Positions 1 through 64,000 of a stretch of DNA of 64,000 bases are shown here, one piece after another. Source of the DNA: Anadara kagoshimensis (taxonomy: Eukaryota > Mollusca > Bivalvia > Arcoida > Arcidae). Each line of letters begins with the position of its first letter. The first letter of the stretch is position 1. The position numbers and the translations under genes were made by a program. Below the pieces are notes generated by a model. That model had not been told where the DNA came from. It did not search any database and saw nothing but the letters and a program-made list of their open reading frames with translations. Location of the stretch: NCBI GenBank assembly GCA_021292105.1, contig CM037861.1:30048674-30112673 (forward strand). Reading direction: 5' to 3'.

Positions 1-1401
1 AAAAAATCACAACAACCACCACAACAATAGTTTTAAAAATGTTGTAAATTTAAATGACTATTAATATTTATCATATAGAAAAAGTGAAAAAATACAAAAT
101 GGCACTAGTACATATCAAAAACTCAGTACAAAATGATTAAAAGGTTTTCAGCAGATGTCGGAAATTATGCATATCTAATTTGCATAAATAAGATATATAT
201 GGAAGATACAAAACACAATGGATAGATAAAAAACACAAAATATTTTATCTATTATCAACCAAATCTCTGAACCATATAAAATGGATGGGCGAATAAAAAT
301 TCACCCCTGGAAACGCAGTTCTTTTAACAAAGTAAAATGGACAGGTAAAAATCAATTCACCTCTGAAAACAATGTCTTTAAAAGACACTATAAATGAATA
401 CCATAGGTCAAACCAATGTCTAAATATAAATGAGACAAACTGAAGATACACACTCAAACAAAATCACCTACTAACTGAGTTGTATTGATTTTAATGTTTT
501 ATGCCATTTTTCTGTCTGTAAGATGCACAGTTTTCTAATCTCCATAGAATTGTGATAATTCATTCAATAGTGAATTGTCATACATGTGCCATAATACATA
601 TTAAATATATTCCACAATATGAAGTTGTCAATATTCCAATATCCATGTTGTTTTATCCACTGCATAATAATGCCTAAATAGTTCAACAACATGGATAACA
701 CCAATATCCATTATCCACAGAACACTTGATACCAAACTTCATCTTAAATCATATTTAAATGTTTTAAATCTATCCACATCCTTTGTCTATTTTTCACCGC
801 ATTCTACAAAAGCCTCATACTGTACTCTATCCAAAACACCATAAAACTCTCAATATCTTCTGATCTGAATAACAAATGTCGGTCACATAAGACACAAATA
901 TTTCAAAATCTCAATAAGCTTGTATATTCTTTTTACCCCATACCACAAAACCTTGTATTGTGATAACTATCCAAAAACACTAAAAAATTCTCGTTTGGTT
1001 TCTTATCCAAAGAATCAATGTTGGCCATATCAGGCTCAAATATATTCAAAATCTCAAGTCTCTTTGCAATAACAGTGAATCAACACCTATTGTCTAAAAA
1101 AATTCTAAGCTACTGTATCTAAGATACATGTAGTTGTCATGACAACAAAGAAGTATCTCAATCATCAAGGTATAAATAACACAAATTGGTATCTAAGATA
1201 CATGTAGTTGCTACGGCAACAAAATGATATCAACCATTAAAATATTCATGACACTTATATACATCAAACACCCTTTGTGATATCCAACACATTCCGGTAA
1301 TCCAAACAGGAATATTTCCAACATCAGACATTCTGAGTGACTAACTCCTATCAAATCTCTCTGTTGGAATCCTCAAAGTATATTTTCTGTTCATGCAGAC
1401 T
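1..1401. other. EEF2K 3' UTR and downstream flank
   Basis: AT-rich sequence downstream of the EEF2K stop codon, so at least part should be 3' UTR on the minus strand. No coding exon is seen. A short direct duplication of about 75 bp lies near 1110-1250, sharing GTATCTAAGATACATGTAG. I could not pick a convincing poly(A) signal, so the transcript end is unplaced. Confidence 0.5.
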
Positions 1402-1517
1402 TTATTCTTCTTCATCCATTTCACCATAGCATTCCTCTGCCAAAGCAAAATATTTGTTTGCCAAACGTCCTTTCATTGCCGCCATGGCAGTCTCTGCTGC
1501 CTCATTGTACAGATTTC
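1402..1517 (-). CDS. EEF2K: EEF2K coding exon 11 (C-terminus and stop)
   Basis: NLYNEAAETAMAAMKGRLAN, then ECYGEMDEEE and TAA. Vertebrate proteins end with AAEAAMEAMKGRLANQYY and a short acidic tail, the tail needed to engage eEF2. Confidence 0.97.
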
Positions 1518-4500
1518 CTGTGAAATAAAAAATACCACATAAAATTGTACAAAAACACAATGGACAGCTAAAAAAACACAAAATAAGTATGACTTGCAAA
1601 TTAGGATGGATTGATATCATTATCAAAAGGTCAAATAACTCTGGTTGGAGATATGTCAGTTTGCCATTGAACTGTTGATAAAAATTGCAAAAAAAAAATT
1701 TAAAATTTCAAGAGAAAATTGCAGAGTTTTCTCCTCTTCCAGTGTACATAATGTCATGTTGGTTATCATGTACACCAAAGTTTAGTAAAAATATCTTCAA
1801 TTGTTGGAAAAGTAGGTAAGTCAAATTATTACATGCGGACAATGGCTTACAATAATATGTCTCGTATTGGCATATAAAAATAAAACATACAAATGAAAGT
1901 AATTTTTTCATTAATTTTGGATATCATGATACAGTAATATTTAGATCCTGTTTTTCAATATCTTCAATACACTGATTTTTATTTATCAGTGACAGCACTG
2001 CAACACACATACCTGCTCTTTCTGAGTCTTTATCCAGGCCATGCCCTCCCTGTCTCAGTAACTCTGCCTGTTTAGCCATCAACTGATATGGGGGATCATT
2101 CATGGTACTGTCAAACTCGCCACCTTCATCCATGTCATTTTTGTTCAGTGCCTCGTCATACCAGTGGAAAGCATCCTCCCATGAAATCTCTCTGAAACAA
2201 GATAATTAAGTGAATTAGGATCCACCGCCAGAAGGTACTGTATCTAAAGGACCATAACTCCCACGGTCCTGAATAATAGACTCGGAATAATTATATGAAT
2301 GTATCAAAGTTGATGCTTTTCACAAAGATTCATAAAATAGTGCAACATAGTTTTGGAGAATAAAACCTGAATAAAAAAGTGTTTTGATGGACAGAAAGTT
2401 GGAAATTCAAATTTAATATTTCCTCTTTCTTCAAAAGGCGGGGTATAAAAAAATATCTGAAAAATTTGTATACTATACTCCTACTATAGGAGTCAAAAAC
2501 TTTATGACAGTCAAATATACTTGATTCTGATAGGAAATTCAATAAACTTTCATAATATTTGGTATTACTGATTTAATGGATCCTAGTTACATTTCTGATT
2601 GCCATAAATTATTTTTGTAGAAAAAACAATTGTCATGTTGTCACCATTGGGATTTTGCATGTCAAAAATTATTATGTTTACACCAGAAGTGGTTCCTTGA
2701 CGACTTATTAGGTATGGAGTTTTGTGAGCTAATATTCCAAATTTTCAAAAAGTCCATAAAAAGTCCTGAAAAAAATATTTGACATATAAATTTCATTGTT
2801 CATTTTAGTTACCTTTTAGTACCCAGATTATCTCCTGTTTCAAATGCTCTAGCCATAAATAACATAGCTCCTCTGTCACCAGCCTCTGCAGCTTCCATCA
2901 TGTAATCTATACCTCGATTAAAATTGTCATCACACTCCTGTAAAGAAAATATTGTGTATGTTCATAGTAAATTTTGATTTTTTTTTTAAATAGAATTATT
3001 TTGCAAAGCAAAAGACTTACAGTAATTTGTTGAACTAATGAAACAAAAACATGCCAGTTCAAATCACAATATCAATAGTGATGCAAAAACTCTGAAAACT
3101 GACAAATTAAGTTAAACGCAGGGAAGTGAGACCTGGTGCTCCAAAAAGGTGAGCACCTCCTGTTTGGCTAGTTACACCCATGCATGAAATCAAAATTGAG
3201 AATGAAAGGAATATTGAACAATGGAGTGTCCAATATATCCAGAATATTTTTGGATAGTACAGAAATATTATACTTATCAACAATGTTGTGATTTTTATGG
3301 GTCAGAACAAGAATTAAAATGACATTAATTTGCCACATATATTATAAACCAAGACTAAATATCATTTCTTCAAAAAAAAACAAAAAAAATTCAGACGATG
3401 TCTTCGACTTTTAAACTTAATAATGCTTTTATGCCATACCTGTACAGTGCAGTTAACAAGAACATCTCTCTCAAGAGCAAGATGCAGTTTTGCCATGGTA
3501 ACGATGGCTTCCAGTTCACCAAGGTCAGCTGCATGTTCTTCATGAAAAACGGCAGACTCCCAATCTACATTGTCTTCAGACCTTTCTCCGTTAATAATGA
3601 ATCTTCCAACTTCATGATATTTTGCCATTTCATGATGAACCTGCATGAAACGAAAATTAAATGAAATGACAAGTTAAGTTTGTCATGAAAAGGGAAGTAG
3701 CTGAGAATTCAAGTGACAATTTTTATTTGCTATACCGGTAATACAAACTTTTGTACCATTTCTTAACAAATGAAGAAAGGTTTAAACAGGTTAGACACGA
3801 GGAGAAAGTCTTTAAAACTTTACTGATGAGTGAAGTGGAGTAATGGAGTTTTAAGCCCCAGTCAAGATTCTTTCACTTATATCCAGATAGTCAGTTCTGC
3901 GATGGTGGAAGAGACCTATGCCACAGGAAAAACCACATACCTGTAGCAGGCAAACTGACAATTTTCCTTGCATTAAGATCTCTCTCCAAGTTGGATTTTA
4001 ACTAAGACACTGTGATCCACAAGCACCCACATTAGACCACTCAGCCACCAAGGTCCCCTTTTACATATGAGAAAGAACTAGCTTGCTAGACTTATGTACA
4101 GTGTATGAAAAGCTGTTACATGTTCACTGTTAAAAGATTCTTTGACTTCAAGATATGAACTATGGCAGTTTGAAATATTAATCTTATTTGACATCAAACA
4201 CATGTGATTGCTTACCTTTCCGAGAATGGAATCTCCAATCTTCATATTCATAGCCTCTCTGAAATCTTTCTCTAATGCTACACAAGATGGCCTAGCTTTC
4301 TGTAAAGCCATTTTTTGGAAAGCCAAACGCTCTTCCTGAAAAAAAGATAAAAAAAATCTTGTATGGCCCGATTTATAAAAATTATGATGCAAATCCAACT
4401 GGTGATAAATTTTCTACAGTAATCACTTAGTACTTTTCCATTCATATTTGTATTTTTAGCTTTTTTAGGTTATTTCTCCTGTATTCTATTTGTTATATAT

Positions 4501-7500
4501 AAATGCTTGAAATTTACTTTGTATTAATACCAATAACTTTTGTTTCCTCCAATAACAAGACAATATGAATGCTTTCTATCCAATGAAAATGCTTTCTATA
4601 TTTTAAAACAAACTAAATTGGTCAATAGCTATATGAATTGTCCATTCATGAGTATTTGTTATTCATAGTACTGGTGGTCATCTTCTCCACTTGGGGACAT
4701 TAACAAGCACACACACTTGACATGCCATAAAAAAGTCCTGGCTAATTGTTCAAAACTTCATTAGCGTAACCATTGGTAAGTGAATTTTTTAATTTTATGT
4801 ATTAGCAATGTGTGTGTTAACAATTTTTTTTTTTTTGAAAAGTTGAGAAGTTTATGTAGAAATGAGCTTTTAAAACCAAAACGACCAAATGGGGTTTGTC
4901 ATGCTATTTACAGTAATGCTGGCCATCTTGGATGCTGCAGGAAGTTGTTTTGTTCAAAATTTAAAACTGATTTACCGATGGACCTTCTACACCAACTTTG
5001 GTTAAAACTTGAATATTTTGAATTTTCACTACACATTTTTTGGTTAGACTACAGACGCTTAAAAACAAAAGGGACATCTCTGTTGGAAGAGCTCTGTTTG
5101 TTAGATTACCGTATCTATTAAATTAGCAAATACTGTAAACATATTTATTTTCCTGGTGTTCTAATTTTCATTTATTTCACGTTTGTTTTCTTTGTGCAAA
5201 AACTAATACAAAGTAAAAATTATATTATGCTTATTGTGTTATAGTGCATATTTCAAAAACACAAAACTTCAACTATGCAGACATATCTTAAATTTCCATA
5301 CCGGGAAAGTAAATTGACATAAAATTAAATACATTTACAGTATTTAGTACATGTACTAGCGAGATGGTGAATTATTACATTGTAAAAAAAAAAAAAATCT
5401 CAATTTCAAATATTAGTACAAATAAAACACTCTTTATCAAAAAACTCTAAAGCTCTAAAAATATTATCAAAAGCATACACAATACAAATTAAATAATGCA
5501 CATTTGTATAATCTAGAGTTTTTATTGATGAAAAAAACATAGACTAGATGATGTGATTATGACACTAGTTGTCTCCCCTGCAAAACTATAATTTTTGTCA
5601 CTGAAAATGGGTTGAGTTGTTTCCTCTTCCTTTGCTTTTATGTATAACTAAAATATTGCCTTTCTGCTTTTATAATTTCCCTTGCTTATTGACAGCCCTG
5701 GTTTGAATGTGAAAACTAAAACACTAACATAACATCTTAAGTATTGCTGCAGTTGTAAATCAAATCAGTGGAGCAATCAAGTCAACTCAGTCAAGATTCT
5801 TTCACTTATATCAAGACAACCAGTTCTTGAATGGTGAAGGAAACTGAAATGCCTGGAAAAAATCACAGACCTTTTGGCAAGCAAACAGACAAATTTTTTT
5901 AAACTTAGGTCAACCAACATGGGATTTAAACTGGCAAGCAATGTGTAAGTTGGTGCTTTAGATGACTCGGTCACCTATGCAGACTGACTATCAAATCTGG
6001 GATACTTTACAAAATGATTTTTAGCCAATGACGCAATTTTGACTGTTTGTTAATTATGATACTGTTGATGATGATGGAAAGAACAGGAAAGATGTCATGA
6101 AAATAGCACAGAAATAGCAAAACAGATTTAGTAGATCACTCTGAAATTGATGGTAGGTTATATTGGTGTGTTTTAGTATATTGTGCAGGAAATGTAGCTA
6201 TTTAGGCAAAAAAAATCAGGAATTTTTTAAACAAAGTACATAGAGATGTATTCTTGGTAAAAAAAAATATATATATAAGTGCATTCTAAGATATATACCA
6301 CATCATCACTTGAAACATCATGAGGCTGAAGTAGAGAAATAAATAAATAAATAAATAAATAATTTCTAAATAAATAAATAAATAAATAATTTCTAAATAT
6401 ATTAATAAATAATTAACAATAATAACTAATTCATTTAAATAAATAAATAATTTACAATAATAATTTGTCTCTTTAAATAACTAATTCATTTTCATTTAAA
6501 TAAATAAATTAAATAAATAAATAAATAAATCAATAAATAAATAAATCAATAAATAAATAAATAAATATTGCATCTCTTTAAATAACAAATTTATTTAAAT
6601 AAATAATTAGATAAATAAATAACAGAAATACATGTATTTAATCTTTACAACAGTATGTGTTTTGATAAACATAATCCCAAAATCAGGATGAATTGTATAC
6701 ATCATGTTACTGTTTAATGAAGAATAAACACATCAATAAGAGGATCATTTACTTGAGAAAATGCCTAGCTACTCTTGCAGTTTCATCAAAGAAGATTTTT
6801 AAATAATTTTTATAAAGTTTTCACAATTGGGCCCCACAACCAATGAAATACTACTTGAACTAAATTGAAACATAAAAATATCTACAGTCTACTTCTTGCA
6901 GATTTACTTAAAAAAATTCAAATAATTCATAAGGGGTCACTATTTCCCTTTTGGGATCCCACAGCCAAAAATCATAGTTGTCCTAAGGATGCTAACAGAA
7001 TGATTTGAAAACCTTGAGCATCCTGAAGAAGCTTCCTTTTCTTCTGGGGTCCAGTTTGGTTGCATCAAAAGCATTCTATCATAAAACAGTTGTAACGTAA
7101 AAAGGTTTTGATTATGCAGAATTTGCAATTTTCAAGAAAGTAAGATATTTTGTGTTTGAGTGTCAGGTTCATCATCTGAAGCACCATAATTAATATACAC
7201 GATTTTAGACCAAGAAATAATCAACATTTACCCGTGGTATATCGTCGAATAATACACGGACCGGAGTTCACATGACAAGGTGGCAAGCTACCTGTGATAT
7301 ATTCTTCTGCATGTGAACTCCGGCCCGTGTATTATTCGACGATATACCACGGGTAAATGTTGATCATTTCAATTCTAACTTGACTTGGATAAAAAAGATT
7401 GAAATAAACATTGTGAACTCTTTCTTCAGAAGTACATTTTACTATATAGTTGCAAAAAGGTCCATTGAAACAATTCGGCTGTTGAATTTACCTCCATTGA

Positions 7501-10500
7501 AATAAATGACTTTATGAATGAAAATTACCTCACAACCATTGTTCGAGACACATCGCATGATGCCATATTATAAGCAAGGGAGTATGTCATTAAAACGGAA
7601 CAGCGATGGGTATATTTAAGAAATAACTTTGATATTTTTTTGGTTTATCATTTTTGGGGTTAAAAATGATAAACCAAAAAAATATCAAAGTTATTTCTTA
7701 TAATTTAATTAAAAACAATTTTAATAATTTTGCAATAATATTTATAATTTTAATGATAATTAAATTGATTTGAACAACATTTTACATTCAAATTACCACC
7801 GTCATATGGCGCATCAATACAAATGACGTCATATAATTATGACGCATGATTAGCTCGTTACCATTAACAACCGCCGACGGCAACACACATGTTCAATGAT
7901 CAAACATGATGATGAACGTTTTTACGGTACTGGAGTTTTAAGTTGATCAGTCAGTGGACACGATTAGTTTTTAAACTGGAAAACAGAGTTGTTAAAAATG
8001 GATTTTGAAATGAATTCAAAAGTTACTGTTGTTCACAGAATATGGAGCAGAAAGTTGAGGACGGCACTGATGTGGATTGTTAACAATAAATTCTACAGAG
8101 GTACTGGCAATGGCGGACATTGTATTTGCATCTAAGATTAAATTGATCAGGGCTCTACAATGCGAGTAAAACACTCGCATATGCGAGTAATTATTTGTAA
8201 ATGCGAGTGGATATGTCAAATTCACTCGCCCATGTGCGAGTAGAAAGTCAAATCCGGATTTTTCCTTTCCGTTTTCGACAATGAAATTACTTTCGTCAAG
8301 CAACATCTTTAAAGCGCTTAAATTCATATAGCTGCAATCCGTTAATTTGTTAAGCGTTCCTGTGATCACGTTCTCAAGTGCCGATTTCATCGCTGAGTTG
8401 TAAACAAAATTAGCAGATATATTTGTTTTTCAAGGCATGAGTACGAATAAAAATTAGAATAAATGACCAGGAAGAAACGGCCTCGTATTTGACTCAGTTC
8501 CAGGGAGACCTTGATGGAAAAACAAACGTAATCCTTTATAACGATGAAGGAAATCTGGTTCCCGAGTTTGCCGGGAAAAAAGAGTTTTAAACCGGGGAAA
8601 AAAACTTTAAAAGATATATCTGAAATTTTACATTTGGTGGATGGGTGTATCTAGCTACACAGGAGATATTTACATTTTTGGAGCAACTCCCCTCGCACCT
8701 CTGATTTAAGTACATGTGTTTGAAATTAATTTGCTGGTTTTTAAAGTTTTTTCTTTCAGCGGCTTTTAGACATGCGCCGCAATTTTTGTGTTTGATGCCA
8801 CAATAAAAGTAAATTGAATAAAAAATGTTGGGTCCAACTGCTTTGTCTACATCTTTAAAATTAAGCAGTAATTAGAAATGTTTCCAGTGTAATTGAATCC
8901 AAATTAAATTGATATTTATAAAAGAAATATGTGGCGAGTAAGATTTTTGCTCTGGCTAGTAAACATCTTAGGTTTACTAGCCAGGAGGCTAGTGAAAAAA
9001 ATTGCAATCGTAGAGCCCTGTTGATTGGTTAGATTTTGTTACAAAATAAACAAGAGGCCAAGGGGCCACATCGCTCACCTGAGCAACTTGCTAGGTAGAA
9101 GCCGAAATGAGTTCAGTATTGAAGTGAGTGCAGGGGAGGGAGGTTTTGTACAAACTGAAATCTATACTTCCTACCGATGCTTTTCACTAAACAATTTGTA
9201 AGTATTTCTATGTACCGTAAAAGGTTGATGTTTCGACAAGCCTCGGCTTATTCCGTTACCTTTTTCTTACAGCATTTCAACCAATGAAATAATTTTAAAA
9301 AAAATTTTCATCATGCAATCTACCAATCTCAAAAGAGAGAAAATGCATAGGCCGAATACTGTAATCGGGAAATGGCAAATAGAAATTATAGAATACAGCA
9401 GGATTTACATTAAAAATTAGCTTTTAAATACAAGTACAATTAATATATTTCTCATGAACAATATATTTAACTTTATATCAAAATACTTATATAAAAGAAT
9501 ACAGCATGGAAAATACACTATTATTTAACCATGATTTGAACAAACTTGAATCTACACTACCTGAGGATGCTTCCATTTTAATTTGAGCTTTCCTGGCCTA
9601 ATAGTTTTTGAGGAGAAGATTTTTAAAGATTCTCTCTATATATTCCTGTGTAAAACTTGACCCCCCTCTTGTGGCCCCACCCTACCCCCAGGGACTATGA
9701 TTTGAACAAACTTGAATCTACACTACCTGAGGATGCTTCCATTTTAATTTGAGCTTTTCTGGCCTAATAGTTTTTGAGAAAAAGATTTTAAAAAATTTCT
9801 TTTATATATTCCTATGTAAAACTTAATCCCCCTCTTGTGACCCCTCCCTACCCCCGGGGACCATGATTTGAACAAACTTGAATCTACACTACCTGAGGAT
9901 GCTTCCATTTTAATTTGAGCTTTCCTGGCCTAATAGTTTTTGAGGAGAAGATTTTTAAAGATTCTCTCTATATTCATGTGTAAAACTTGACCCCCTCTTG
10001 TGGCCCCACCCTACCCCAGGGACTATGATTTGAACAAACTTGAATCTACACTACCTGAGGATGCTTCCATTTTAATTTGAGCTTTTCTGGCCTAATAGTT
10101 TTTGAGAAAAAGATTTTAAAAAATTTTCTTTATATATTCCTATGTAAAACTTGATCCCCCTCTTGTGACCCCTCCCTACCCCCGGGGACCATGATTTGAA
10201 CAAACTTGAATCTACACTACCTCAGGATGCTTCCATTTTAATTTGAGCTTTTCAGGCCTAATAGTTTTTGAGAAGAAGATTTTTAAAGATTTTCTCTATA
10301 TACTCCTATGTAAAACTTGATCCCCCTCTTGTGGCCCCTCCCTACCCCGGGGACCATGATTTGAACAAACTTGAATCTACACTTCCTAAGGATGCCTCCA
10401 CAAAAGTTTAAGCTTTACAGGCCGAATAGTTTTTGAGAAGAAGATTTTTGAAAAATACCAACAAAGTTTCAATAATTCTCAATTATCTCCCCTTTAAAGA

Positions 10501-10503
10501 GGG

Positions 10504-10542
<39 letters not shown>

Positions 10543-10590
10543 TAGTGGTGCTTTGTGCCAAATTTGGTTGAAATCTGCCCAGTGGTTCGT

Positions 10591-10630
<40 letters not shown>

Positions 10631-10640
10631 GACAACGGAC

Positions 10641-10672
<32 letters not shown>

Positions 10673-13600
10673 TGGCTCAGGTGAGCTAAAAATCGGTATG
10701 CTGAGCTATCAAAACAACAAAACAAACCGCAAAAATCACAACATGTAGAAAGCGCTACATTGTATACTTTTTCAACCAAACACAAAAAGTAGTCCGTCAT
10801 TTTCGCTATTGATCACGTGACCAACATTGGTTATCACAAATAAACCGAAAAAGGATGGTATTGAAAAGTTTATTATACCATGGCTGGCTCTCTCTATGTT
10901 TCATATAAGGAAAACGCAGGTCATGTTAGAATGTCTAATATTTGGTAGGGGTAAATTAATAATTATCATCAGTATTAATTCATTAAATCAGCTGTCTACA
11001 GAAAGTCAACATTATGAAGCATACAGCAAGGTTTGGTTACATAGTAACTCCTACTGTAGCACATTTTAAAATATCTAGATGTACTTCAACTACTAAATAT
11101 TGTTCTGGGAAAATATGAATCCAATAGTTTGAAATATACTGTGTTTTATCTTTTCAATGTATCTTTGTACACCAGTCTAATTTTCAAGAGTTGTGTATTC
11201 TGAACAGGAATGCCATGGCTGGTCCTTAAAATTTCTATAAATGTCCAATTCAATAAAATATTTTGAACTTTGAACTTGAAGTAATTCTTTTTATTCTTCA
11301 TTCAAGCTTATTTTTCATTGGCCACAGTCACCTGTAGGAGGAGCCACATAACATGACTACTGTATACAGGTATAATGTAATTACATAACTTACCTCAACT
11401 GTCATGGAAGCTGAACTATCAGACTCACTGACAAACCTAACCCTTGACGGTATTGGACTATCACATGACATGGGTTCTTCATCAGCACTGGGACTGGTGG
11501 GACTGTCAATCGCCGAGTCGCTGAACATTGATGATGATGATCTTTGTCTCTCCAAGAATCTGGTGATGTCGATACCTTCCTTACTGGGAGACAATGAGAG
11601 ACAATGTTCCTCTACACCCCTTATTCTTGTCAATACTAAAGATTTTCTCTGAAGTAAAGTAGATATTCAAATAAGCAAGTTATTTTTTTTTTACATATAA
11701 TGAACACACCATGGTTAAATTACTTATCATGCAAGCTTTAATTGGGAAAGATAAGCATTTGCAGTAAATTTTAACATCCATGATAAGTTTTTCAGATTTA
11801 TCTCTTTAACAAAATAAATCATTTTCAGTGTTGTGCATTGTGCCATTCAGGCGCCTTAACATTACTTTCCAGTAATTCATCTTTTTCAATTTCAAAATAA
11901 AAGAGGACTGTCTCTTTGAGAGCCAAATACCCCCAACAAAATAAAAATTTAACCTTGTGACCTTGACCTTTGACCTAAACACCTACATGTGGTGTGTTAC
12001 AAATCATCTCATGTTAGTATACATTTGTTCCAAATTTGATCAAGATTTGAAAGTAATGAAGCAGACGGACAAATGGATGGACAGACATAGTGATTTCTAT
12101 ATACCTGCCTGAAACTATGTTTGCAAGGGTAAAAAAAAATTGTTTTAATCCTGTTACACATACCTGTTTTCTCAAGAAATCCTTATGCATGGTTAGCTCA
12201 TTAGCAGACAAATCAAATTCGGTTAAGTCTAAACTGTGACATATCTCATTACAGATGTGAGAGTGGAAGAACAATGCCATCCCTTTAGCTCCCAGATTAC
12301 CATCATTATACTCTTTACCATCGATGGTGTGGATCTGAGGGTCCGTGTACAAGTCGCCTACACCCTGGATATCCACCACAATCAACTGATGTCCTGATCT
12401 CTCAAAGGTAAAGTGACTGAATGCCTGAAAAGACAATGAAAATCTTTAGTTCATAAGAATCAATGCAAGTCTTAATTTCTCAAAGGTAAAGTAACTTAGT
12501 GACTGAATGCCTGAAATGAAAACAAAATCTTGTGTTTATAGGAATCAACTGAGGTTTTAGCTTTAATCTCTCGACCAAAGGTAAAGTAGCTAAATGCCTG
12601 AAAAGGTGACAAAATCAGTAGTTTTATATAGGAATTAACAGAAGTTCCGATAACTAAGTGCATGTTATACCCTAAGACAATATAAAGCCAAGGCTTTGGA
12701 TAGGGTTTGGTTTAAAAGGTTTTTATTGGTTTCTGTGAAAATCCTTGCTGCCAATTGTACCTGCTGACATTTTCTTAACAGACATGTGACCATTCAAGAG
12801 AAGGGCCTTGATGATCAAGTATAGTTGTCTAAAATGCACATTTATGGATCACATCGACTCTCTACACATAGGTTCAAATCTCAGTGTGACTGTCTCCACA
12901 TACGGTAGATTCAAAACTCACTGAGATAACATCCTAGTGTAAGAAGTTTGTCAGATCACTTGCCAAAGCCAGGTACATGAACTCTGGTTTCCCACACCAT
13001 TCCAAAACTGAACACTTCAGTATTTGTTAAGGAATCTCAGCGTGTGTGTAGAATACCATTGCTCAATGCCACTTACCTGTGGTGTATATCTACTGTTTTC
13101 ATCAACAAATCCAGAATTTGAATTATATTTGACATAATTCCCTTCAATGAAATGTTCCAAGTGGTATAATGGTGATCCTTTTCTGTTCTTAAATTCCAGG
13201 ATATACATCTGGAAGATGTCAACCTAAAACAGATAATAATCGTATAATCAAAATAAGAAAAGATTAACTAAATGGGTTCTGAAAAGTGTTTGTTGGACAT
13301 TCAAATTAATTTCTAGAAAGGGTTTTTTTCATCAGTGCACAAGGAAAATGACCTCAGTCTTCAGTCTGTGCAAAATAGATACCGGTATCTCATTTACATT
13401 TTAGACATTTCATTCACAAATGCCCATGTTTGAACTTTGAATATCAGTAATATAACCTGCCCGGACAAAAGTACATAATTATGTAGAGAGGTCTACAATA
13501 AGAAAACTATTTACCCAAAAGTGGTAGTCAGATATCATTGGGAGGCCGCAGTGGCCGACTGATCTGTGTGTGGGGAGACCACAGTGGTTTTCACAGCATA

Positions 13601-16600
13601 GATTCTAATTTAACTCAGAAACTCAGGACAGATCCAAGTGTGAGAAAGTCTGTCAGTTCTCTTGCAGTAGATTGTTGATTTTCACTGGGAACTCCAGTTT
13701 TCTTCACTATCCGAAAACTGATTGCCTTGCTATAAGTGAAAGAATCTTGACTGGGGCATAAAAGTCCATAACTCTCTCTCTCTCTCTGGATGAAAAGCTT
13801 AAAATAATAAAGGAACAAAGAACAAATACCTTTTTAGGTGGATTATGACGATTATACTCCTCTCCCCACACTTTCGCGTCCATCTGTAGTTTAACATCTT
13901 GGAAATAAACATCTCTCTCCACAACTTCAATGTAATGTTTAGCCACATAGTTCATAGCATGGCACCAGTCATGTGAGTGGGTAAATGTTGACAACTTCTT
14001 ACTGAAATCAGAAAACAAGCAAGATTGAATTTTTTTGTTTTATTTTGTTCATGCATTGAAGAGGCAATAAGGTTTATGCATTACCATAATTACCATGTGA
14101 TACCCTATTCTATTTTTGGAACAGAACTGAAAAACTTTAAAGAGTACTGATAAGTCCTATTTATCTTAAAATAGAGAGACATAGTTTCCATGACCGGTAC
14201 ACAATATCAAAATCGCCATTGGCTACTAATTTCTGAGAAATTCTTTCAAAAAGTAACCTATTTCAGCAAATTTGTGGGGAAAAAACTTTAAAAAGGACCT
14301 TATTTTCACAAATTTTGAAAATTTGGCTACTACTTGTGTAATAAAATTTATAAATACACATTCAACGACGTTAGTAAACAATTTATTTGAATGTTGTATG
14401 GGTCACTTAAAGGTTTAAAGTATTAATTGTTCTTAGGACAAATATACAAGTTAATTTTGTCTTTAAATATTTGTAAACACTGTGGTATTTTTGTTTTGGT
14501 TACATTTACTCACATACAGGGTAGTTTTAATGTTAAATTTAACCTTGGGTAAATCAGATATTTTTAATGTATTAATGTACCTTTAAAATCATAAACAATA
14601 ACAAAAATAACAATTAACACCTTTAAGTTAAACTTTAATTTTAAAATTTTATTATTTTTAAATTTAATGTTCAACCCCATGTCCTTGTATTCATTTGTCA
14701 CTTCATGGCAGTGCATTTTTATTTAATCTGGATTAACTTAATTAATGTTTATTAAATCCTACCAAAATCCTGTAAACATCGTTTGACATTTTAGATAGCT
14801 CATAATTGTGTTTTATATACCCAAACCAGGCTTCAATAAAAGGATTGGGCCGGTTGGCTTTTGTGGAGCCCAGAGACCCAAACTCTGCATTACATACTAG
14901 TATTGTAATTAGCCAGTAAATGGCCCAGGTATATCATAATATACCTGCTTCAAGTCCAACCCAACACTTTAAACATTGTGTGGCTTTCTAGATACATGTA
15001 TATTTAAAATTTCATGTGTTTTTATGTATCTGCCCCTACTCAAAATTATTCTACATGGCTGAGGTATTTTGAAATATACCTAGTTCAATCCTACCCATCC
15101 CTGTATACATTATGCCACTTCCTAGATGGCTCTAAAAATCATATGTGTGTACCTTTACCCTAAATTTAAATGGCCGGGTATATCCGAATAAACCTATTCA
15201 GGTTCAACTCATCCCTTTATACTTTTATGTCACATTTTAGGAAGATGTGTATTTATATATCTTCCTCTATCCTGAACTACCACAATTTAAATAATAAAGG
15301 TTATATAGGTAATACACCTGCTTCTAGTCACATAAATTTATATAACAGTGTACTGTATACTATAGTAGTACTTATAGTATATATATATAGATATTCTATT
15401 GTATACATTGACTACAATCTGATTAAGTGCACTGCTATATTTATAGATGGCTTTCTAGATCAATCTACACTCTACATTCAAAAACCCTTTTCTCAAGTAC
15501 AAATAATGGTGTTTTACAACCCAGTCAATGTATACAGTCAAACCTGTCAATAAAAACCACCCAAGGGAACCAGTTTAAGTGGCAATTATTGGCAGGTGGC
15601 CTTTATATACAGGTTAAAAAAATGAATAAAGAACAATTGGGATATAATTTTACTGGCCTTTATAAGCAGGTGGCCTTTATGGCAGGTTTTATTGTATTTG
15701 ACTTATAGTGAGGTGCTCAGTTCTTGGATGATAGAGATAACTGGAGTGTCAGAGATAACCACTGACATTCAGCAAAGTTATTTTTTACACTCATATTTAC
15801 AAGAGTTGTGTTAGAAGTTGGGCTGTGAGAGGTGTTGGGATCTGTAAACTTGTGCTTTAGACCACTAAGCTACAAAGGCACATAGCTGACCCATGGAATA
15901 TAAGGTCTGATTTTAAAGTGTGTCAAGTTTGCAGGACCCAACACAAGGTTCTTTTCAATATCAACATATCAATACACTGACACTGAGAAAATAAACCAAT
16001 TTACATTACAGTTTGGTGACCATCCAAAGTCGGTTTTTTTAATTATCAATGGTATTAATCTTTTCCTCTTTCTGATTTTGCTTCTACTGTTATGTGGGTG
16101 GTTCTTGTTCTGCCTATTGTAAAGAACATTTTGGTCAGCTGAATTAAGACTACAGTAAAACCTCATTATAATGTCACTTGATAAATTTGCTACATTGCTT
16201 ATTGCCACACTATTTTGAAGTCCAAAATCTGCTTCTAATATGTATGTTTTTCTATATATTCTATATGATTCTCCCTTTATTTATCGCCAAACCCCTTTAT
16301 AATGTCAAAATTTGAGTGCTCAAATGGCAGCAATGATGTATTTAGGAAACTCTTCCCAATTGTGTTCATAGAGTAGACTGACTTTAATATGTGCTTGAGA
16401 TGACTCATGTTATTTAAATATAATTACAATCTGTGTTGTTTTTTTCCTCGGTGATATACATATGGTTATAATAGAAGAATCACACTATCTAGTACACAGA
16501 ACCCACATAATATAAGGTGTCAACTTTCCAGATAAATCTATAGAAATCTGATGTAATGTTCAGTGCATTAGTCAACTAACTTATAATGATAATCATGACA

Positions 16601-19600
16601 TATCATCATCAACATTCAATCCAGGATTTTTCAGAGGGGCCATGTTCTAAAACTTTCATCTAAAACACAATAAAATCATCAACATTCAATTAGATTTTTC
16701 AGAGGGGACATGTTCTAAAACTTTCATCTAAAACACAATAAAATCATCAACATTCAATCAAAGATTTTTCAGAAGGGCCATGTTCTAAAACTTCCATCTA
16801 AAACACAATAAAATCAAATTTTTTTATGTTTAGTTAAATATGCCTCACTAAGGTTGTAACAATGGGATCATTTGGCAAAATAAGGGCTCAATGGCCCCTT
16901 CTGGTACAAACTATATATAAATACTGATTTTTTTCTGTTATGGGGGAGGAGATATATCAAATTGTGAAAAATCATCTTTTTCACATTGTCAACTTTTCGT
17001 GTTGTAATGGGATTGTATATTTTGTGGTTTGAGGTTACTAATTGAGGTACATTTGTGACGTAATCAAAAACAAACATACTAATCCGTGTCTTAATCAAGA
17101 TGCAGAAGCAAAGTTAAAACTTTGAAACTGAGAAGTTAGGTTAAACATGTGACCTTCCACCAGGGGAGTGAGGTACGGTGCTCCAGAAGGGTAAGCACAT
17201 CTTGTTTAGCTAGGTACACCAGCCACGTGGGTGTGAAAATTGAGTGAACTATTTGTATCTATTTGTTGACATGGTAATTCTTTGTTCATGGAACATCATA
17301 GAAATTAAAAACTAATGATTTTGCAGTAATATTTATTTTATTGAATTATCATTTCTAGTTTTATGTATGTTTATATGTATGGATTATTTATATATGTGCC
17401 ATTGCATAATAACTGCATAGATTAAATTTTTTAAACCATTATTCTTATATGATCTGGATTAGAATTAAAAACATTTTAAGCAGATTTTCATATAAAGAGA
17501 GTGTAATAAGTTCACATTATTTACCATGTAATACATATTGTATACCAAACCAGTTCTTGAAATTTGAGTGTGCCAAAAAATGTCTTTAAATGAGTCTAAC
17601 ATTACCTTTTGAATATACTTCTTTATCAAGCTTATTAGACTCTTTCTTAAAATGTTATAATTTTTAGCTTAAAATATTTAGGTAGACTTTGCATTTTTTG
17701 AAAATATTGAATTTACTGATATATATTTTTCTCAGAAATGTCCAGGATGACTGGGTTCCATCATTTTTAGATTTTTCAGCCAAAAATAAGATTTTAGTGC
17801 AGAGTACAAATGGAAGTCCCTTCTTGAGCTAGATGATGCTTAATAGTAGTACTTTGACACAGTGTATTTTTCTCAGAAATGGCCAGATGGCTGGATTCTG
17901 TCATTATTAGGTTTTTATCAGTCATAAAGAGGGTAAAAATAAGTCTCTTCTTCATGCTAGATGATGCTTCATAATGTTTTATGAATCAACCTGCTACCAA
18001 ACTTTGACACAGTAGCAAAGCACAACAACACTTATTCAGTCAAAAATAATATTTTAGTGAAGGGGACAAACAGAAGTCCTTCAGCTAGATGATTTTATTA
18101 ATCAACCTGCACCTGACACAGTAACAACACAACAACACCTATTCAGTCAAAAATAGTATTTTAGTGAAGGGTACAAATGGAAGTCCTTCAGTTAGATGAT
18201 ATTAAGTAATGTTTTATGAATCAACCTGCTATCAAACTAATTTGACACAGTTACACAGCACAACAAAAAACAAGATTTTAATGGAGGGTACAAATTGAAG
18301 CCCTCCTTCAGCTAGATGATACTTAGTAATGTTTTATGGATCAACCTGCTATGATAATGTGCAAACTTTGACACAGTAACATAACACAGTCAAAAATAAT
18401 ATTTAAGTGAGGGGTACAAACGAAAATCCTTGATATGTAATGTAATATAAATCAACCTGCAACCTGACACAGTAACAACACAAGCACAACAACAACAAAG
18501 CAAAGGTTACAGACTGAACAACAAAGAATGAGGCCTATTTATGCCTATAAACATCTAAATCAAACACATATATGATGTACTGAGCATCTGTTACATCTGA
18601 CAAACACGCCTCCGCCACAGCTGATAACTACATTACCTTGTTTATTAGTATTGTCTAGATACTTCTACTAACTTCTGGTATGACGAGAATGACTATGGCA
18701 TATGTAATGGTGCAGTACAGTGTAACATAGGATTTTTTAGAGGAGGCCATTTTCAAAATGCAGTATTCAATCAAGGATTTTTCAGAAAGGGCAATTTTCA
18801 AAAATGCTACTTTAAAACAGGATTTTTCTCAAAAACATTCCTCTAAAACGCCACAACTTTAATATTTTTCCAATCACAAAATGTTAAGTATGGCCCACTA
18901 AGGCATTAACACTGGGTCATTGGCAAAATAATGGATCAATGGCCCCTTCTAGAAAGAAGATTAATAGTGGACTGGAAACCAACAAGAGCTGTCAGAACTG
19001 TAGTCTGTCCATCAAAAACTTCAATTTTAAATATTAATTATCTGTTGATGCTGTAGGGGGAGAGAGGGTTTTGGGGGTTGATTTCAGAGGACGGTTGATC
19101 TAAATCTTGCAACGTTCCTTCATTATCCAACTGACTGCCTTGATATGATTGAGGGAAAGAATCTTGACTGCGGCATCCATCACTTAATTTTTCAGATAAA
19201 GAATATCATGAGTCAACCAAACAGAAGTTTTGAACTTGAAGTCAATGTTCCTTAAGGTTAATCCCTTTTTTGTGTAAAGTTAAACAATAAAAGATATTAT
19301 TAAAAGAGGGGAAAGACCTCCAATTGTATCTTCATTAAATGTTTTTGTTTAAACTTAGCCCAAAAATGACAGAATCATGTCATTTTGAACCTTTCTGTGA
19401 AAAATAATTTTTCAAAATTTTTACATAGAATTCAATGGGGAAGTAGTAACACAAGAGGTCCAATAATGTATGGATCAAGTTATTTTAGTGGGTCATTTAA
19501 ATGTCACAATGGCCTAGTTTCACCAAAAACGTTTAAGGTTCTTTATTGCTGATCTTTGGTATTATAAATAGTAATATCTTTCAATGTCTGTTTGTAGGGC

Positions 19601-22600
19601 TTGGTTTATTTTGCATCATTAGAAATATGATAACTAAAACCATATTAACACCACAGCTTGATGTATCAAAACAAAAACAAAGTGCATCTAATGCACAACA
19701 ATCAGATGAGATTGGGGACACAGTATATAGGCCACTCCGGTAATTAGGCCATCAAGTATAAAGCCGGTTGCATGAAAAATACTTGTACAAGTTTTCTAGC
19801 AGATTAACTTATATTACACAATAGGTCCTGAATGATATCTACATGCAGTGTAAGAAAACCAGATAAAGATATTATCGTTTTGATCAATGGAATTAATCTA
19901 CCAGCCAAGTCAGGTCATTGTACAGTAGGACTTAGACTGTTTACAAGTTCACAATGTTGATGGAGAAGCCTGTATACTGTGGTGTAGGTGTAATGACCTT
20001 GACACGGATTATATCCAATGTCATGATTGCTGTGTTTACATTCTTCTGAATCACATCCAAAACTGCCTAGTGATGTATAATGATGATGTATTCATAAAAA
20101 ATCAATATATATTTTTAGTTCAGTCAGTGAGGTGTTATGTGTGTGTTTATACTGGGGAAAAAATCAATTCTGAATAGTTATTCTGATAAACAAGTTTTCC
20201 CCCCAAGAGACACGATTTAATCATAGCATTAGTACATCTTTATTTATATCATTCTTTTTACAGTTGGTTAAATGCTGTTTGATGTCGCATCAGCAATTTT
20301 TCTGCATTTGCAACCACAATTCTTTTTAAATCTCGATGATTAATCTAAACACGACCCTGTGTAGTGGACGAGTTTGTGCAAATTGTTTTTAAATGCTTTG
20401 TACTGTGCACAGCTTAAATCGACCTTTAGAGTGCTAGTACACTCGCCTGCAATGTCACAGATAAAAATCACAGGCCACTCAGTCTATACTGATTGTGGAG
20501 GAAACCACTGCTAGCCACGGAAATCCTCTGATTTGCATAAAGGGTCTGCCCCTAAGTGGTGACGGGGCACTGCTACCAAGAGAAATCCATCGACTTGACT
20601 TGACCGACAAGCAAACCATCAAACTTTTCTCACACTATGGTCTGCCCTGCCCCTATGTTGTAAGGGTCACTGAAATCTATAAGCACATGATTACGACCAC
20701 ACAGCCACAAGGGACCCCTAAGTGCTAAATGAGTTCGAGCAGATGTTTTTTTATTATATCTTTTTTTATTTCATTTGTACTTTTGCATGCTCGAAACAAC
20801 TTAACTCAATGTTGATAACATAAGGTGGCTATGAATAGTATAATTCCCTGAGGAATTCCTTGAACTATTAAAATTCCACCATCCAAAGTTGTTTTGGTGA
20901 TGTCTCAATATAACTTAAAAGTCAAATGTTAAATGTTCTTTTTTTTTCTTTCAAAAAATTTAGAATGTCGGTAAAATGATATTAATCATATATTGTACAA
21001 TTTATTCAACACAAATATTTAAATAGATGTAAATGTATACATGTTTACACACTTTCACTTCTTGTGACGTTATGTCAATATTTTTCTAGGTCACCCTTAT
21101 TGATTGATCATACCTGTGACCTTGTTTTGTCATCAGATTACTGTTTACATATAAGCATCAGGTGCAGAGTTACACCACAGTAACCTGAATTCACAGTCCT
21201 TTTGGTTTTTTTTCATCATATTACAGTTTACATGAATATAAACATTACATAGAGAATCGGGTGTAAAGTTACATCTCAGTAACCTGAATTTCAGTCCTCA
21301 AATTGTCGTCAAATAACTATGTGAGCATTACACACAGATCAGGTGCAAAGTTAGCTTTAAGTAACCTGAATTCTCGGTCCCTGATGTGATCACATGTATA
21401 ACCTCATAGTTACAACATGACACATCTCGTTTCTGTAGAACTAGTTTCAAGACATGTCTGTCCAATTCTATAGACAAAGATGACCAACTATGCACAGTTG
21501 AAAACATATGAATACTTTGACTTTGACAGAAACTTTCAGTAGATCATATTCCTTATGAAGGACAGGAGTAGCTCCTCATCTGTCAATGACTGACCTGTAT
21601 GAAAAATTTTGTTGATTTGTAATTTCTATAAAACAAAGGGGCTTTAATCTTAGTTAAATTCTGTCTTGGCCAAGTGGTCTAAAGCATGCACTTACGGATC
21701 ACAGTTTCTCTCACAGACTAGGTTAGAGTTCAACTCCGGCAGATCCTGATGTCAGAAAGTTTGTCAGTTTGATTATCGAAGGTCAGTGGATTTCTAAGGA
21801 CATTCCAGTTTCCTCTACCATCCTAGCACTCAATGCCTCAATATAAGTGAAAGAATCTGAACTGTGCATGAAACACAATTACTCCACTTAATTCTAGAAA
21901 CATCCTTAAAACTGAAAGTGCAACAAACTTACAAACCTATGACTAAGAAACAAAGTCAATATTTTTTTTTATTGTGGGTCACTGTCTGTGTTGAAATTAG
22001 CATTTGTAACCAGCTGTTGCTGTGCATGATATCCTTTAATAAAATAGTCAATTAAAGAGATGAAGTAGTTTTACAGACTGTTCAGTGACCTGTAGCCTCT
22101 TTTAAGAGCAATCTCAACTCTGGAAAGAGATTTTAGTCTAAGCTTTTAGCTAGTCCACTCCTCTGATAAAGGCAGAACTCAAAAGTACACAATGGTAGCA
22201 GGTTCCGGGTTTAAGTATCAACCCAACCTTAAATTTGTGGTTACCGGTACATATATACATGTACATATAGACACTTACGTCAATATCAAAATTTTGATAA
22301 TTAAACTATGTACATGTACATTTATGAGAAACTATTGTTTTAAAATTTTACAAAATCAAACTCAAAACCAAAATAAAGTAGTTGAAACAGAGAATAAGTA
22401 TGGGGTTGAAACAGAGGTCAACACATTAAATAAAGAACTTATTGGAGTCACCTTGGCCCAAGCCCTAAAACAACAAACGACATTTCCTGCACCTTTATAG
22501 GTTTTATTTTAAAAATATCAATGTCTATATTTCAAAATACCTAGAATTTACTCTATATTCATAAATATGATATATCTGTGGTTAGCTAACAGCGAGCAAT

Positions 22601-25600
22601 TTTTGGTGTAGATTTTAGAGCAAGGGCTCTCTCTAGATTGAACAGTGCGGGTCAAGGTACCATTCCTTGTCAAACACCTATTTATATTTAATTGTCCATG
22701 TCATTGTCAACTTGACTGATCAAATGTTATCTCCACATGTTTATGTGATGTACCGAAGATTACGGTAGACTGTGAAGTTTTTAATTGTAAATGCTGTATT
22801 TAATTTGAATATAGAAGGCATGTTTCCTGTTGGGCATGTGCCACACAAGTCACCAGGAATTCTCCAGAGGAGGTTTGCAGAGTATAGGTAGAAGATTTTG
22901 GAGCAAGAGTCATTGAACACTGTTGGTCAAAGCACCATTTCTTGCCAAACCCTATTTATATTTAATCACCAATGTCATTGTCAACTTGACCAAAGAAACA
23001 TTATCTCCAAATTTTCAAGTGATATGGATTTTGGAGTAAAGGTCCATTTCTAGATTAGACAGTGTGGATCAAAGTACCATTCCTTGCCAAACACCTATTT
23101 ATATTGTTCATGTCATTGTCAGCTTGACTGATCAAACGTTATCTTCACATGTTTGTGTGATGTATGGGTAGATTACGGTAGACTGATTTTAATTTTTAAT
23201 ACCGGTACTGTATTTTATTTGTATATAGAAGGCATGTTTCCTGTTGGGCATGTGCCACACAAGTCACCAGCAATTCTCCAGAGGAGGTTTGTAGAGTATA
23301 AAAAGAAGAAGAAGATTTTGAAGCAAGGGTCATTGAACAATGTTGGTCCAGGCACCATTCCTTGCCAAACCCTATCCATGTTATTGTCAACTTGACTGAA
23401 AAAAACATTATCTCCACATTTTCATGTGATTTAGACTCTGGAACAAGGGCCCGTTCTAGATTGAACACTGCAGGTCAAAGCACCATTCCTTGCCAAACAC
23501 CTATTTATATTTAATCGTCCATGCCATTGTCAACTTGACTGATCAAATGTTATCTCCACATGTTTAGGTAATGTGACCAGTCAACAAGAACTCGTCAGGT
23601 CTACCTATATAATATTACCTACAATTACCGCTACACCTGTCTGGGGTTAGTGATTAGTGTACCTTTATCTAACATGTCAGTAGTAAACAAATGTCAGAAT
23701 ATGCTACCTATAATGAGGCAATGTCCTACAAGTACAAATTGCTAACCTCAGCAGACAGATAAACAACAAACAAACAACAAAAAAATAACATAACTATACC
23801 ATAGGTAAACAAAATTGACCTGTCAACTTGACCTATAATCAAAATATTTGTTATGGACTAGTTCATTTGTGTATAGGAAACATGAGTGTTTATTTCCTTC
23901 CTCTACATCATGGGGAAACATGCAATTGTTTATGTTTAATCTTTGAATCTTTGCACAACCCATGTACTGGATAGATCATCTTAAATGTATGTTCCTAATG
24001 AGAGGTTAAATGGACAGGTCAAAATGCTTTCTGCTGATATATACAGTTCAGTAGTGCAGGTCTAAGCTGCTACGTCACACAAACACATCAGTCAGTCAGA
24101 TTTTATGAGTTTCACAGTACAAAAGAATTTTTTTTTTTTAAATATATATACAGACACATATATCCATTTATCTTGTGATGTTTCTGTCAAAGTAGGTTAA
24201 GCATCAAATTCTGAATAAAACATGAATTATATGTCTCATTAAAATTCATGAACTGATGTATATAAAAGAATATTATTACAGTTAACACTTTATAGTGTTT
24301 AATGGATCTACGTCACAGTACTGAAAAATAACAATCTTGTTTATCTATGAAAGGTTTGATCTGAAGGTAAATAACATTTTAAGATGGAAAAGGATAAAAT
24401 AAAGAGTATATTTGTGCAAATTTGTCGCATTTCTGAAAACAACAATGTTGTTTATCTCGCTTAGATTTGAATATGAATAACATATTTTAAGTTTTTAAAA
24501 AAAAATAACAAAGTAATAAAGAAACACTTTCATATTTATTACTGTCTGATTTTAAAATTTGAATTTAAAAGTTGAGATTTATAAGAGAAATTGGGCAATG
24601 GATCAATCAGTAAACAACAGTACACCATAGTGCAGTGCAGCACAATACAGTGCACTACATTGCAGTATGGGTACAGTGCAGAACATCACCGCACAGAGCA
24701 ACTTGTATTGTTGCATTACACTTGCCACCTTGAATGTTAACAGTTATTCAATAACCAATTTAAAATTTAAAACCCCTTTGTAGTACAACATATGTTGGTT
24801 TTACATTCAATTTGTTTACTTCTCCTTTTATGAGGCTTAATTATGGTGCAATCATGAGAAAACCTCTGAAAAAACAATAATTTAATAAAACTTAACAAGG
24901 GCTTTTAAGTTGTTTACAACAAGTAAAAAGAACATGTGTGCCTAATTCAGCAAACAAGAGTAACACTATCCATGTATAACTATTTTAGTAGGTCACCTTG
25001 ATGTCTGAAACTAAGTGTCTTGCATGTTCAGAAGAGATTTTTAAATATTTTCACTTTTTCTTCCCTTTATGGGACTTTTTTGGATAACCCCTTCATTTTG
25101 AAAATCTAAAACCCCTTTATCTAGATATCATTACATTTACTGCAAAATTTAAATCATCGAATTTGTCAGAGTGGCTTTGGAGAAGATTAAAGTGTAAAAT
25201 GATAATGGGTCATGCAGGAAGCACAACAGAACAGACGGCAAAGGGTGAACCATTGCAATAGTTCATCTGAGCTTAATATGTAAACAAGAAAGAGTAGAAC
25301 AGGATTTATTCATAACTCAACTAAAACTACGAGATGTGCTTTTGGATGGCAGACAGACTTGAAAGTCCAAGTTCCTCAGAGATGGAGGCTTTGTAGCAGG
25401 GATGAAGCTTAACTATTTTGAGTTAGGGGCCCAGCTTACTTCAGAAAAGAAGTTTTAATAGTAATGAATAGCTAAGATGTAGTTAAACATTAAGGGGCCC
25501 CAAACTGATTTTTAGGAGCCATGGGCTACTGGGCCCCTGATAAAATCCATCCCTGTGTAATATCAACATGTACCCATTATGCTCTTTACAAGATGAGTCT

Positions 25601-27808
25601 TTATGATCCACAGACCATGTGTCAATATCACCGACTTATTCTTCACTTTATAGGGTGATTACACTTGCAATACGTATATTTTGCCTGAAGCCAAGTTCCG
25701 GATTTTTATCTTATTTTTTGCTACCGGTATATCAAATAACCAATGAATTATTTAAGAAAGACTTTGAAATTGTTTTAAATTAGTTAGTTGAAAATAGATA
25801 AAGTGATTTTGAATGCTGCCTCAAAACTATTATTAGTATTAATCTTAAACTTAAAACACATTAAAATCGGTTAAAGAAATCAATACTGTCTATGACCCAT
25901 TTTAAGCTATATGACTAATTTGTCCTGAATAAATTAGGTTTCACCTTTGCAGGAAGAAAAACACATGCAACATGTGCATAGATCAAGTATCAAGGGCAAT
26001 CTTATTGATTTATGCTTCATAACAAAATTTGTAAGTTCACAACAAATTTCTCGGTTTCCACAAATTTACAATTAGTCCCTTTTGAAGGACTTCTCAGTAG
26101 CCAATGACGATTTTGACTATCCGGAATGGAAACATAAAATTTGTAATAAAAGAAAAAAACACATTCTAGTTAATACAAAATGAGTCTTAAAAAATTGCAA
26201 GAGATGTCTAAATCATAGAGGGGGAAACCTTGGTGGCCAAGTGGTCTAAAGTTGAAGTGGATAACAAGTTCACAATGTCTCTCCTCAACTACTTTCAAAT
26301 CTCACTCTAGACATATCCTAGTGTGAGAAAGTCTGTCAGTTCACGTACTGAAGGTTGGTGGTTTTCTCTGGGCACTCAGATTTCCCTCACCATTTCAGAA
26401 CTAACCACCTCAATAGAAGTGACAGAAACTTCACTTGGGCATAAAATCCCATTACTCCACTCCACTCTATTCTAAATTGTGTTAAATTGTGTTATTCTTA
26501 ATTGTGTTTAACAGTGTTAAAAGACATTCACTGGGTAATTTAATAACATCCTCTTCAGACTTAATTGACGTATTGCCGGCCACACCCACAATACTTCCGA
26601 CACTGGCCGCCATCACGGTACCAAAGCAGTGTCAGTGACATCATTAAACCGCAAATTCATGCCGAGTTTTCATTCTTTTTGCGTGTAATTCAAGCATGTC
26701 GACCCTTTGTCGGAACATAGTGGGCATGGCCGGTTATCTGTCAATTGGGAGTAAAAAATTTAGTCAATTATGGTACTTACAGTCTGAAGCACTGTCTCAT
26801 TGCACCTCTGTTGAATGGCTGAAAATGAAATTAACATGTAGATATATATATTTATATATATCTAGGGAATAAAGAGGCAGTGGTGGAAACAACTGTCAGT
26901 CGGAGAGTCTATAACTGGTAACTTTTGGGAAGGACCGGTTTCTTTTTCAATACTCCCCTATATACCACAATAGAAAATGTTGAAATTATCAAACAAGGAC
27001 TGGTTTGAAATTTGTAAAAATTGTGACAATACACTAAAGCGTCATGATACGAGAAGACACATATAGTGATACACATTTGTCTTCCATATAAAACTACTGA
27101 CAAAACTAAAACAGTGATTTTTAATCTTAAAATCAGGATTTCAAATCTCTTATACTCTCTATTACAAGCTGATATGGGACAATATTTTCGACAAGAGAGA
27201 AAAGTTTCATAATACTAAATAAATTCATTATGAACAAATTTTGCATGATTTAATTTTAAAAACTGTATATATCTATTATTTATATATATATCTACAAACA
27301 AGCCATAACAAAAATAAATGTAGTAAAATAAACAAATAAACAAATTTACCTGTTTCTCTATCTTGACTCTGACTTCATCCTTAACCCAGCTCTTTTTGTG
27401 TGGATTATATCTGTGTCTTATACATTCTTCAGTCTCTAGTTCATTAGTCTTGAAATCTGACCATGGATCATGTATTGTTTTAGCCTTCCTTATTGCCTTT
27501 AGCCAGTTCCCATGTGCACGAGTTATATTCACTTTCAAGTTCAAAGCATTTACCTTTGCAACATGAGCATTTACGTTATTCAAGTTATTAATGGTCGCAA
27601 GAGACTTGTTAAGTCTTCTTTGGCGTAATGTCATAAGCGCTTTGGGCTTTTCTTCCGATTTCAACCTTTCCTCTCTTTCAACCTCGCTCTCCGTATCTTC
27701 CCTTTCATCAGATGCATCTGGAGAATATTCACTCTCCTCGTTGTTATTGACAAAATCCTCATCGTCGTCCAAAAATATGGGGAAGATTTCAAAGTCGGAT
27801 TCTGACAT
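1402..27808 (-). CDS. EEF2K: Eukaryotic elongation factor 2 kinase (eEF2K), complete gene, 11 coding exons
   Basis: Alpha-kinase that phosphorylates eEF2 and so slows translation elongation; cytosolic, Ca2+/calmodulin dependent in animals. Eleven exons with GT/AG borders join in consistent phases to 690 codons plus TAA (human protein is 725 aa). In order: acidic N-terminus; calmodulin-binding segment near residues 98-116 (GNWLKAIRKAKTIHDPW); alpha-kinase domain near 145-350 with ATP lysine K209 (MDAKVWGEEYN), catalytic D290 (VVDIQGVGDLYTD) and zinc ligands H276, H328, C330, C334; Ser-rich regulatory linker near 360-444; and C-terminal SEL1-like helical repeats ending MDEEE. A serine at 461 (ARPSCVALE) matches the human S500 region. 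In the nucleotide loop the first glycine of GxGxxG appears as Asn (NDGNLG). Start chosen as the first Met of an acidic open frame; a non-coding 5' exon cannot be excluded. Family identity is very secure. Confidence 0.97.
2013..2191 (-). CDS. EEF2K: EEF2K coding exon 10
   Basis: Encodes EISWEDAFHWYDEALN, MDEGGEFD, then AKQAELLRQGGHGLDKDSER. Vertebrate counterpart: LEALHWYNTALEMTDCDEGGEYD. One base enters and one leaves, consistent with its neighbours. Confidence 0.96.
2813..2937 (-). CDS. EEF2K: EEF2K coding exon 9
   Basis: Begins ECDDNFNRGIDYMMEAAEAG, continues through MLFMARAFETGDNLG and leaves two bases. Helical SEL1-like repeat. Acceptor TTTACAG; donor GTAACT, slightly off consensus. Confidence 0.95.
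3100..3195 (+). repeat. Dispersed repeat R1, copy 1
   Basis: Segment with GGGAAGTGAGACCTGGTGCTCC, here quoted as GGGAAGTGAG and CTGGTGCTCC, and GAGCACCTCCTGTTTGGCTA. Near copies at 17140-17230 (plus), 29640-29740 (minus) and 34495-34640 (minus). Family and full length unknown. Confidence 0.6.
3440..3640 (-). CDS. EEF2K: EEF2K coding exon 8
   Basis: 67 codons, phase 0 to 0: VHHEMAKYHEVGRF, then WESAVFHEEHAADLGELEAI, matching WDQESAVFHLEHAANLGELEAI of vertebrates. First SEL1-like helical repeat. Confidence 0.96.
3825..4065 (-). repeat. tRNA-derived SINE, family A
   Basis: Reverse complement reads tRNA-like head (GGTGGCTGAGTGGTCTAA type), degenerate B box, body ending AGTTTGCCTGC, then the family tail ATATAAGTGAAAGAATCTTG. 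Lies in EEF2K intron 7-8. Confidence 0.75.
4216..4335 (-). CDS. EEF2K: EEF2K coding exon 7
   Basis: 40 codons, phase 0 to 0: EERLAFQKMALQKARPSC then MNMKIGDSILGK. Vertebrate eEF2K has PRASAVALE and KKIGKSILGKV at this point, so the conserved C-terminal start and the S500-like serine are present. Confidence 0.95.
4336..5759. other. EEF2K intron, nothing recognised
   Basis: AT-rich intron sequence. A 113-codon plus-strand frame at 4780-5121 has no recognisable motif and ordinary intronic composition, so it is not called as a gene. Confidence 0.5.
5760..5995 (-). repeat. tRNA-derived SINE, family A
   Basis: Minus-strand copy with tail AAGTGAAAGAATCTTGACTG and head near 5975-5995. Diverged but recognisable along its length. 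Confidence 0.7.
6335..6640 (+). repeat. (TAAA)n microsatellite, interrupted
   Basis: Long imperfect run of AAAT/TAAA units with short interruptions (TTTCTAAAT, TTAACAATAAT). Confidence 0.95.
7220..7364. repeat. Fold-back element with ~55-bp inverted arms
   Basis: Left arm starts ATCAACATTTACCCGTGG and the right arm ends with its complement, CCACGGGTAAATGTTGAT. Arms are nearly identical (one visible mismatch, GGACC against GGCCC) around a ~35-bp spacer. MITE-like; no clear target duplication. Confidence 0.85.
7617..7700. repeat. Perfect 39-bp inverted repeat with 6-nt loop
   Basis: TAAGAAATAACTTTGATATT at the left is mirrored exactly by its complement at 7681-7700. Loop GGGGTT at 7656-7661. 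The lack of mismatches suggests a recent origin or gene conversion. Confidence 0.9.
8148..9020. mobile_element. 873-bp non-autonomous DNA element with CAGGGCTCTAC termini
   Basis: Starts CAGGGCTCTACAATGC and ends with the complement (GTAGAGCCCTG). The flanks share TTGAT on both sides, a possible 5-bp duplication. Subterminal repeats differ at the two ends: GCGAGT/ACTCGC palindromes at 8160-8245, ACTAGCC/GGCTAG palindromes at 8955-8990. No complete protein is visible. A minus-strand frame at 8016-8390 crosses the left end and is not convincing alone. CAGGG ends recall hAT elements, but an 8-bp duplication is absent. Confidence 0.7.
9051..10690 (+). mobile_element. Mollusc-type repeat element with core tandem array
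   Basis: Begins CAAGAGGCCAAGGGGCCACA then TCGCTCACCTGAGC; ends GACGACGACAGACAACGG ... GGCTCAGGTGAGCTAAAAA. These ends are typical of an abundant bivalve repeat. The middle is a ~165-bp tandem array, like the non-autonomous Helentron-related elements described in oysters (from memory; unsearched). It lies directly beside the 8148-9020 element. Confidence 0.75.
9531..10570 (+). repeat. Tandem array, ~165-bp unit, 6-7 copies
   Basis: ATGATTTGAACAAACTTGAA recurs at 9531, 9697, 9863, 10025, 10191 and 10356, with a degenerate copy near 10514. Units alternate between two subtypes (TTTCCTGGCC/GAGGAG and TTTTCTGGCC/GAGAAA), so part of the array spread as dimers. Confidence 0.95.
11394..11648 (-). CDS. 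EEF2K: EEF2K coding exon 6 (regulatory linker)
   Basis: 85 codons, phase 0 to 0. Begins RKSLVLTRIRGVEEHC, matching the TILRGTEEKC segment after the vertebrate kinase domain. A Ser/Pro-rich low-complexity stretch follows (SSSSMFSDSAIDSPTSPS), then RVRFVSESDSS, a basophilic-kinase-like site that may stand for the S6K/RSK-regulated region. That last equivalence is inference. Confidence 0.93.
11945..12105 (-). repeat. GACCTTGACCTTTGACCT dispersed repeat, single copy
   Basis: TGTGACCTTGACCTTTGACC followed by the family body and a CAGACGGACAAATGGATGGA end. Same motif, opposite orientation, as the array at 62937-63490. Lies between EEF2K exons 5 and 6. Confidence 0.7.
12164..12424 (-). CDS. EEF2K: EEF2K coding exon 5 (catalytic core)
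   Basis: 87 codons, phase 0 to 0. Contains FSHFTFERSGHQ, the catalytic VVDIQGVGDLYTDPQIHT strand, the NDGNLG nucleotide loop and the zinc-binding HSHICNEIC segment. Together these define the C-lobe of an alpha-kinase. Confidence 0.97.
12815..13020 (+). repeat. tRNA-derived SINE, family A (partial)
   Basis: Head TTGTCTAAAATGCACATT, B-box-like AGGTTCAAATCTC, then GTGTAAGAAGTTTGTCAG. Includes an internal duplication of the B-box region near 12895-12920. Ends before the usual tail. Confidence 0.65.
13077..13223 (-). CDS. EEF2K: EEF2K coding exon 4
   Basis: 49 codons, phase 0 to 0: VDIFQMYILEF, then HLEHFIEGNYVKYNSNSGF, an alpha-kinase hallmark (vertebrate HLEHYIEGKYIKYNSNSGF). Acceptor CTGTTTTAG, donor GTAAGT. 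Confidence 0.96.
13540..13790 (+). repeat. tRNA-derived SINE, family A
   Basis: GGAGGCCGCAGTGGCCGACT head, GTGTGAGAAAGTCTGTCAGT body, tail AAGTGAAAGAATCTTGACTG, then a (CT)n run. Confidence 0.75.
13830..14001 (-). CDS. EEF2K: EEF2K coding exon 3
   Basis: Encodes KKLSTF through EEYNRHNPPKK, including NYVAKHYIEVVERDVYF and the ATP-contacting lysine in MDAKVWGEEYN. 172 bp, entered with one base and left in phase 0. It is separated from exon 2 by the 12.8-kb intron. Confidence 0.96.
14179..14340. mobile_element. MITE E, copy 1 (undisrupted interior)
   Basis: Shares GGCTACTAATTTCTG, AAAAAGTAACCTATTT and ACTTTAAAAAGGAC with the copy at 34925-35425. It shows the empty site where a Meta-SINE-like element later entered the other copy. 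Left end has GTTTCCAT; the right end looks truncated. Confidence 0.75.
14870..15330 (+). repeat. Degenerate tandem repeat, ~125-bp unit, 3-4 copies
   Basis: The phrases TGGCTGAGGTAT/TGGCCCAGGTAT, ATATACCTG, TCCAACCCA and CTAGATGGCT/CTAGATACAT recur in order. Confidence 0.65.
15536..15705. mobile_element. MITE C copy (CAGTCAAACCTGTC termini)
   Basis: Left end ACAGTCAAACCTGTCAATAA; right end close to its complement (GGCAGGTTTTATTGTATTTGAC split as GGCAGGTTTTATTG, TATTTGAC). Internal GGTGGCCTTTAT repeats. Related copies at 60868-61022 and 61110-61290. Confidence 0.7.
15710..15890 (-). repeat. tRNA-derived SINE, family A (partial)
   Basis: Minus orientation: head GTGCTTTAGACCACTAAGCT (complement of the tRNA-like A-box region) and the body; the usual tail is mostly missing. 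Confidence 0.55.
16150..16315. mobile_element. MITE G copy (AGTAAAACCTCATTATAATG)
   Basis: Starts ACAGTAAAACCTCATTATAA and ends near CCCCTTTATAATGTC. The same family is scattered through the ACSL introns (48031, 50058, 50640-51010, 55471). Confidence 0.6.
16606..16815 (+). repeat. Tandem repeat, ~69-bp unit, 3 copies
   Basis: AATCATCAACATTCAAT ... TTTTTCAGAGGGG ... CATCTAAAACACAATAAA repeats three times. A diverged single copy lies near 18750-18850. Confidence 0.9.
17140..17230 (+). repeat. Dispersed repeat R1, copy 2
   Basis: GGGAGTGAGGTACGGTGCTC and GTAAGCACATCTTGTTTAGC, parallel to copy 1. Confidence 0.55.
17755..18500 (+). repeat. Degenerate tandem repeat, ~120-bp unit, about 6 copies
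   Basis: Recurring order: CAAAAATAATATTTTAGTG, GTACAAA, GAAGTCCTTCAGCTAGATGA, ATCAACCTGC, TGACACAGTAACA. CTAGATGAT-type markers lie near 17830, 17961, 18085, 18193 and 18314. Confidence 0.85.
19075..19175 (+). repeat. SINE family A, 3' part
   Basis: Only the 3' end is present, with GGGAAAGAATCTTGACTGCG. Confidence 0.5.
19180..20425. other. EEF2K intron 2, nothing recognised
   Basis: AT-rich intronic sequence. No exon, repeat unit or inverted termini that I could support. Confidence 0.5.
20430..20715 (-). repeat. tRNA-derived SINE, diverged family A
   Basis: Reverse complement has a head like CCCTTGTGGCTGTGTGGTCG followed by a GTGTGAGAAAAGTTTGATGG body. Clearly diverged from other copies; boundaries approximate. 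Confidence 0.5.
21665..21895 (+). repeat. tRNA-derived SINE, family A
   Basis: GGCCAAGTGGTCTAAAGCAT head, TAGAGTTCAACTCC B box, GTCAGAAAGTTTGTCAGTTT body, tail ATATAAGTGAAAGAATCTGA. Confidence 0.8.
22615..23570 (+). repeat. Complex tandem repeat with ~412-bp higher-order unit
   Basis: Basic phrase: GGTCAAAGCACCATTCCTTG, CACCTATTTATATTTAATCG, GTCAACTTGACTGATCAAA. A second phrase with GAAGGCATGTTTCCTGTTGG follows. GTAGACTG markers near 22766 and 23178 give the ~412-bp period. Confidence 0.9.
23571..25390. other. EEF2K intron 2, only simple low-complexity sequence
   Basis: No gene or defined element. A degenerate GTGCAG-rich patch lies at 24630-24715. Confidence 0.5.
25397..25555. mobile_element. 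Short MITE candidate with CAGGGATG termini
   Basis: Left CAGGGATGAAGCTTAA; right end is the complement CATCCCTG. GGGGCCCAG and its complement recur just inside. No clear target duplication, so moderate confidence. Confidence 0.45.
26225..26470 (+). repeat. tRNA-derived SINE, family A
   Basis: TTGGTGGCCAAGTGGTCTAA head, CTTTCAAATCTCACTC B box, CTAGTGTGAGAAAGTCTGTC body and an ATTACTCCACTCCACTCT end. A nearly complete copy. Confidence 0.85.
26563..26746 (+). mobile_element. MITE D, copy 1
   Basis: Ends AATTGACGTATTGCCGGCCA and its approximate complement (GGCCGGTTATCTGTCAATT). Internal TGGCCGCCATCACGGTACCA and TTTTCATTCTTTTTGCGTGT. Sits about 35 bp from EEF2K exon 2. Other copies at 35968-36177 (inverted) and 46064-46276. 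Confidence 0.8.
26781..26818 (-). CDS. EEF2K: EEF2K coding exon 2 (38-bp micro-exon)
   Basis: Encodes PFNRGAMRQCFR, matching PFGRGAMRECFR of vertebrate eEF2K (the N-lobe glycine-rich strand). Acceptor TTTTCAG and donor GTAAGT flank it. It leaves two bases (CT) that pair with the first base of exon 3 to give Leu. It is too short to appear as an open frame and was found by looking for the missing kinase motif. Confidence 0.93.
27350..27808 (-). CDS. EEF2K: EEF2K coding exon 1
   Basis: Residues 1-153. Opens MSESDFEIF, followed by a strongly acidic stretch (DDDEDF, EESEYSP, EREDTESEVE). The calmodulin-binding helix around W102 and the start of the kinase domain (RHRYNPHKKSW) follow. Donor GTAAAT on the minus strand, phase 0. 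Confidence 0.96.
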
Positions 27809-29425
27809 TTTGGTGGTTGAGTATTCTGTATCTTTTGTTGTTGTTACTTAAATTTTATAATTTGACTTCTGAGCATTTATCAAAATTCCCTGAGTTCTAA
27901 CAAAATATACTTCATATTTAGCTTACAGTTGATGGAATTACGATTGTTTGGTGTGCCATTTTCAATTCTGTACTGTCTCATTTTTGAGATACGAGACTGG
28001 TTTCTCAAGAACCGTATGGTCACCTAAAAAATACAAGGTGTAATTTATATTACCGGTATACAACATGTACAACAATTCAGAAACTTGTTTTTAAAATATC
28101 TATGTAACAGGAAGGAGAAAATTTGAAGGGTTAGACCAAAAATCGAATATGGTACTTCCTACACTGCTCCCACATGGTCCCCTGAATTCCCTTGGATGGA
28201 TTATATAATTTATATTATGGCCACAATTGCCAGTCCACCATTTCACAGAACAACAGTGGCCACCAAACTATATCAGGAAGGAGAAAAATGCCAAGGTCAG
28301 ATTAGATCTCCAGCACTATAGGCAAGCGCTCTATTAGCTAAGCTTGGCAGACATGACTTGAAACAGAATGAGCAAACTGGAGCAAAGTAAAAATAAGCTA
28401 CACAGACTGCTTAATCTATTTTGTTGACTCAAATGTTAAGGATGAGACTTAATTTTAATGTATTAGGTCTAAATGCAAGAGGAAAAAGCAGAACATGGGC
28501 AATGAATACCAATTTATTACTTCACAAAATTGAGAAATATCATAATAATAGTATCAAATGAAATATGAGCACAACCGAAGAAAAATATATGACCTGAAAC
28601 ACAAAGATGAAGTCTTACAGCGGTGTCATGTACAGTAATTAACAGTAAGTAGTAATACCAAACATAAGTGACATTGTGTGCTGACTTAGCAAATCCCCAT
28701 TGCTAAAAATAATCTTCAAAACAAAGTAACATTTTTCTTCCTTTTTCAATGATCATGTGACAGGGTGACATCAGAATATCATTTATAGCAAAATAATTCA
28801 ATAACTTGGTCTTTGGGTTCTTAAACAATTAAACACTTATGAAAATATTTTATTTAAATGACTTAACTGAGTTGTAAATTAAATCCACTGCATCATTTGG
28901 CAATAATAATTTTTACTCAAGTGCTAAAAATGGACACCACAACATAAAAGTTTACACAATATTCATTGCACACAACAACTTCTCGAACAGTCGAATGTTG
29001 ACAACTAAAATTCATGGCATCAATCAATTTATTAAATATAGAACAAAAATCCTTACCATACAAATCTCTCTCCTGTTACTGTAAAATACTGTCAAACGAT
29101 AAACACATCCACATGGACACGTGTATCTCACAAGCAGTTGTAAATACTCTGTGTTTGCCTTTTATTCCCAACAAGATTAGCCTTCACCTTGATCATGTTC
29201 AGCGTGTAAACATCTAAAAATAAATACCGTTCGGAATACTCGGGTTTTGACGTGCAGTTTTCAAGGCCAAGTTTAGAGAAATATTTAATCTATGACAGGT
29301 GTTCCCGCTTTTTTGTAAGTGTGTGTAAAAATTTCAATAGATTGAAATTCAAAAACTTATTGAATGGATCTTTGTGATTTCAGTAAATCATATAAATTAA
29401 AAATATTTATTCAGTTTTGACGGTT
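27809..29425. other. EEF2K upstream region (5' UTR/promoter expected)
   Basis: Sequence upstream of the EEF2K start codon. On the minus strand an acceptor-like TTTTTAG/GTGACC occurs near 28020, so a spliced 5' UTR is possible but unproven. A diverged tRNA-like head (minus) may lie at about 28280-28350. No TATA box or initiator could be assigned. Confidence 0.4.
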
Positions 29426-29506
29426 GGTAGCGTGGCCGAGTGGTCTAAGGCGCTGGTTTTAGGCACCAGTCTCAATGAGGCGTGGGTTCGAATCCCACCG
29501 CTGCCA
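29426..29506 (+). tRNA. tRNA-Leu (anticodon TAG), intronless
   Basis: Acceptor GGTAGCG pairs with CGCTGCC. A box TGGCCGAGTGG; anticodon stem CTGGT/ACCAG around the loop TTTAGGC with TAG at 34-36; a longer variable arm as in class II tRNAs; T arm GTGGGTTCGAATCCCAC containing the B box. A T-run (TTTTT at about 29511) follows within 10 bp, as expected for Pol III termination. Cloverleaf intact, so probably functional. Confidence 0.96.
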
Positions 29507-29639
29507 GTAATTTTTCTCACTTTTTCGTTCATTTGTTGTTTCTCGACTTACAATCATTATGAAAAAATCAAATAACGATAATTCTAAGTATTATAATGCA
29601 CCAAAACGATCAAAAGGCATAGAAAAATGATCATGTGTC

Positions 29640-29740
29640 GAAACATATCCTTCCAGAGCACCTGGCCTCACTTCCCTGGAGGAAGTTCATATGTCTAACC
29701 TAACTTGTCTATTCCAAAGTTTTTGCTATGCTTCTGGAGT
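29640..29740 (-). repeat. Dispersed repeat R1, copy 3
   Basis: TTCCAGAGCACCTGGCCTCA and CTTCCCTGGAGGAAG, the complement of copy 1. Confidence 0.6.
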
Positions 29741-30056
29741 GATTCAGACATGGATTAGTATGTTTGTTTTTATTGATACTAGCAGCGACACTTAATACAG
29801 TATTAATCTTTTTTGAGATGCAAGGGAGAAATCAAAGTTGCCAAGAAAAAGAGATTTTAAAAAGTTATTATGTTCGATTTTTTTCCAAAAATTAATTAAT
29901 GAATTAAAGTAAATTAATAATAAAAATGTTTTAATAATAAATAAAAAAGAAAAAATAACTTGTCATCTTGCTGTCTCTGAACCAGGATATGAGAATTTAA
30001 GACTCTCCCTGTGTCATCCAAGTCACTGAGATAGGATACTTGTGGAAAACCTTTGA

Positions 30057-31530
30057 CTATGTCAGTCCAATCACTGAGAGTAAGGACACAGGCTTTTTGG
30101 CAACACAATTGACTATGTCAGTCCGGTCCCTCGAGAGCAAGGACATAGCTTTGGGGAACACATTTGACTGTGTTAGTCCAGTCACTTGAGAGCAAGGACA
30201 TAGCTTTTGGGGAACACATTTGACTGTGTTAGTCCAGTCACTCGAGAGCAAGGACACAGGCTTTGGGGAACACATTTGACTGTGTTAGTCCAGTCACTCG
30301 AGAGCAAGGACACAGGCTTTGGGGAACACATATGACTGTGTTAGTCCAGTCACTCGAGAGCAAGGACACAGGCTTTGGGGAACACATTTGACTGTGTTAG
30401 TCCAGTCACTCGAGAGCAAGGACATAGCTTTTGGGAACACCATTGACTGTGTCAGTCCAGTCACTGAGAGCAAGGACATAGCTTTTAGGAACACCACTGA
30501 CTATGTCAGTCCAGTCACTTGAGAGCAAGGACAGAGCTTTGGAGAACACCCTTGCCTACGTCAGTCCAGTCATTCAAGAGCAAGGACATAACTTTGGGGA
30601 ACACCTTTGACTGTGTTAGTCCAGTCACTGAGAGCAAGGAAAGAGGCTTGGGGAACACCTTGTCAATGTCAACCCAGTCACTGAAAGTTTAGACAGATGC
30701 TTGGGGGAACACCTTTGACTATGTCAGCAATCTCGCTGAGAGCTAGGATAGAGGCTTGGGGAACACCTTTGACTATGTCAACCCAGTCACTAAGAGCTAG
30801 GATAGAGGCTTAGGGAACACCTTTGACTACTAGTATGTCAACCCAGTCACTGAGAGCAAGGATGGAGCCTTTGGGAACACCTTTGACTATGTCAACCCAG
30901 TCACTAAGAGCTAGGATAGAGGCTTGGGGAACACCTTTGACTATGTCAACCCAGTCACTAAGAGCTAGGATAGAGGCTTAGGGAACACCTTTGACTACTA
31001 GTATGTCAACCCAGTCACTGAGAGCAAGGATGGAGGCTTGGGGAACACCTTTGACTATGTCAACCCAGTCACTAAGAGCTAGGATAGAGGCTTAGGGAAC
31101 ACCTTTGACTACTAGTATGTCAACCCAGTCACTGAGAGCTAGGACAGAGTTTTTGGGAACACCATTCGGCATTGACTATGTCAGCCCACTCACTTAGAGC
31201 TAGGAATGAGCTCTATCATCCTTGACTATATCATCCTCTGTATATGTCAATCCAGGCACAGAGAGCTAGGATAGAGCCTTTGGGACACCTTTGACTATAT
31301 TAACCCAGTTATTGAGAGCTATGTAAGAACCTTGGGGAACAACTTTGTCTATGCAGCCATGTCACTGAGAGCTAGAATATAGAGCCCAAAAAGAGCCTTG
31401 GGGAACACACTTGACTGCATTAACCCAGTCACTGAAAACAAGGACAGAATCTTGAGAAACAACTTTAACTATGTCAGCCAAGTCACTGAGGCGTAGATAA
31501 AGCCTTAGGAAACCCTTGATTTTTGTCAGC
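30057..31530 (+). repeat. 56-bp minisatellite, about 26 copies, with higher-order structure
   Basis: Unit phrase: TTAGTCCAGTCACTCGAGAG, CAAGGACACAGGCTTTGGGG, AACACATTTGACTGTG. Five successive units on the left are spaced exactly 56 bp (30175, 30231, 30287, 30343, 30399). At the right a dimer with an extra CTACTAG and AAGAGCTAGGATAGAGGC recurs near 30780, 30900 and 31020. Open frames across it are a by-product of the repeat. Confidence 0.97.
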
Positions 31531-32601
31531 CCAGTCACTGCAAGTTAGAAGGATTTGTTGTGTTTTATCACTGTGATATTGGTGTAACAAAAGGATGACA
31601 GAGTCAAGCCAAGCATTAAGCAGAGTTTATCAAAAAGTAGATGTTGTTGGGCTGTGGAAGAAAATAATAATCAGTGCAGTAGCAATAGATACCAAGTCTA
31701 TTACTGACACAGTGTTTGTTTCCAGTCTTCAAGCAGTCTCAATAAGAGAATCTTAAAGCATATTTTATTCTTATTATTAGTAACCATGTTCAGATTTATT
31801 GGGGTTTTATATGTCTCTGTTGGAGGTGTTGATCTAGTTGGGGAACACCATGTTTGACTTTCCTGAACAAAGTGGAAGCGCTTTCTATTTTGTGTAAAAT
31901 AACACAAATTCTATTACATTTGAAAACATCATTATACTTTTACCATCATTTGCAAGAACACACAATGGAGGTTTTTCAGTTAGAGTGCTCCTAAACAAGA
32001 GGGTGCTACATGCGAAGTAGAAGAATTATATGCTATTTCATAGACTACATTTATAACTTTTCAATATAGGAAAAATAATCTTGTTTACTACAATACGGCC
32101 CTATTGTTTCTATTTTACCTTTGTTTATCTATGAGTTTATATTGTTTTCGAAGATTCTTCACTTCCTAATTGATTTGACATTGATCAAGGAAATTAATGC
32201 CGAGGACATCACCAGTTGGAAAAACAGCAGAAGAATTTTCCAGCCGGCGATCTGTTTTCACTCATAAAAATTGTTAAAATATTGATATTGATACAAACAT
32301 TGTTATCCAAAAATATTTTCGACAATTTTCTGAATACCTAGGTAAGTTATGTTGGGATGAGTGTTCATTTTACACATTTATAGTTTATGCGCAATAATTT
32401 GTTTGTGTGTAACAACACACCCCCCCGGTTCATCTAAAAAAAACGTGTGCTCAAAATATTTTACATTCCTGTGTTCTAACAAAAGCTTTGTGATCAAATT
32501 GATTTTTGAGAAATAAACATAAAATTTAACAAAATCATGAACAAAATTACTTAAAATTTCTCTCTTTGGTCTTAAAAAATTTCTAAACAACAATGGAGAT
32601 T
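31531..32601. other. Intergenic, nothing recognised
   Basis: AT-rich; no gene or repeat supported by eye. Confidence 0.5.
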
Positions 32602-33059
32602 TACTGTAGGAACCACCGTGACTGTGACAGTGAAATTCTCTTATCAAATAAATTTGAATAAAGATCGATATTTTTCACTTACTTGTACCTAGTCGTAATA
32701 GGAAATCTGTATGCGCATCCACGATTAGCCCAAAATATATCTGCATAGGGAAAAACGTTGGTGCTATGGGGATTTAACATGTTGAAAACCCATGCAAATG
32801 GCGGATTCTGTTGCGCATATGACATCAAGGACATCACTTCCGGTGTAAACATCGTCATTTTCGCATGTGTAAAATCCCCCTACCGCCAACATTTTCCTTT
32901 TTACAGACATACTTTATGACAATCGCGGATGCGCATACAGATTTCCTGTTACGACTAGGTTCAAGTAAGTGAAAAATATCAAACTTTATTTAAATTTATT
33001 TGATTTTCTATGGATATAAAGAGAATTTCACTGTCACAGTCACAGTGGTTCCTACAGTA
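32602..33059. mobile_element. ~458-bp element with ~130-bp terminal inverted repeats
   Basis: Left end TACTGTAGGAACCACCGTGA; right end is its near complement (TCACAGTGGTTCCTACAGTA). The arms stay alignable through ACCTAGTCGTAA and AATCTGTATGCGCATCC. The ~190-bp centre is unique, with GATGTCCTTGAT-like and CTTCCGG motifs. No ORF. Long-TIR MITE; superfamily unknown. Confidence 0.85.
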
Positions 33060-33476
33060 GATGTCTACAGTAGTGATTCTTGCATGCCACCTAGCGATTA
33101 TTCTCTTGTCTTACAACCAAACCACATACATTAAAAAATCTTCATTTAATTTTTTCTGAAAAATCAACTCAATATTGTTGTCATTTAAAAAATTTAATCA
33201 TTCTATGCGATTTTATATTTTTAAAATGTGAAGATCTTACCTGTCCTTATGTATAAAATGTTACTGTCCGTTTACTCTGCTGCAGAATAAGGAAACATGC
33301 AAACATTTCACTGATTTTCAATGGCCCTGTTGGAATTCCCCGCATACTAAAAATACATTGATGTGTAAAAATAGCACGTAAATTTCCGGCAAAATTTTGA
33401 TTGGCCCGTAGTGGAATTCACTTTGGATCCGTTAGACATTTGATGCCGATGTCCTTGGCATCAGTAGCTTGTCATA

Positions 33477-33780
33477 ATGGCTAAACAGCAAAGTAATATT
33501 GGCGATTTTCTTAAGTGTACAAGGAAAGAAAAATAATCAAAGGCACCCGATTCAGAACCTGTGCAGTCTGGCTCATCTGACTTGACATTTAAAAGAGAAC
33601 AAGGGTTTTTAACAGCATGGTTAACAGGGTATCCATGTGCGAAATACATTACAATCCAAAAAAGGTGATGGCTTGTGATTCATGCATCCATGCATCGAAA
33701 AACAATGCATTCACAGTCGGTTGTAACTTGTAACAATTTTCAAAATTCAACATTATTGCGACACCAGGACAATATATAAT
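33477..33780 (+). pseudogene. hAT-type (TTF-like) zinc-finger N-terminus relic
   Basis: Translates as MAKQQSNIGDFLKC, then FKREQGFLTAWLTGYPCAKY, then in another frame MACDSCIHASKNNAFTVGCN. This order (short Lys-rich start, W..G.P...Y, C..C, NAFTxGC) is the zinc-finger N-terminus of KIAA1586/ZNF862-like, hAT-derived proteins. In-frame stops (near 33528 and 33712) and a shift near 33662 break it. A dead transposase fragment. Confidence 0.6.
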
Positions 33781-34494
33781 CATAAATATATAATTAATAC
33801 TTTTAATTTAATTCAGTTATGGGACCCACATTTGAAAGTTTGGACCCCATTTATTTTTTTAAATTGGATTCCTAAAAACCCACAATTTTGAATGTTGTGT
33901 AAAACCCTGTTTGAGATTCATTTTTTCAGAAATTTTGGAAATGTGTCAAACATGCTAAAAGCACATGGCAATGTTTACATCCAAAATGTGGTCTTCCCAT
34001 AGGAAGTGCATGGTGCGACAGAAGTCTTTACGTGGGAAATATAGTGCTATAGTCAACCAATTCAGGTTTAAATTTTTGCAAACCTAAGAACCTCTCACCT
34101 TGGCAATATTGCAAAGTACAACCTATTAACAAATTTAATTGAGCATGGTCTAAGGAAAGACCTTTGGGTTTATTATATGAACTACTTTTGACCGCCCCAC
34201 ATCTGGCCTTATCACGACTGAGGTCTTCTACCGTTGCTAAATTTCAAGGATTTTTGGTTTACATAAATAACATGGTTTTGCTGAATTAAGTGGCATTGAC
34301 TCAAATTTGTTCTGGGTGGCAATTTTACAAGTTGCTCCAATTTTAATGAAATTTGGTTTACATGTAAATATACTGAGTTAGATATCAGCGACAAAATATT
34401 GTTTTAAGTGATGACCGCCATTTTTCTGCCCATAATGCGTTGGGTGCCAGATGAGCCTTTCAGGCTCCTGGGAGCCTCTTTAGTTCCATGCTCC

Positions 34495-34640
34495 TTTCCT
34501 TCTCAATTTTGATTTTACATGCTAAACAGGAGGTACTTACTGTTCCAGAGCACCCAGCCTCACTTCCCTGGTCAAAGTTCACATGATTAACTTAACATGC
34601 TAGTTCTCAAAGTATTTACTTTGCTTTGTGATTGTGATTT
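34495..34640 (-). repeat. Dispersed repeat R1, copy 4
   Basis: TGCTAAACAGGAGGTACTTA, TTCCAGAGCACCCAGCCTCA, CTTCCCTGG; complement of copy 1 and the most complete copy in the window. Confidence 0.6.
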
Positions 34641-34924
34641 TGATGGAACAATATGTTTGTGTTTAATCAGCACAAACATGTGATATTCATTGATTCTGAT
34701 TTAAATATTCTTTGAATTCAATCCAAGTACCTTGAATTATCAGCCTTTTGTACTTGAGAATATAACCTTATTATAATAAGATTTAAATAGTGCATGTAAA
34801 ACTTATACCACAAGTTGGTAAGAGTTATTGCCCTGTGAGTCTTTATTTTTTGCCATCCAAATTGATCAGATTTGATTCTTTCCTATATACATAGGTTGTA
34901 GGGTAATGGAGTTTGAGACCCAAG

Positions 34925-35425
34925 CTATGTTTCCATTCCTGGTAGCCAAAATCACCATTGGCTACTAATTTCTGTGGAATTCTTTCAAAAAGTAACCTAT
35001 TTTAGCAAATTTGTGGAAAAATACTTTTTAAAGTTAAAGTTAAAGTCTGTCCCGAGCCATTAGGCCCATCAGGCCGGAGCTTATCCCGGTTTAGGTGGCG
35101 TTAAGCAACTGAGAGTACAAGACTCTCCCCTGAATGGGACGCCGGTCCATCGCAGGGTTAACCCCCAGCATTTTGCTGGTACTCATTTATTTTTCAGCTG
35201 AGTGAACTGGAACAACGTGAAATTAAGTGTCTTGCTCAAGGACACAACACATCGCCCGGTCCAGGGATCGAACCCATGACCTTCGAATCATGAGTCCAAC
35301 GCCTTAACCACTAGGCCACGCGCTTCCACAAAAAAAAAAAAAATATAATAATACTTTAAAAAGGACTATATTTTCACAAATTTTGAAATTTGGCTACTAA
35401 TTATTTTAAATTTATGGAAACCTAG
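34925..35425. mobile_element. MITE E, copy 2, inserted in SINE A and itself interrupted
   Basis: Ends CTATGTTTCCAT and the complement of CTAGGTTTCCAT, with a 6-bp CCCAAG duplication. Interior matches 14179-14340 apart from the SINE at about 35028-35348. Confidence 0.85.
35028..35348 (-). repeat. Meta-SINE-like tRNA-derived SINE
   Basis: Reverse complement: tRNA-like head GCGTGGCCTAGTGGTTAAGG with B box GGGTTCGATCCCTG, a central domain (TTGAGCAAGACACTTAATTT; GATGGACCGGCGTCCCATTC; AGCTCCGGCCTGATGGGCCT), and a (CTTTAA)n tail. AATACTTT flanks both sides as target duplication. The central domain resembles the Meta-SINE domain reported from bivalves (from memory). Confidence 0.85.
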
Positions 35426-35967
35426 CCCAAGTCTAGATTCTTTCAGTTATATTGAGATGGTCAGTTCAGGGATAAAGGAGGAAACCGGAGTGCTTAGTGA
35501 AAACCACTGGCCTTTGCCAAGCAGACTGACAAATTTTCTGGCACCAGAATCTGTCCCAAGTGGAATTTGAACCTAGGTGGTGAGAGGTGTTGTGATCACG
35601 TCCTTTGACCCACATTGCCACCAAGGCCCCCTTAGAAGTTGTAAATTTTGTTGCTTTGTTATATCAGCCTACATCGTTTATTTCTGTTGAAATTGTGTAA
35701 ACAATACTGCAGTACAACATACATACATGTGCAGAGTACATATATGTCATTATTGTTGATACAAATGTACTGTAAAACTGATGTTGTATATTGCAGTCAC
35801 AACTTTTCACAATTTTCTATCATGAAAAAAGGCCACTTAGGTATTGATGGCCTTCTTGTCTAAATTATATACAAGAAAAATTGAACTGACTTTGAATTTC
35901 AGTGGTATATGGTAGTGATATCCAAATATTTTTGTGAAAAACTGATTATCTGTCCACTTAGACCATC

Positions 35968-36177
35968 CAATTGATGTATCCCGGGCCACACCCACAATGT
36001 TCCGTCAAATGGCCAGATGCTTGATTTACACGCAAAAAGAATGAAGACTCAGCCTGAATAGCGCCATTTAATGACGTCACTGACACTAGTACGTCATTCG
36101 TTGCCGTGATGCTGCTTTAGTACCGTGATGGCGGCCAATGTCGGAACATTGTGGGCGTGGCCGGCGATATGTCAATT
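35968..36177 (-). mobile_element. MITE D, copy 2 (inverted)
   Basis: GGGCCACACCCACAATGTTC at the left and its complement-like GAACATTGTGGGCGTGGCC at the right. Contains TGACGTCA and GATGGCGGCCAATG. Confidence 0.85.
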
Positions 36178-36741
36178 ATCAACTGCAAAATATCAAAAAT
36201 CCATTATCAGATGGGGAAAGGGAAGCAACTCTTGCTGTCCTGGATAGCTGTTTAAGGTTATATCAGAGATATACTAGCTAGTTATTCAGCTGAAATTATG
36301 AATGAATCTGAATCACTTCCTGGAAGACTGTACTTTCACTGAAGCAATAACATTTCATGAATAATCAGATACGTAGTGATGTTTATGTATCATGATGGAT
36401 AAGGTATTTCCTTAATAATGAGCTGTCTAGGTTTTGTTGTAAATAAAATTCCAGGATGTACTGATCCAGTTCATACAGTGACCGGTATTAGTACTTCTCA
36501 AAAATCTGAAATTTTCAGTTTGAAATTTTTGGATATATTTTGGTTATTAGAATAAGGCCTTGTTTGATAAAAAATCAAATCAGATATTTTCCAGTAAGTA
36601 TAATACAGTTACATTTGTTTAATTTGTTTTAAAACTATTACTTGTACAGTATTTTTTTTTTTTTTTCAAATTTGTTTATTTGCTTATTTTTAGACTACAG
36701 TATTGAAATTTGTTGTTACAATTCTAGATGAAGTTCAGTAA

Positions 36742-36853
36742 TTGTGTTAATGTCCCAATCAAGAATATTTCACTTATATTGAGTTATCACCAGCTATAGA
36801 GGAAGGTGCAGAAATTTTCCTGTTTGTTGCACTGATGGCATTATTATTATTAT
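36742..36853 (-). repeat. SINE family B, 3' fragment
   Basis: GTTAATGTCCCAATCAAGAA, ATTTCACTTATATTGAGTTA, CACCAGCTATAG, then GCACTGATGGCATTATT. Matches the copy at 50358-50640. Confidence 0.7.
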
Positions 36854-37044
36854 AGATGGATGACAGTGTTTTATTTAGGAAATCAGTACATGTAATAAGA
36901 TAAATGATGTTGGCTGTTGTTTCACAATTGCCCATCTTATGAGTTTGCAGAATTTTAAAGGTTAGGCCTGGTAATGACTGGAAACAGTTGTCATAAGTGT
37001 GTAACTTCACCAATAGGTTTTAATGTCTTTATCAATACATATTA

Positions 37045-37203
37045 TAGTAGAGCAGATAAGTCCATTTTTTTGGCCAAATCGTTCAGTTTGTGATACAAGC
37101 ATGAAACTTGGTGTACATATTGCCCAAGGGTAACTATTAACAAAACACTGTCTAGCCACTCGAACAATCCAATATGGCGGTCAAAATCCAACATGGCCGC
37201 CAA
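37045..37203 (+). repeat. Left terminal inverted repeat of the 6.7-kb transposon
   Basis: Pairs with 43612-43766. Inner part carries CAATATGGCGGTC and CAACATGGCCGCCAA. Confidence 0.85.
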
Positions 37204-37778
37204 CCGGTGTTACAAATCTCAATTTTTCAAATTTCATCATATAATGTTTGATTTTTTTTACTATTGCAATGGCTTTTTAAGATATTTTAGTGTTTTAACA
37301 CTTCCATTTTCAAATAAAAAAGCATTATTCTAATTTTTACCCATACTTCACATATATTATGATACAGTTTATTTTGCGAATAGAGTGGATATCATGCACT
37401 ACCAGGGCACACTGGTGATATTTCACTGCTGTTTAACTCAGCATGGGGTTCAGTGTCAGCTAATTACAATTAGTATCCCAAATGTTATCTAATCCGCCCC
37501 ATTTATGATTAGATAGCCGCACCTGAATTGACAGGATGTGCCAGCGCGGGAGAGCCAAAAGTAGCGGGGCTATAGCTACTTGGATGGTGTACAGATCGCA
37601 CGGGATTTATGACATTGGATGAACGATCGGGCTAGGTGTAGGACTCATGGTACGAACCTAGTCGTATCCCATACCTCAAAGTGCATAGGTATTGTGAATA
37701 GCGCTCAACATTTTGGTAAAAGGCGGTAAAAGGATAAACCCTCAGCCTTCCACCATACGGTAAATAGTGTTTTGAAAA

Positions 37779-38126
37779 ATGTCACAGTCTACCTCACATA
37801 CAAATTGGGACAAATGCTGTCTTTGTCAGACAGACTCGTCTGAGAAACTTATTTCTACTAAAGCTGGATATTTTAATATAGCTCAAAACATTCCACTCTT
37901 CCATGCCATTAATGCTCTACCAATACCTCTGAACCCTGCTAGATTAAATGAAGGAGAGGGTATTGAGGAAACACTGAACACAAATAATGCAAAATATCAT
38001 AACAGCTGTAGGCTTTTGTTCAACAACACCAAATTAGACAGAGTCCAAAAAAGAAAACATCAGTTGAAAGCTGCGAGGAAATTCCCACAAAAGTACGTCG
38101 GATGTCACAAGATTTCAAATCGCTGA
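37779..38126 (+). pseudogene. Transposon protein, N-terminal segment (115 codons)
   Basis: MSQSTSHTNWDKCCLCQTDS, FHAINALPIP, NNAKYHNSC.LLFNNTKL, then a Lys/Arg-rich stretch. CxxC and HxxxC spacing suggests a zinc-binding N-terminus. This frame ends shortly after the family's coding region moves into another frame near 38090-38110, where the next ORF overlaps it. Confidence 0.75.
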
Positions 38127-39142
38127 CCATTTGTTTTTTGTGCGAGAAACACGATTCCTCATCTACACTTAGGCAGGCAATGACAATGAAACTGAATGAA
38201 ACGTTGAACCGGTGTGCGACAACTCTTGAAGATTGCAAACTTCTTGCAAAATTTAGTGCTGGTGATGTAGTTGCACAAGAATTGAAATACCATCCCGCCT
38301 GTCTTACAGCTCTTTATAATAGGGAGAGAGCACATATGCGTATTCTACAGAGTGAACAATCCTCCACTGACTCCCTTGATAAGTTTTATCCTCTGGCTTT
38401 TTCAGAGCTTATAATATACATCATGGATATGAAAGTTGCCAATGAAGAAACAAATCCCATAGTATTCAGACTTGCAGATTTAGTATCACTTTATAAAGAA
38501 CGACTACAACAACTTGGTGTTCTCTCACCAGAAGTTAATTCTACAAGACTTAAGGAGCAAATATTGTCACGTATTCCAGAGCTTGAATCATACCAAAAAG
38601 GCAGAGATATTCTACTTGCTTTTAAGAAAGATGTAAGTTCTGTGTTGTCAGACCTCAACAAATACAGTGAAGCTATCCATCTCGCTAAAGCAGCTCATAT
38701 TATTCGGAAAGAAATGTTGAATCACAAATCTAAATTTAAAAATGAATTTAATAATGAATATGTAGAGAAATCAATACCATCCACACTTCTTCAGTTAGTA
38801 TGCAGCATTGAGCATGGCGTGGATATCAAATCTCATCTTGCTAATGGCATAGTACCATCAGATTTTGCTATGGCACAGTTGTTGCAATATAACTGTTACG
38901 CTAAATACAGAGCAGGTTCTGAATACTGCAGACACTCTAAAGATCGAGAAACACCATTTGCAGTTTATATCGGACTTTTAGTGTTTGCTAAGGTAAGAAA
39001 GAAACAGCTGATCGATATCCTTCATGAACATGGTATCTGCATATCCTATGACAGAGTACTTGAAATATCTGCTCAATTAGGGGAATCGGTCATAAATCAA
39101 TATTTCGAAGAAAAGAAGGAGTTGTATGTCCTCCAGTGCTGA
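38102..39142 (+). pseudogene. Transposon protein, second segment (346 codons)
   Basis: Contains CFLCEKHDSSSTLR (second zinc-like site), LAKFSAGDVVAQELKYHPAC, SELIIYIMDMK, then HSKDRETPFAVYIG and ISYDRVLEIS. Continuous with the preceding and following segments in the family. The frame changes again near 39118-39140, where the 3' neighbour continues in another frame. Confidence 0.75.
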
Positions 39143-39720
39143 GAAAATATCTTTTCACTACTGCGGCGATGGATAACATAGACCATAATCCATCAGCAAC
39201 GACTGCAACTACCTCATTCCATGGTACAAGTATATCTTTGTTCCAACATCCAACTTTTGAAATTCAAGGTGAGATTAGACCATTTATTCCAGTGACAAAC
39301 AGTAAATCAAAACAAGTTCCAGAGCTTCCTGAATCGTTCTCCAATGTGCCACCTGCATTTTTCAAGACAGAGAATCCACAGCCATCAGAAATTGCAAACG
39401 TTCCTAAACCAGTTTCAAGACTTGCTAATATCATGATTCCAGAATACGACTGGCTTCAGACTGTTTATCTGGCTGAAAATATTAATGATGAAGTAAATAT
39501 ATCTTGGTCAGCCTTCCATGCATCCCAGAAAAGGAGTCAAGACTTTGAAATATCTATAACATCGCTTCTTCCTCTCCTGCGAGACCAAGCTCATTCCGTT
39601 GCTACAATAAAACATGTTTTGAACAAGGTCAAAGACAGTGTGGCATTTCTTAATCCAGGTCAAACACCTGTCATTGCCGCTGACCAGCCACTTTTTGCCT
39701 TAGCCAAACAAATCCAATGA
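39136..39720 (+). pseudogene. Transposon protein, third segment, first copy
   Basis: NIDHNPSATTATTSFHGTSI, SLFQHPTF, EYDWLQTVYL, SWSAFHASQ, then FLNPGQTPVIAADQPLFALA ending KQIQ at a TGA. The next codons (HWPDQYGEDKVVIMFGGLH) continue the family sequence in frame. Confidence 0.8.
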
Positions 39721-39815
39721 CACTGGCCAGATCAATACGGAGAGGATAAAGTAGTTATTATGTTTGGCGGGCTTCATATAGAAATGACAGTACTTAAGTC
39801 TATAGGATCTTTGCT

Positions 39816-40666
39816 ATGGCACAGTTGTTGCAATATAACTGTTACGCTAAATACAGAGCAGGTTCTGAATACTGCAGACACTCTAAAGATCGAGAAACAC
39901 CATTTGCAGTTTATATCGGACTTTTAGTGTTTGCTAAGGTAAGAAAGAAACAGCTGATCGATATCCTTCATGAACATGGTATCTGCATATCCTATGACAG
40001 AGTACTTGAAATATCTGCTCAATTAGGGGAATCGGTCATAAATCAATATTTCGAAGAAAAGAAGGAGTTGTATGTCCTCCAGTGCTGAGAAAATATCTTT
40101 TCACTACTGCGGCGATGGATAACATAGACCATAATCCATCAGCAACGACTGCAACTACCTCATTCCATGGTACAAGTATATCTTTGTTCCAACATCCAAC
40201 TTTTGAAATTCAAGGTGAGATTAGACCATTTATTCCAGTGACAAACAGTAAATCAAAACAAGTTCCAGAGCTTCCTGAATCGTTCTCCAATGTGCCACCT
40301 GCATTTTTCAAGACAGAGAATCCACAGCCATCAGAAATTGCAAACGTTCCTAAACCAGTTTCAAGACTTGCTAATATCATGATTCCAGAATACGACTGGC
40401 TTCAGACTGTTTATCTGGCTGAAAATATTAATGATGAAGTAAATATATCTTGGTCAGCCTTCCATGCATCCCAGAAAAGGAGTCAAGACTTTGAAATATC
40501 TATAACATCGCTTCTTCCTCTCCTGCGAGACCAAGCTCATTCCGTTGCTACAATAAAACATGTTTTGAACAAGGTCAAAGACAGTGTGGCATTTCTTAAT
40601 CCAGGTCAAACACCTGTCATTACCGCTGACCAGCCACTTTTTGCCTTAGCCAAACAAATCCAATGA
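39816..40666 (+). pseudogene. Duplicate of the second/third segments
   Basis: The second copy of the 945-bp unit: 39816-40088 repeats MAQLLQYNCYAKYRAGSEYC onward, and 40082-40666 repeats the NIDHNPS segment with one visible residue change (IAADQP to ITADQP). Confidence 0.85.
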
Positions 40667-40705
40667 CACTGGCCAGATCAATACGGAGAGGATAAAGTAG
40701 TTATT

Positions 40706-43204
40706 ATGTTTGGCGGGCTTCATATAGAAATGACAGTACTTAAGTCCATAGGATCTTTGCTGGAAGATAGCGGCTGGACAAGTGCTCTAGTTGAGGCTGA
40801 TATTGCATCTGCTGGAACAGCTGACTCTTTCTTGTCTGCATCAAGTGTAACTAAAACCCGGCAAGCACACCAAATCACAGCATGCTCCTTGTACAAGCTC
40901 CTGAAGGAAGCGTATGATAACTACGAGGAACAAACTACTGATGAACACGTACTGACCTTTGAAAATTGGCGTAATTCAAGAGAACAACAGAGTCCACAAT
41001 TCCAATTCTGGTGTATGGTACTACAGATGGAGCTGATAATTATGACCTTGGTGAGATCATTCCGGGAGGCAGATTTCAAACTTTATAAGGAATCCCTTTA
41101 TGAACTTATGCCTTACCTATTTGCCAATAATAATGTCAAGTATGCACGTTGGCTATCTGTTCATCTCAGGGACATGTTGTGTCTTGCCGATCAGCATCCA
41201 GAAGTTGCCAGGCAGTTCCATGGGGGTAATTTCGTTGTTCATAAATCAGACAGAAATTTCTCTGCTGTTGCAATTGACCAAGCTCACGAGCAAAACAATG
41301 CTATAATTAAAGGAGACGGAGGAGCTGTTGGTCTTACAGAAGACGAAAAAGCTCTTAGGAGATGGATGGTAGCTGGACCTGAGGTAAGTCGTCTTGTCTC
41401 TACCTATGAAACAGTCAGTGGTGCAAAAGATGCAACAAAAAGTACCCGTCACCATGAAGAAGGGGAGACATTCCAACATACCTTTTTTGAGAAAACACAG
41501 AAACTTACCACTGTTATGCGCGAGATGGGTAATCCTTTTGAGGAAGAATCTGAGGATCTTCTTGTTTTGGATACAAAAGACATCGCTGATGCTAGTGTTT
41601 CGCAGTTAATGAAAACACATTATCACAGAGGAAAAACCCAATTTGACTTATTTATGTCAGATCTTTGTAAGGATGCTTCTTCTTTCTATGTTCCTATAAA
41701 GAAAAACTGCATAAAATTCTTCGATCAGCGTTCCAAATCTGACTCAAAAATTACATCCAAAGTTAAACTACTAAAGGACAACTATCAACTTTTTTCTCGT
41801 CTTTTTATCTCCTGTCAAAATAGACAATGCGACTTGAAAGAGTTTTTCAAACATGAAAATCAATCTGTACCAGCTTCACTAAGTGATGGCGGAAAACTCC
41901 GAACATGCTCGAAGTCTGATTTAATTGGTATTCTGCAAGAAACAGTCATGTTGCCTGAAACAAAGCCAGAGGCAGACGCTATTATGATTGATGGTTCGGC
42001 GCTTATAAACTCAGTCCCTCCTCGTGGTGTTAAAACATTTCAGAAATATGCAACTGATGATATTCTTCCGAAGATACAGAGATATAGCTCGGAATACAAG
42101 AGAACGGACTTAGTTTTTGACGTGTATCGAGACTGTAGCCTGAAGTCTGAAGCCAGGTCCAGGAGGGGTAAAGCTGTTAGAAGAAGAGTTACAAGTACAA
42201 ATAAGACACCATCAAACTGGAGGAGTTTTCTTCGAGATAACAGCAATAAAACAGAATTGTTTAATTTTCTTGCTGACAGAGTTTCAGAAATATCTACAGC
42301 CAATACTGTTGTCGTTACAAAAGAAGAACAAGCTATGACAAGTAAAAACAATGAGGAATCTACAAATCTGGATCAAATAACACCATGCACACATGAGGAG
42401 GCTGACACCCGACTCCTCTTACATACTCGCCATGCTGTAGAATGTGGATATAAATCTATAATTATTGAGGCTAATGATACCGATATAGTTGTGATAGCGG
42501 TAAGTTTCATCCCACATTTGAGTCAGTTGGGTTTAGAAAAATTGTGGGTCACCTTTGGGAAAGGAAGCAAACTTCGGTGGATTCCAGTACATGATGTCGC
42601 TTCCATAATCGGACAAGAGAAAACTCGCAGTATTCTTTTCTTCCATGCATTCAGTGGATGTGATGTTGTATCTGCTTTTCATGGAAAAGGAAAGAAGACT
42701 GCCTGGCAAACTTGGAATGTGTTCCCTGAAGCATCAACTGTCTTTGGCAGATTGAGTGATAGTCCATTAGAGGTAACAGCAGAGGATATGGCAACATTGG
42801 AAAGATTTGTTGTATTGATGTACGATAGAGCACTACCAACTCCATCTGTGAATGAAGCCCGGCTTGAACTTTTTGCTAGAAAACAAAAACCATATGACAT
42901 GATACCACCAACTGTAGCGGCCCTTAAGGAACATGTTAAACGCGCTGCATTTCAGGCGGGACATATATGGGGGCAGTCGTTGATTAAGGAGCCTGAGAGC
43001 AAAAGCCCTTCAGACTGGGGATGGATGAAACAAGAGGACAACACCTGGAAAGTGTTTTGGTCTAGTTTAGTACCAATAGCTAAAAGCTGTCAGGAATTGA
43101 CAAAGTGTGGCTGTAAAAGAGAGTGCATTGGCAGATGCAAATGCTATTCTTTCAGCCTTGCATGTACTAAACTTTGCAGTTGCCCATGCCCATGCCAATC
43201 GTAA
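40706..43204 (+). CDS. Transposon protein C-terminal ORF: putative catalytic core, FEN1/PIN-like nuclease and CXC domain (832 codons)
   Basis: Longest ORF in the window and intact. Residues 1-230: FGGLHIEM, SGWTSALVEADIAS, RQAHQIT, ARWLSVHLRDM, IDQAHEQNNAIIKGDGGAVG, RRWMVAGPE; with the upstream DQPLFALAKQ this could be an RNase H-like transposase core (inference). Residues 425-665 carry acidic motifs in FEN1/XPG order: IDGSALIN (D429), VFDVYRD (D472), CTHEEADTRLL (E564-D567), EANDTDIVVIA (D591, D593) and HAFSGCDVVSAF (D653), then GKGKKTAWQTW. Residues 801-830: CGCKRECIGRCKC...ACTKLCSCPCPC, a tesmin/TSO1-like CXC domain that should bind DNA and zinc. The ATG shown is simply the first Met after the upstream stop; the native protein is longer. 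Probably not expressed here. Confidence 0.85.
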   Translation: MFGGLHIEMTVLKSIGSLLEDSGWTSALVEADIASAGTADSFLSASSVTKTRQAHQITACSLYKLLKEAYDNYEEQTTDEHVLTFENWRNSREQQSPQFQFWCMVLQMELIIMTLVRSFREADFKLYKESLYELMPYLFANNNVKYARWLSVHLRDMLCLADQHPEVARQFHGGNFVVHKSDRNFSAVAIDQAHEQNNAIIKGDGGAVGLTEDEKALRRWMVAGPEVSRLVSTYETVSGAKDATKSTRHHEEGETFQHTFFEKTQKLTTVMREMGNPFEEESEDLLVLDTKDIADASVSQLMKTHYHRGKTQFDLFMSDLCKDASSFYVPIKKNCIKFFDQRSKSDSKITSKVKLLKDNYQLFSRLFISCQNRQCDLKEFFKHENQSVPASLSDGGKLRTCSKSDLIGILQETVMLPETKPEADAIMIDGSALINSVPPRGVKTFQKYATDDILPKIQRYSSEYKRTDLVFDVYRDCSLKSEARSRRGKAVRRRVTSTNKTPSNWRSFLRDNSNKTELFNFLADRVSEISTANTVVVTKEEQAMTSKNNEESTNLDQITPCTHEEADTRLLLHTRHAVECGYKSIIIEANDTDIVVIAVSFIPHLSQLGLEKLWVTFGKGSKLRWIPVHDVASIIGQEKTRSILFFHAFSGCDVVSAFHGKGKKTAWQTWNVFPEASTVFGRLSDSPLEVTAEDMATLERFVVLMYDRALPTPSVNEARLELFARKQKPYDMIPPTVAALKEHVKRAAFQAGHIWGQSLIKEPESKSPSDWGWMKQEDNTWKVFWSSLVPIAKSCQELTKCGCKRECIGRCKCYSFSLACTKLCSCPCPCQS

Positions 43205-43611
43205 TTAAGTTACATAGTTCTTATTTCAATACCTTTAACCATGTTTATTCATTATTATAATCTACTTGGGCGCCATTTTGGAATATTCAACATTTTGATC
43301 GCCATCTTGGTACATGACGGCCATTTTTCTTTTCATGTAGGCAATTCATTTCAACAGTAACAACAATAATTCACAGTCTGAAGTAAAATAGGAAACAAAT
43401 ACTAGCGTCATCACCTGAATGATTGTTGTAATGCAAATATCTCTTTTTAATGGTATTTGGCGGCCATTTTGGATATAAGACGCCATCTTAAAAATCAAAA
43501 TAGCAAAGATTTTGATCACTTTGATTAGGTAGGTAGTCTAGCAGCCGATGTTATACAAATACAAATACAAACCTAATTTAGAGGATAATGTTACAATACT
43601 ACTGTCGATAT
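43205..43611 (+). other. Transposon 3' subterminal region with GCCATnTTG motifs
   Basis: Non-coding tail with repeated GCCATTTTGGAA, GCCATCTTGG, GGCCATTTTTC, GGCCATTTTGGATAT and GCCATCTTAAAA. These motifs match the YY1-like core. Confidence 0.7.
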
Positions 43612-43766
43612 CACACTTTTGGCAGCCATCTTGAAAAATGGCCGCCATATTGGAATTCAATTTGGCTAGATACAGTTTTGCAAACAGTGACCCATCCTCA
43701 ATAACTGTGCCAAGTTTCATGCTTGTATCACTATCTGAACGATTAAGTGACTTATCTGCTCTACTA
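43612..43766 (-). repeat. Right terminal inverted repeat of the 6.7-kb transposon
   Basis: Complement of the left arm: CCAAGTTTCATGCTTGTATC and CTTATCTGCTCTACTA at the outer end, with AAATGGCCGCCATATTGG inside. Confidence 0.85.
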
Positions 43767-44444
43767 TTACTAGTATAGACAAACAACATTGACCTGTCCT
43801 CTTGACCTTTCATTAGGAATATTCATATAGGAGGGTCCACCCAATATATAGGTAGAATTCACAGTTAATACATATGCATGTTGACCATGATTAGTGTTCA
43901 CTTCAATATGCTGAATATACTGTATATGCATGATCCCTATTACAGGTACTAAAATTTACTTGTCAATATGAATATTTAAAACAAAGGTCAAGCAAACAGG
44001 TCATTGTTGTTTGCATATATGCAAGTATTCTTGCTAGAAAATTAGATGTATGTTTGTTTGATTAAAATAACCTGTTGGAATGGTCTATACTGTCATGTAA
44101 GCTTGTTGACATTGACAGATTTAAAGTCTTAAAAAATATTTATGTGATAGCTTTGAAGGGGGTTGACAGATTTTCCTCTACATGTGGCCTGTTGGCCAAT
44201 TTTGACAACTTTGTTATTGAAAGTTTTTGTGTTTTCATTGTACTTGTTATTGTGTTGAGGAAAAGTTAGTCACAACAAAAAGTTCCAAAGTTCAAAATTT
44301 GACATATGAATTGCATGCATGCAGTCATTACCAGTCTATGTGTGAGTGTATGTGGGACAAACAAAAACTAACATCAGAATTTGGTGGGTTACATTGTTGT
44401 GTTCTACACTGCTGTTCCTAAAATAGGAGGAAATTCTTTTCTAA

Positions 44445-44700
44445 AAATGGGGGCCTTGGTGACCAAGTTGTCTTAAAGTGTGCTTTTTACAGATCACACT
44501 GACTCTCACTGTCTAGGTTCAAATTTCATTTGGGACAGTTGCTAGTGTGAGAATGTTTGTCAGTTTGCTTGCCAAAGGTCACTGGCATTTCTCTGGGGAC
44601 TCTGGTTTCCTCCACCATCCATGAGCTGATCATCTTGAAATAAGAATCTTGACTGGGTCGTAAAATGGTATAACTCCTCTCCACTATACTCTTTTCTGTT
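44445..44700 (+). repeat. tRNA-derived SINE, family A
   Basis: GGGGCCTTGGTGACCAAGTT head, CTAGGTTCAAATTTC B box, CTAGTGTGAGAATGTTTGTC body, AAGAATCTTGACTGGGTCGT tail. Confidence 0.8.
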
Positions 44701-44779
44701 GGTAATGATTTTATAAATTAGAAGTAAGGCAAAACTCTGTCTTCTCAAGTTCTCATGCCTTTAGCATATCCTTACACAC

Positions 44780-44780
<1 letters not shown>

Positions 44781-44826
<46 letters not shown>
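44781..44826 (+). repeat. (CA)n microsatellite
   Basis: About 23 uninterrupted CA dinucleotides. Confidence 0.99.
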
Positions 44827-44829
<3 letters not shown>

Positions 44830-45039
44830 TCATCTGCATGTACACATAGATAAAAATCCTGCTAAAAATGGAGAAAAAAAATGTTGTTTTCTTTTCACAG
44901 GGGACCTTTAGTTTATGCCCAATATAGCATCTTCCCATATCTTTACACATATGTTCATCTGCATGTACACACAGATAAAAATTATAAAAATTGAAGAAAA
45001 AAATGTTTTGTCCACATGGAACCTTTATGCTTAATGCAT

Positions 45040-46060
45040 GCAACACATGTGGACCTTTCGTTGATTTATGAGTAGTTTTAAATGAACAACACAGTAGCCA
45101 GCTTATATAGCCAGCTTATCAGTGTTCAAAGTACATCTGAACTTTTAAGGTCATCCTCACACCATTTATAATTGTGATTGTAGTCCATTAAGTGAACTTT
45201 ATATCGGAAGACAGATCCAAAAAAAGACAGACTGCTACAACTACCTTGGACTTTGGTAAAGTGTGGTTAAGGGCATGTTTGAGATTTAATGTGTTAAAGT
45301 AACTGTTAACTCTATGGTCAGCTTTGATATTATATAGCTGCTGTTTTTAGTTTTGCTGTGTGTGGAAAATTCTTATTCGGATATTTTGGAGACAAAAACA
45401 TTCTTAGCGATATTGACATTATGTAAGTGGCACAAATTATTTTTGAATTCACTTTTTTTGGTTTTGTTTTGTTTAATATGCTAGTGTAGGTAAGACTTCC
45501 TTTTGTATTCTCATCCCTTAAATTTTATATAATAAATAAAAAAAATATTTTTCATACAATGTTAATATGGCTTCTATCAGTTTTAGGCCTTTTCAATTGA
45601 AAATGAAATTTTAGCGGAAGTTTTCTTCTCGTATATACATGCATTTTTAAAATCTTTTATATTTATGATAAATAATTATTATATTTATGATAAATAATTA
45701 TTATATTTATGATAAATAATTATTATCTTTTATTTGTCTTGTGTATAATCTTTTAATATTTAAACATATCCTCTATCTATTGACCAGTATTAGGGTGTGA
45801 AGTTCGAAAGATTTGTCCAGTTGTTTACAAAATTATTCAGTAATAAAGACTTCCATTTGTACCCTCCCCTAAAAAGTTAATTTTAACTGGGAAGCCTAAA
45901 TATCATAACATTTTGAGCATTTCTGTAAAAAATACTTTTTTAAAAACTTTACATAAAATTTATATTGTTCAAAAACACTAAAACTTGTTACAACAACCAT
46001 CTCTGTAGTATAAAGACCACATGTCCATTTAGACCAGTGTTTTGAGATCCAATTGCCTCA
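45040..46060. other. Intergenic, ACSL upstream side; small tandem repeat only
   Basis: AT-rich. A 24-bp unit (TTATATTTATGATAAATAAT plus TATT) is repeated three times at about 45656-45725. A non-coding first exon of ACSL may lie here or further left, but none can be identified. Confidence 0.5.
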
Positions 46061-46063
46061 TAT

Positions 46064-46276
46064 AATTGACATATTGCCAGCCATGCCTTTTATATTCTGA
46101 CACTGGCCGCCATCAAGGTACCAAAGCAGCGTCACGGCAACTAATGACGTACTAGTGTCAGTGACATCATTAAACAGCACAATTCAGTCTGAGTTTTCAT
46201 TCTTTTTGTGTATAATTCTAGCATGTCGGGTTTTGTTGAAACATTATGGGCATGTACGACGATCTGTTAATTGAGT
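46064..46276 (+). mobile_element. MITE D, copy 3
   Basis: ATAATTGACATATTGCCAGC left end, GACACTGGCCGCCATCAAGG, TGACGTACTAGTGTCAGTGA, and TTTTCATTCTTTTTGTGTAT. Same orientation as copy 1, more diverged. Confidence 0.8.
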
Positions 46277-46440
46277 AAGCTAAAAATTTTGCAGTAGTTT
46301 ATACTCATGTTCTAGGGCTTTTTGGCATATCATGGCTGAATACAAGCCCATTTAGCCTGATTTTCAAATTCCCATTTAAAAAGTTCCAATTGTACAAAAA
46401 ATATTTAAAAAACTGATGCTGTAGTAAGATCCATATAAAC

Positions 46441-46940
46441 TAGGGCTGTCATTAAGAGATCAAAATATCGATATATCATTAATAAAAGCCATTGATATGA
46501 TATATCAATAAATTTTTTGTTACTAGTATCAACAAAAATGGCCACCAGTTCATGGCTAAGGTTGGAGTTATCAATAGTAAATAAATTTAACTGGTTGCAG
46601 ATGTATCATAATTACAACCCATCATTTTAATGTATCTCAAAACCAACTGACGTACAAAACAGAGTGCATATAATATATACCTTCCTAACTTTGAAAGTTG
46701 CCAAAAAGTTTGAATTCTCCTAGATTCGCCTGATTGGCTGCTATTTATACCCCAGACCCGGCCTTTAAGACAACACCAAAAATGCCAAATATAGGTGGAA
46801 AATAATCTGTCTAGAAAAGATTCAACAGAAATATGAACTATTTTAAATTTTAATCACTTTTCCAATATTTCAATATATCAATTTATCGATATTTTTCAGT
46901 TGATATATCGATATTCAAGTTTTCATCAATGACAACCCTA
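46441..46940. mobile_element. 500-bp hAT-like non-autonomous element
   Basis: Starts TAGGGCTGTCATTAAGAG and ends with the complement-like AATGACAACCCTA. ATATAAAC/ATAGAAAC flank it (7 of 8 match), an 8-bp duplication typical of hAT. Subterminal ATCGATATATC inverted copies occur on both sides. No ORF. Confidence 0.8.
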
Positions 46941-47025
46941 ATAGAAACTTGTTACATTAGATTTACTTTTACCTCAATAGAGTTAATTTCCTAGACATTT
47001 CTATATTTTAAGGTTACAGAACAGG

Positions 47026-47163
47026 ATGGAGTATTTGAGATTCATAGGAGCTGGAGCAGTGTCTGCAGTAGCTGTTACTACGGCAACAGCTTTGTACTTG
47101 TCACGACGGCCGCAGCCAATTCCAATGATAGTGGATTTAAACAGACAAACAAATGATGTGCCT
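47026..47163 (+). CDS. ACSL: ACSL first coding exon 1A (membrane-anchor N-terminus)
   Basis: MEYLRFIGAGAVSAVAVTTA then TALYLSRRPQPIPMIVDLNR and QTNDVP; 46 codons ending in phase 0 at GTGAGT. Residues 6-25 form a hydrophobic helix followed by Arg-Arg, as in ACSL1-type N-terminal anchors. TTTTAAG precedes by ~14 bp, so this may be preceded by a non-coding exon. Confidence 0.88.
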
Positions 47164-50100
47164 GTGAGTAATAAATAATTTAGTGTCCATATGTTCATAA
47201 CAGTTTTCTCAGAAACTACTAAACATGGCTGGCCACTTGAAATTTTGTATGAGTTCAGTATGAGGTCTCATGCCGCAAGTGCTGATTTCAAGTCTGCCAC
47301 ACATTTACATCTTGATTACCAACTTTGTTGATTTTTCGACATTTACAGTCAATGGTTGAAATTAAAAGCAGGGTTATACTAAGCTCACAGATTTCTGTGA
47401 GATTTCACATATTTTGACAGAAAAGATTAACAGTTATCCCTAGCCTTTCAAAGAAAGGCGGGTCATATAAAATTATAACTTCTGTTCTTTCTGTCCCTCC
47501 AGAAACTTCTTGTTTGGAGAAGTTCTCCAAACATATGAAGCACTTTTTTACTTACATGTAGTTCAAAGCATAACTATTGATAGAAAATGCACATGTAATT
47601 AACTTATCTTGGTTTGCTTATTATCCTTGGAGTTATGGCCCTTTGAACATAAGTGCAAATTGCAAAAAGTACCTACTGGCAGGTTATCTTAATTCAATGA
47701 CTTTGCTTGTTGGAATACTTAAGTGAATTGTTAACTTTTAAATATGACCTCTTTTTATATCTGTTCACATAATACTCGAATCTTACAGAGAAAAATTTGC
47801 TTCAGGGGGGCCAGAGACTACTATTGTAAACTTGAAGTGTCAATCAAGATGCAATCTTTAACACTAGATATTGGGATTATTTGCTTAAAAGTTCATCAAA
47901 GACCTGAAAATAAGGACAGAATTTAACTGATCTTTATGAATAAGTTGCATGTATAAAGAGACAGTTTTGGATTTTTAAAGTACATGTATTTTGAAACAAT
48001 AGAATTTTGGCTATCATGGTTTATCAATGGCAGTAAAACCTTGATTCACTGCCTTCATGTGTTCAGTTAGATTTTGCTGTAAAAAGAGCTTTGGAATAAA
48101 TTGACAGAGGCTTACAAAGACAAAAAAATATTTAAAAAAAATATTTTGCTAATTTTGAAAAAATTGGTTATAATATGTCAGGTTGTAAAGTAAAAGCTGG
48201 GCATTATAATGAGGATTTATTGTTTCTTTGTATGGGATGTCAATAGAAGCTGGTAGCCAGCAAAAAATGCCTGCTATTCTCCCCAAAAAAAAAAATGCTG
48301 GCTATTTTATATTCCAAGTGGTTAAATCCAATGCCTAATTAGAATTTTGGTGTCAATGAACTTTTGAAAATCAGCCTGCTGCTTCAATAGATAATGACAT
48401 CCCTGTCTGTTTTTGGAAACATTAATTTTTTTCATTTGAACCCAGTGAGTCATTCTACATTTCCGTAAGGTAAAATTGTGTATTCTTTGAATTAAACAAT
48501 TTCTTGAAATCAGTGGGCTTCGTCTTAAAATATACTACGTAGTACATGTGTATGCTATTTATATATATACTTGTGCCATATTCTGTTTCTTCCTTATAAT
48601 AAGTATTAGTTCTGCTTCCTGGAAAAAAGAAGTTTCAGTTTTGCTAGTTTGACCTGAAAAATTAAAAACTTTGTTTTAGGCATTAGTTGACTAATCCATT
48701 GTCATCAAGGGTACTTTTATGAACCCTTCTAGAAGAAAACACTGAATTTATGATTTGCCCCATTTGATAATTCAGTGTTAAGGTCATAAACCCAGGTTGA
48801 ACTTGTTGAATAGAAATAATTTACTCCATTTGATATTCAACCTTGAGGTCATTTACCCAGGTTGAACTTGTTGAAATTTGATCAAGTGATTTTAAATAAA
48901 AATCATTACCCTTTATTTAAGTAGTGTAATGTGACATCATGGATGAGAGTCTGTCAATATTTGATATGTTACTAGCATATGTACAGGATTAAAACTGTCT
49001 GTAATGTGTTAATTTGTTTATATCTAGAGTATATATCTATATATATTTTATATATCACATCTTCATTTACATGAGAAAGCTCATTCATGTAAAATATTGA
49101 TGATCTTGATCGGCCTGTAGTACGTATGGTAGTACGGGTTAATTCCGTTAAAGCTATAACGTAGTAAAAATTGTAGATATGGGCAGTGCATCTTCTTTAC
49201 AACGACTTGTGGATTACAACAAACAGTCTGAAATTGCAGTAAGCGATTTGTTTATATATTTATTTTTATATTTTTAAAACATGTATTGGTATATTATTTT
49301 GTAAAAAAAAAAAAATGATAAATATTTTTTTTAAAATCTTAATGTGTGTTATGATTAATATCATTGATAAATTTCATTTCCTGTTTTTCTAAATTTCCTG
49401 GTTTTTTTTTTAAATTAAAATTAGAATTTTTTTGTACTAAAACTAAACTTAACTGTAATTTGATTTATTTATAGAAAAAATCCCCAAGTTTGAATATTTT
49501 ATCTTACTACATGTAGTGCATGTAATATATAGTTCTCTTATAAAGCATTTGTCCAGTACCTAAAAGTAATCACTTATGGAGACATGTGACCAAGTAGTTA
49601 AAGTCACGGACACATGATTCAAGGCTTGTGAGTTTGATCCTCAATCAGGCAGTGAGCAAAACATTTAATTTTCACATTGCTCCTGTCTACTTAGCTACCA
49701 AATGAATGAACTCTAACAAATATGCTGGATGTTCAGGGTTAATTGACATGTTGTCAAAGGGGGGATGGGGGTGGATATCGTGTTCTCAGTTGCTTTATAT
49801 CATTGAAACCAGGATAAACAATGGTCTGATGAGCTTATAGACTTGGGACAGATTTTAACAATAAGTGTATAGCACCATATATATCTTGGTATTCAATACA
49901 CACATGTGTGTGTTTTATATCAATATTGAATATATGTATCAATGGAGATTCTTGCTGTTAGGATTATTAATACTGTACAATCCTCTTATTACAGATATGT
50001 TGAGAGTTTTTTTTATCTGTCAGGAATAATTATCTTTTTTCTGAAAGATACACATGTGCTGTAAAACCTTAATTCATTGCCACCATTTGTTCATTCAGAT

Positions 50101-53100
50101 TTTAGCATTATAAGGGGTTGTTGATTTATATAGGAAGGCTTTTCAAGGGAAAAAAAAATCTCATATATTTTGGGACCTCGAAAACAATGTAAAAAACTCA
50201 GGTACAAAAGTGATCGCTGTGCATTATAACAAGGTTGTACTTTAGTTTAATTTTTATAGAGCATAGAAAAATAGATGCTGTGCTATGACTATGAGAGGTC
50301 TATCAAGATAAACATATATAGAAATATCTTTTAGGACTTCAAAATACTATGGCAAAGAGTTGAGTGAGTTGAGTAATGGTGTTTAATGTCCCAGTCAAGA
50401 ATATTTCACTTATATTGAGATGTCACCAGCTATAGGCAAAAGTGCAGAAATTTTGCCTTTGCATTGCACTGACGGCATTATACAGCAGGGATCTTTATCG
50501 TGCCACACCTACCATGACACGGGACCTCATTTATTCCCATCTGAAAGAACCATGACTTTCATTTTTTTGTAGTGCTTGGCGAAAGAACAGTCACTTCCCA
50601 CTTTCAAGTTTTTGGTCAGATCCGGTTGGACTATGACCAAGAGTATGATTCAAAGTGATCATTGGGCATGATAACAAGGTTTAATGTTGTTTAAATTCCA
50701 TTAAGCATAGAACAATACTTGCCCTGTCATGAGAGGCTTTATATCAAGAAAAAACATAAAAGTAATATATTTTAGGACTTCAAAATGTACATGTACTACT
50801 GTGAAAATTCAGGTGTAAAAGTGACTATTGGGCACAATAACAAGGTTTTACTGTAAGTAAAATTTTACAGAGTATAGAAAAATAGTTGCTATGCTGCGGG
50901 GGAAAAAAACCCAACATTTTGGACTTCGAAATTCTATGCCAATAATTGAGGTTACCTCAGGTGGCTAAGTGACTATGAGGCATTGCAGCAAGGTTGTACT
51001 GTACCAAAGTTTCATTTTCATAGAGCATTATAAGAAAAAATAAGTTCTTTGTTCTAAAACAATGAGAGCAGAAAAAATTGATTTTATTTTGTTATATGGT
51101 AATTCTATGTTTACGACATGGTGGTGGTTATTAAGAGCTTATGTTCATCCTTCTCTTTCATTGATCAATTTGTATTGATTAATCTCATTTGTCAGTAGTT
51201 ACAGAAATTACAGAAATTACCAGTATATTTTCTAAATAATTTATCATAAACACGTTAAATGTGGTCCATTCTAAGGCTATTAAGTAAAGGTAGAAAAGGT
51301 TTTTTTCACCTAATTACTGGTAGGTGGAGGTCTATAGTATCTGTCTGTAACTTATTGATTTCAGTCACATTATAAATATTTTTTGAAAAATTAAAAAATT
51401 TAAATTGATTTTTTTTAATTCATCATTTCATGGAAAGCATTTCTATTGAAAATGTCATTCATTGTTAAGTGACTGTCTTTGAAATGCATTTACAGATAAA
51501 AGGTCTTGTCACGGTCTAGGTTTGAATCCCAGTATAATAAAGATTGTCAGTTTGTTTCCTAAAGGATGATGGGTTTCTCTTTTCACTCTGGTTTCCCCCA
51601 CCATACATGAAACTGACTGTCTCAATATATAAGAATGGTTGTAAAACTCTTGTTACTCAACTTACTCTACTCTGTGGTTGGTAAATAAAGACTATGCAAA
51701 TTCCTGCAACTTGGGAATATTCCCACTAAGAAGAGGGGGGCCCCAATGGCTGAATGGTAATATTCCCACTACGAAGAGGGGGTCCCAGTGGCTGAGTGGT
51801 AATATTCCCACTAAGAAGAGGGGACCCCAGTGACTGAGTGGTAATATTCCCACTAAGAAGAGGGGACCCCAGTGACTGAGTGGTAATATTCCCACTAAGA
51901 AGAGGGGGCCCCAGTGGCTGAGTGGTAATATTCCCACTAAGAAGAGGGGGCCCTGGTGGCTGAGTGGTAATATTCCCACTAAGAAGAGGGGACCCCAGTG
52001 GCTGAGTGGTAATATTCCCACTAAGAAGAGGGGGCCCCAGTTGCTGAGTGGTAATATTCCCACTAAGAAGAGGGGGCCCTGGTGGCTGAGTGGTAATATT
52101 TCCACTAAGAAGAGGGGGGGCTCCAGTGGCTGAGTGGTAATATTCCCACTAAGAAGAGGGGGCCCTGGTGGCTGAGTGGTCTAAACATGCACTTACATAT
52201 TACAGCACCTGTCATGGGCTAGGTTTCCATCCCACCCAGGAAAGATCCTAGTGTGAGAAGGTTTGTCAGTTTCTACAGGTGATCCAGTTTCTTCCACCAT
52301 CCCTGAACTGACTGTCTCAATATAAGTGAAATAATCTTGACTGGTGTATAAAACTGAATTAAAGGTTACCCCACTCTTCACTTGCATTTAGAAGAAATAA
52401 CTAAATTTTTAGTAAAATGCTAAGTTGACTTACTCCACTGGAAAAAAATTCTGCCACTAGATGGAAACTTTAACATTTTTTCTCTGTTTAATCAACTGTT
52501 TGATTTCTGTACTTTAAGGGGAAAGACAGAGCCAGAATATCAAAACTGTGTAAAAATGGTGAATTGTTGGAATATGTTAGTGAAGATGTTAGAACGTTAC
52601 ATGAAGCTTTTTTGAATGGTGCAAGATTGTCAAGTAAGTTCGGAGTATTAAATAAAATTTCTATGTACAGTCAAACCCGCCTTTAACATGTTAAAGGCCA
52701 TCTATATATATTAGGGCCACTCACATTTAAAAAACCAAGGCCCCTATGATGCTATTTTGGTGTACAACAATATGTTACCATTTAGTCTTGGAAGAAATTA
52801 AAAAACAAGATCCCATATCTCAATGCACACTTAAGACACCTCTGTAGAGTTTGGGAAAATGTACCTGCTTCAACAGATGCTAATCATTAGAAGCCATTGA
52901 AACAGATTCAGCAAAGAATGCTTAAAAAGTGGGCCACTTTTGACTGACTGCTACAACAGATGCTCACCACTAAAGCCATTCAAAGGATGCTAAACTAAAA
53001 CTAAATTATCACTGAAAGCATCATATCAGAATTTGTAGACTGCATTTGATGGTAAGCAAGTTCCAGGAACGAAATTTACCTTGGTATGTCTGTGACTGAA

Positions 53101-56100
53101 ATCCCTGAAGGCTATGCTATTTCATTGATTTTGAAATGTTAAATGGTTATTTGAGATTTTAGTTACTGATAATGCTACGATGTTGCTTTATCAATTAACT
53201 TTATCCACTAATGATGCATTTTCAAAAATAGTTACAGGATTTTTTTACTGAGATTAATTGTTATTATAAGGCTGAGTATATTTATAAATAATTTGAGATG
53301 GAGTAGAAACTTTAAAAGTAACACATATCATGTTCTGTATATCTTCTGAAACTTTATATACCTATGTTGCTCAGTTTGTTTCAATTGCTTCTAATTCTAA
53401 GCATCCTCTGTAGCCGCAACAGGTGGCCTACTCTTTTTCAAACTCTACAGAGGTATAAGGTATCAGTGTGTGAAGTTGTACCAAGTATGTCAAGCTGATT
53501 GACCTTGACCTTCATTCAGCATTCTTAGGATAGTTAGTGTTCAGTTTGCACAAATCTTGGTATTTGTCTAAAAATATAACAAGAGATATTCATGTTTTCA
53601 GGTGAACCCTAAGGCCCATGGGTCTTTTGCAGAGTGAGTTGAATTGAGTAATGAAGTATTATGCCCCAGTCAAGATTCTTTCACTTATATCAAGGCAGTC
53701 AGTTCAGCAATGGTGGAGGAAACCTGAGTGTTGAGAGAAAATCACCAACCTTCATTGAGACTCTAATCTTGTCCTTGAAATCAAATTCAGCAAAAAGGGG
53801 ACACTAGGTTTTCTATATGATTAACTTATGCTTTGTGTATATATTTATGATTATCTTTGTTACAGATAATGGTCCGTGCTATGGATGGAAACCCAGTCCA
53901 AATGAGCCTTATCAATGGATATCCTATAATGATGTAAGTATACAGATCTCATATTTATCTTTTTATAACACCCGGCATGCTTTTCATGGTCTATTCGAAA
54001 TTCAGTGTAAATGCAGAGTGCTTTGCTTTCTTGCCTACCATGGCACAGGGCATTGCTTTTCAAGGTCTCTTCCAAATTCAGTGTAAATGGAGAGTGCTTT
54101 GCTTTCAAGTCTTGGTCAGACCCAGACAGGATTTGAACCCTGACCTCCATCTGATATAAACAAGACTTACAGACTGTACTAGTTTACAGTACACGTTGAA
54201 AAACATTGGAAAAAGCCTTGAACTTAGAGTTTACATCTATGTTTAAAATATTTCCTTGTCACTTAATGAGGTAATATTTCAGAAACTTACCTTGTAAAGA
54301 TCAAGGCCAGATTCTTTAAGTAAATAGAATACCCCGATTTCTCCATTAAAAGTACATGTATCGTTGTGATAACACTTAGATTACACAAATATCAGAGGGT
54401 AAACAAGCACCATTCAAGGTCTCTAAAAATGTCAATATCATAATAAAAATGAATTTTTAAGACAAAATCAATAATGTCTGAAGTTGCATTTATGAACAAT
54501 TCTGGGTGTTTTGGGGCTTCATCATATAGTAGGATCCTACAGAGCCACTTGAACCACACCTCTGGACACTGTTTTTGATCATATTCAGTGTCTGTTCTAA
54601 GCTTGAAGTTGTACACCAGTTATGTTGTCTTTTGGTTGCTTTGGTTATTGCCTTGGTAACCAATTAAACTAAAACAGTGACTTACCATCAGGGATCACAG
54701 ACGTCTCACTTCCAAGTTTACCACTACGGTAGCTCAGTTGGTAGATCGCTTGTTGTGTTTGTGAAAGGTCTTGAGTTTGAACCCTAACCGGGTCCGACTT
54801 GAAAGTGGGTTGTGACTGATCTGTTGCCTTTACAAAATTACAAAAATGAAAGTCACGGTTCTTTAAAATAAATGAGGTCCCGTTTCACGGTAGGCATGGC
54901 GCAATAAAAAACCCTGCTGTATAATGCCATCAGTGCAGTGCACAAGCAAAATTTCTGCACCTACCCCTATTTCTGGTGATGTCTCGATACATGTTAAATA
55001 CTCTTGACTGAGACGTTTAAACCATTACTCAACTCAACTCACTACCTAGGTTCCAATCCAAAACGGACAGATCATTGCATGAGAAAGTTTGTCACTTAGC
55101 TTGCTGATTCTTTATGATTTCCTCTGGTGCTCCAGATTTCTTCATTATTCTAGAGCTGACTGCTTTGATATAACTGAAAGTATCTTGATTAGGGTATGGG
55201 GTTTATTAGACAACTTTACCTACAGTTCTAGATTTCATTGAACACTTTAGTTACATCATAATGATGCAACAACAGGAAGTAAGTTGTTTATAGAGGAAAT
55301 CCATACTTACTTTATGTAAAGATTTATTTTAGGTAAATGTTTATATTTTGATAAACAGTTTATTAGTGTTTGTTGGTACATACTGATCTTTACAGCAGGT
55401 CCTGCCAAATTCCTTTTATAATTATCAAACAGATTTTTGTATTTTGATTGGATTTATGTAACGTCTAAAATACAGTAGAACATCATTATAATGCCCCTCA
55501 ATTACTTTGTCACCTCATTTATCTCCACACTATTTTAAAGTTTTTAAAATCCATTTCTTTTATACCTTTCTGCTTAAGTCTCCCTTAGTTTATTTGCTTC
55601 TTTGGTGGCTGAGTGGTCTAAAGCATGTGCTTACGATCTCAACAATTCCTTTTCTCAAAGGAACGCTTTCCTGCAGAATTTGTTTCTTCTGGCCTTTTAA
55701 CACCGTGGATAAATCTGGAATATCCGGTGTGTCTATCTTCTTAAACCAGGCTGTTTCCCATTGTTCAAACACACAACAGTCAGTTGTAAACTGAAAAATA
55801 AAGATGTACTTAAAGGAAATATAACAATTTGAAACTGATATGTTCGTATATATATTGAAGGACAAAAAAAGAAATCAGACGCAAAAAATGGTTTCAACAC
55901 CTAGGTTCCAATCCCACTTCTGACAGATTCTAGTATGAGAAAGTTTGCCTCTTCACTTGGTTTTCTCTGGGAACTCTGATTTCCTCCACCTTCCATGAAC
56001 TGCTCACTTCGATATAAGTGAAAGAATGTTGAATGGAACATAAAATCCCATTTCAGCTCCTAGGCCAAAATTGGACTGAACAAATAGTGGCAATGTAAGG

Positions 56101-59100
56101 ATGTTTTACTGTCACTAATGACAAAATTTATAAAGCAAAAGTTTAAATTTTCAAATCAAAATTGGCTTGCTTTGATACATATGGTCTTAAGTCTAACATG
56201 ATGAAAATTCTATAAAATCATCCGTATGTGTGCAGACTGTTTTTTCAGTAAGATATTGATGGGACGTAAACCACCATTCAGTTAGTCTATCAACCAGTCT
56301 TAGACTAGGAACAAATTCAGAAAATGTGACTTGAAGCGGCATTTTTTAGTAAAAGTTGGTAACATGCTTTCCTAACATAATTCGAGGGTGCTGAATTCAA
56401 AAATGGCGGATACCAAGCTAAATTTTGAGTTTTTAAACCCATAATTCCAAAAACAAAATGTCGACTAGAATTAATGATGTGCCAATGCAAAAAATGTTAC
56501 TTGGGTTGACAAATATTAGTAAAAGTTAGTAACATGGTTTATTTAACATAATTCGAGGGTGCTGAATTCAAAAATGGCGGAACCAAGCTCAATTTGAGTT
56601 TTTGAACCCATAATTCCAAAAACAAAATGGCGCTAAAATGATGTGTACCAATGCAAAAATGTTACTTGGTTGACAAATTTTAGTAAAAGTTGGTAACATG
56701 ATTTATTTAACATATTAGAGGATGGCAAATTAAAAAATGCGGATACCAAGCTCAATTTTGAGTTTTTGAACCCATAATCCAAAAACAAAATGGCGGCTAA
56801 AATTAATGGTGTACCAATGCAAAAATGTTAGTTGGGTTTCAATTTTTAGTAAAAGTTGGTAACATGATTTATTTAACATAATTCGAGGGTGCTGAATTCA
56901 AAAATGGCGGATACCAAGCTCAATTTTGAGTTTTTGAACCCATAATTCCAAAAACAAAATGGCGGCTAAAATAATGGTGTACCAATGCAAAAATGTTACT
57001 TGGGTTGACAAATTTTAGTAAAAGTTAGTAACATGATTTATTTAACATTATTAGAGGATGGTAAATTAAAATGCAGATACCAAGCTCAATATTGAGTTTT
57101 TGAACCCATAATTCCAAAAACAAAATGGCGGCTTAAATGAATGGCGTACCAATGCAAAAATTGTTACTTGGGTTGACAAATTTTGGTAAAAGTTAGTAAC
57201 ATGATTTAGTAAACATTATTAGAGGATGGTAAATTAAAATGCAGATACCAAGCTCAATATTGAGTTTTTGAACCCATAATTCCAAAAACAAAATGGTGGC
57301 TAAAATTAATGTTGTACCAATGCAAAAATGTTAGTTGGGGTTTCAAATTTTAGTAAAAGTTGGTAACATGATTTATTTAACATAATTTAAGGATCCTGAA
57401 TTCACATATGGCGGATACCAAGCTCAATATTGAGTTTTTGAACCTATAATTACAAAAAACAAAATGGCGACTTATAGTGTACTAATTCAAAAATGTTACT
57501 TGGGGTTTCAAATTTTAGTAAAAGTTTGCTTATTTGGCATAATTCGAGTTTGCTGTATTTCAAAACTGACGGATACCAAGTAAAATTTTGAGCTTTTGAA
57601 CACATAATTCCGAAAACAAAATGACTACTGTTTAAATTTATTGGCATATAATTTCTCAGTGTTATTTAAGTTCCATGTGTTAGCAAAAGATGGTACTTTG
57701 TGACATTTCAGCATGACTTGCAGTCTTGGGGTTGTTACATTAAAATGAAAAAGGCTAATAAACTGAAGTATAAATGTTTAAACCAAATTTAAAACAATTT
57801 CTAAAAATAAAGTGGTGGCTATAGTTAAGTGTTTGTTCATTATGTGTGCCTTTTGCATTGTACACTGATAAATCTACATGACTAATAAATTGATTTCATA
57901 ACCAAAACCATACTGAAATACTGCTCATGGTGTGGAATTACCAGTCAAAATGAAACTTGTGTTTGAAATGCAAAAGAGCATATTCCAGAACACTTTTTAT
58001 ACAGAGTTTGCCACATGTTCTTGCAAAATAGTATGTAGAACCCGTGGTTGTCAATGTCAAAATACCAAATTACTATGCGTGTCGTCGTGCGTTAAACTTT
58101 TAAGAATGATATTGCTTTAATAGGTAGAATCACAACCATTATTTAAAAAAACATATATAGATTGATACCTTGTGAACCTCATAATATGTAGTGGTTTGAA
58201 TTTTGACGGTAATATTGCATTATTTTACAACTTCTATACAGTTTTGCCAGCGATGTTTAAGGAGCTCAATGCAACTTTTAAATAATTCATTTTCTTGAAA
58301 ATTCAGGAAGTCCTCCAATGAATATATAACATCATCATATCAATATAAAAGTGGGTATAAATGTAAACAGCAAGACTGGTGTGCAAGCTTAAGCAAAAAG
58401 CTGGCCACTCAATTTAAAATTCACAATCATTAATTGCAGTCAAGGCAATGGCAGAATTGTGTCAGTGGAGTAAGACACCTTTACTGAGTTTTCCACAACA
58501 CTTGAGTTGGATATTTTTCCGTAACGAAAAGTAATGCAAACTATGTGCCATTTATTTTTTGTCCCTTTTAGAAATAATCTAAATGTACCATCAGTATCTA
58601 AGTTAACTGTGGTGATGGAACAGTCTTTCTCTGCCTTCTTTGGCGGAGATGAACCAGGTGATTCCATTGTTTAGACTGTTATTTGGGCTCAAGGATGTAA
58701 TATGTACCATAGAAACAAAGCTCTTATGGGAGCTAGCAGGATACCACTAAAATGTTTAGATTAACACGCGACAAAGTGCATCTTTTGTGCTTCTGATTAA
58801 TTGTCAGAAGCGCAACAGACCCAAAGCTTTTTTATTGCAAGATGTCAGAATAGAAAGTACTGTTCTCTGTGAAATGTCAACTCACTGCCCTTATATTTTC
58901 TGTAACTCAACTGTCAGTCATAACAATACCATGGTTTTTATCTACGTTTCCACAATTTTAAAATTATTAGTGGCCAAACTTTCATAATTTGTGGATATGT
59001 CTAGAGTATTTTTGTTTTTACAGATTTGCAAAAACAATTTTTTTTGCTTTTTGAAAGAAAATAGTTTCTCAAAAATGAGCAACCAATGGTGATTTCGGCT

Positions 59101-62100
59101 ACCATGAATGGAATGAAAACAAAGCTCTATTGACCATTTCTGGGGTTGCAGCTGTGGCATACCTTCTATGACTGGGGTCATCATTAATGTTCTGCTTGTC
59201 CTGTTCATAATCCGCCACCCACCTTTTTACTCTTGCCTATGTAGGAACATGTTGATATCATATCAGTATGGATAGCCTTAGGTGCCTAACCGTTTTTGTG
59301 CAAATATTGGATCCTGCTCTTTCACCATTTTTTTTACATTTGCCAAGTCACTAGTCCTATTTATTTTAGAGTAATACCTTGTTGATATTAACTCACAAAA
59401 TTACACTGGTCTTCGGATACACGGATTTAAATAGTTAGGGGATAGAAGGGTTGAAAAGGGACATCGACGCCAATCTCCTTAAACAGAAGGCTCACGGTAT
59501 ATCATTCAGCCCTCTTACTTCTTACCAGTTTAATAAAATTATAATAAAATAAAATGTAGTACTTTTGCTATAGTTGAAAATCAAACTTTACATCAATATT
59601 TTGTAGTGCAAGTTCACCTTTTAGCAAATATCAGCTTAGAGCTGCTCGTTGATGACTTATCACCTAAATAGGTTTGGAAGGCTAGTGTAGTTACATTAAC
59701 TTTGCTCTTCCAATGCAAAAAAGAAAAATTCTTAAGCATTTGGTGCAAACACAGGCTTCAATTTTGTAAGCCATTATATTCACACTCTAGAATACATATA
59801 TCAGTGTTTCAGCATGTTATGTGTCATACATTCATTGAATTAAACAGAAACATACAGTCCTATGTTTAAATTACAATCCAAAACCAAAAGCGAAAACCTT
59901 TAAAACTGGCTTAAATTAAACATTTGAACTTCGTTCATGAGTCAAATATATACATTTTTTCATAATGACCTTTGTCGCCAGGCCACCTGAGACGAAGGCT
60001 GACCGGCATGCCAGATCGTTTGATTTCATAAATATCAAACCCCTTTTTACAGAGTTATTGCCTGAAAAATACTGATTTTTTCGCAAATTGTGCTGGTTTT
60101 GTGGCTATTTACTAGAAAACTATTAGTGTTATATAAAGAAGACATTAAAAATAATGAACATGACAAACTAAGTAGCAATGTTTGTAAGAATACGATGATC
60201 CATAGAGGAGTTGTTACCCCTGGAGTATAATTTTTAGCGAATTTGTGTTTTTGGCCATATTTTTTAAAGAGTATTATAAATAGATAACAACACCAAGTTG
60301 CAAATATAATGAATATGCCAATATCTAACTTCGTAGCAAATTTTGTGTGTGATGATCAACGAAGGTGTTGTTGCCCTTAAAATTTCAGTATCTTTTAAAT
60401 GTTTTCAGGTGAACAATACGGCCCATAAGTATTTTGTTTAAATTTTCTGTTCACTAACACCCAAGTAAGCCTCGAAATATTACAGTCTTTGATTAATAGC
60501 TATTTGTTGCTACCAAATCAACTTCTATATCAACTTTCATGCAAAAATGCATTTTGATTTTGGCGGCCATTTTGTATTTAAATTTTGACCTACTTAGAGC
60601 AATTTTTCAGCTTGGTATCCGCCATTTTCGGACTCAGCACACCCAAATTAGGTATGAATGATATATGGTTTGCTTTTACTAAAAAATGCCTCTTCCTCTT
60701 TAAAACGACGTCTTTTCTGAAAATGTGCCTAGTCTATCTTACTTTAGGGTAATTTAAAAGGCTAATAAAAATCTTAGTAAGAAACTAACAATGAATTGTG
60801 AAAGGACTTTGAAAGGGAAGTAAAATCCTATCCAGTTAGTTTATCAATCAGTCCTACTTTGGGATACAGTCAAACCTGTCTGTAAAGGTCACCGAAGGGG
60901 AGGCAGCACTTAAAATAAAGTTCAAATATCATGAATAAAGACCACTTGAGATCACATTTTAGTGGCTTTTAAAGGCAGGTGACCCCTATATAGAGGTGGC
61001 CTTTAAGGCAGGTGAGACTGTATTATGAAACTAGGACCTGGGGCCTATGGATGAAAAGTAAAACCCTATTCAGTCAGTTTGTCAATCAGACCTGCATGTA
61101 CTTTAGAATACAGTTAAACCTGTCTATAAAGGACACCTCAGGGAATCAGTAAAAGTGGCCCTTATGGGCAGGTAGCACAGAATAAGTTTCAAATAATATG
61201 AATTATGAGTAATTGTTATTATAACATTTTACTGTCTTTGAAAGCAGGTAACCCCCATAAAGAGGCGGCCTTTAGGACAAGTTTGACTAATTTAAAAGGC
61301 TATTGTTGAATTATAAATTTTGACATAAAGATTTAATTATACACCTGGTTGTCGAGGTGACCTATAAGACAGGTCTGACTGTGATTTAAAAGGCTTACTG
61401 GTAAGGCTAGGGTTGAATTATAAATTTTGACATATACATCTGGTTGTAGAGGTGACCTTTAAGACAGGTTTGACTGTAATTTAAAAGGCTTATTCAGTAA
61501 GCCTTGAGTTTATAAATTTAATTATTCACCTGGTTGTAGAGGTGACCTTTAAGACAGGCTGGACTGTAATTTAAAAGGCTTACTGGTAAGCCTATAGTTT
61601 AATTTTGACATTTATAGATTTAATTATTCACCTGTTTGATACACTTTGTATCTAATACAGGTGGTATGAGAGTTTATAAGTTCATGTAGGGATAAACTTT
61701 TAACTTTTTTTTATAGATATCTATAAGTTTACCTCAGGTGAAGGTCTAGGGTTTGTTTGATTTGGATTAATGGGGCATCTAGGCAATCATATAAAAATTG
61801 TAAATTTGTACTTTTATAAGCATAGGCATTTCCAAATGTACTGTATAGTAGCTTTTTTTCACTGGGGATTTAATTTCGCTATATTCATGGTTTGACCTAA
61901 TATTGCGAAATTAAATACCAAGTGAATATTTTCATGTAGCATTCATTAAACATAGACTTAGATAATTCATAGAACATTGCTAACACTGGCCACTGCACCA
62001 CAAAATTTTATACCCGTGAATAAGTTCCAGTGTCTGAACCTGGAAATTTTATTCCCGCAGATTTAAACAACTATACAGTATTCAATTTGATTTCATTTCA

Positions 62101-63973
62101 GTTTGGTTACCAATATTTCACTAAATATTGTACTGGTACACTTATAGCACAGACCTTTTTCTTCACTTTTTGAAAAAAAGTGACCTGGGGTTATGACTTT
62201 TGTAAATTTTGCACATGAAAGTCCATTCAAATTGGGAATTTCAAAATTAAAAATTGCTCTATTTCTCTCAAAGAAATACATATATTTGTTTTATTCTAAG
62301 TGTACATTAAAAAAAAAATGAAGCAGATACCATGTACATATGTATATAAATAACAACAAATAATTTTTGCCAGATATGTTTTAAAAATAAAGTCTGAAAA
62401 ATAACTTAAAAAGTTTTGTCATTAGGAAAGGAGCCCAATTTCTGTCCTAAATCAGAGGAACAAAAAGCCCTTTAACTTTCTAGTTGACTGTATCAAGTTG
62501 TAAGGCAGTTCAAACTTACAGCAGAATTTGTATAGATAGATTGAATAAGCTGATCAAATCAATTCAAATTAATCTTAAAATATTTTTATATATAGAGACA
62601 TGCAAAAAAAAAAATTTGGACAGTTTGTAAAATCCTTCTATAATTTTACCCCATTAACTTAGTTTGAGGGGGCTTTTGTATAGATAGATTGAATAAGTTG
62701 ATCAAATCAATTGAAATAAATCTTGAAAATACTCTGTGCTTCAGAGACATGAAAAAATAAATTTGGACAGTTTATCCTACTTTATTATACCCCCAAACTA
62801 AATCACCATGTTTGTTTGTCTGTCTGTCCATGTAAAATATACCCATTTCATAACTTTTACATCTTTCAATAGATTTTGATAATACTTGGTACAAATGTAT
62901 CTATCAACATGTGGCTGTGTGTCTCATACCACATTTAGGTATGTAGGTCAAAGGTCAAGGTCACAAGGTAAAATCTTAGTTTCAAGGTCCAAATGTTGTG
63001 CTACATGAGACCCTGTGTCTCATACCACATTTAGGTATGTAGGTCAAAGGTCAAGGTCACAAGGTAAAATCTTAGTTTCAAGGTCCAAATGTTGTGCTAC
63101 ATGAGACCCTGTGTCTCATACCACATTCAATTATGTTGGTCAAAGGTCAAGGTCACAAGGTAAAAGTCTTAGTTTCAAGGTCCAAATGTTGTGCTACATG
63201 AGACCCTGTGTCTCATACCACATTTAGGTATGTAGGTCAAAGGTCAAGGTCACAAGGTAAAATCTTAGTTTCAAGGTCCAAATGTTGTGCTACATGAGAC
63301 CCTGTGTCTCATACCAATTCAGGTATGTAGGCCAAAGGTCAAGGTAACAAGGTAAAAATTTTAGTTTCAAGGTCCAAATGTTGTGCTGCATTAGGCCCTG
63401 TGTCTTCTACCACATTCAGATATGTAGGTCAAAGGTCAAAGTCACAAGGTAATATCTCAGTTTCAAGGTACAAATGTTGTGCACACTCTAAACTAAGAAA
63501 TAGGCTCTGGAACTTCAAAATAATGTGTAAAGTGGTTGTAAATAGATTGATCAAAATAAGTAAATAAGTTACATTGAAATGAGCTATTTTAAAGGTACCT
63601 GGCCCTCCCAAACACCCAAAATCAACCCCCACTTCAAGTGTCGTTACTATGGACATGTAAGTAATTGTTTTATTGATTTAATTGTCTTTGCACAAGTGTT
63701 TCTCTTAAAAAATTGTCCCTCTGATTAGGCCCTAAATTTGCAAATGAGACCCTGAAAAGACCCTAAAAAGTCCTTAAATTTGGAGTCCAAATGTCTGTAC
63801 GAACCCTGTGTCAATAATGGATAGGGATTATATATAACAAGCTTACACTGTATGTTTTTATGTATTTTTAGGTTTTGGTTAAAGCAGCTAACTTTGGAGC
63901 AGGATTAATCAGTAAAGGACAGAAACCAGAAAACACAACAAATATTGGTTTATACTCACAAAACAGAGTTGAA
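47026..63973 (+). CDS. ACSL: Long-chain acyl-CoA synthetase (ACSL1/5/6 type), 5' part, runs off the window
   Basis: Activates long-chain fatty acids with ATP and CoA at the ER, outer mitochondrial or peroxisomal membrane. Four consecutive coding exons (46 + 38 + 23 + 34 codons, with the split codon) join in phase. They read as a short membrane anchor, RISKLCKNGELLEYVSEDVR, FLNGARLSNNGPCYGWKP, PYQWISYND, LVKAANFGAGLISKG and NIGLYSQNRVE. Vertebrate ACSL1 has matching NNGPCLG, QPYEWLSYKQV and FVGIFAQNRPEW-type segments. The AMP-binding motifs and remaining ~500 residues lie beyond the right edge. Intron 3 is ~9.9 kb and repeat-filled. The ACSL1/5/6 clade is clear; which vertebrate paralogue it best matches is not decidable here. 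Confidence 0.93.
47164..48030. other. ACSL intron 1, first part
   Basis: No exon seen. TTCTTTCTGTCCCTCCAGAA, CTTCTTGTTTGG and GGAGTTATGGCCCTTTGAAC (47480-47660) look like a piece of a common bivalve repeat; family uncertain. Confidence 0.45.
48031..48225. mobile_element. MITE G copy
   Basis: Begins CAGTAAAACCTTGATTCACT and ends near GGGCATTATAATGAGGATTT. Inverted-terminus structure of the AGTAAAACC family. Confidence 0.6.
49179..49238 (+). CDS. ACSL: Candidate ACSL alternative first exon 1B (myristoylation-type N-terminus)
   Basis: ATG followed by GSASSLQRLVDYNKQSEIA, 20 codons, then a GTAAGC donor in phase 0. That is the same phase as exon 1A, so either can join exon 2 (GKDRARIS). MGSASS fits the N-myristoylation pattern (Gly2, Ser6), whereas exon 1A has a hydrophobic anchor. 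No homology evidence is available for so short a peptide, so it may be chance. Confidence 0.5.
50058..51015. mobile_element. Cluster of MITE G copies around a SINE B
   Basis: AAAACCTTAATTCATTGCC near 50063 with end GCATTATAACAAGGTTGTAC near 50220. Further ends at 50665 (GGGCATGATAACAAGG), 50829 (GGGCACAATAACAAGG) and about 50977 (GGCATTGCAGCAAGGTTGTA), each followed by a GCATAGAA-type start of the next. SINE B sits between them. Confidence 0.6.
50358..50640 (-). repeat. tRNA-derived SINE, family B (5'-truncated)
   Basis: Minus copy: tail TCAAGAATATTTCACTTATA, then CACCAGCTATAG, GCAGGGATCTTTATCGTGCC, and a head side with GGTCAGATCCGGTTGGACTA. Aligns to 54724-55035. Confidence 0.8.
51490..51680 (+). 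repeat. SINE family A (lacks the tRNA head)
   Basis: CTAGGTTTGAATCCCAG B box, AAGATTGTCAGTTTGTTTCC, CTGTCTCAATATATAAGAAT, ACTCAACTTACTCTACTCTG. Confidence 0.7.
51700..52170 (+). repeat. 42-bp minisatellite built from a SINE 5' end, ~11 copies
   Basis: Unit: GGTAATATTCCCACTAAGAA, GAGGGGACCCCAGTGGCTGA, GT. The GGCC..GTGGCTGAGTGGT part is the SINE A head; the AATATTCCCACTAAGAAGAG part is its upstream flank. 42 bp is divisible by 3, so a repetitive open frame appears on the minus strand; not a gene. Confidence 0.95.
52165..52385 (+). repeat. tRNA-derived SINE, family A, directly after the minisatellite
   Basis: GTGGCTGAGTGGTCTAAACA head, GGGCTAGGTTTCCATCCCAC B box, CTAGTGTGAGAAGGTTTGTC, AATATAAGTGAAATAATCTT tail. 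The source copy for the array. Confidence 0.85.
52519..52633 (+). CDS. ACSL: ACSL coding exon 2
   Basis: Acceptor ACTTTAAG; GKDRARISKLCKNGELLEYV, SEDVRTLHEAFLNGARLS; one base then donor GTAAGT. Corresponds to the ACSL segment with ..YDDVTTLYEGFQRG... in vertebrates. Confidence 0.93.
52634..53634. other. ACSL intron 2, first part
   Basis: One MITE C-like end (ACAGTCAAACCCGCC) near 52669; otherwise nothing recognised. Confidence 0.5.
53635..53780 (-). repeat. SINE family A (partial)
   Basis: GCCCCAGTCAAGATTCTTTC, ACTTATATCAAGGCAGTCAG, AATGGTGGAGGAAACC. Confidence 0.75.
53866..53933 (+). CDS. ACSL: ACSL coding exon 3
   Basis: Acceptor TTTGTTACAG; split codon gives Asn, then NGPCYGWKPSPNEPYQWISY ND and donor GTAAGT in phase 0. 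Matches the NNGPCLGxRxPxxPYxWxSY region of ACSL1. Confidence 0.95.
53940..54150 (-). repeat. SINE B-like head region
   Basis: Complement has GGGTTCAAATCCTGTCTGGG then TCTGACCAAGACTTGAAAG. Followed by a duplicated TTCAGTGTAAATG.AGAGTGC block. Immediately after exon 3. Confidence 0.5.
54151..54723. other. ACSL intron 3, nothing recognised
   Basis: A 74-codon minus-strand frame at 54392-54616 (contains KQCPEVWFKWLCRI) has no supporting context and is not called. Confidence 0.4.
54724..55035 (+). repeat. tRNA-derived SINE, family B, full length
   Basis: Head ACGGTAGCTCAGTTGGTAGA with B box GAGTTTGAACCCTAACC; body GTCCGACTTGAAAGTGGGTT, AAAGTCACGGTTCTTT; tail ATACTCTTGACTGAGACGTT and ACTCAACTCAACTC. 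Best-preserved member of family B. Confidence 0.85.
55036..55220 (+). repeat. SINE family A, 5'-truncated, joined to SINE B
   Basis: CTACCTAGGTTCCAATCC, GCATGAGAAAGTTTGTCACT, GATATAACTGAAAGTATCTT. Starts exactly where the B tail ends, giving a composite. Confidence 0.7.
55600..56070 (+). repeat. SINE family A, split by a ~249-bp insert
   Basis: Head TTGGTGGCTGAGTGGTCTAA at 55602 to about 55644; remainder from 55894 (CTAGGTTCCAATCCCACTTC ... AAGTGAAAGAATGTTGAATG). TCAACA flanks the insert on both sides. Confidence 0.8.
55635..55790 (-). pseudogene. Exon-like 52-codon segment inside the SINE insert (origin unknown)
   Basis: On the minus strand a good acceptor (ATCTTTATTTTTCAG) is followed by 52 open codons, FTTDCCVFEQWETAWFKKID, TPDIPDLSTVLKGQKKQILQ, ESVPLRKGIVEI, and then a GTAAGC donor that belongs to the SINE. 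Phase 0 at both ends. The composition looks protein-coding, but I do not recognise the family. It could be a captured exon fragment or a real exon of a nested gene. Confidence 0.4.
56370..57620 (+). repeat. Tandem array, ~167-bp unit, 8 copies, two ATGGCGG motifs per unit
   Basis: ACCAAGCT markers at 56412, 56582, 56745, 56913, 57079, 57247 and 57417, with ACCAAG at 57574. Unit phrases: ATAATTCGAGGGTGCTGAAT, AAAAATGGCGGATACC, GAGTTTTTGAACCCATAATT, AAAACAAAATGGCGGCTAAA, TTAGTAAAAGTTGGTAACAT. Confidence 0.96.
57932..58120 (+). pseudogene. CXC-like cysteine domain remnant (62 codons)
   Basis: FATCSCKIVCRTRGCQCQNT, KLLCVSSCVKL: spacing CxC..C....CxC.....C..SC parallels the C-terminal CGCKRECIGRCKC...CTKLCSC of the large transposon ORF. 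It ends shortly after the last Cys, as such domains do at protein C-termini. No upstream coding sequence is joined to it. Likely the 3' coding end of a deleted or decayed transposon protein. Confidence 0.5.
58121..60540. other. Interior of the 4.4-kb element, no recognisable protein
   Basis: Scattered short frames only. A minus-strand frame at 58440-58667 opens MESPGSSPPKKAEKDCSITT, which could be an N-terminus of an unknown protein, but it stays unassigned. Confidence 0.4.
60868..61022. mobile_element. MITE C copy
   Basis: ACAGTCAAACCTGTCTGTAA left; GGCAGGTGAGACTGTA right. Contains GGTCACC/GGTGACC. Confidence 0.8.
61023..61109. other. Direct repeat of MITE C flank
   Basis: AAGTAAAACCCTATTCAGTC resembles AAGTAAAATCCTATCCAGTT upstream of the previous copy (60819). 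The same phrase (TTCAGTTAGTCTATCAACCAG) lies just left of 56301, so the 4.4-kb element entered a copy of this unit. Confidence 0.6.
61110..61290. mobile_element. MITE C copy plus trailing fragments
   Basis: ACAGTTAAACCTGTCTATAA left; TTTAGGACAAGTTTGACT right. Further right ends follow near 61355-61385, 61445-61475 and 61535-61575 (GGTGACCTTTAAGACAGG), a small tandem of solo ends. Confidence 0.75.
61600..62790. other. ACSL intron 3, little recognised
   Basis: AT-rich. A ~140-bp direct duplication is visible (GTATAGATAGATTGAATAAG near 62530 and again near 62680). Confidence 0.5.
62800..63490 (+). repeat. 96-bp tandem array carrying AGGTCA half-sites, 6 copies
   Basis: ATGTAGGTCA-type markers at 62941, 63037, 63133, 63230, 63325 and 63422 (spacing 95-97). 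Each unit holds AGGTCAAAGGTCAAGGTCA or a close variant, then CAAGGTCCAAATGTTGTGCT and GTGTCTCATACCACATT. It extends from a dispersed bivalve-type repeat (TTTGTTTGTCTGTCTGTCCA at 62810). Confidence 0.96.
63872..63973 (+). CDS. ACSL: ACSL coding exon 4
   Basis: Acceptor TGTATTTTTAG; VLVKAANFGAGLISKGQKPE, NTTNIGLYSQNRVE; donor GTAAGT in phase 0. Vertebrate equivalent: ..IGSALIQKGFKxxPDQFIGIFAQNRPEW. Last exon visible; the gene continues past 64000. Confidence 0.95.
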
Positions 63974-64000
63974 GTAAGTGATCAGGCCAAAGAAAACAAA

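Follow-up and report, generated by a model that had tools for sequence, protein, structure and literature searches.

A 6,722-bp element spans positions 37045-43766 of the 64-kb window (the whole stretch of DNA that we analysed), and it is probably a decayed, non-functional cut-and-paste DNA transposon of the AcademX type in an animal genome. The element has imperfect inverted ends with TTA on either side, a broken gene, and, within the open part of that gene, an ordered series of motifs that resemble those of FEN1/XPG nucleases (Table 1). We infer that it belongs to AcademX because its target-site duplication (TSD), its terminal inverted repeats (TIRs), and its nuclease motifs all agree with that group. 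It is thus a probable further member of a known group of transposons, and a fairly ordinary find.

Table 1. Features of the element and its flanks, in window coordinates
Feature	Position	Strand	Basis or remark
Left target-site duplication, TTA	37042..37044	.	sequence
Left terminal inverted repeat	37045..37203	+	outermost 18 bp match those of the right end exactly
N-terminal coding piece 1, 115 aa, with CxxC...HxxC zinc-binding-like motif	37779..38126	+	ORF list, motif search
Coding piece 2, 346 aa, in another frame, with second CxxC...HxxC motif and a frame break at its end	38102..39142	+	
946-bp tandem duplication, first copy	38864..39815	+	self-comparison
Coding piece 3, first copy, DNIDHNP ... 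DQPLFALAK, ending in TGA	39136..39720	+	ORF list
946-bp tandem duplication, second copy, 99.8% identical	39810..40761	+	self-comparison
Coding piece 3, second copy, ending in TGA, in the same frame as the 832-codon ORF	40082..40666	+	
Last 832 codons, intact, from the end of the putative transposase core through the FEN1/XPG-like region to the Cys-rich tail	40706..43204	+	ORF list
Weak match to Pfam DUF6589, profile positions 217-401 of 410	40838..41419	+	E = 2.5e-4, 20.3 bits, cut-off 27
FEN1/XPG-like motif series: IDG, FD, EEAD, NDTD, GCDx6GxGxKxA	41987..42703	+	motif search
CXC-like Cys-rich tail	43106..43201	+	pattern search; no Pfam match
Right terminal inverted repeat	43619..43766	-	blastn, end comparison
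Right target-site duplication, TTA	43767..43769	.	sequence

Ends of the element and its surroundings

An earlier reading of the bare letters (the sequence-only reading) had proposed inverted termini with TTA on both sides, and this was borne out. In blastn the two TIRs align with 73% identity across 160 columns (E = 4e-20), and the local alignment of the two 220-bp ends has a score of 158, as compared to a maximum of 69 for random pairs from the window (n = 1984). Read inwards, both ends of the element are TAGTAGAGCAGATAAGTC; the end sequence is given as TAGTAGAGCAG. Within the window, a 17-mer from the TIR is found only at the two ends of the element (2 matches with up to 3 mismatches, versus 0.12 expected), and the 64-kb window contains no second copy of the element. 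The TTA directly abuts each TIR, and the 3-bp TSD, being known from this one copy, counts as weak evidence.

Further inside the ends are shorter repeats. We counted four related patterns. One of them, GCCATNTTG, has two copies near the left end, on the minus strand, and five near the right end, on the plus strand. It is absent from the coding part and occurs 9 times in the remaining 57 kb. This mirrored layout suggests that these are subterminal repeats and candidate binding sites for the transposase. A shorter pattern, GCCATNTT, has a less orderly distribution (10 occurrences in the element and 26 outside of it), and one of its copies at the right end is in the opposite orientation. A satellite at 56344-57623 carries a similar motif, AAAATGGCGG, and may add to the count of GCCATNTTG outside the element.

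The 64 kb contain seven ORFs of at least 130 aa, and a fragment of an alpha-kinase is present; on these grounds we reject a phage or bacterial origin for the window.

The broken gene and its putative transposase core

The sequence-only reading described one long coding region whose C-terminal 832 codons are intact. These last 832 codons are indeed open, but the gene as a whole is broken because of a duplication, a TGA, and frame changes. First, a 952-bp stretch within the gene is duplicated in tandem, with 99.8% identity and a spacing of 946 bp. TTTGCT is common to the junctions, as expected for a microhomology-mediated duplication; it is also possible that the duplication is an artefact of the assembly. 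Second, a TGA closes both copies of a 194-aa frame (at 39720 and 40666), ahead of the 832-codon piece. Third, the frame changes near 38.1 kb and again near 39.13 kb. We take the coding pieces to be remnants of a single ancestral frame, since broken, and, unless the breaks are assembly errors, this copy of the element is unable to make the full protein.

The two CxxC...HxxC motifs near the N terminus look like zinc-binding modules, and a Cys-rich finger has been described for Academ proteins. Further along, the region with DQPLFALAK and DQAHEQNN may be part of a putative second active site, which would be RNase H-like, and our guess is that the upstream DNIDHNP is the first acidic strand. There are candidate acidic residues in DNIDHNP, ADQPLFALAK, and DQAHEQNN, from which the catalytic residues would be drawn, and the encoded protein putatively has a DDE core.

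Over this putative core there is a weak match to Pfam DUF6589, which falls below the curated cut-off and pairs residues 45-238 of the 832-aa ORF with just the C-terminal part (half) of the profile. The E-value varies with the piece that is used as the query (0.0024 for the whole ORF and 8.9e-4 for a 463-aa piece), and DUF6589 is not listed when the 1040-aa read-through is the query. The DUF6589 profile gave no signal in one archaeal genome or in the controls, an uninformative result, and a literature search found no paper on the function of this family. Pfam scans up to E = 10 turned up no transposase family, including those with DDE domains (e.g., PIF/Harbinger), with HMMER's filters discarding most matches above E of about 0.1. 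Pfam scans of the encoded protein gave no match to helicase families.

Nuclease-like motifs and the Cys-rich tail

In the 832-aa ORF, IDGSAL, FDVYRD, EEADTR, NDTD, and SGCD are at residues 428, 471, 564, 590, and 650. The element has both this order of acidic motifs and GxDx6GxGxKxA in common with FEN1/XPG nucleases. As a yardstick we took 30 loci that match XPG_I and come from the same phylum as the archaeal record of L004 (38 of 41 genomes matched). The FEN1 reference set is the 24 proteins that came through a filter (6 were left out), and the control ORFs are 424 ORFs from 34 loci, all of at least 100 aa.

GxDx6GxGxKxA is present in the query and in 17 of the 24 archaeal FEN1 proteins, and shuffling the query 20,000 times never produced it. 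Among the 424 control ORFs, 20 have it, and every one of these is in a FEN1 locus (the 17 of the filtered set, along with those of L026, L032, and L033). The ordered pattern of all five motifs occurs in the query, in 18 of the 424 control ORFs (in FEN1 loci only), and in none of 20,000 shuffles, and it flatters the query because we designed it knowing the query sequence. With the last motif kept in place, 2 of 20,000 shuffles contain the four motifs upstream of it. On their own these four motifs are permissive, as 26 of the 123 ORFs that reach 250 aa have them (FEN1 ORFs counted in). The distance from DxD to GxD is 62 residues in the query versus 63 in the FEN1 of L007. In contrast, the gap between the second and third motifs is 93 residues in the element versus 73 in the FEN1 of L007, and inspection by eye shows H in the element where FEN1 has the first Glu of its ExE motif.

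The order and spacing of the motifs make a FEN1/XPG-like nuclease, as proposed in the sequence-only reading, the likely interpretation of this region, but the profile and structure comparisons gave negative or uninformative results. First, when we used hhalign to compare the 347-aa region to the 24 archaeal FEN1 proteins, the score was 15.6, which is at the level of shuffled sequences (mean 15.8 and maximum 26.2 across 60 shuffles). Among the controls, the N-terminal 347 residues of the ORF scored 15.9, the reversed control 13.1, and coding piece 2, an unrelated part of the element, 21.2. The alignment to FEN1 fell on the SGCD segment. Second, of unbiased position-specific scoring matrices for the five FEN1 motifs, only the last one picked the site that had been proposed, with a score that 22 of 300 shuffles also reached, and the remaining four picked other places. 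Third, AlphaFold models that were built without an alignment had pLDDT of 36.2 and 36.3, which is too low to use. A Foldseek search with the first of these poor models (pLDDT 36) gave nothing at E up to 0.001, and the 255 matches that it gave with the limit at E = 10 are uninformative (the best had E = 0.34 and probability 0.06).

Nuclease families gave no match above the cut-off in Pfam, and there was likewise no convincing match in NCBIfam or PHROGs (weak matches only) or in sequence searches of the PDB (single matches at E = 0.54 and E = 1.9). RNase Y was matched weakly in Pfam (E = 0.14 and 0.051) and in NCBIfam (E = 0.14 and 0.019), and with E of 0.019 at best we take this for chance.

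The ORF ends with a Cys-rich tail, C-x-C-x3-C-x3-C-x-C-x6-C-x3-C-x-C, that begins at residue 801 of 832. When we shuffled the whole ORF 20,000 times, and its last 60 residues another 20,000 times, the search pattern for the tail never arose. The tail had been called a CXC domain, and its C-x-C spacing is close to that of the Tesmin/TSO1 CXC consensus, but the Pfam CXC family does not match it, so we describe it as CXC-like.

Probable relationship to AcademX and proposed roles

According to PMC10045372, AcademX elements encode a nuclease and have TSDs of 3 or 4 bp, while AcademH elements, from the same superfamily, encode a helicase and have TSDs of 9 or 10 bp; the authors remark that TSD length "seems related" to the encoded helicase or nuclease. 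Because AcademX encodes a nuclease, a transposase combined with a nuclease is a known plan (PMC10045372). A RecQ helicase in Academ is mentioned in PMC3627910. The 3-bp TTA and the nuclease motifs of our element match AcademX, as compared by description and not by sequence. The nuclease of AcademX is reported to be of the XPG type; our literature search found no paper with both "Academ" and "XPG". We ruled out AcademH because the element has no helicase match and its TSD is too short. Also, the length of the element (6.7 kb) is in line with Academ elements in bivalves, which are numerous and long (mean of 5565 bp in a curated set; PMC10294476). The CXC-like tail is absent from the AcademX descriptions that we found. 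The sequence-only reading had offered "Academ-like or a sister superfamily": the TIRs, the FEN1/XPG-like motifs, and the 3-bp TSD fit AcademX, and a sister superfamily is not needed.

Among the alternatives, the one that survives best is a separate and unnamed superfamily or lineage, outside of Academ, whose protein joins a CXC tail to a DDE core and a FEN1/PIN-like nuclease. We consider this unlikely: no curated family matched above its cut-off and the link to AcademX rests on description rather than on direct sequence comparison, but the TSD length and the nuclease content both fit AcademX, and Academ elements are long and common in bivalves (PMC10294476).

Another possibility is that the element belongs to some other superfamily with 3-bp TSDs (PIF/Harbinger, Zator, and the like; Zator TSDs are 3 bp according to PMC10045372) and that the FEN1 motifs are coincidental. 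This seems distinctly improbable: the profile tests for the nuclease were negative, as it would predict, but no transposase family was listed in Pfam even at E up to 10, and among the 424 control ORFs the order of the motifs was limited to FEN1 loci. TTA is a target of Harbinger, but PIF/Harbinger and Zator-type proteins are usually far shorter than the element's protein. Finally, the 832 open codons would suit a domesticated host gene instead of a mobile element, but this is hardly credible given the TIRs and TTA duplication at the ends and the breakage of the gene by the duplication, the TGA, and the frame breaks.

Our searches for relatives covered viral, prokaryote, and phage collections. 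Protein and degenerate-motif searches of viral contigs found no relatives, and tblastn found no match in phages. A motif search of contigs from prokaryote genomes gave four bacterial or archaeal loci, which we take for chance matches as the best tblastn E-value was 0.063. The element's proteins are presumably like the common uncharacterised proteins of marine invertebrates.

Returning to AcademX, we propose that the intact element would have encoded one long protein with four parts, and we infer their roles, including the fold and the role of the nuclease, from the motifs. First, the paired zinc-binding-like motifs at the N terminus would probably bind the ends or DNA. Second, an RNase H-like DDE core would cut and join the ends. 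Third, the XPG/FEN1-like nuclease would probably trim flaps or the non-transferred strand, at excised ends or at target gaps. Fourth, the Cys-rich tail would bind DNA. Insertion gave rise to the 3-bp TTA duplication.

As one more inactive element that is likely to be AcademX, this find has modest weight. It bears on the question of what role a FEN1-like nuclease plays in transposition when it is part of the same protein as a DDE transposase. If the element did represent a separate lineage, then it would be one that brings its own enzyme for processing ends or gaps.

Mirror repeats and an internal duplication

Both non-coding ends of the transposon carry GCCATNTTG repeats in mirror arrangement (window 37170-37197 and 43272-43652), which are possible binding sites for the transposase. 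The transposon gene itself contains a 946-bp tandem duplication (38864-40761), accompanied by TTTGCT microhomology. Because the copies are 99.8% identical, this would be either a recent event or an assembly artefact.

Tandem arrays

The 64-kb window also holds five large tandem arrays, and the one at 51712-52180 underlies a repetitive 137-aa ORF (51692-52105).

ORFs and tandem arrays in the window
Feature	Position	Strand	Detail
Alpha-kinase gene fragment	12014-12436	-	Pfam Alpha_kinase, E 2e-29
Second ORF, putative eEF2 kinase exon	27215-27808	-	Sole match YL1, E 0.0015, below the YL1 cut-off
Tandem array	9528-10456		Period about 166
Tandem array	30039-31205		Period about 54
Tandem array	51712-52180		Period about 42
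Tandem array	56344-57623		Period about 168
Tandem array	62918-63482		Period about 96

Position relative to a kinase gene

The ORF that matches Alpha_kinase is a piece of an alpha-kinase gene. Both ORFs in the table resemble eEF2 kinase exons, which would place the transposon upstream of the eEF2 kinase gene.
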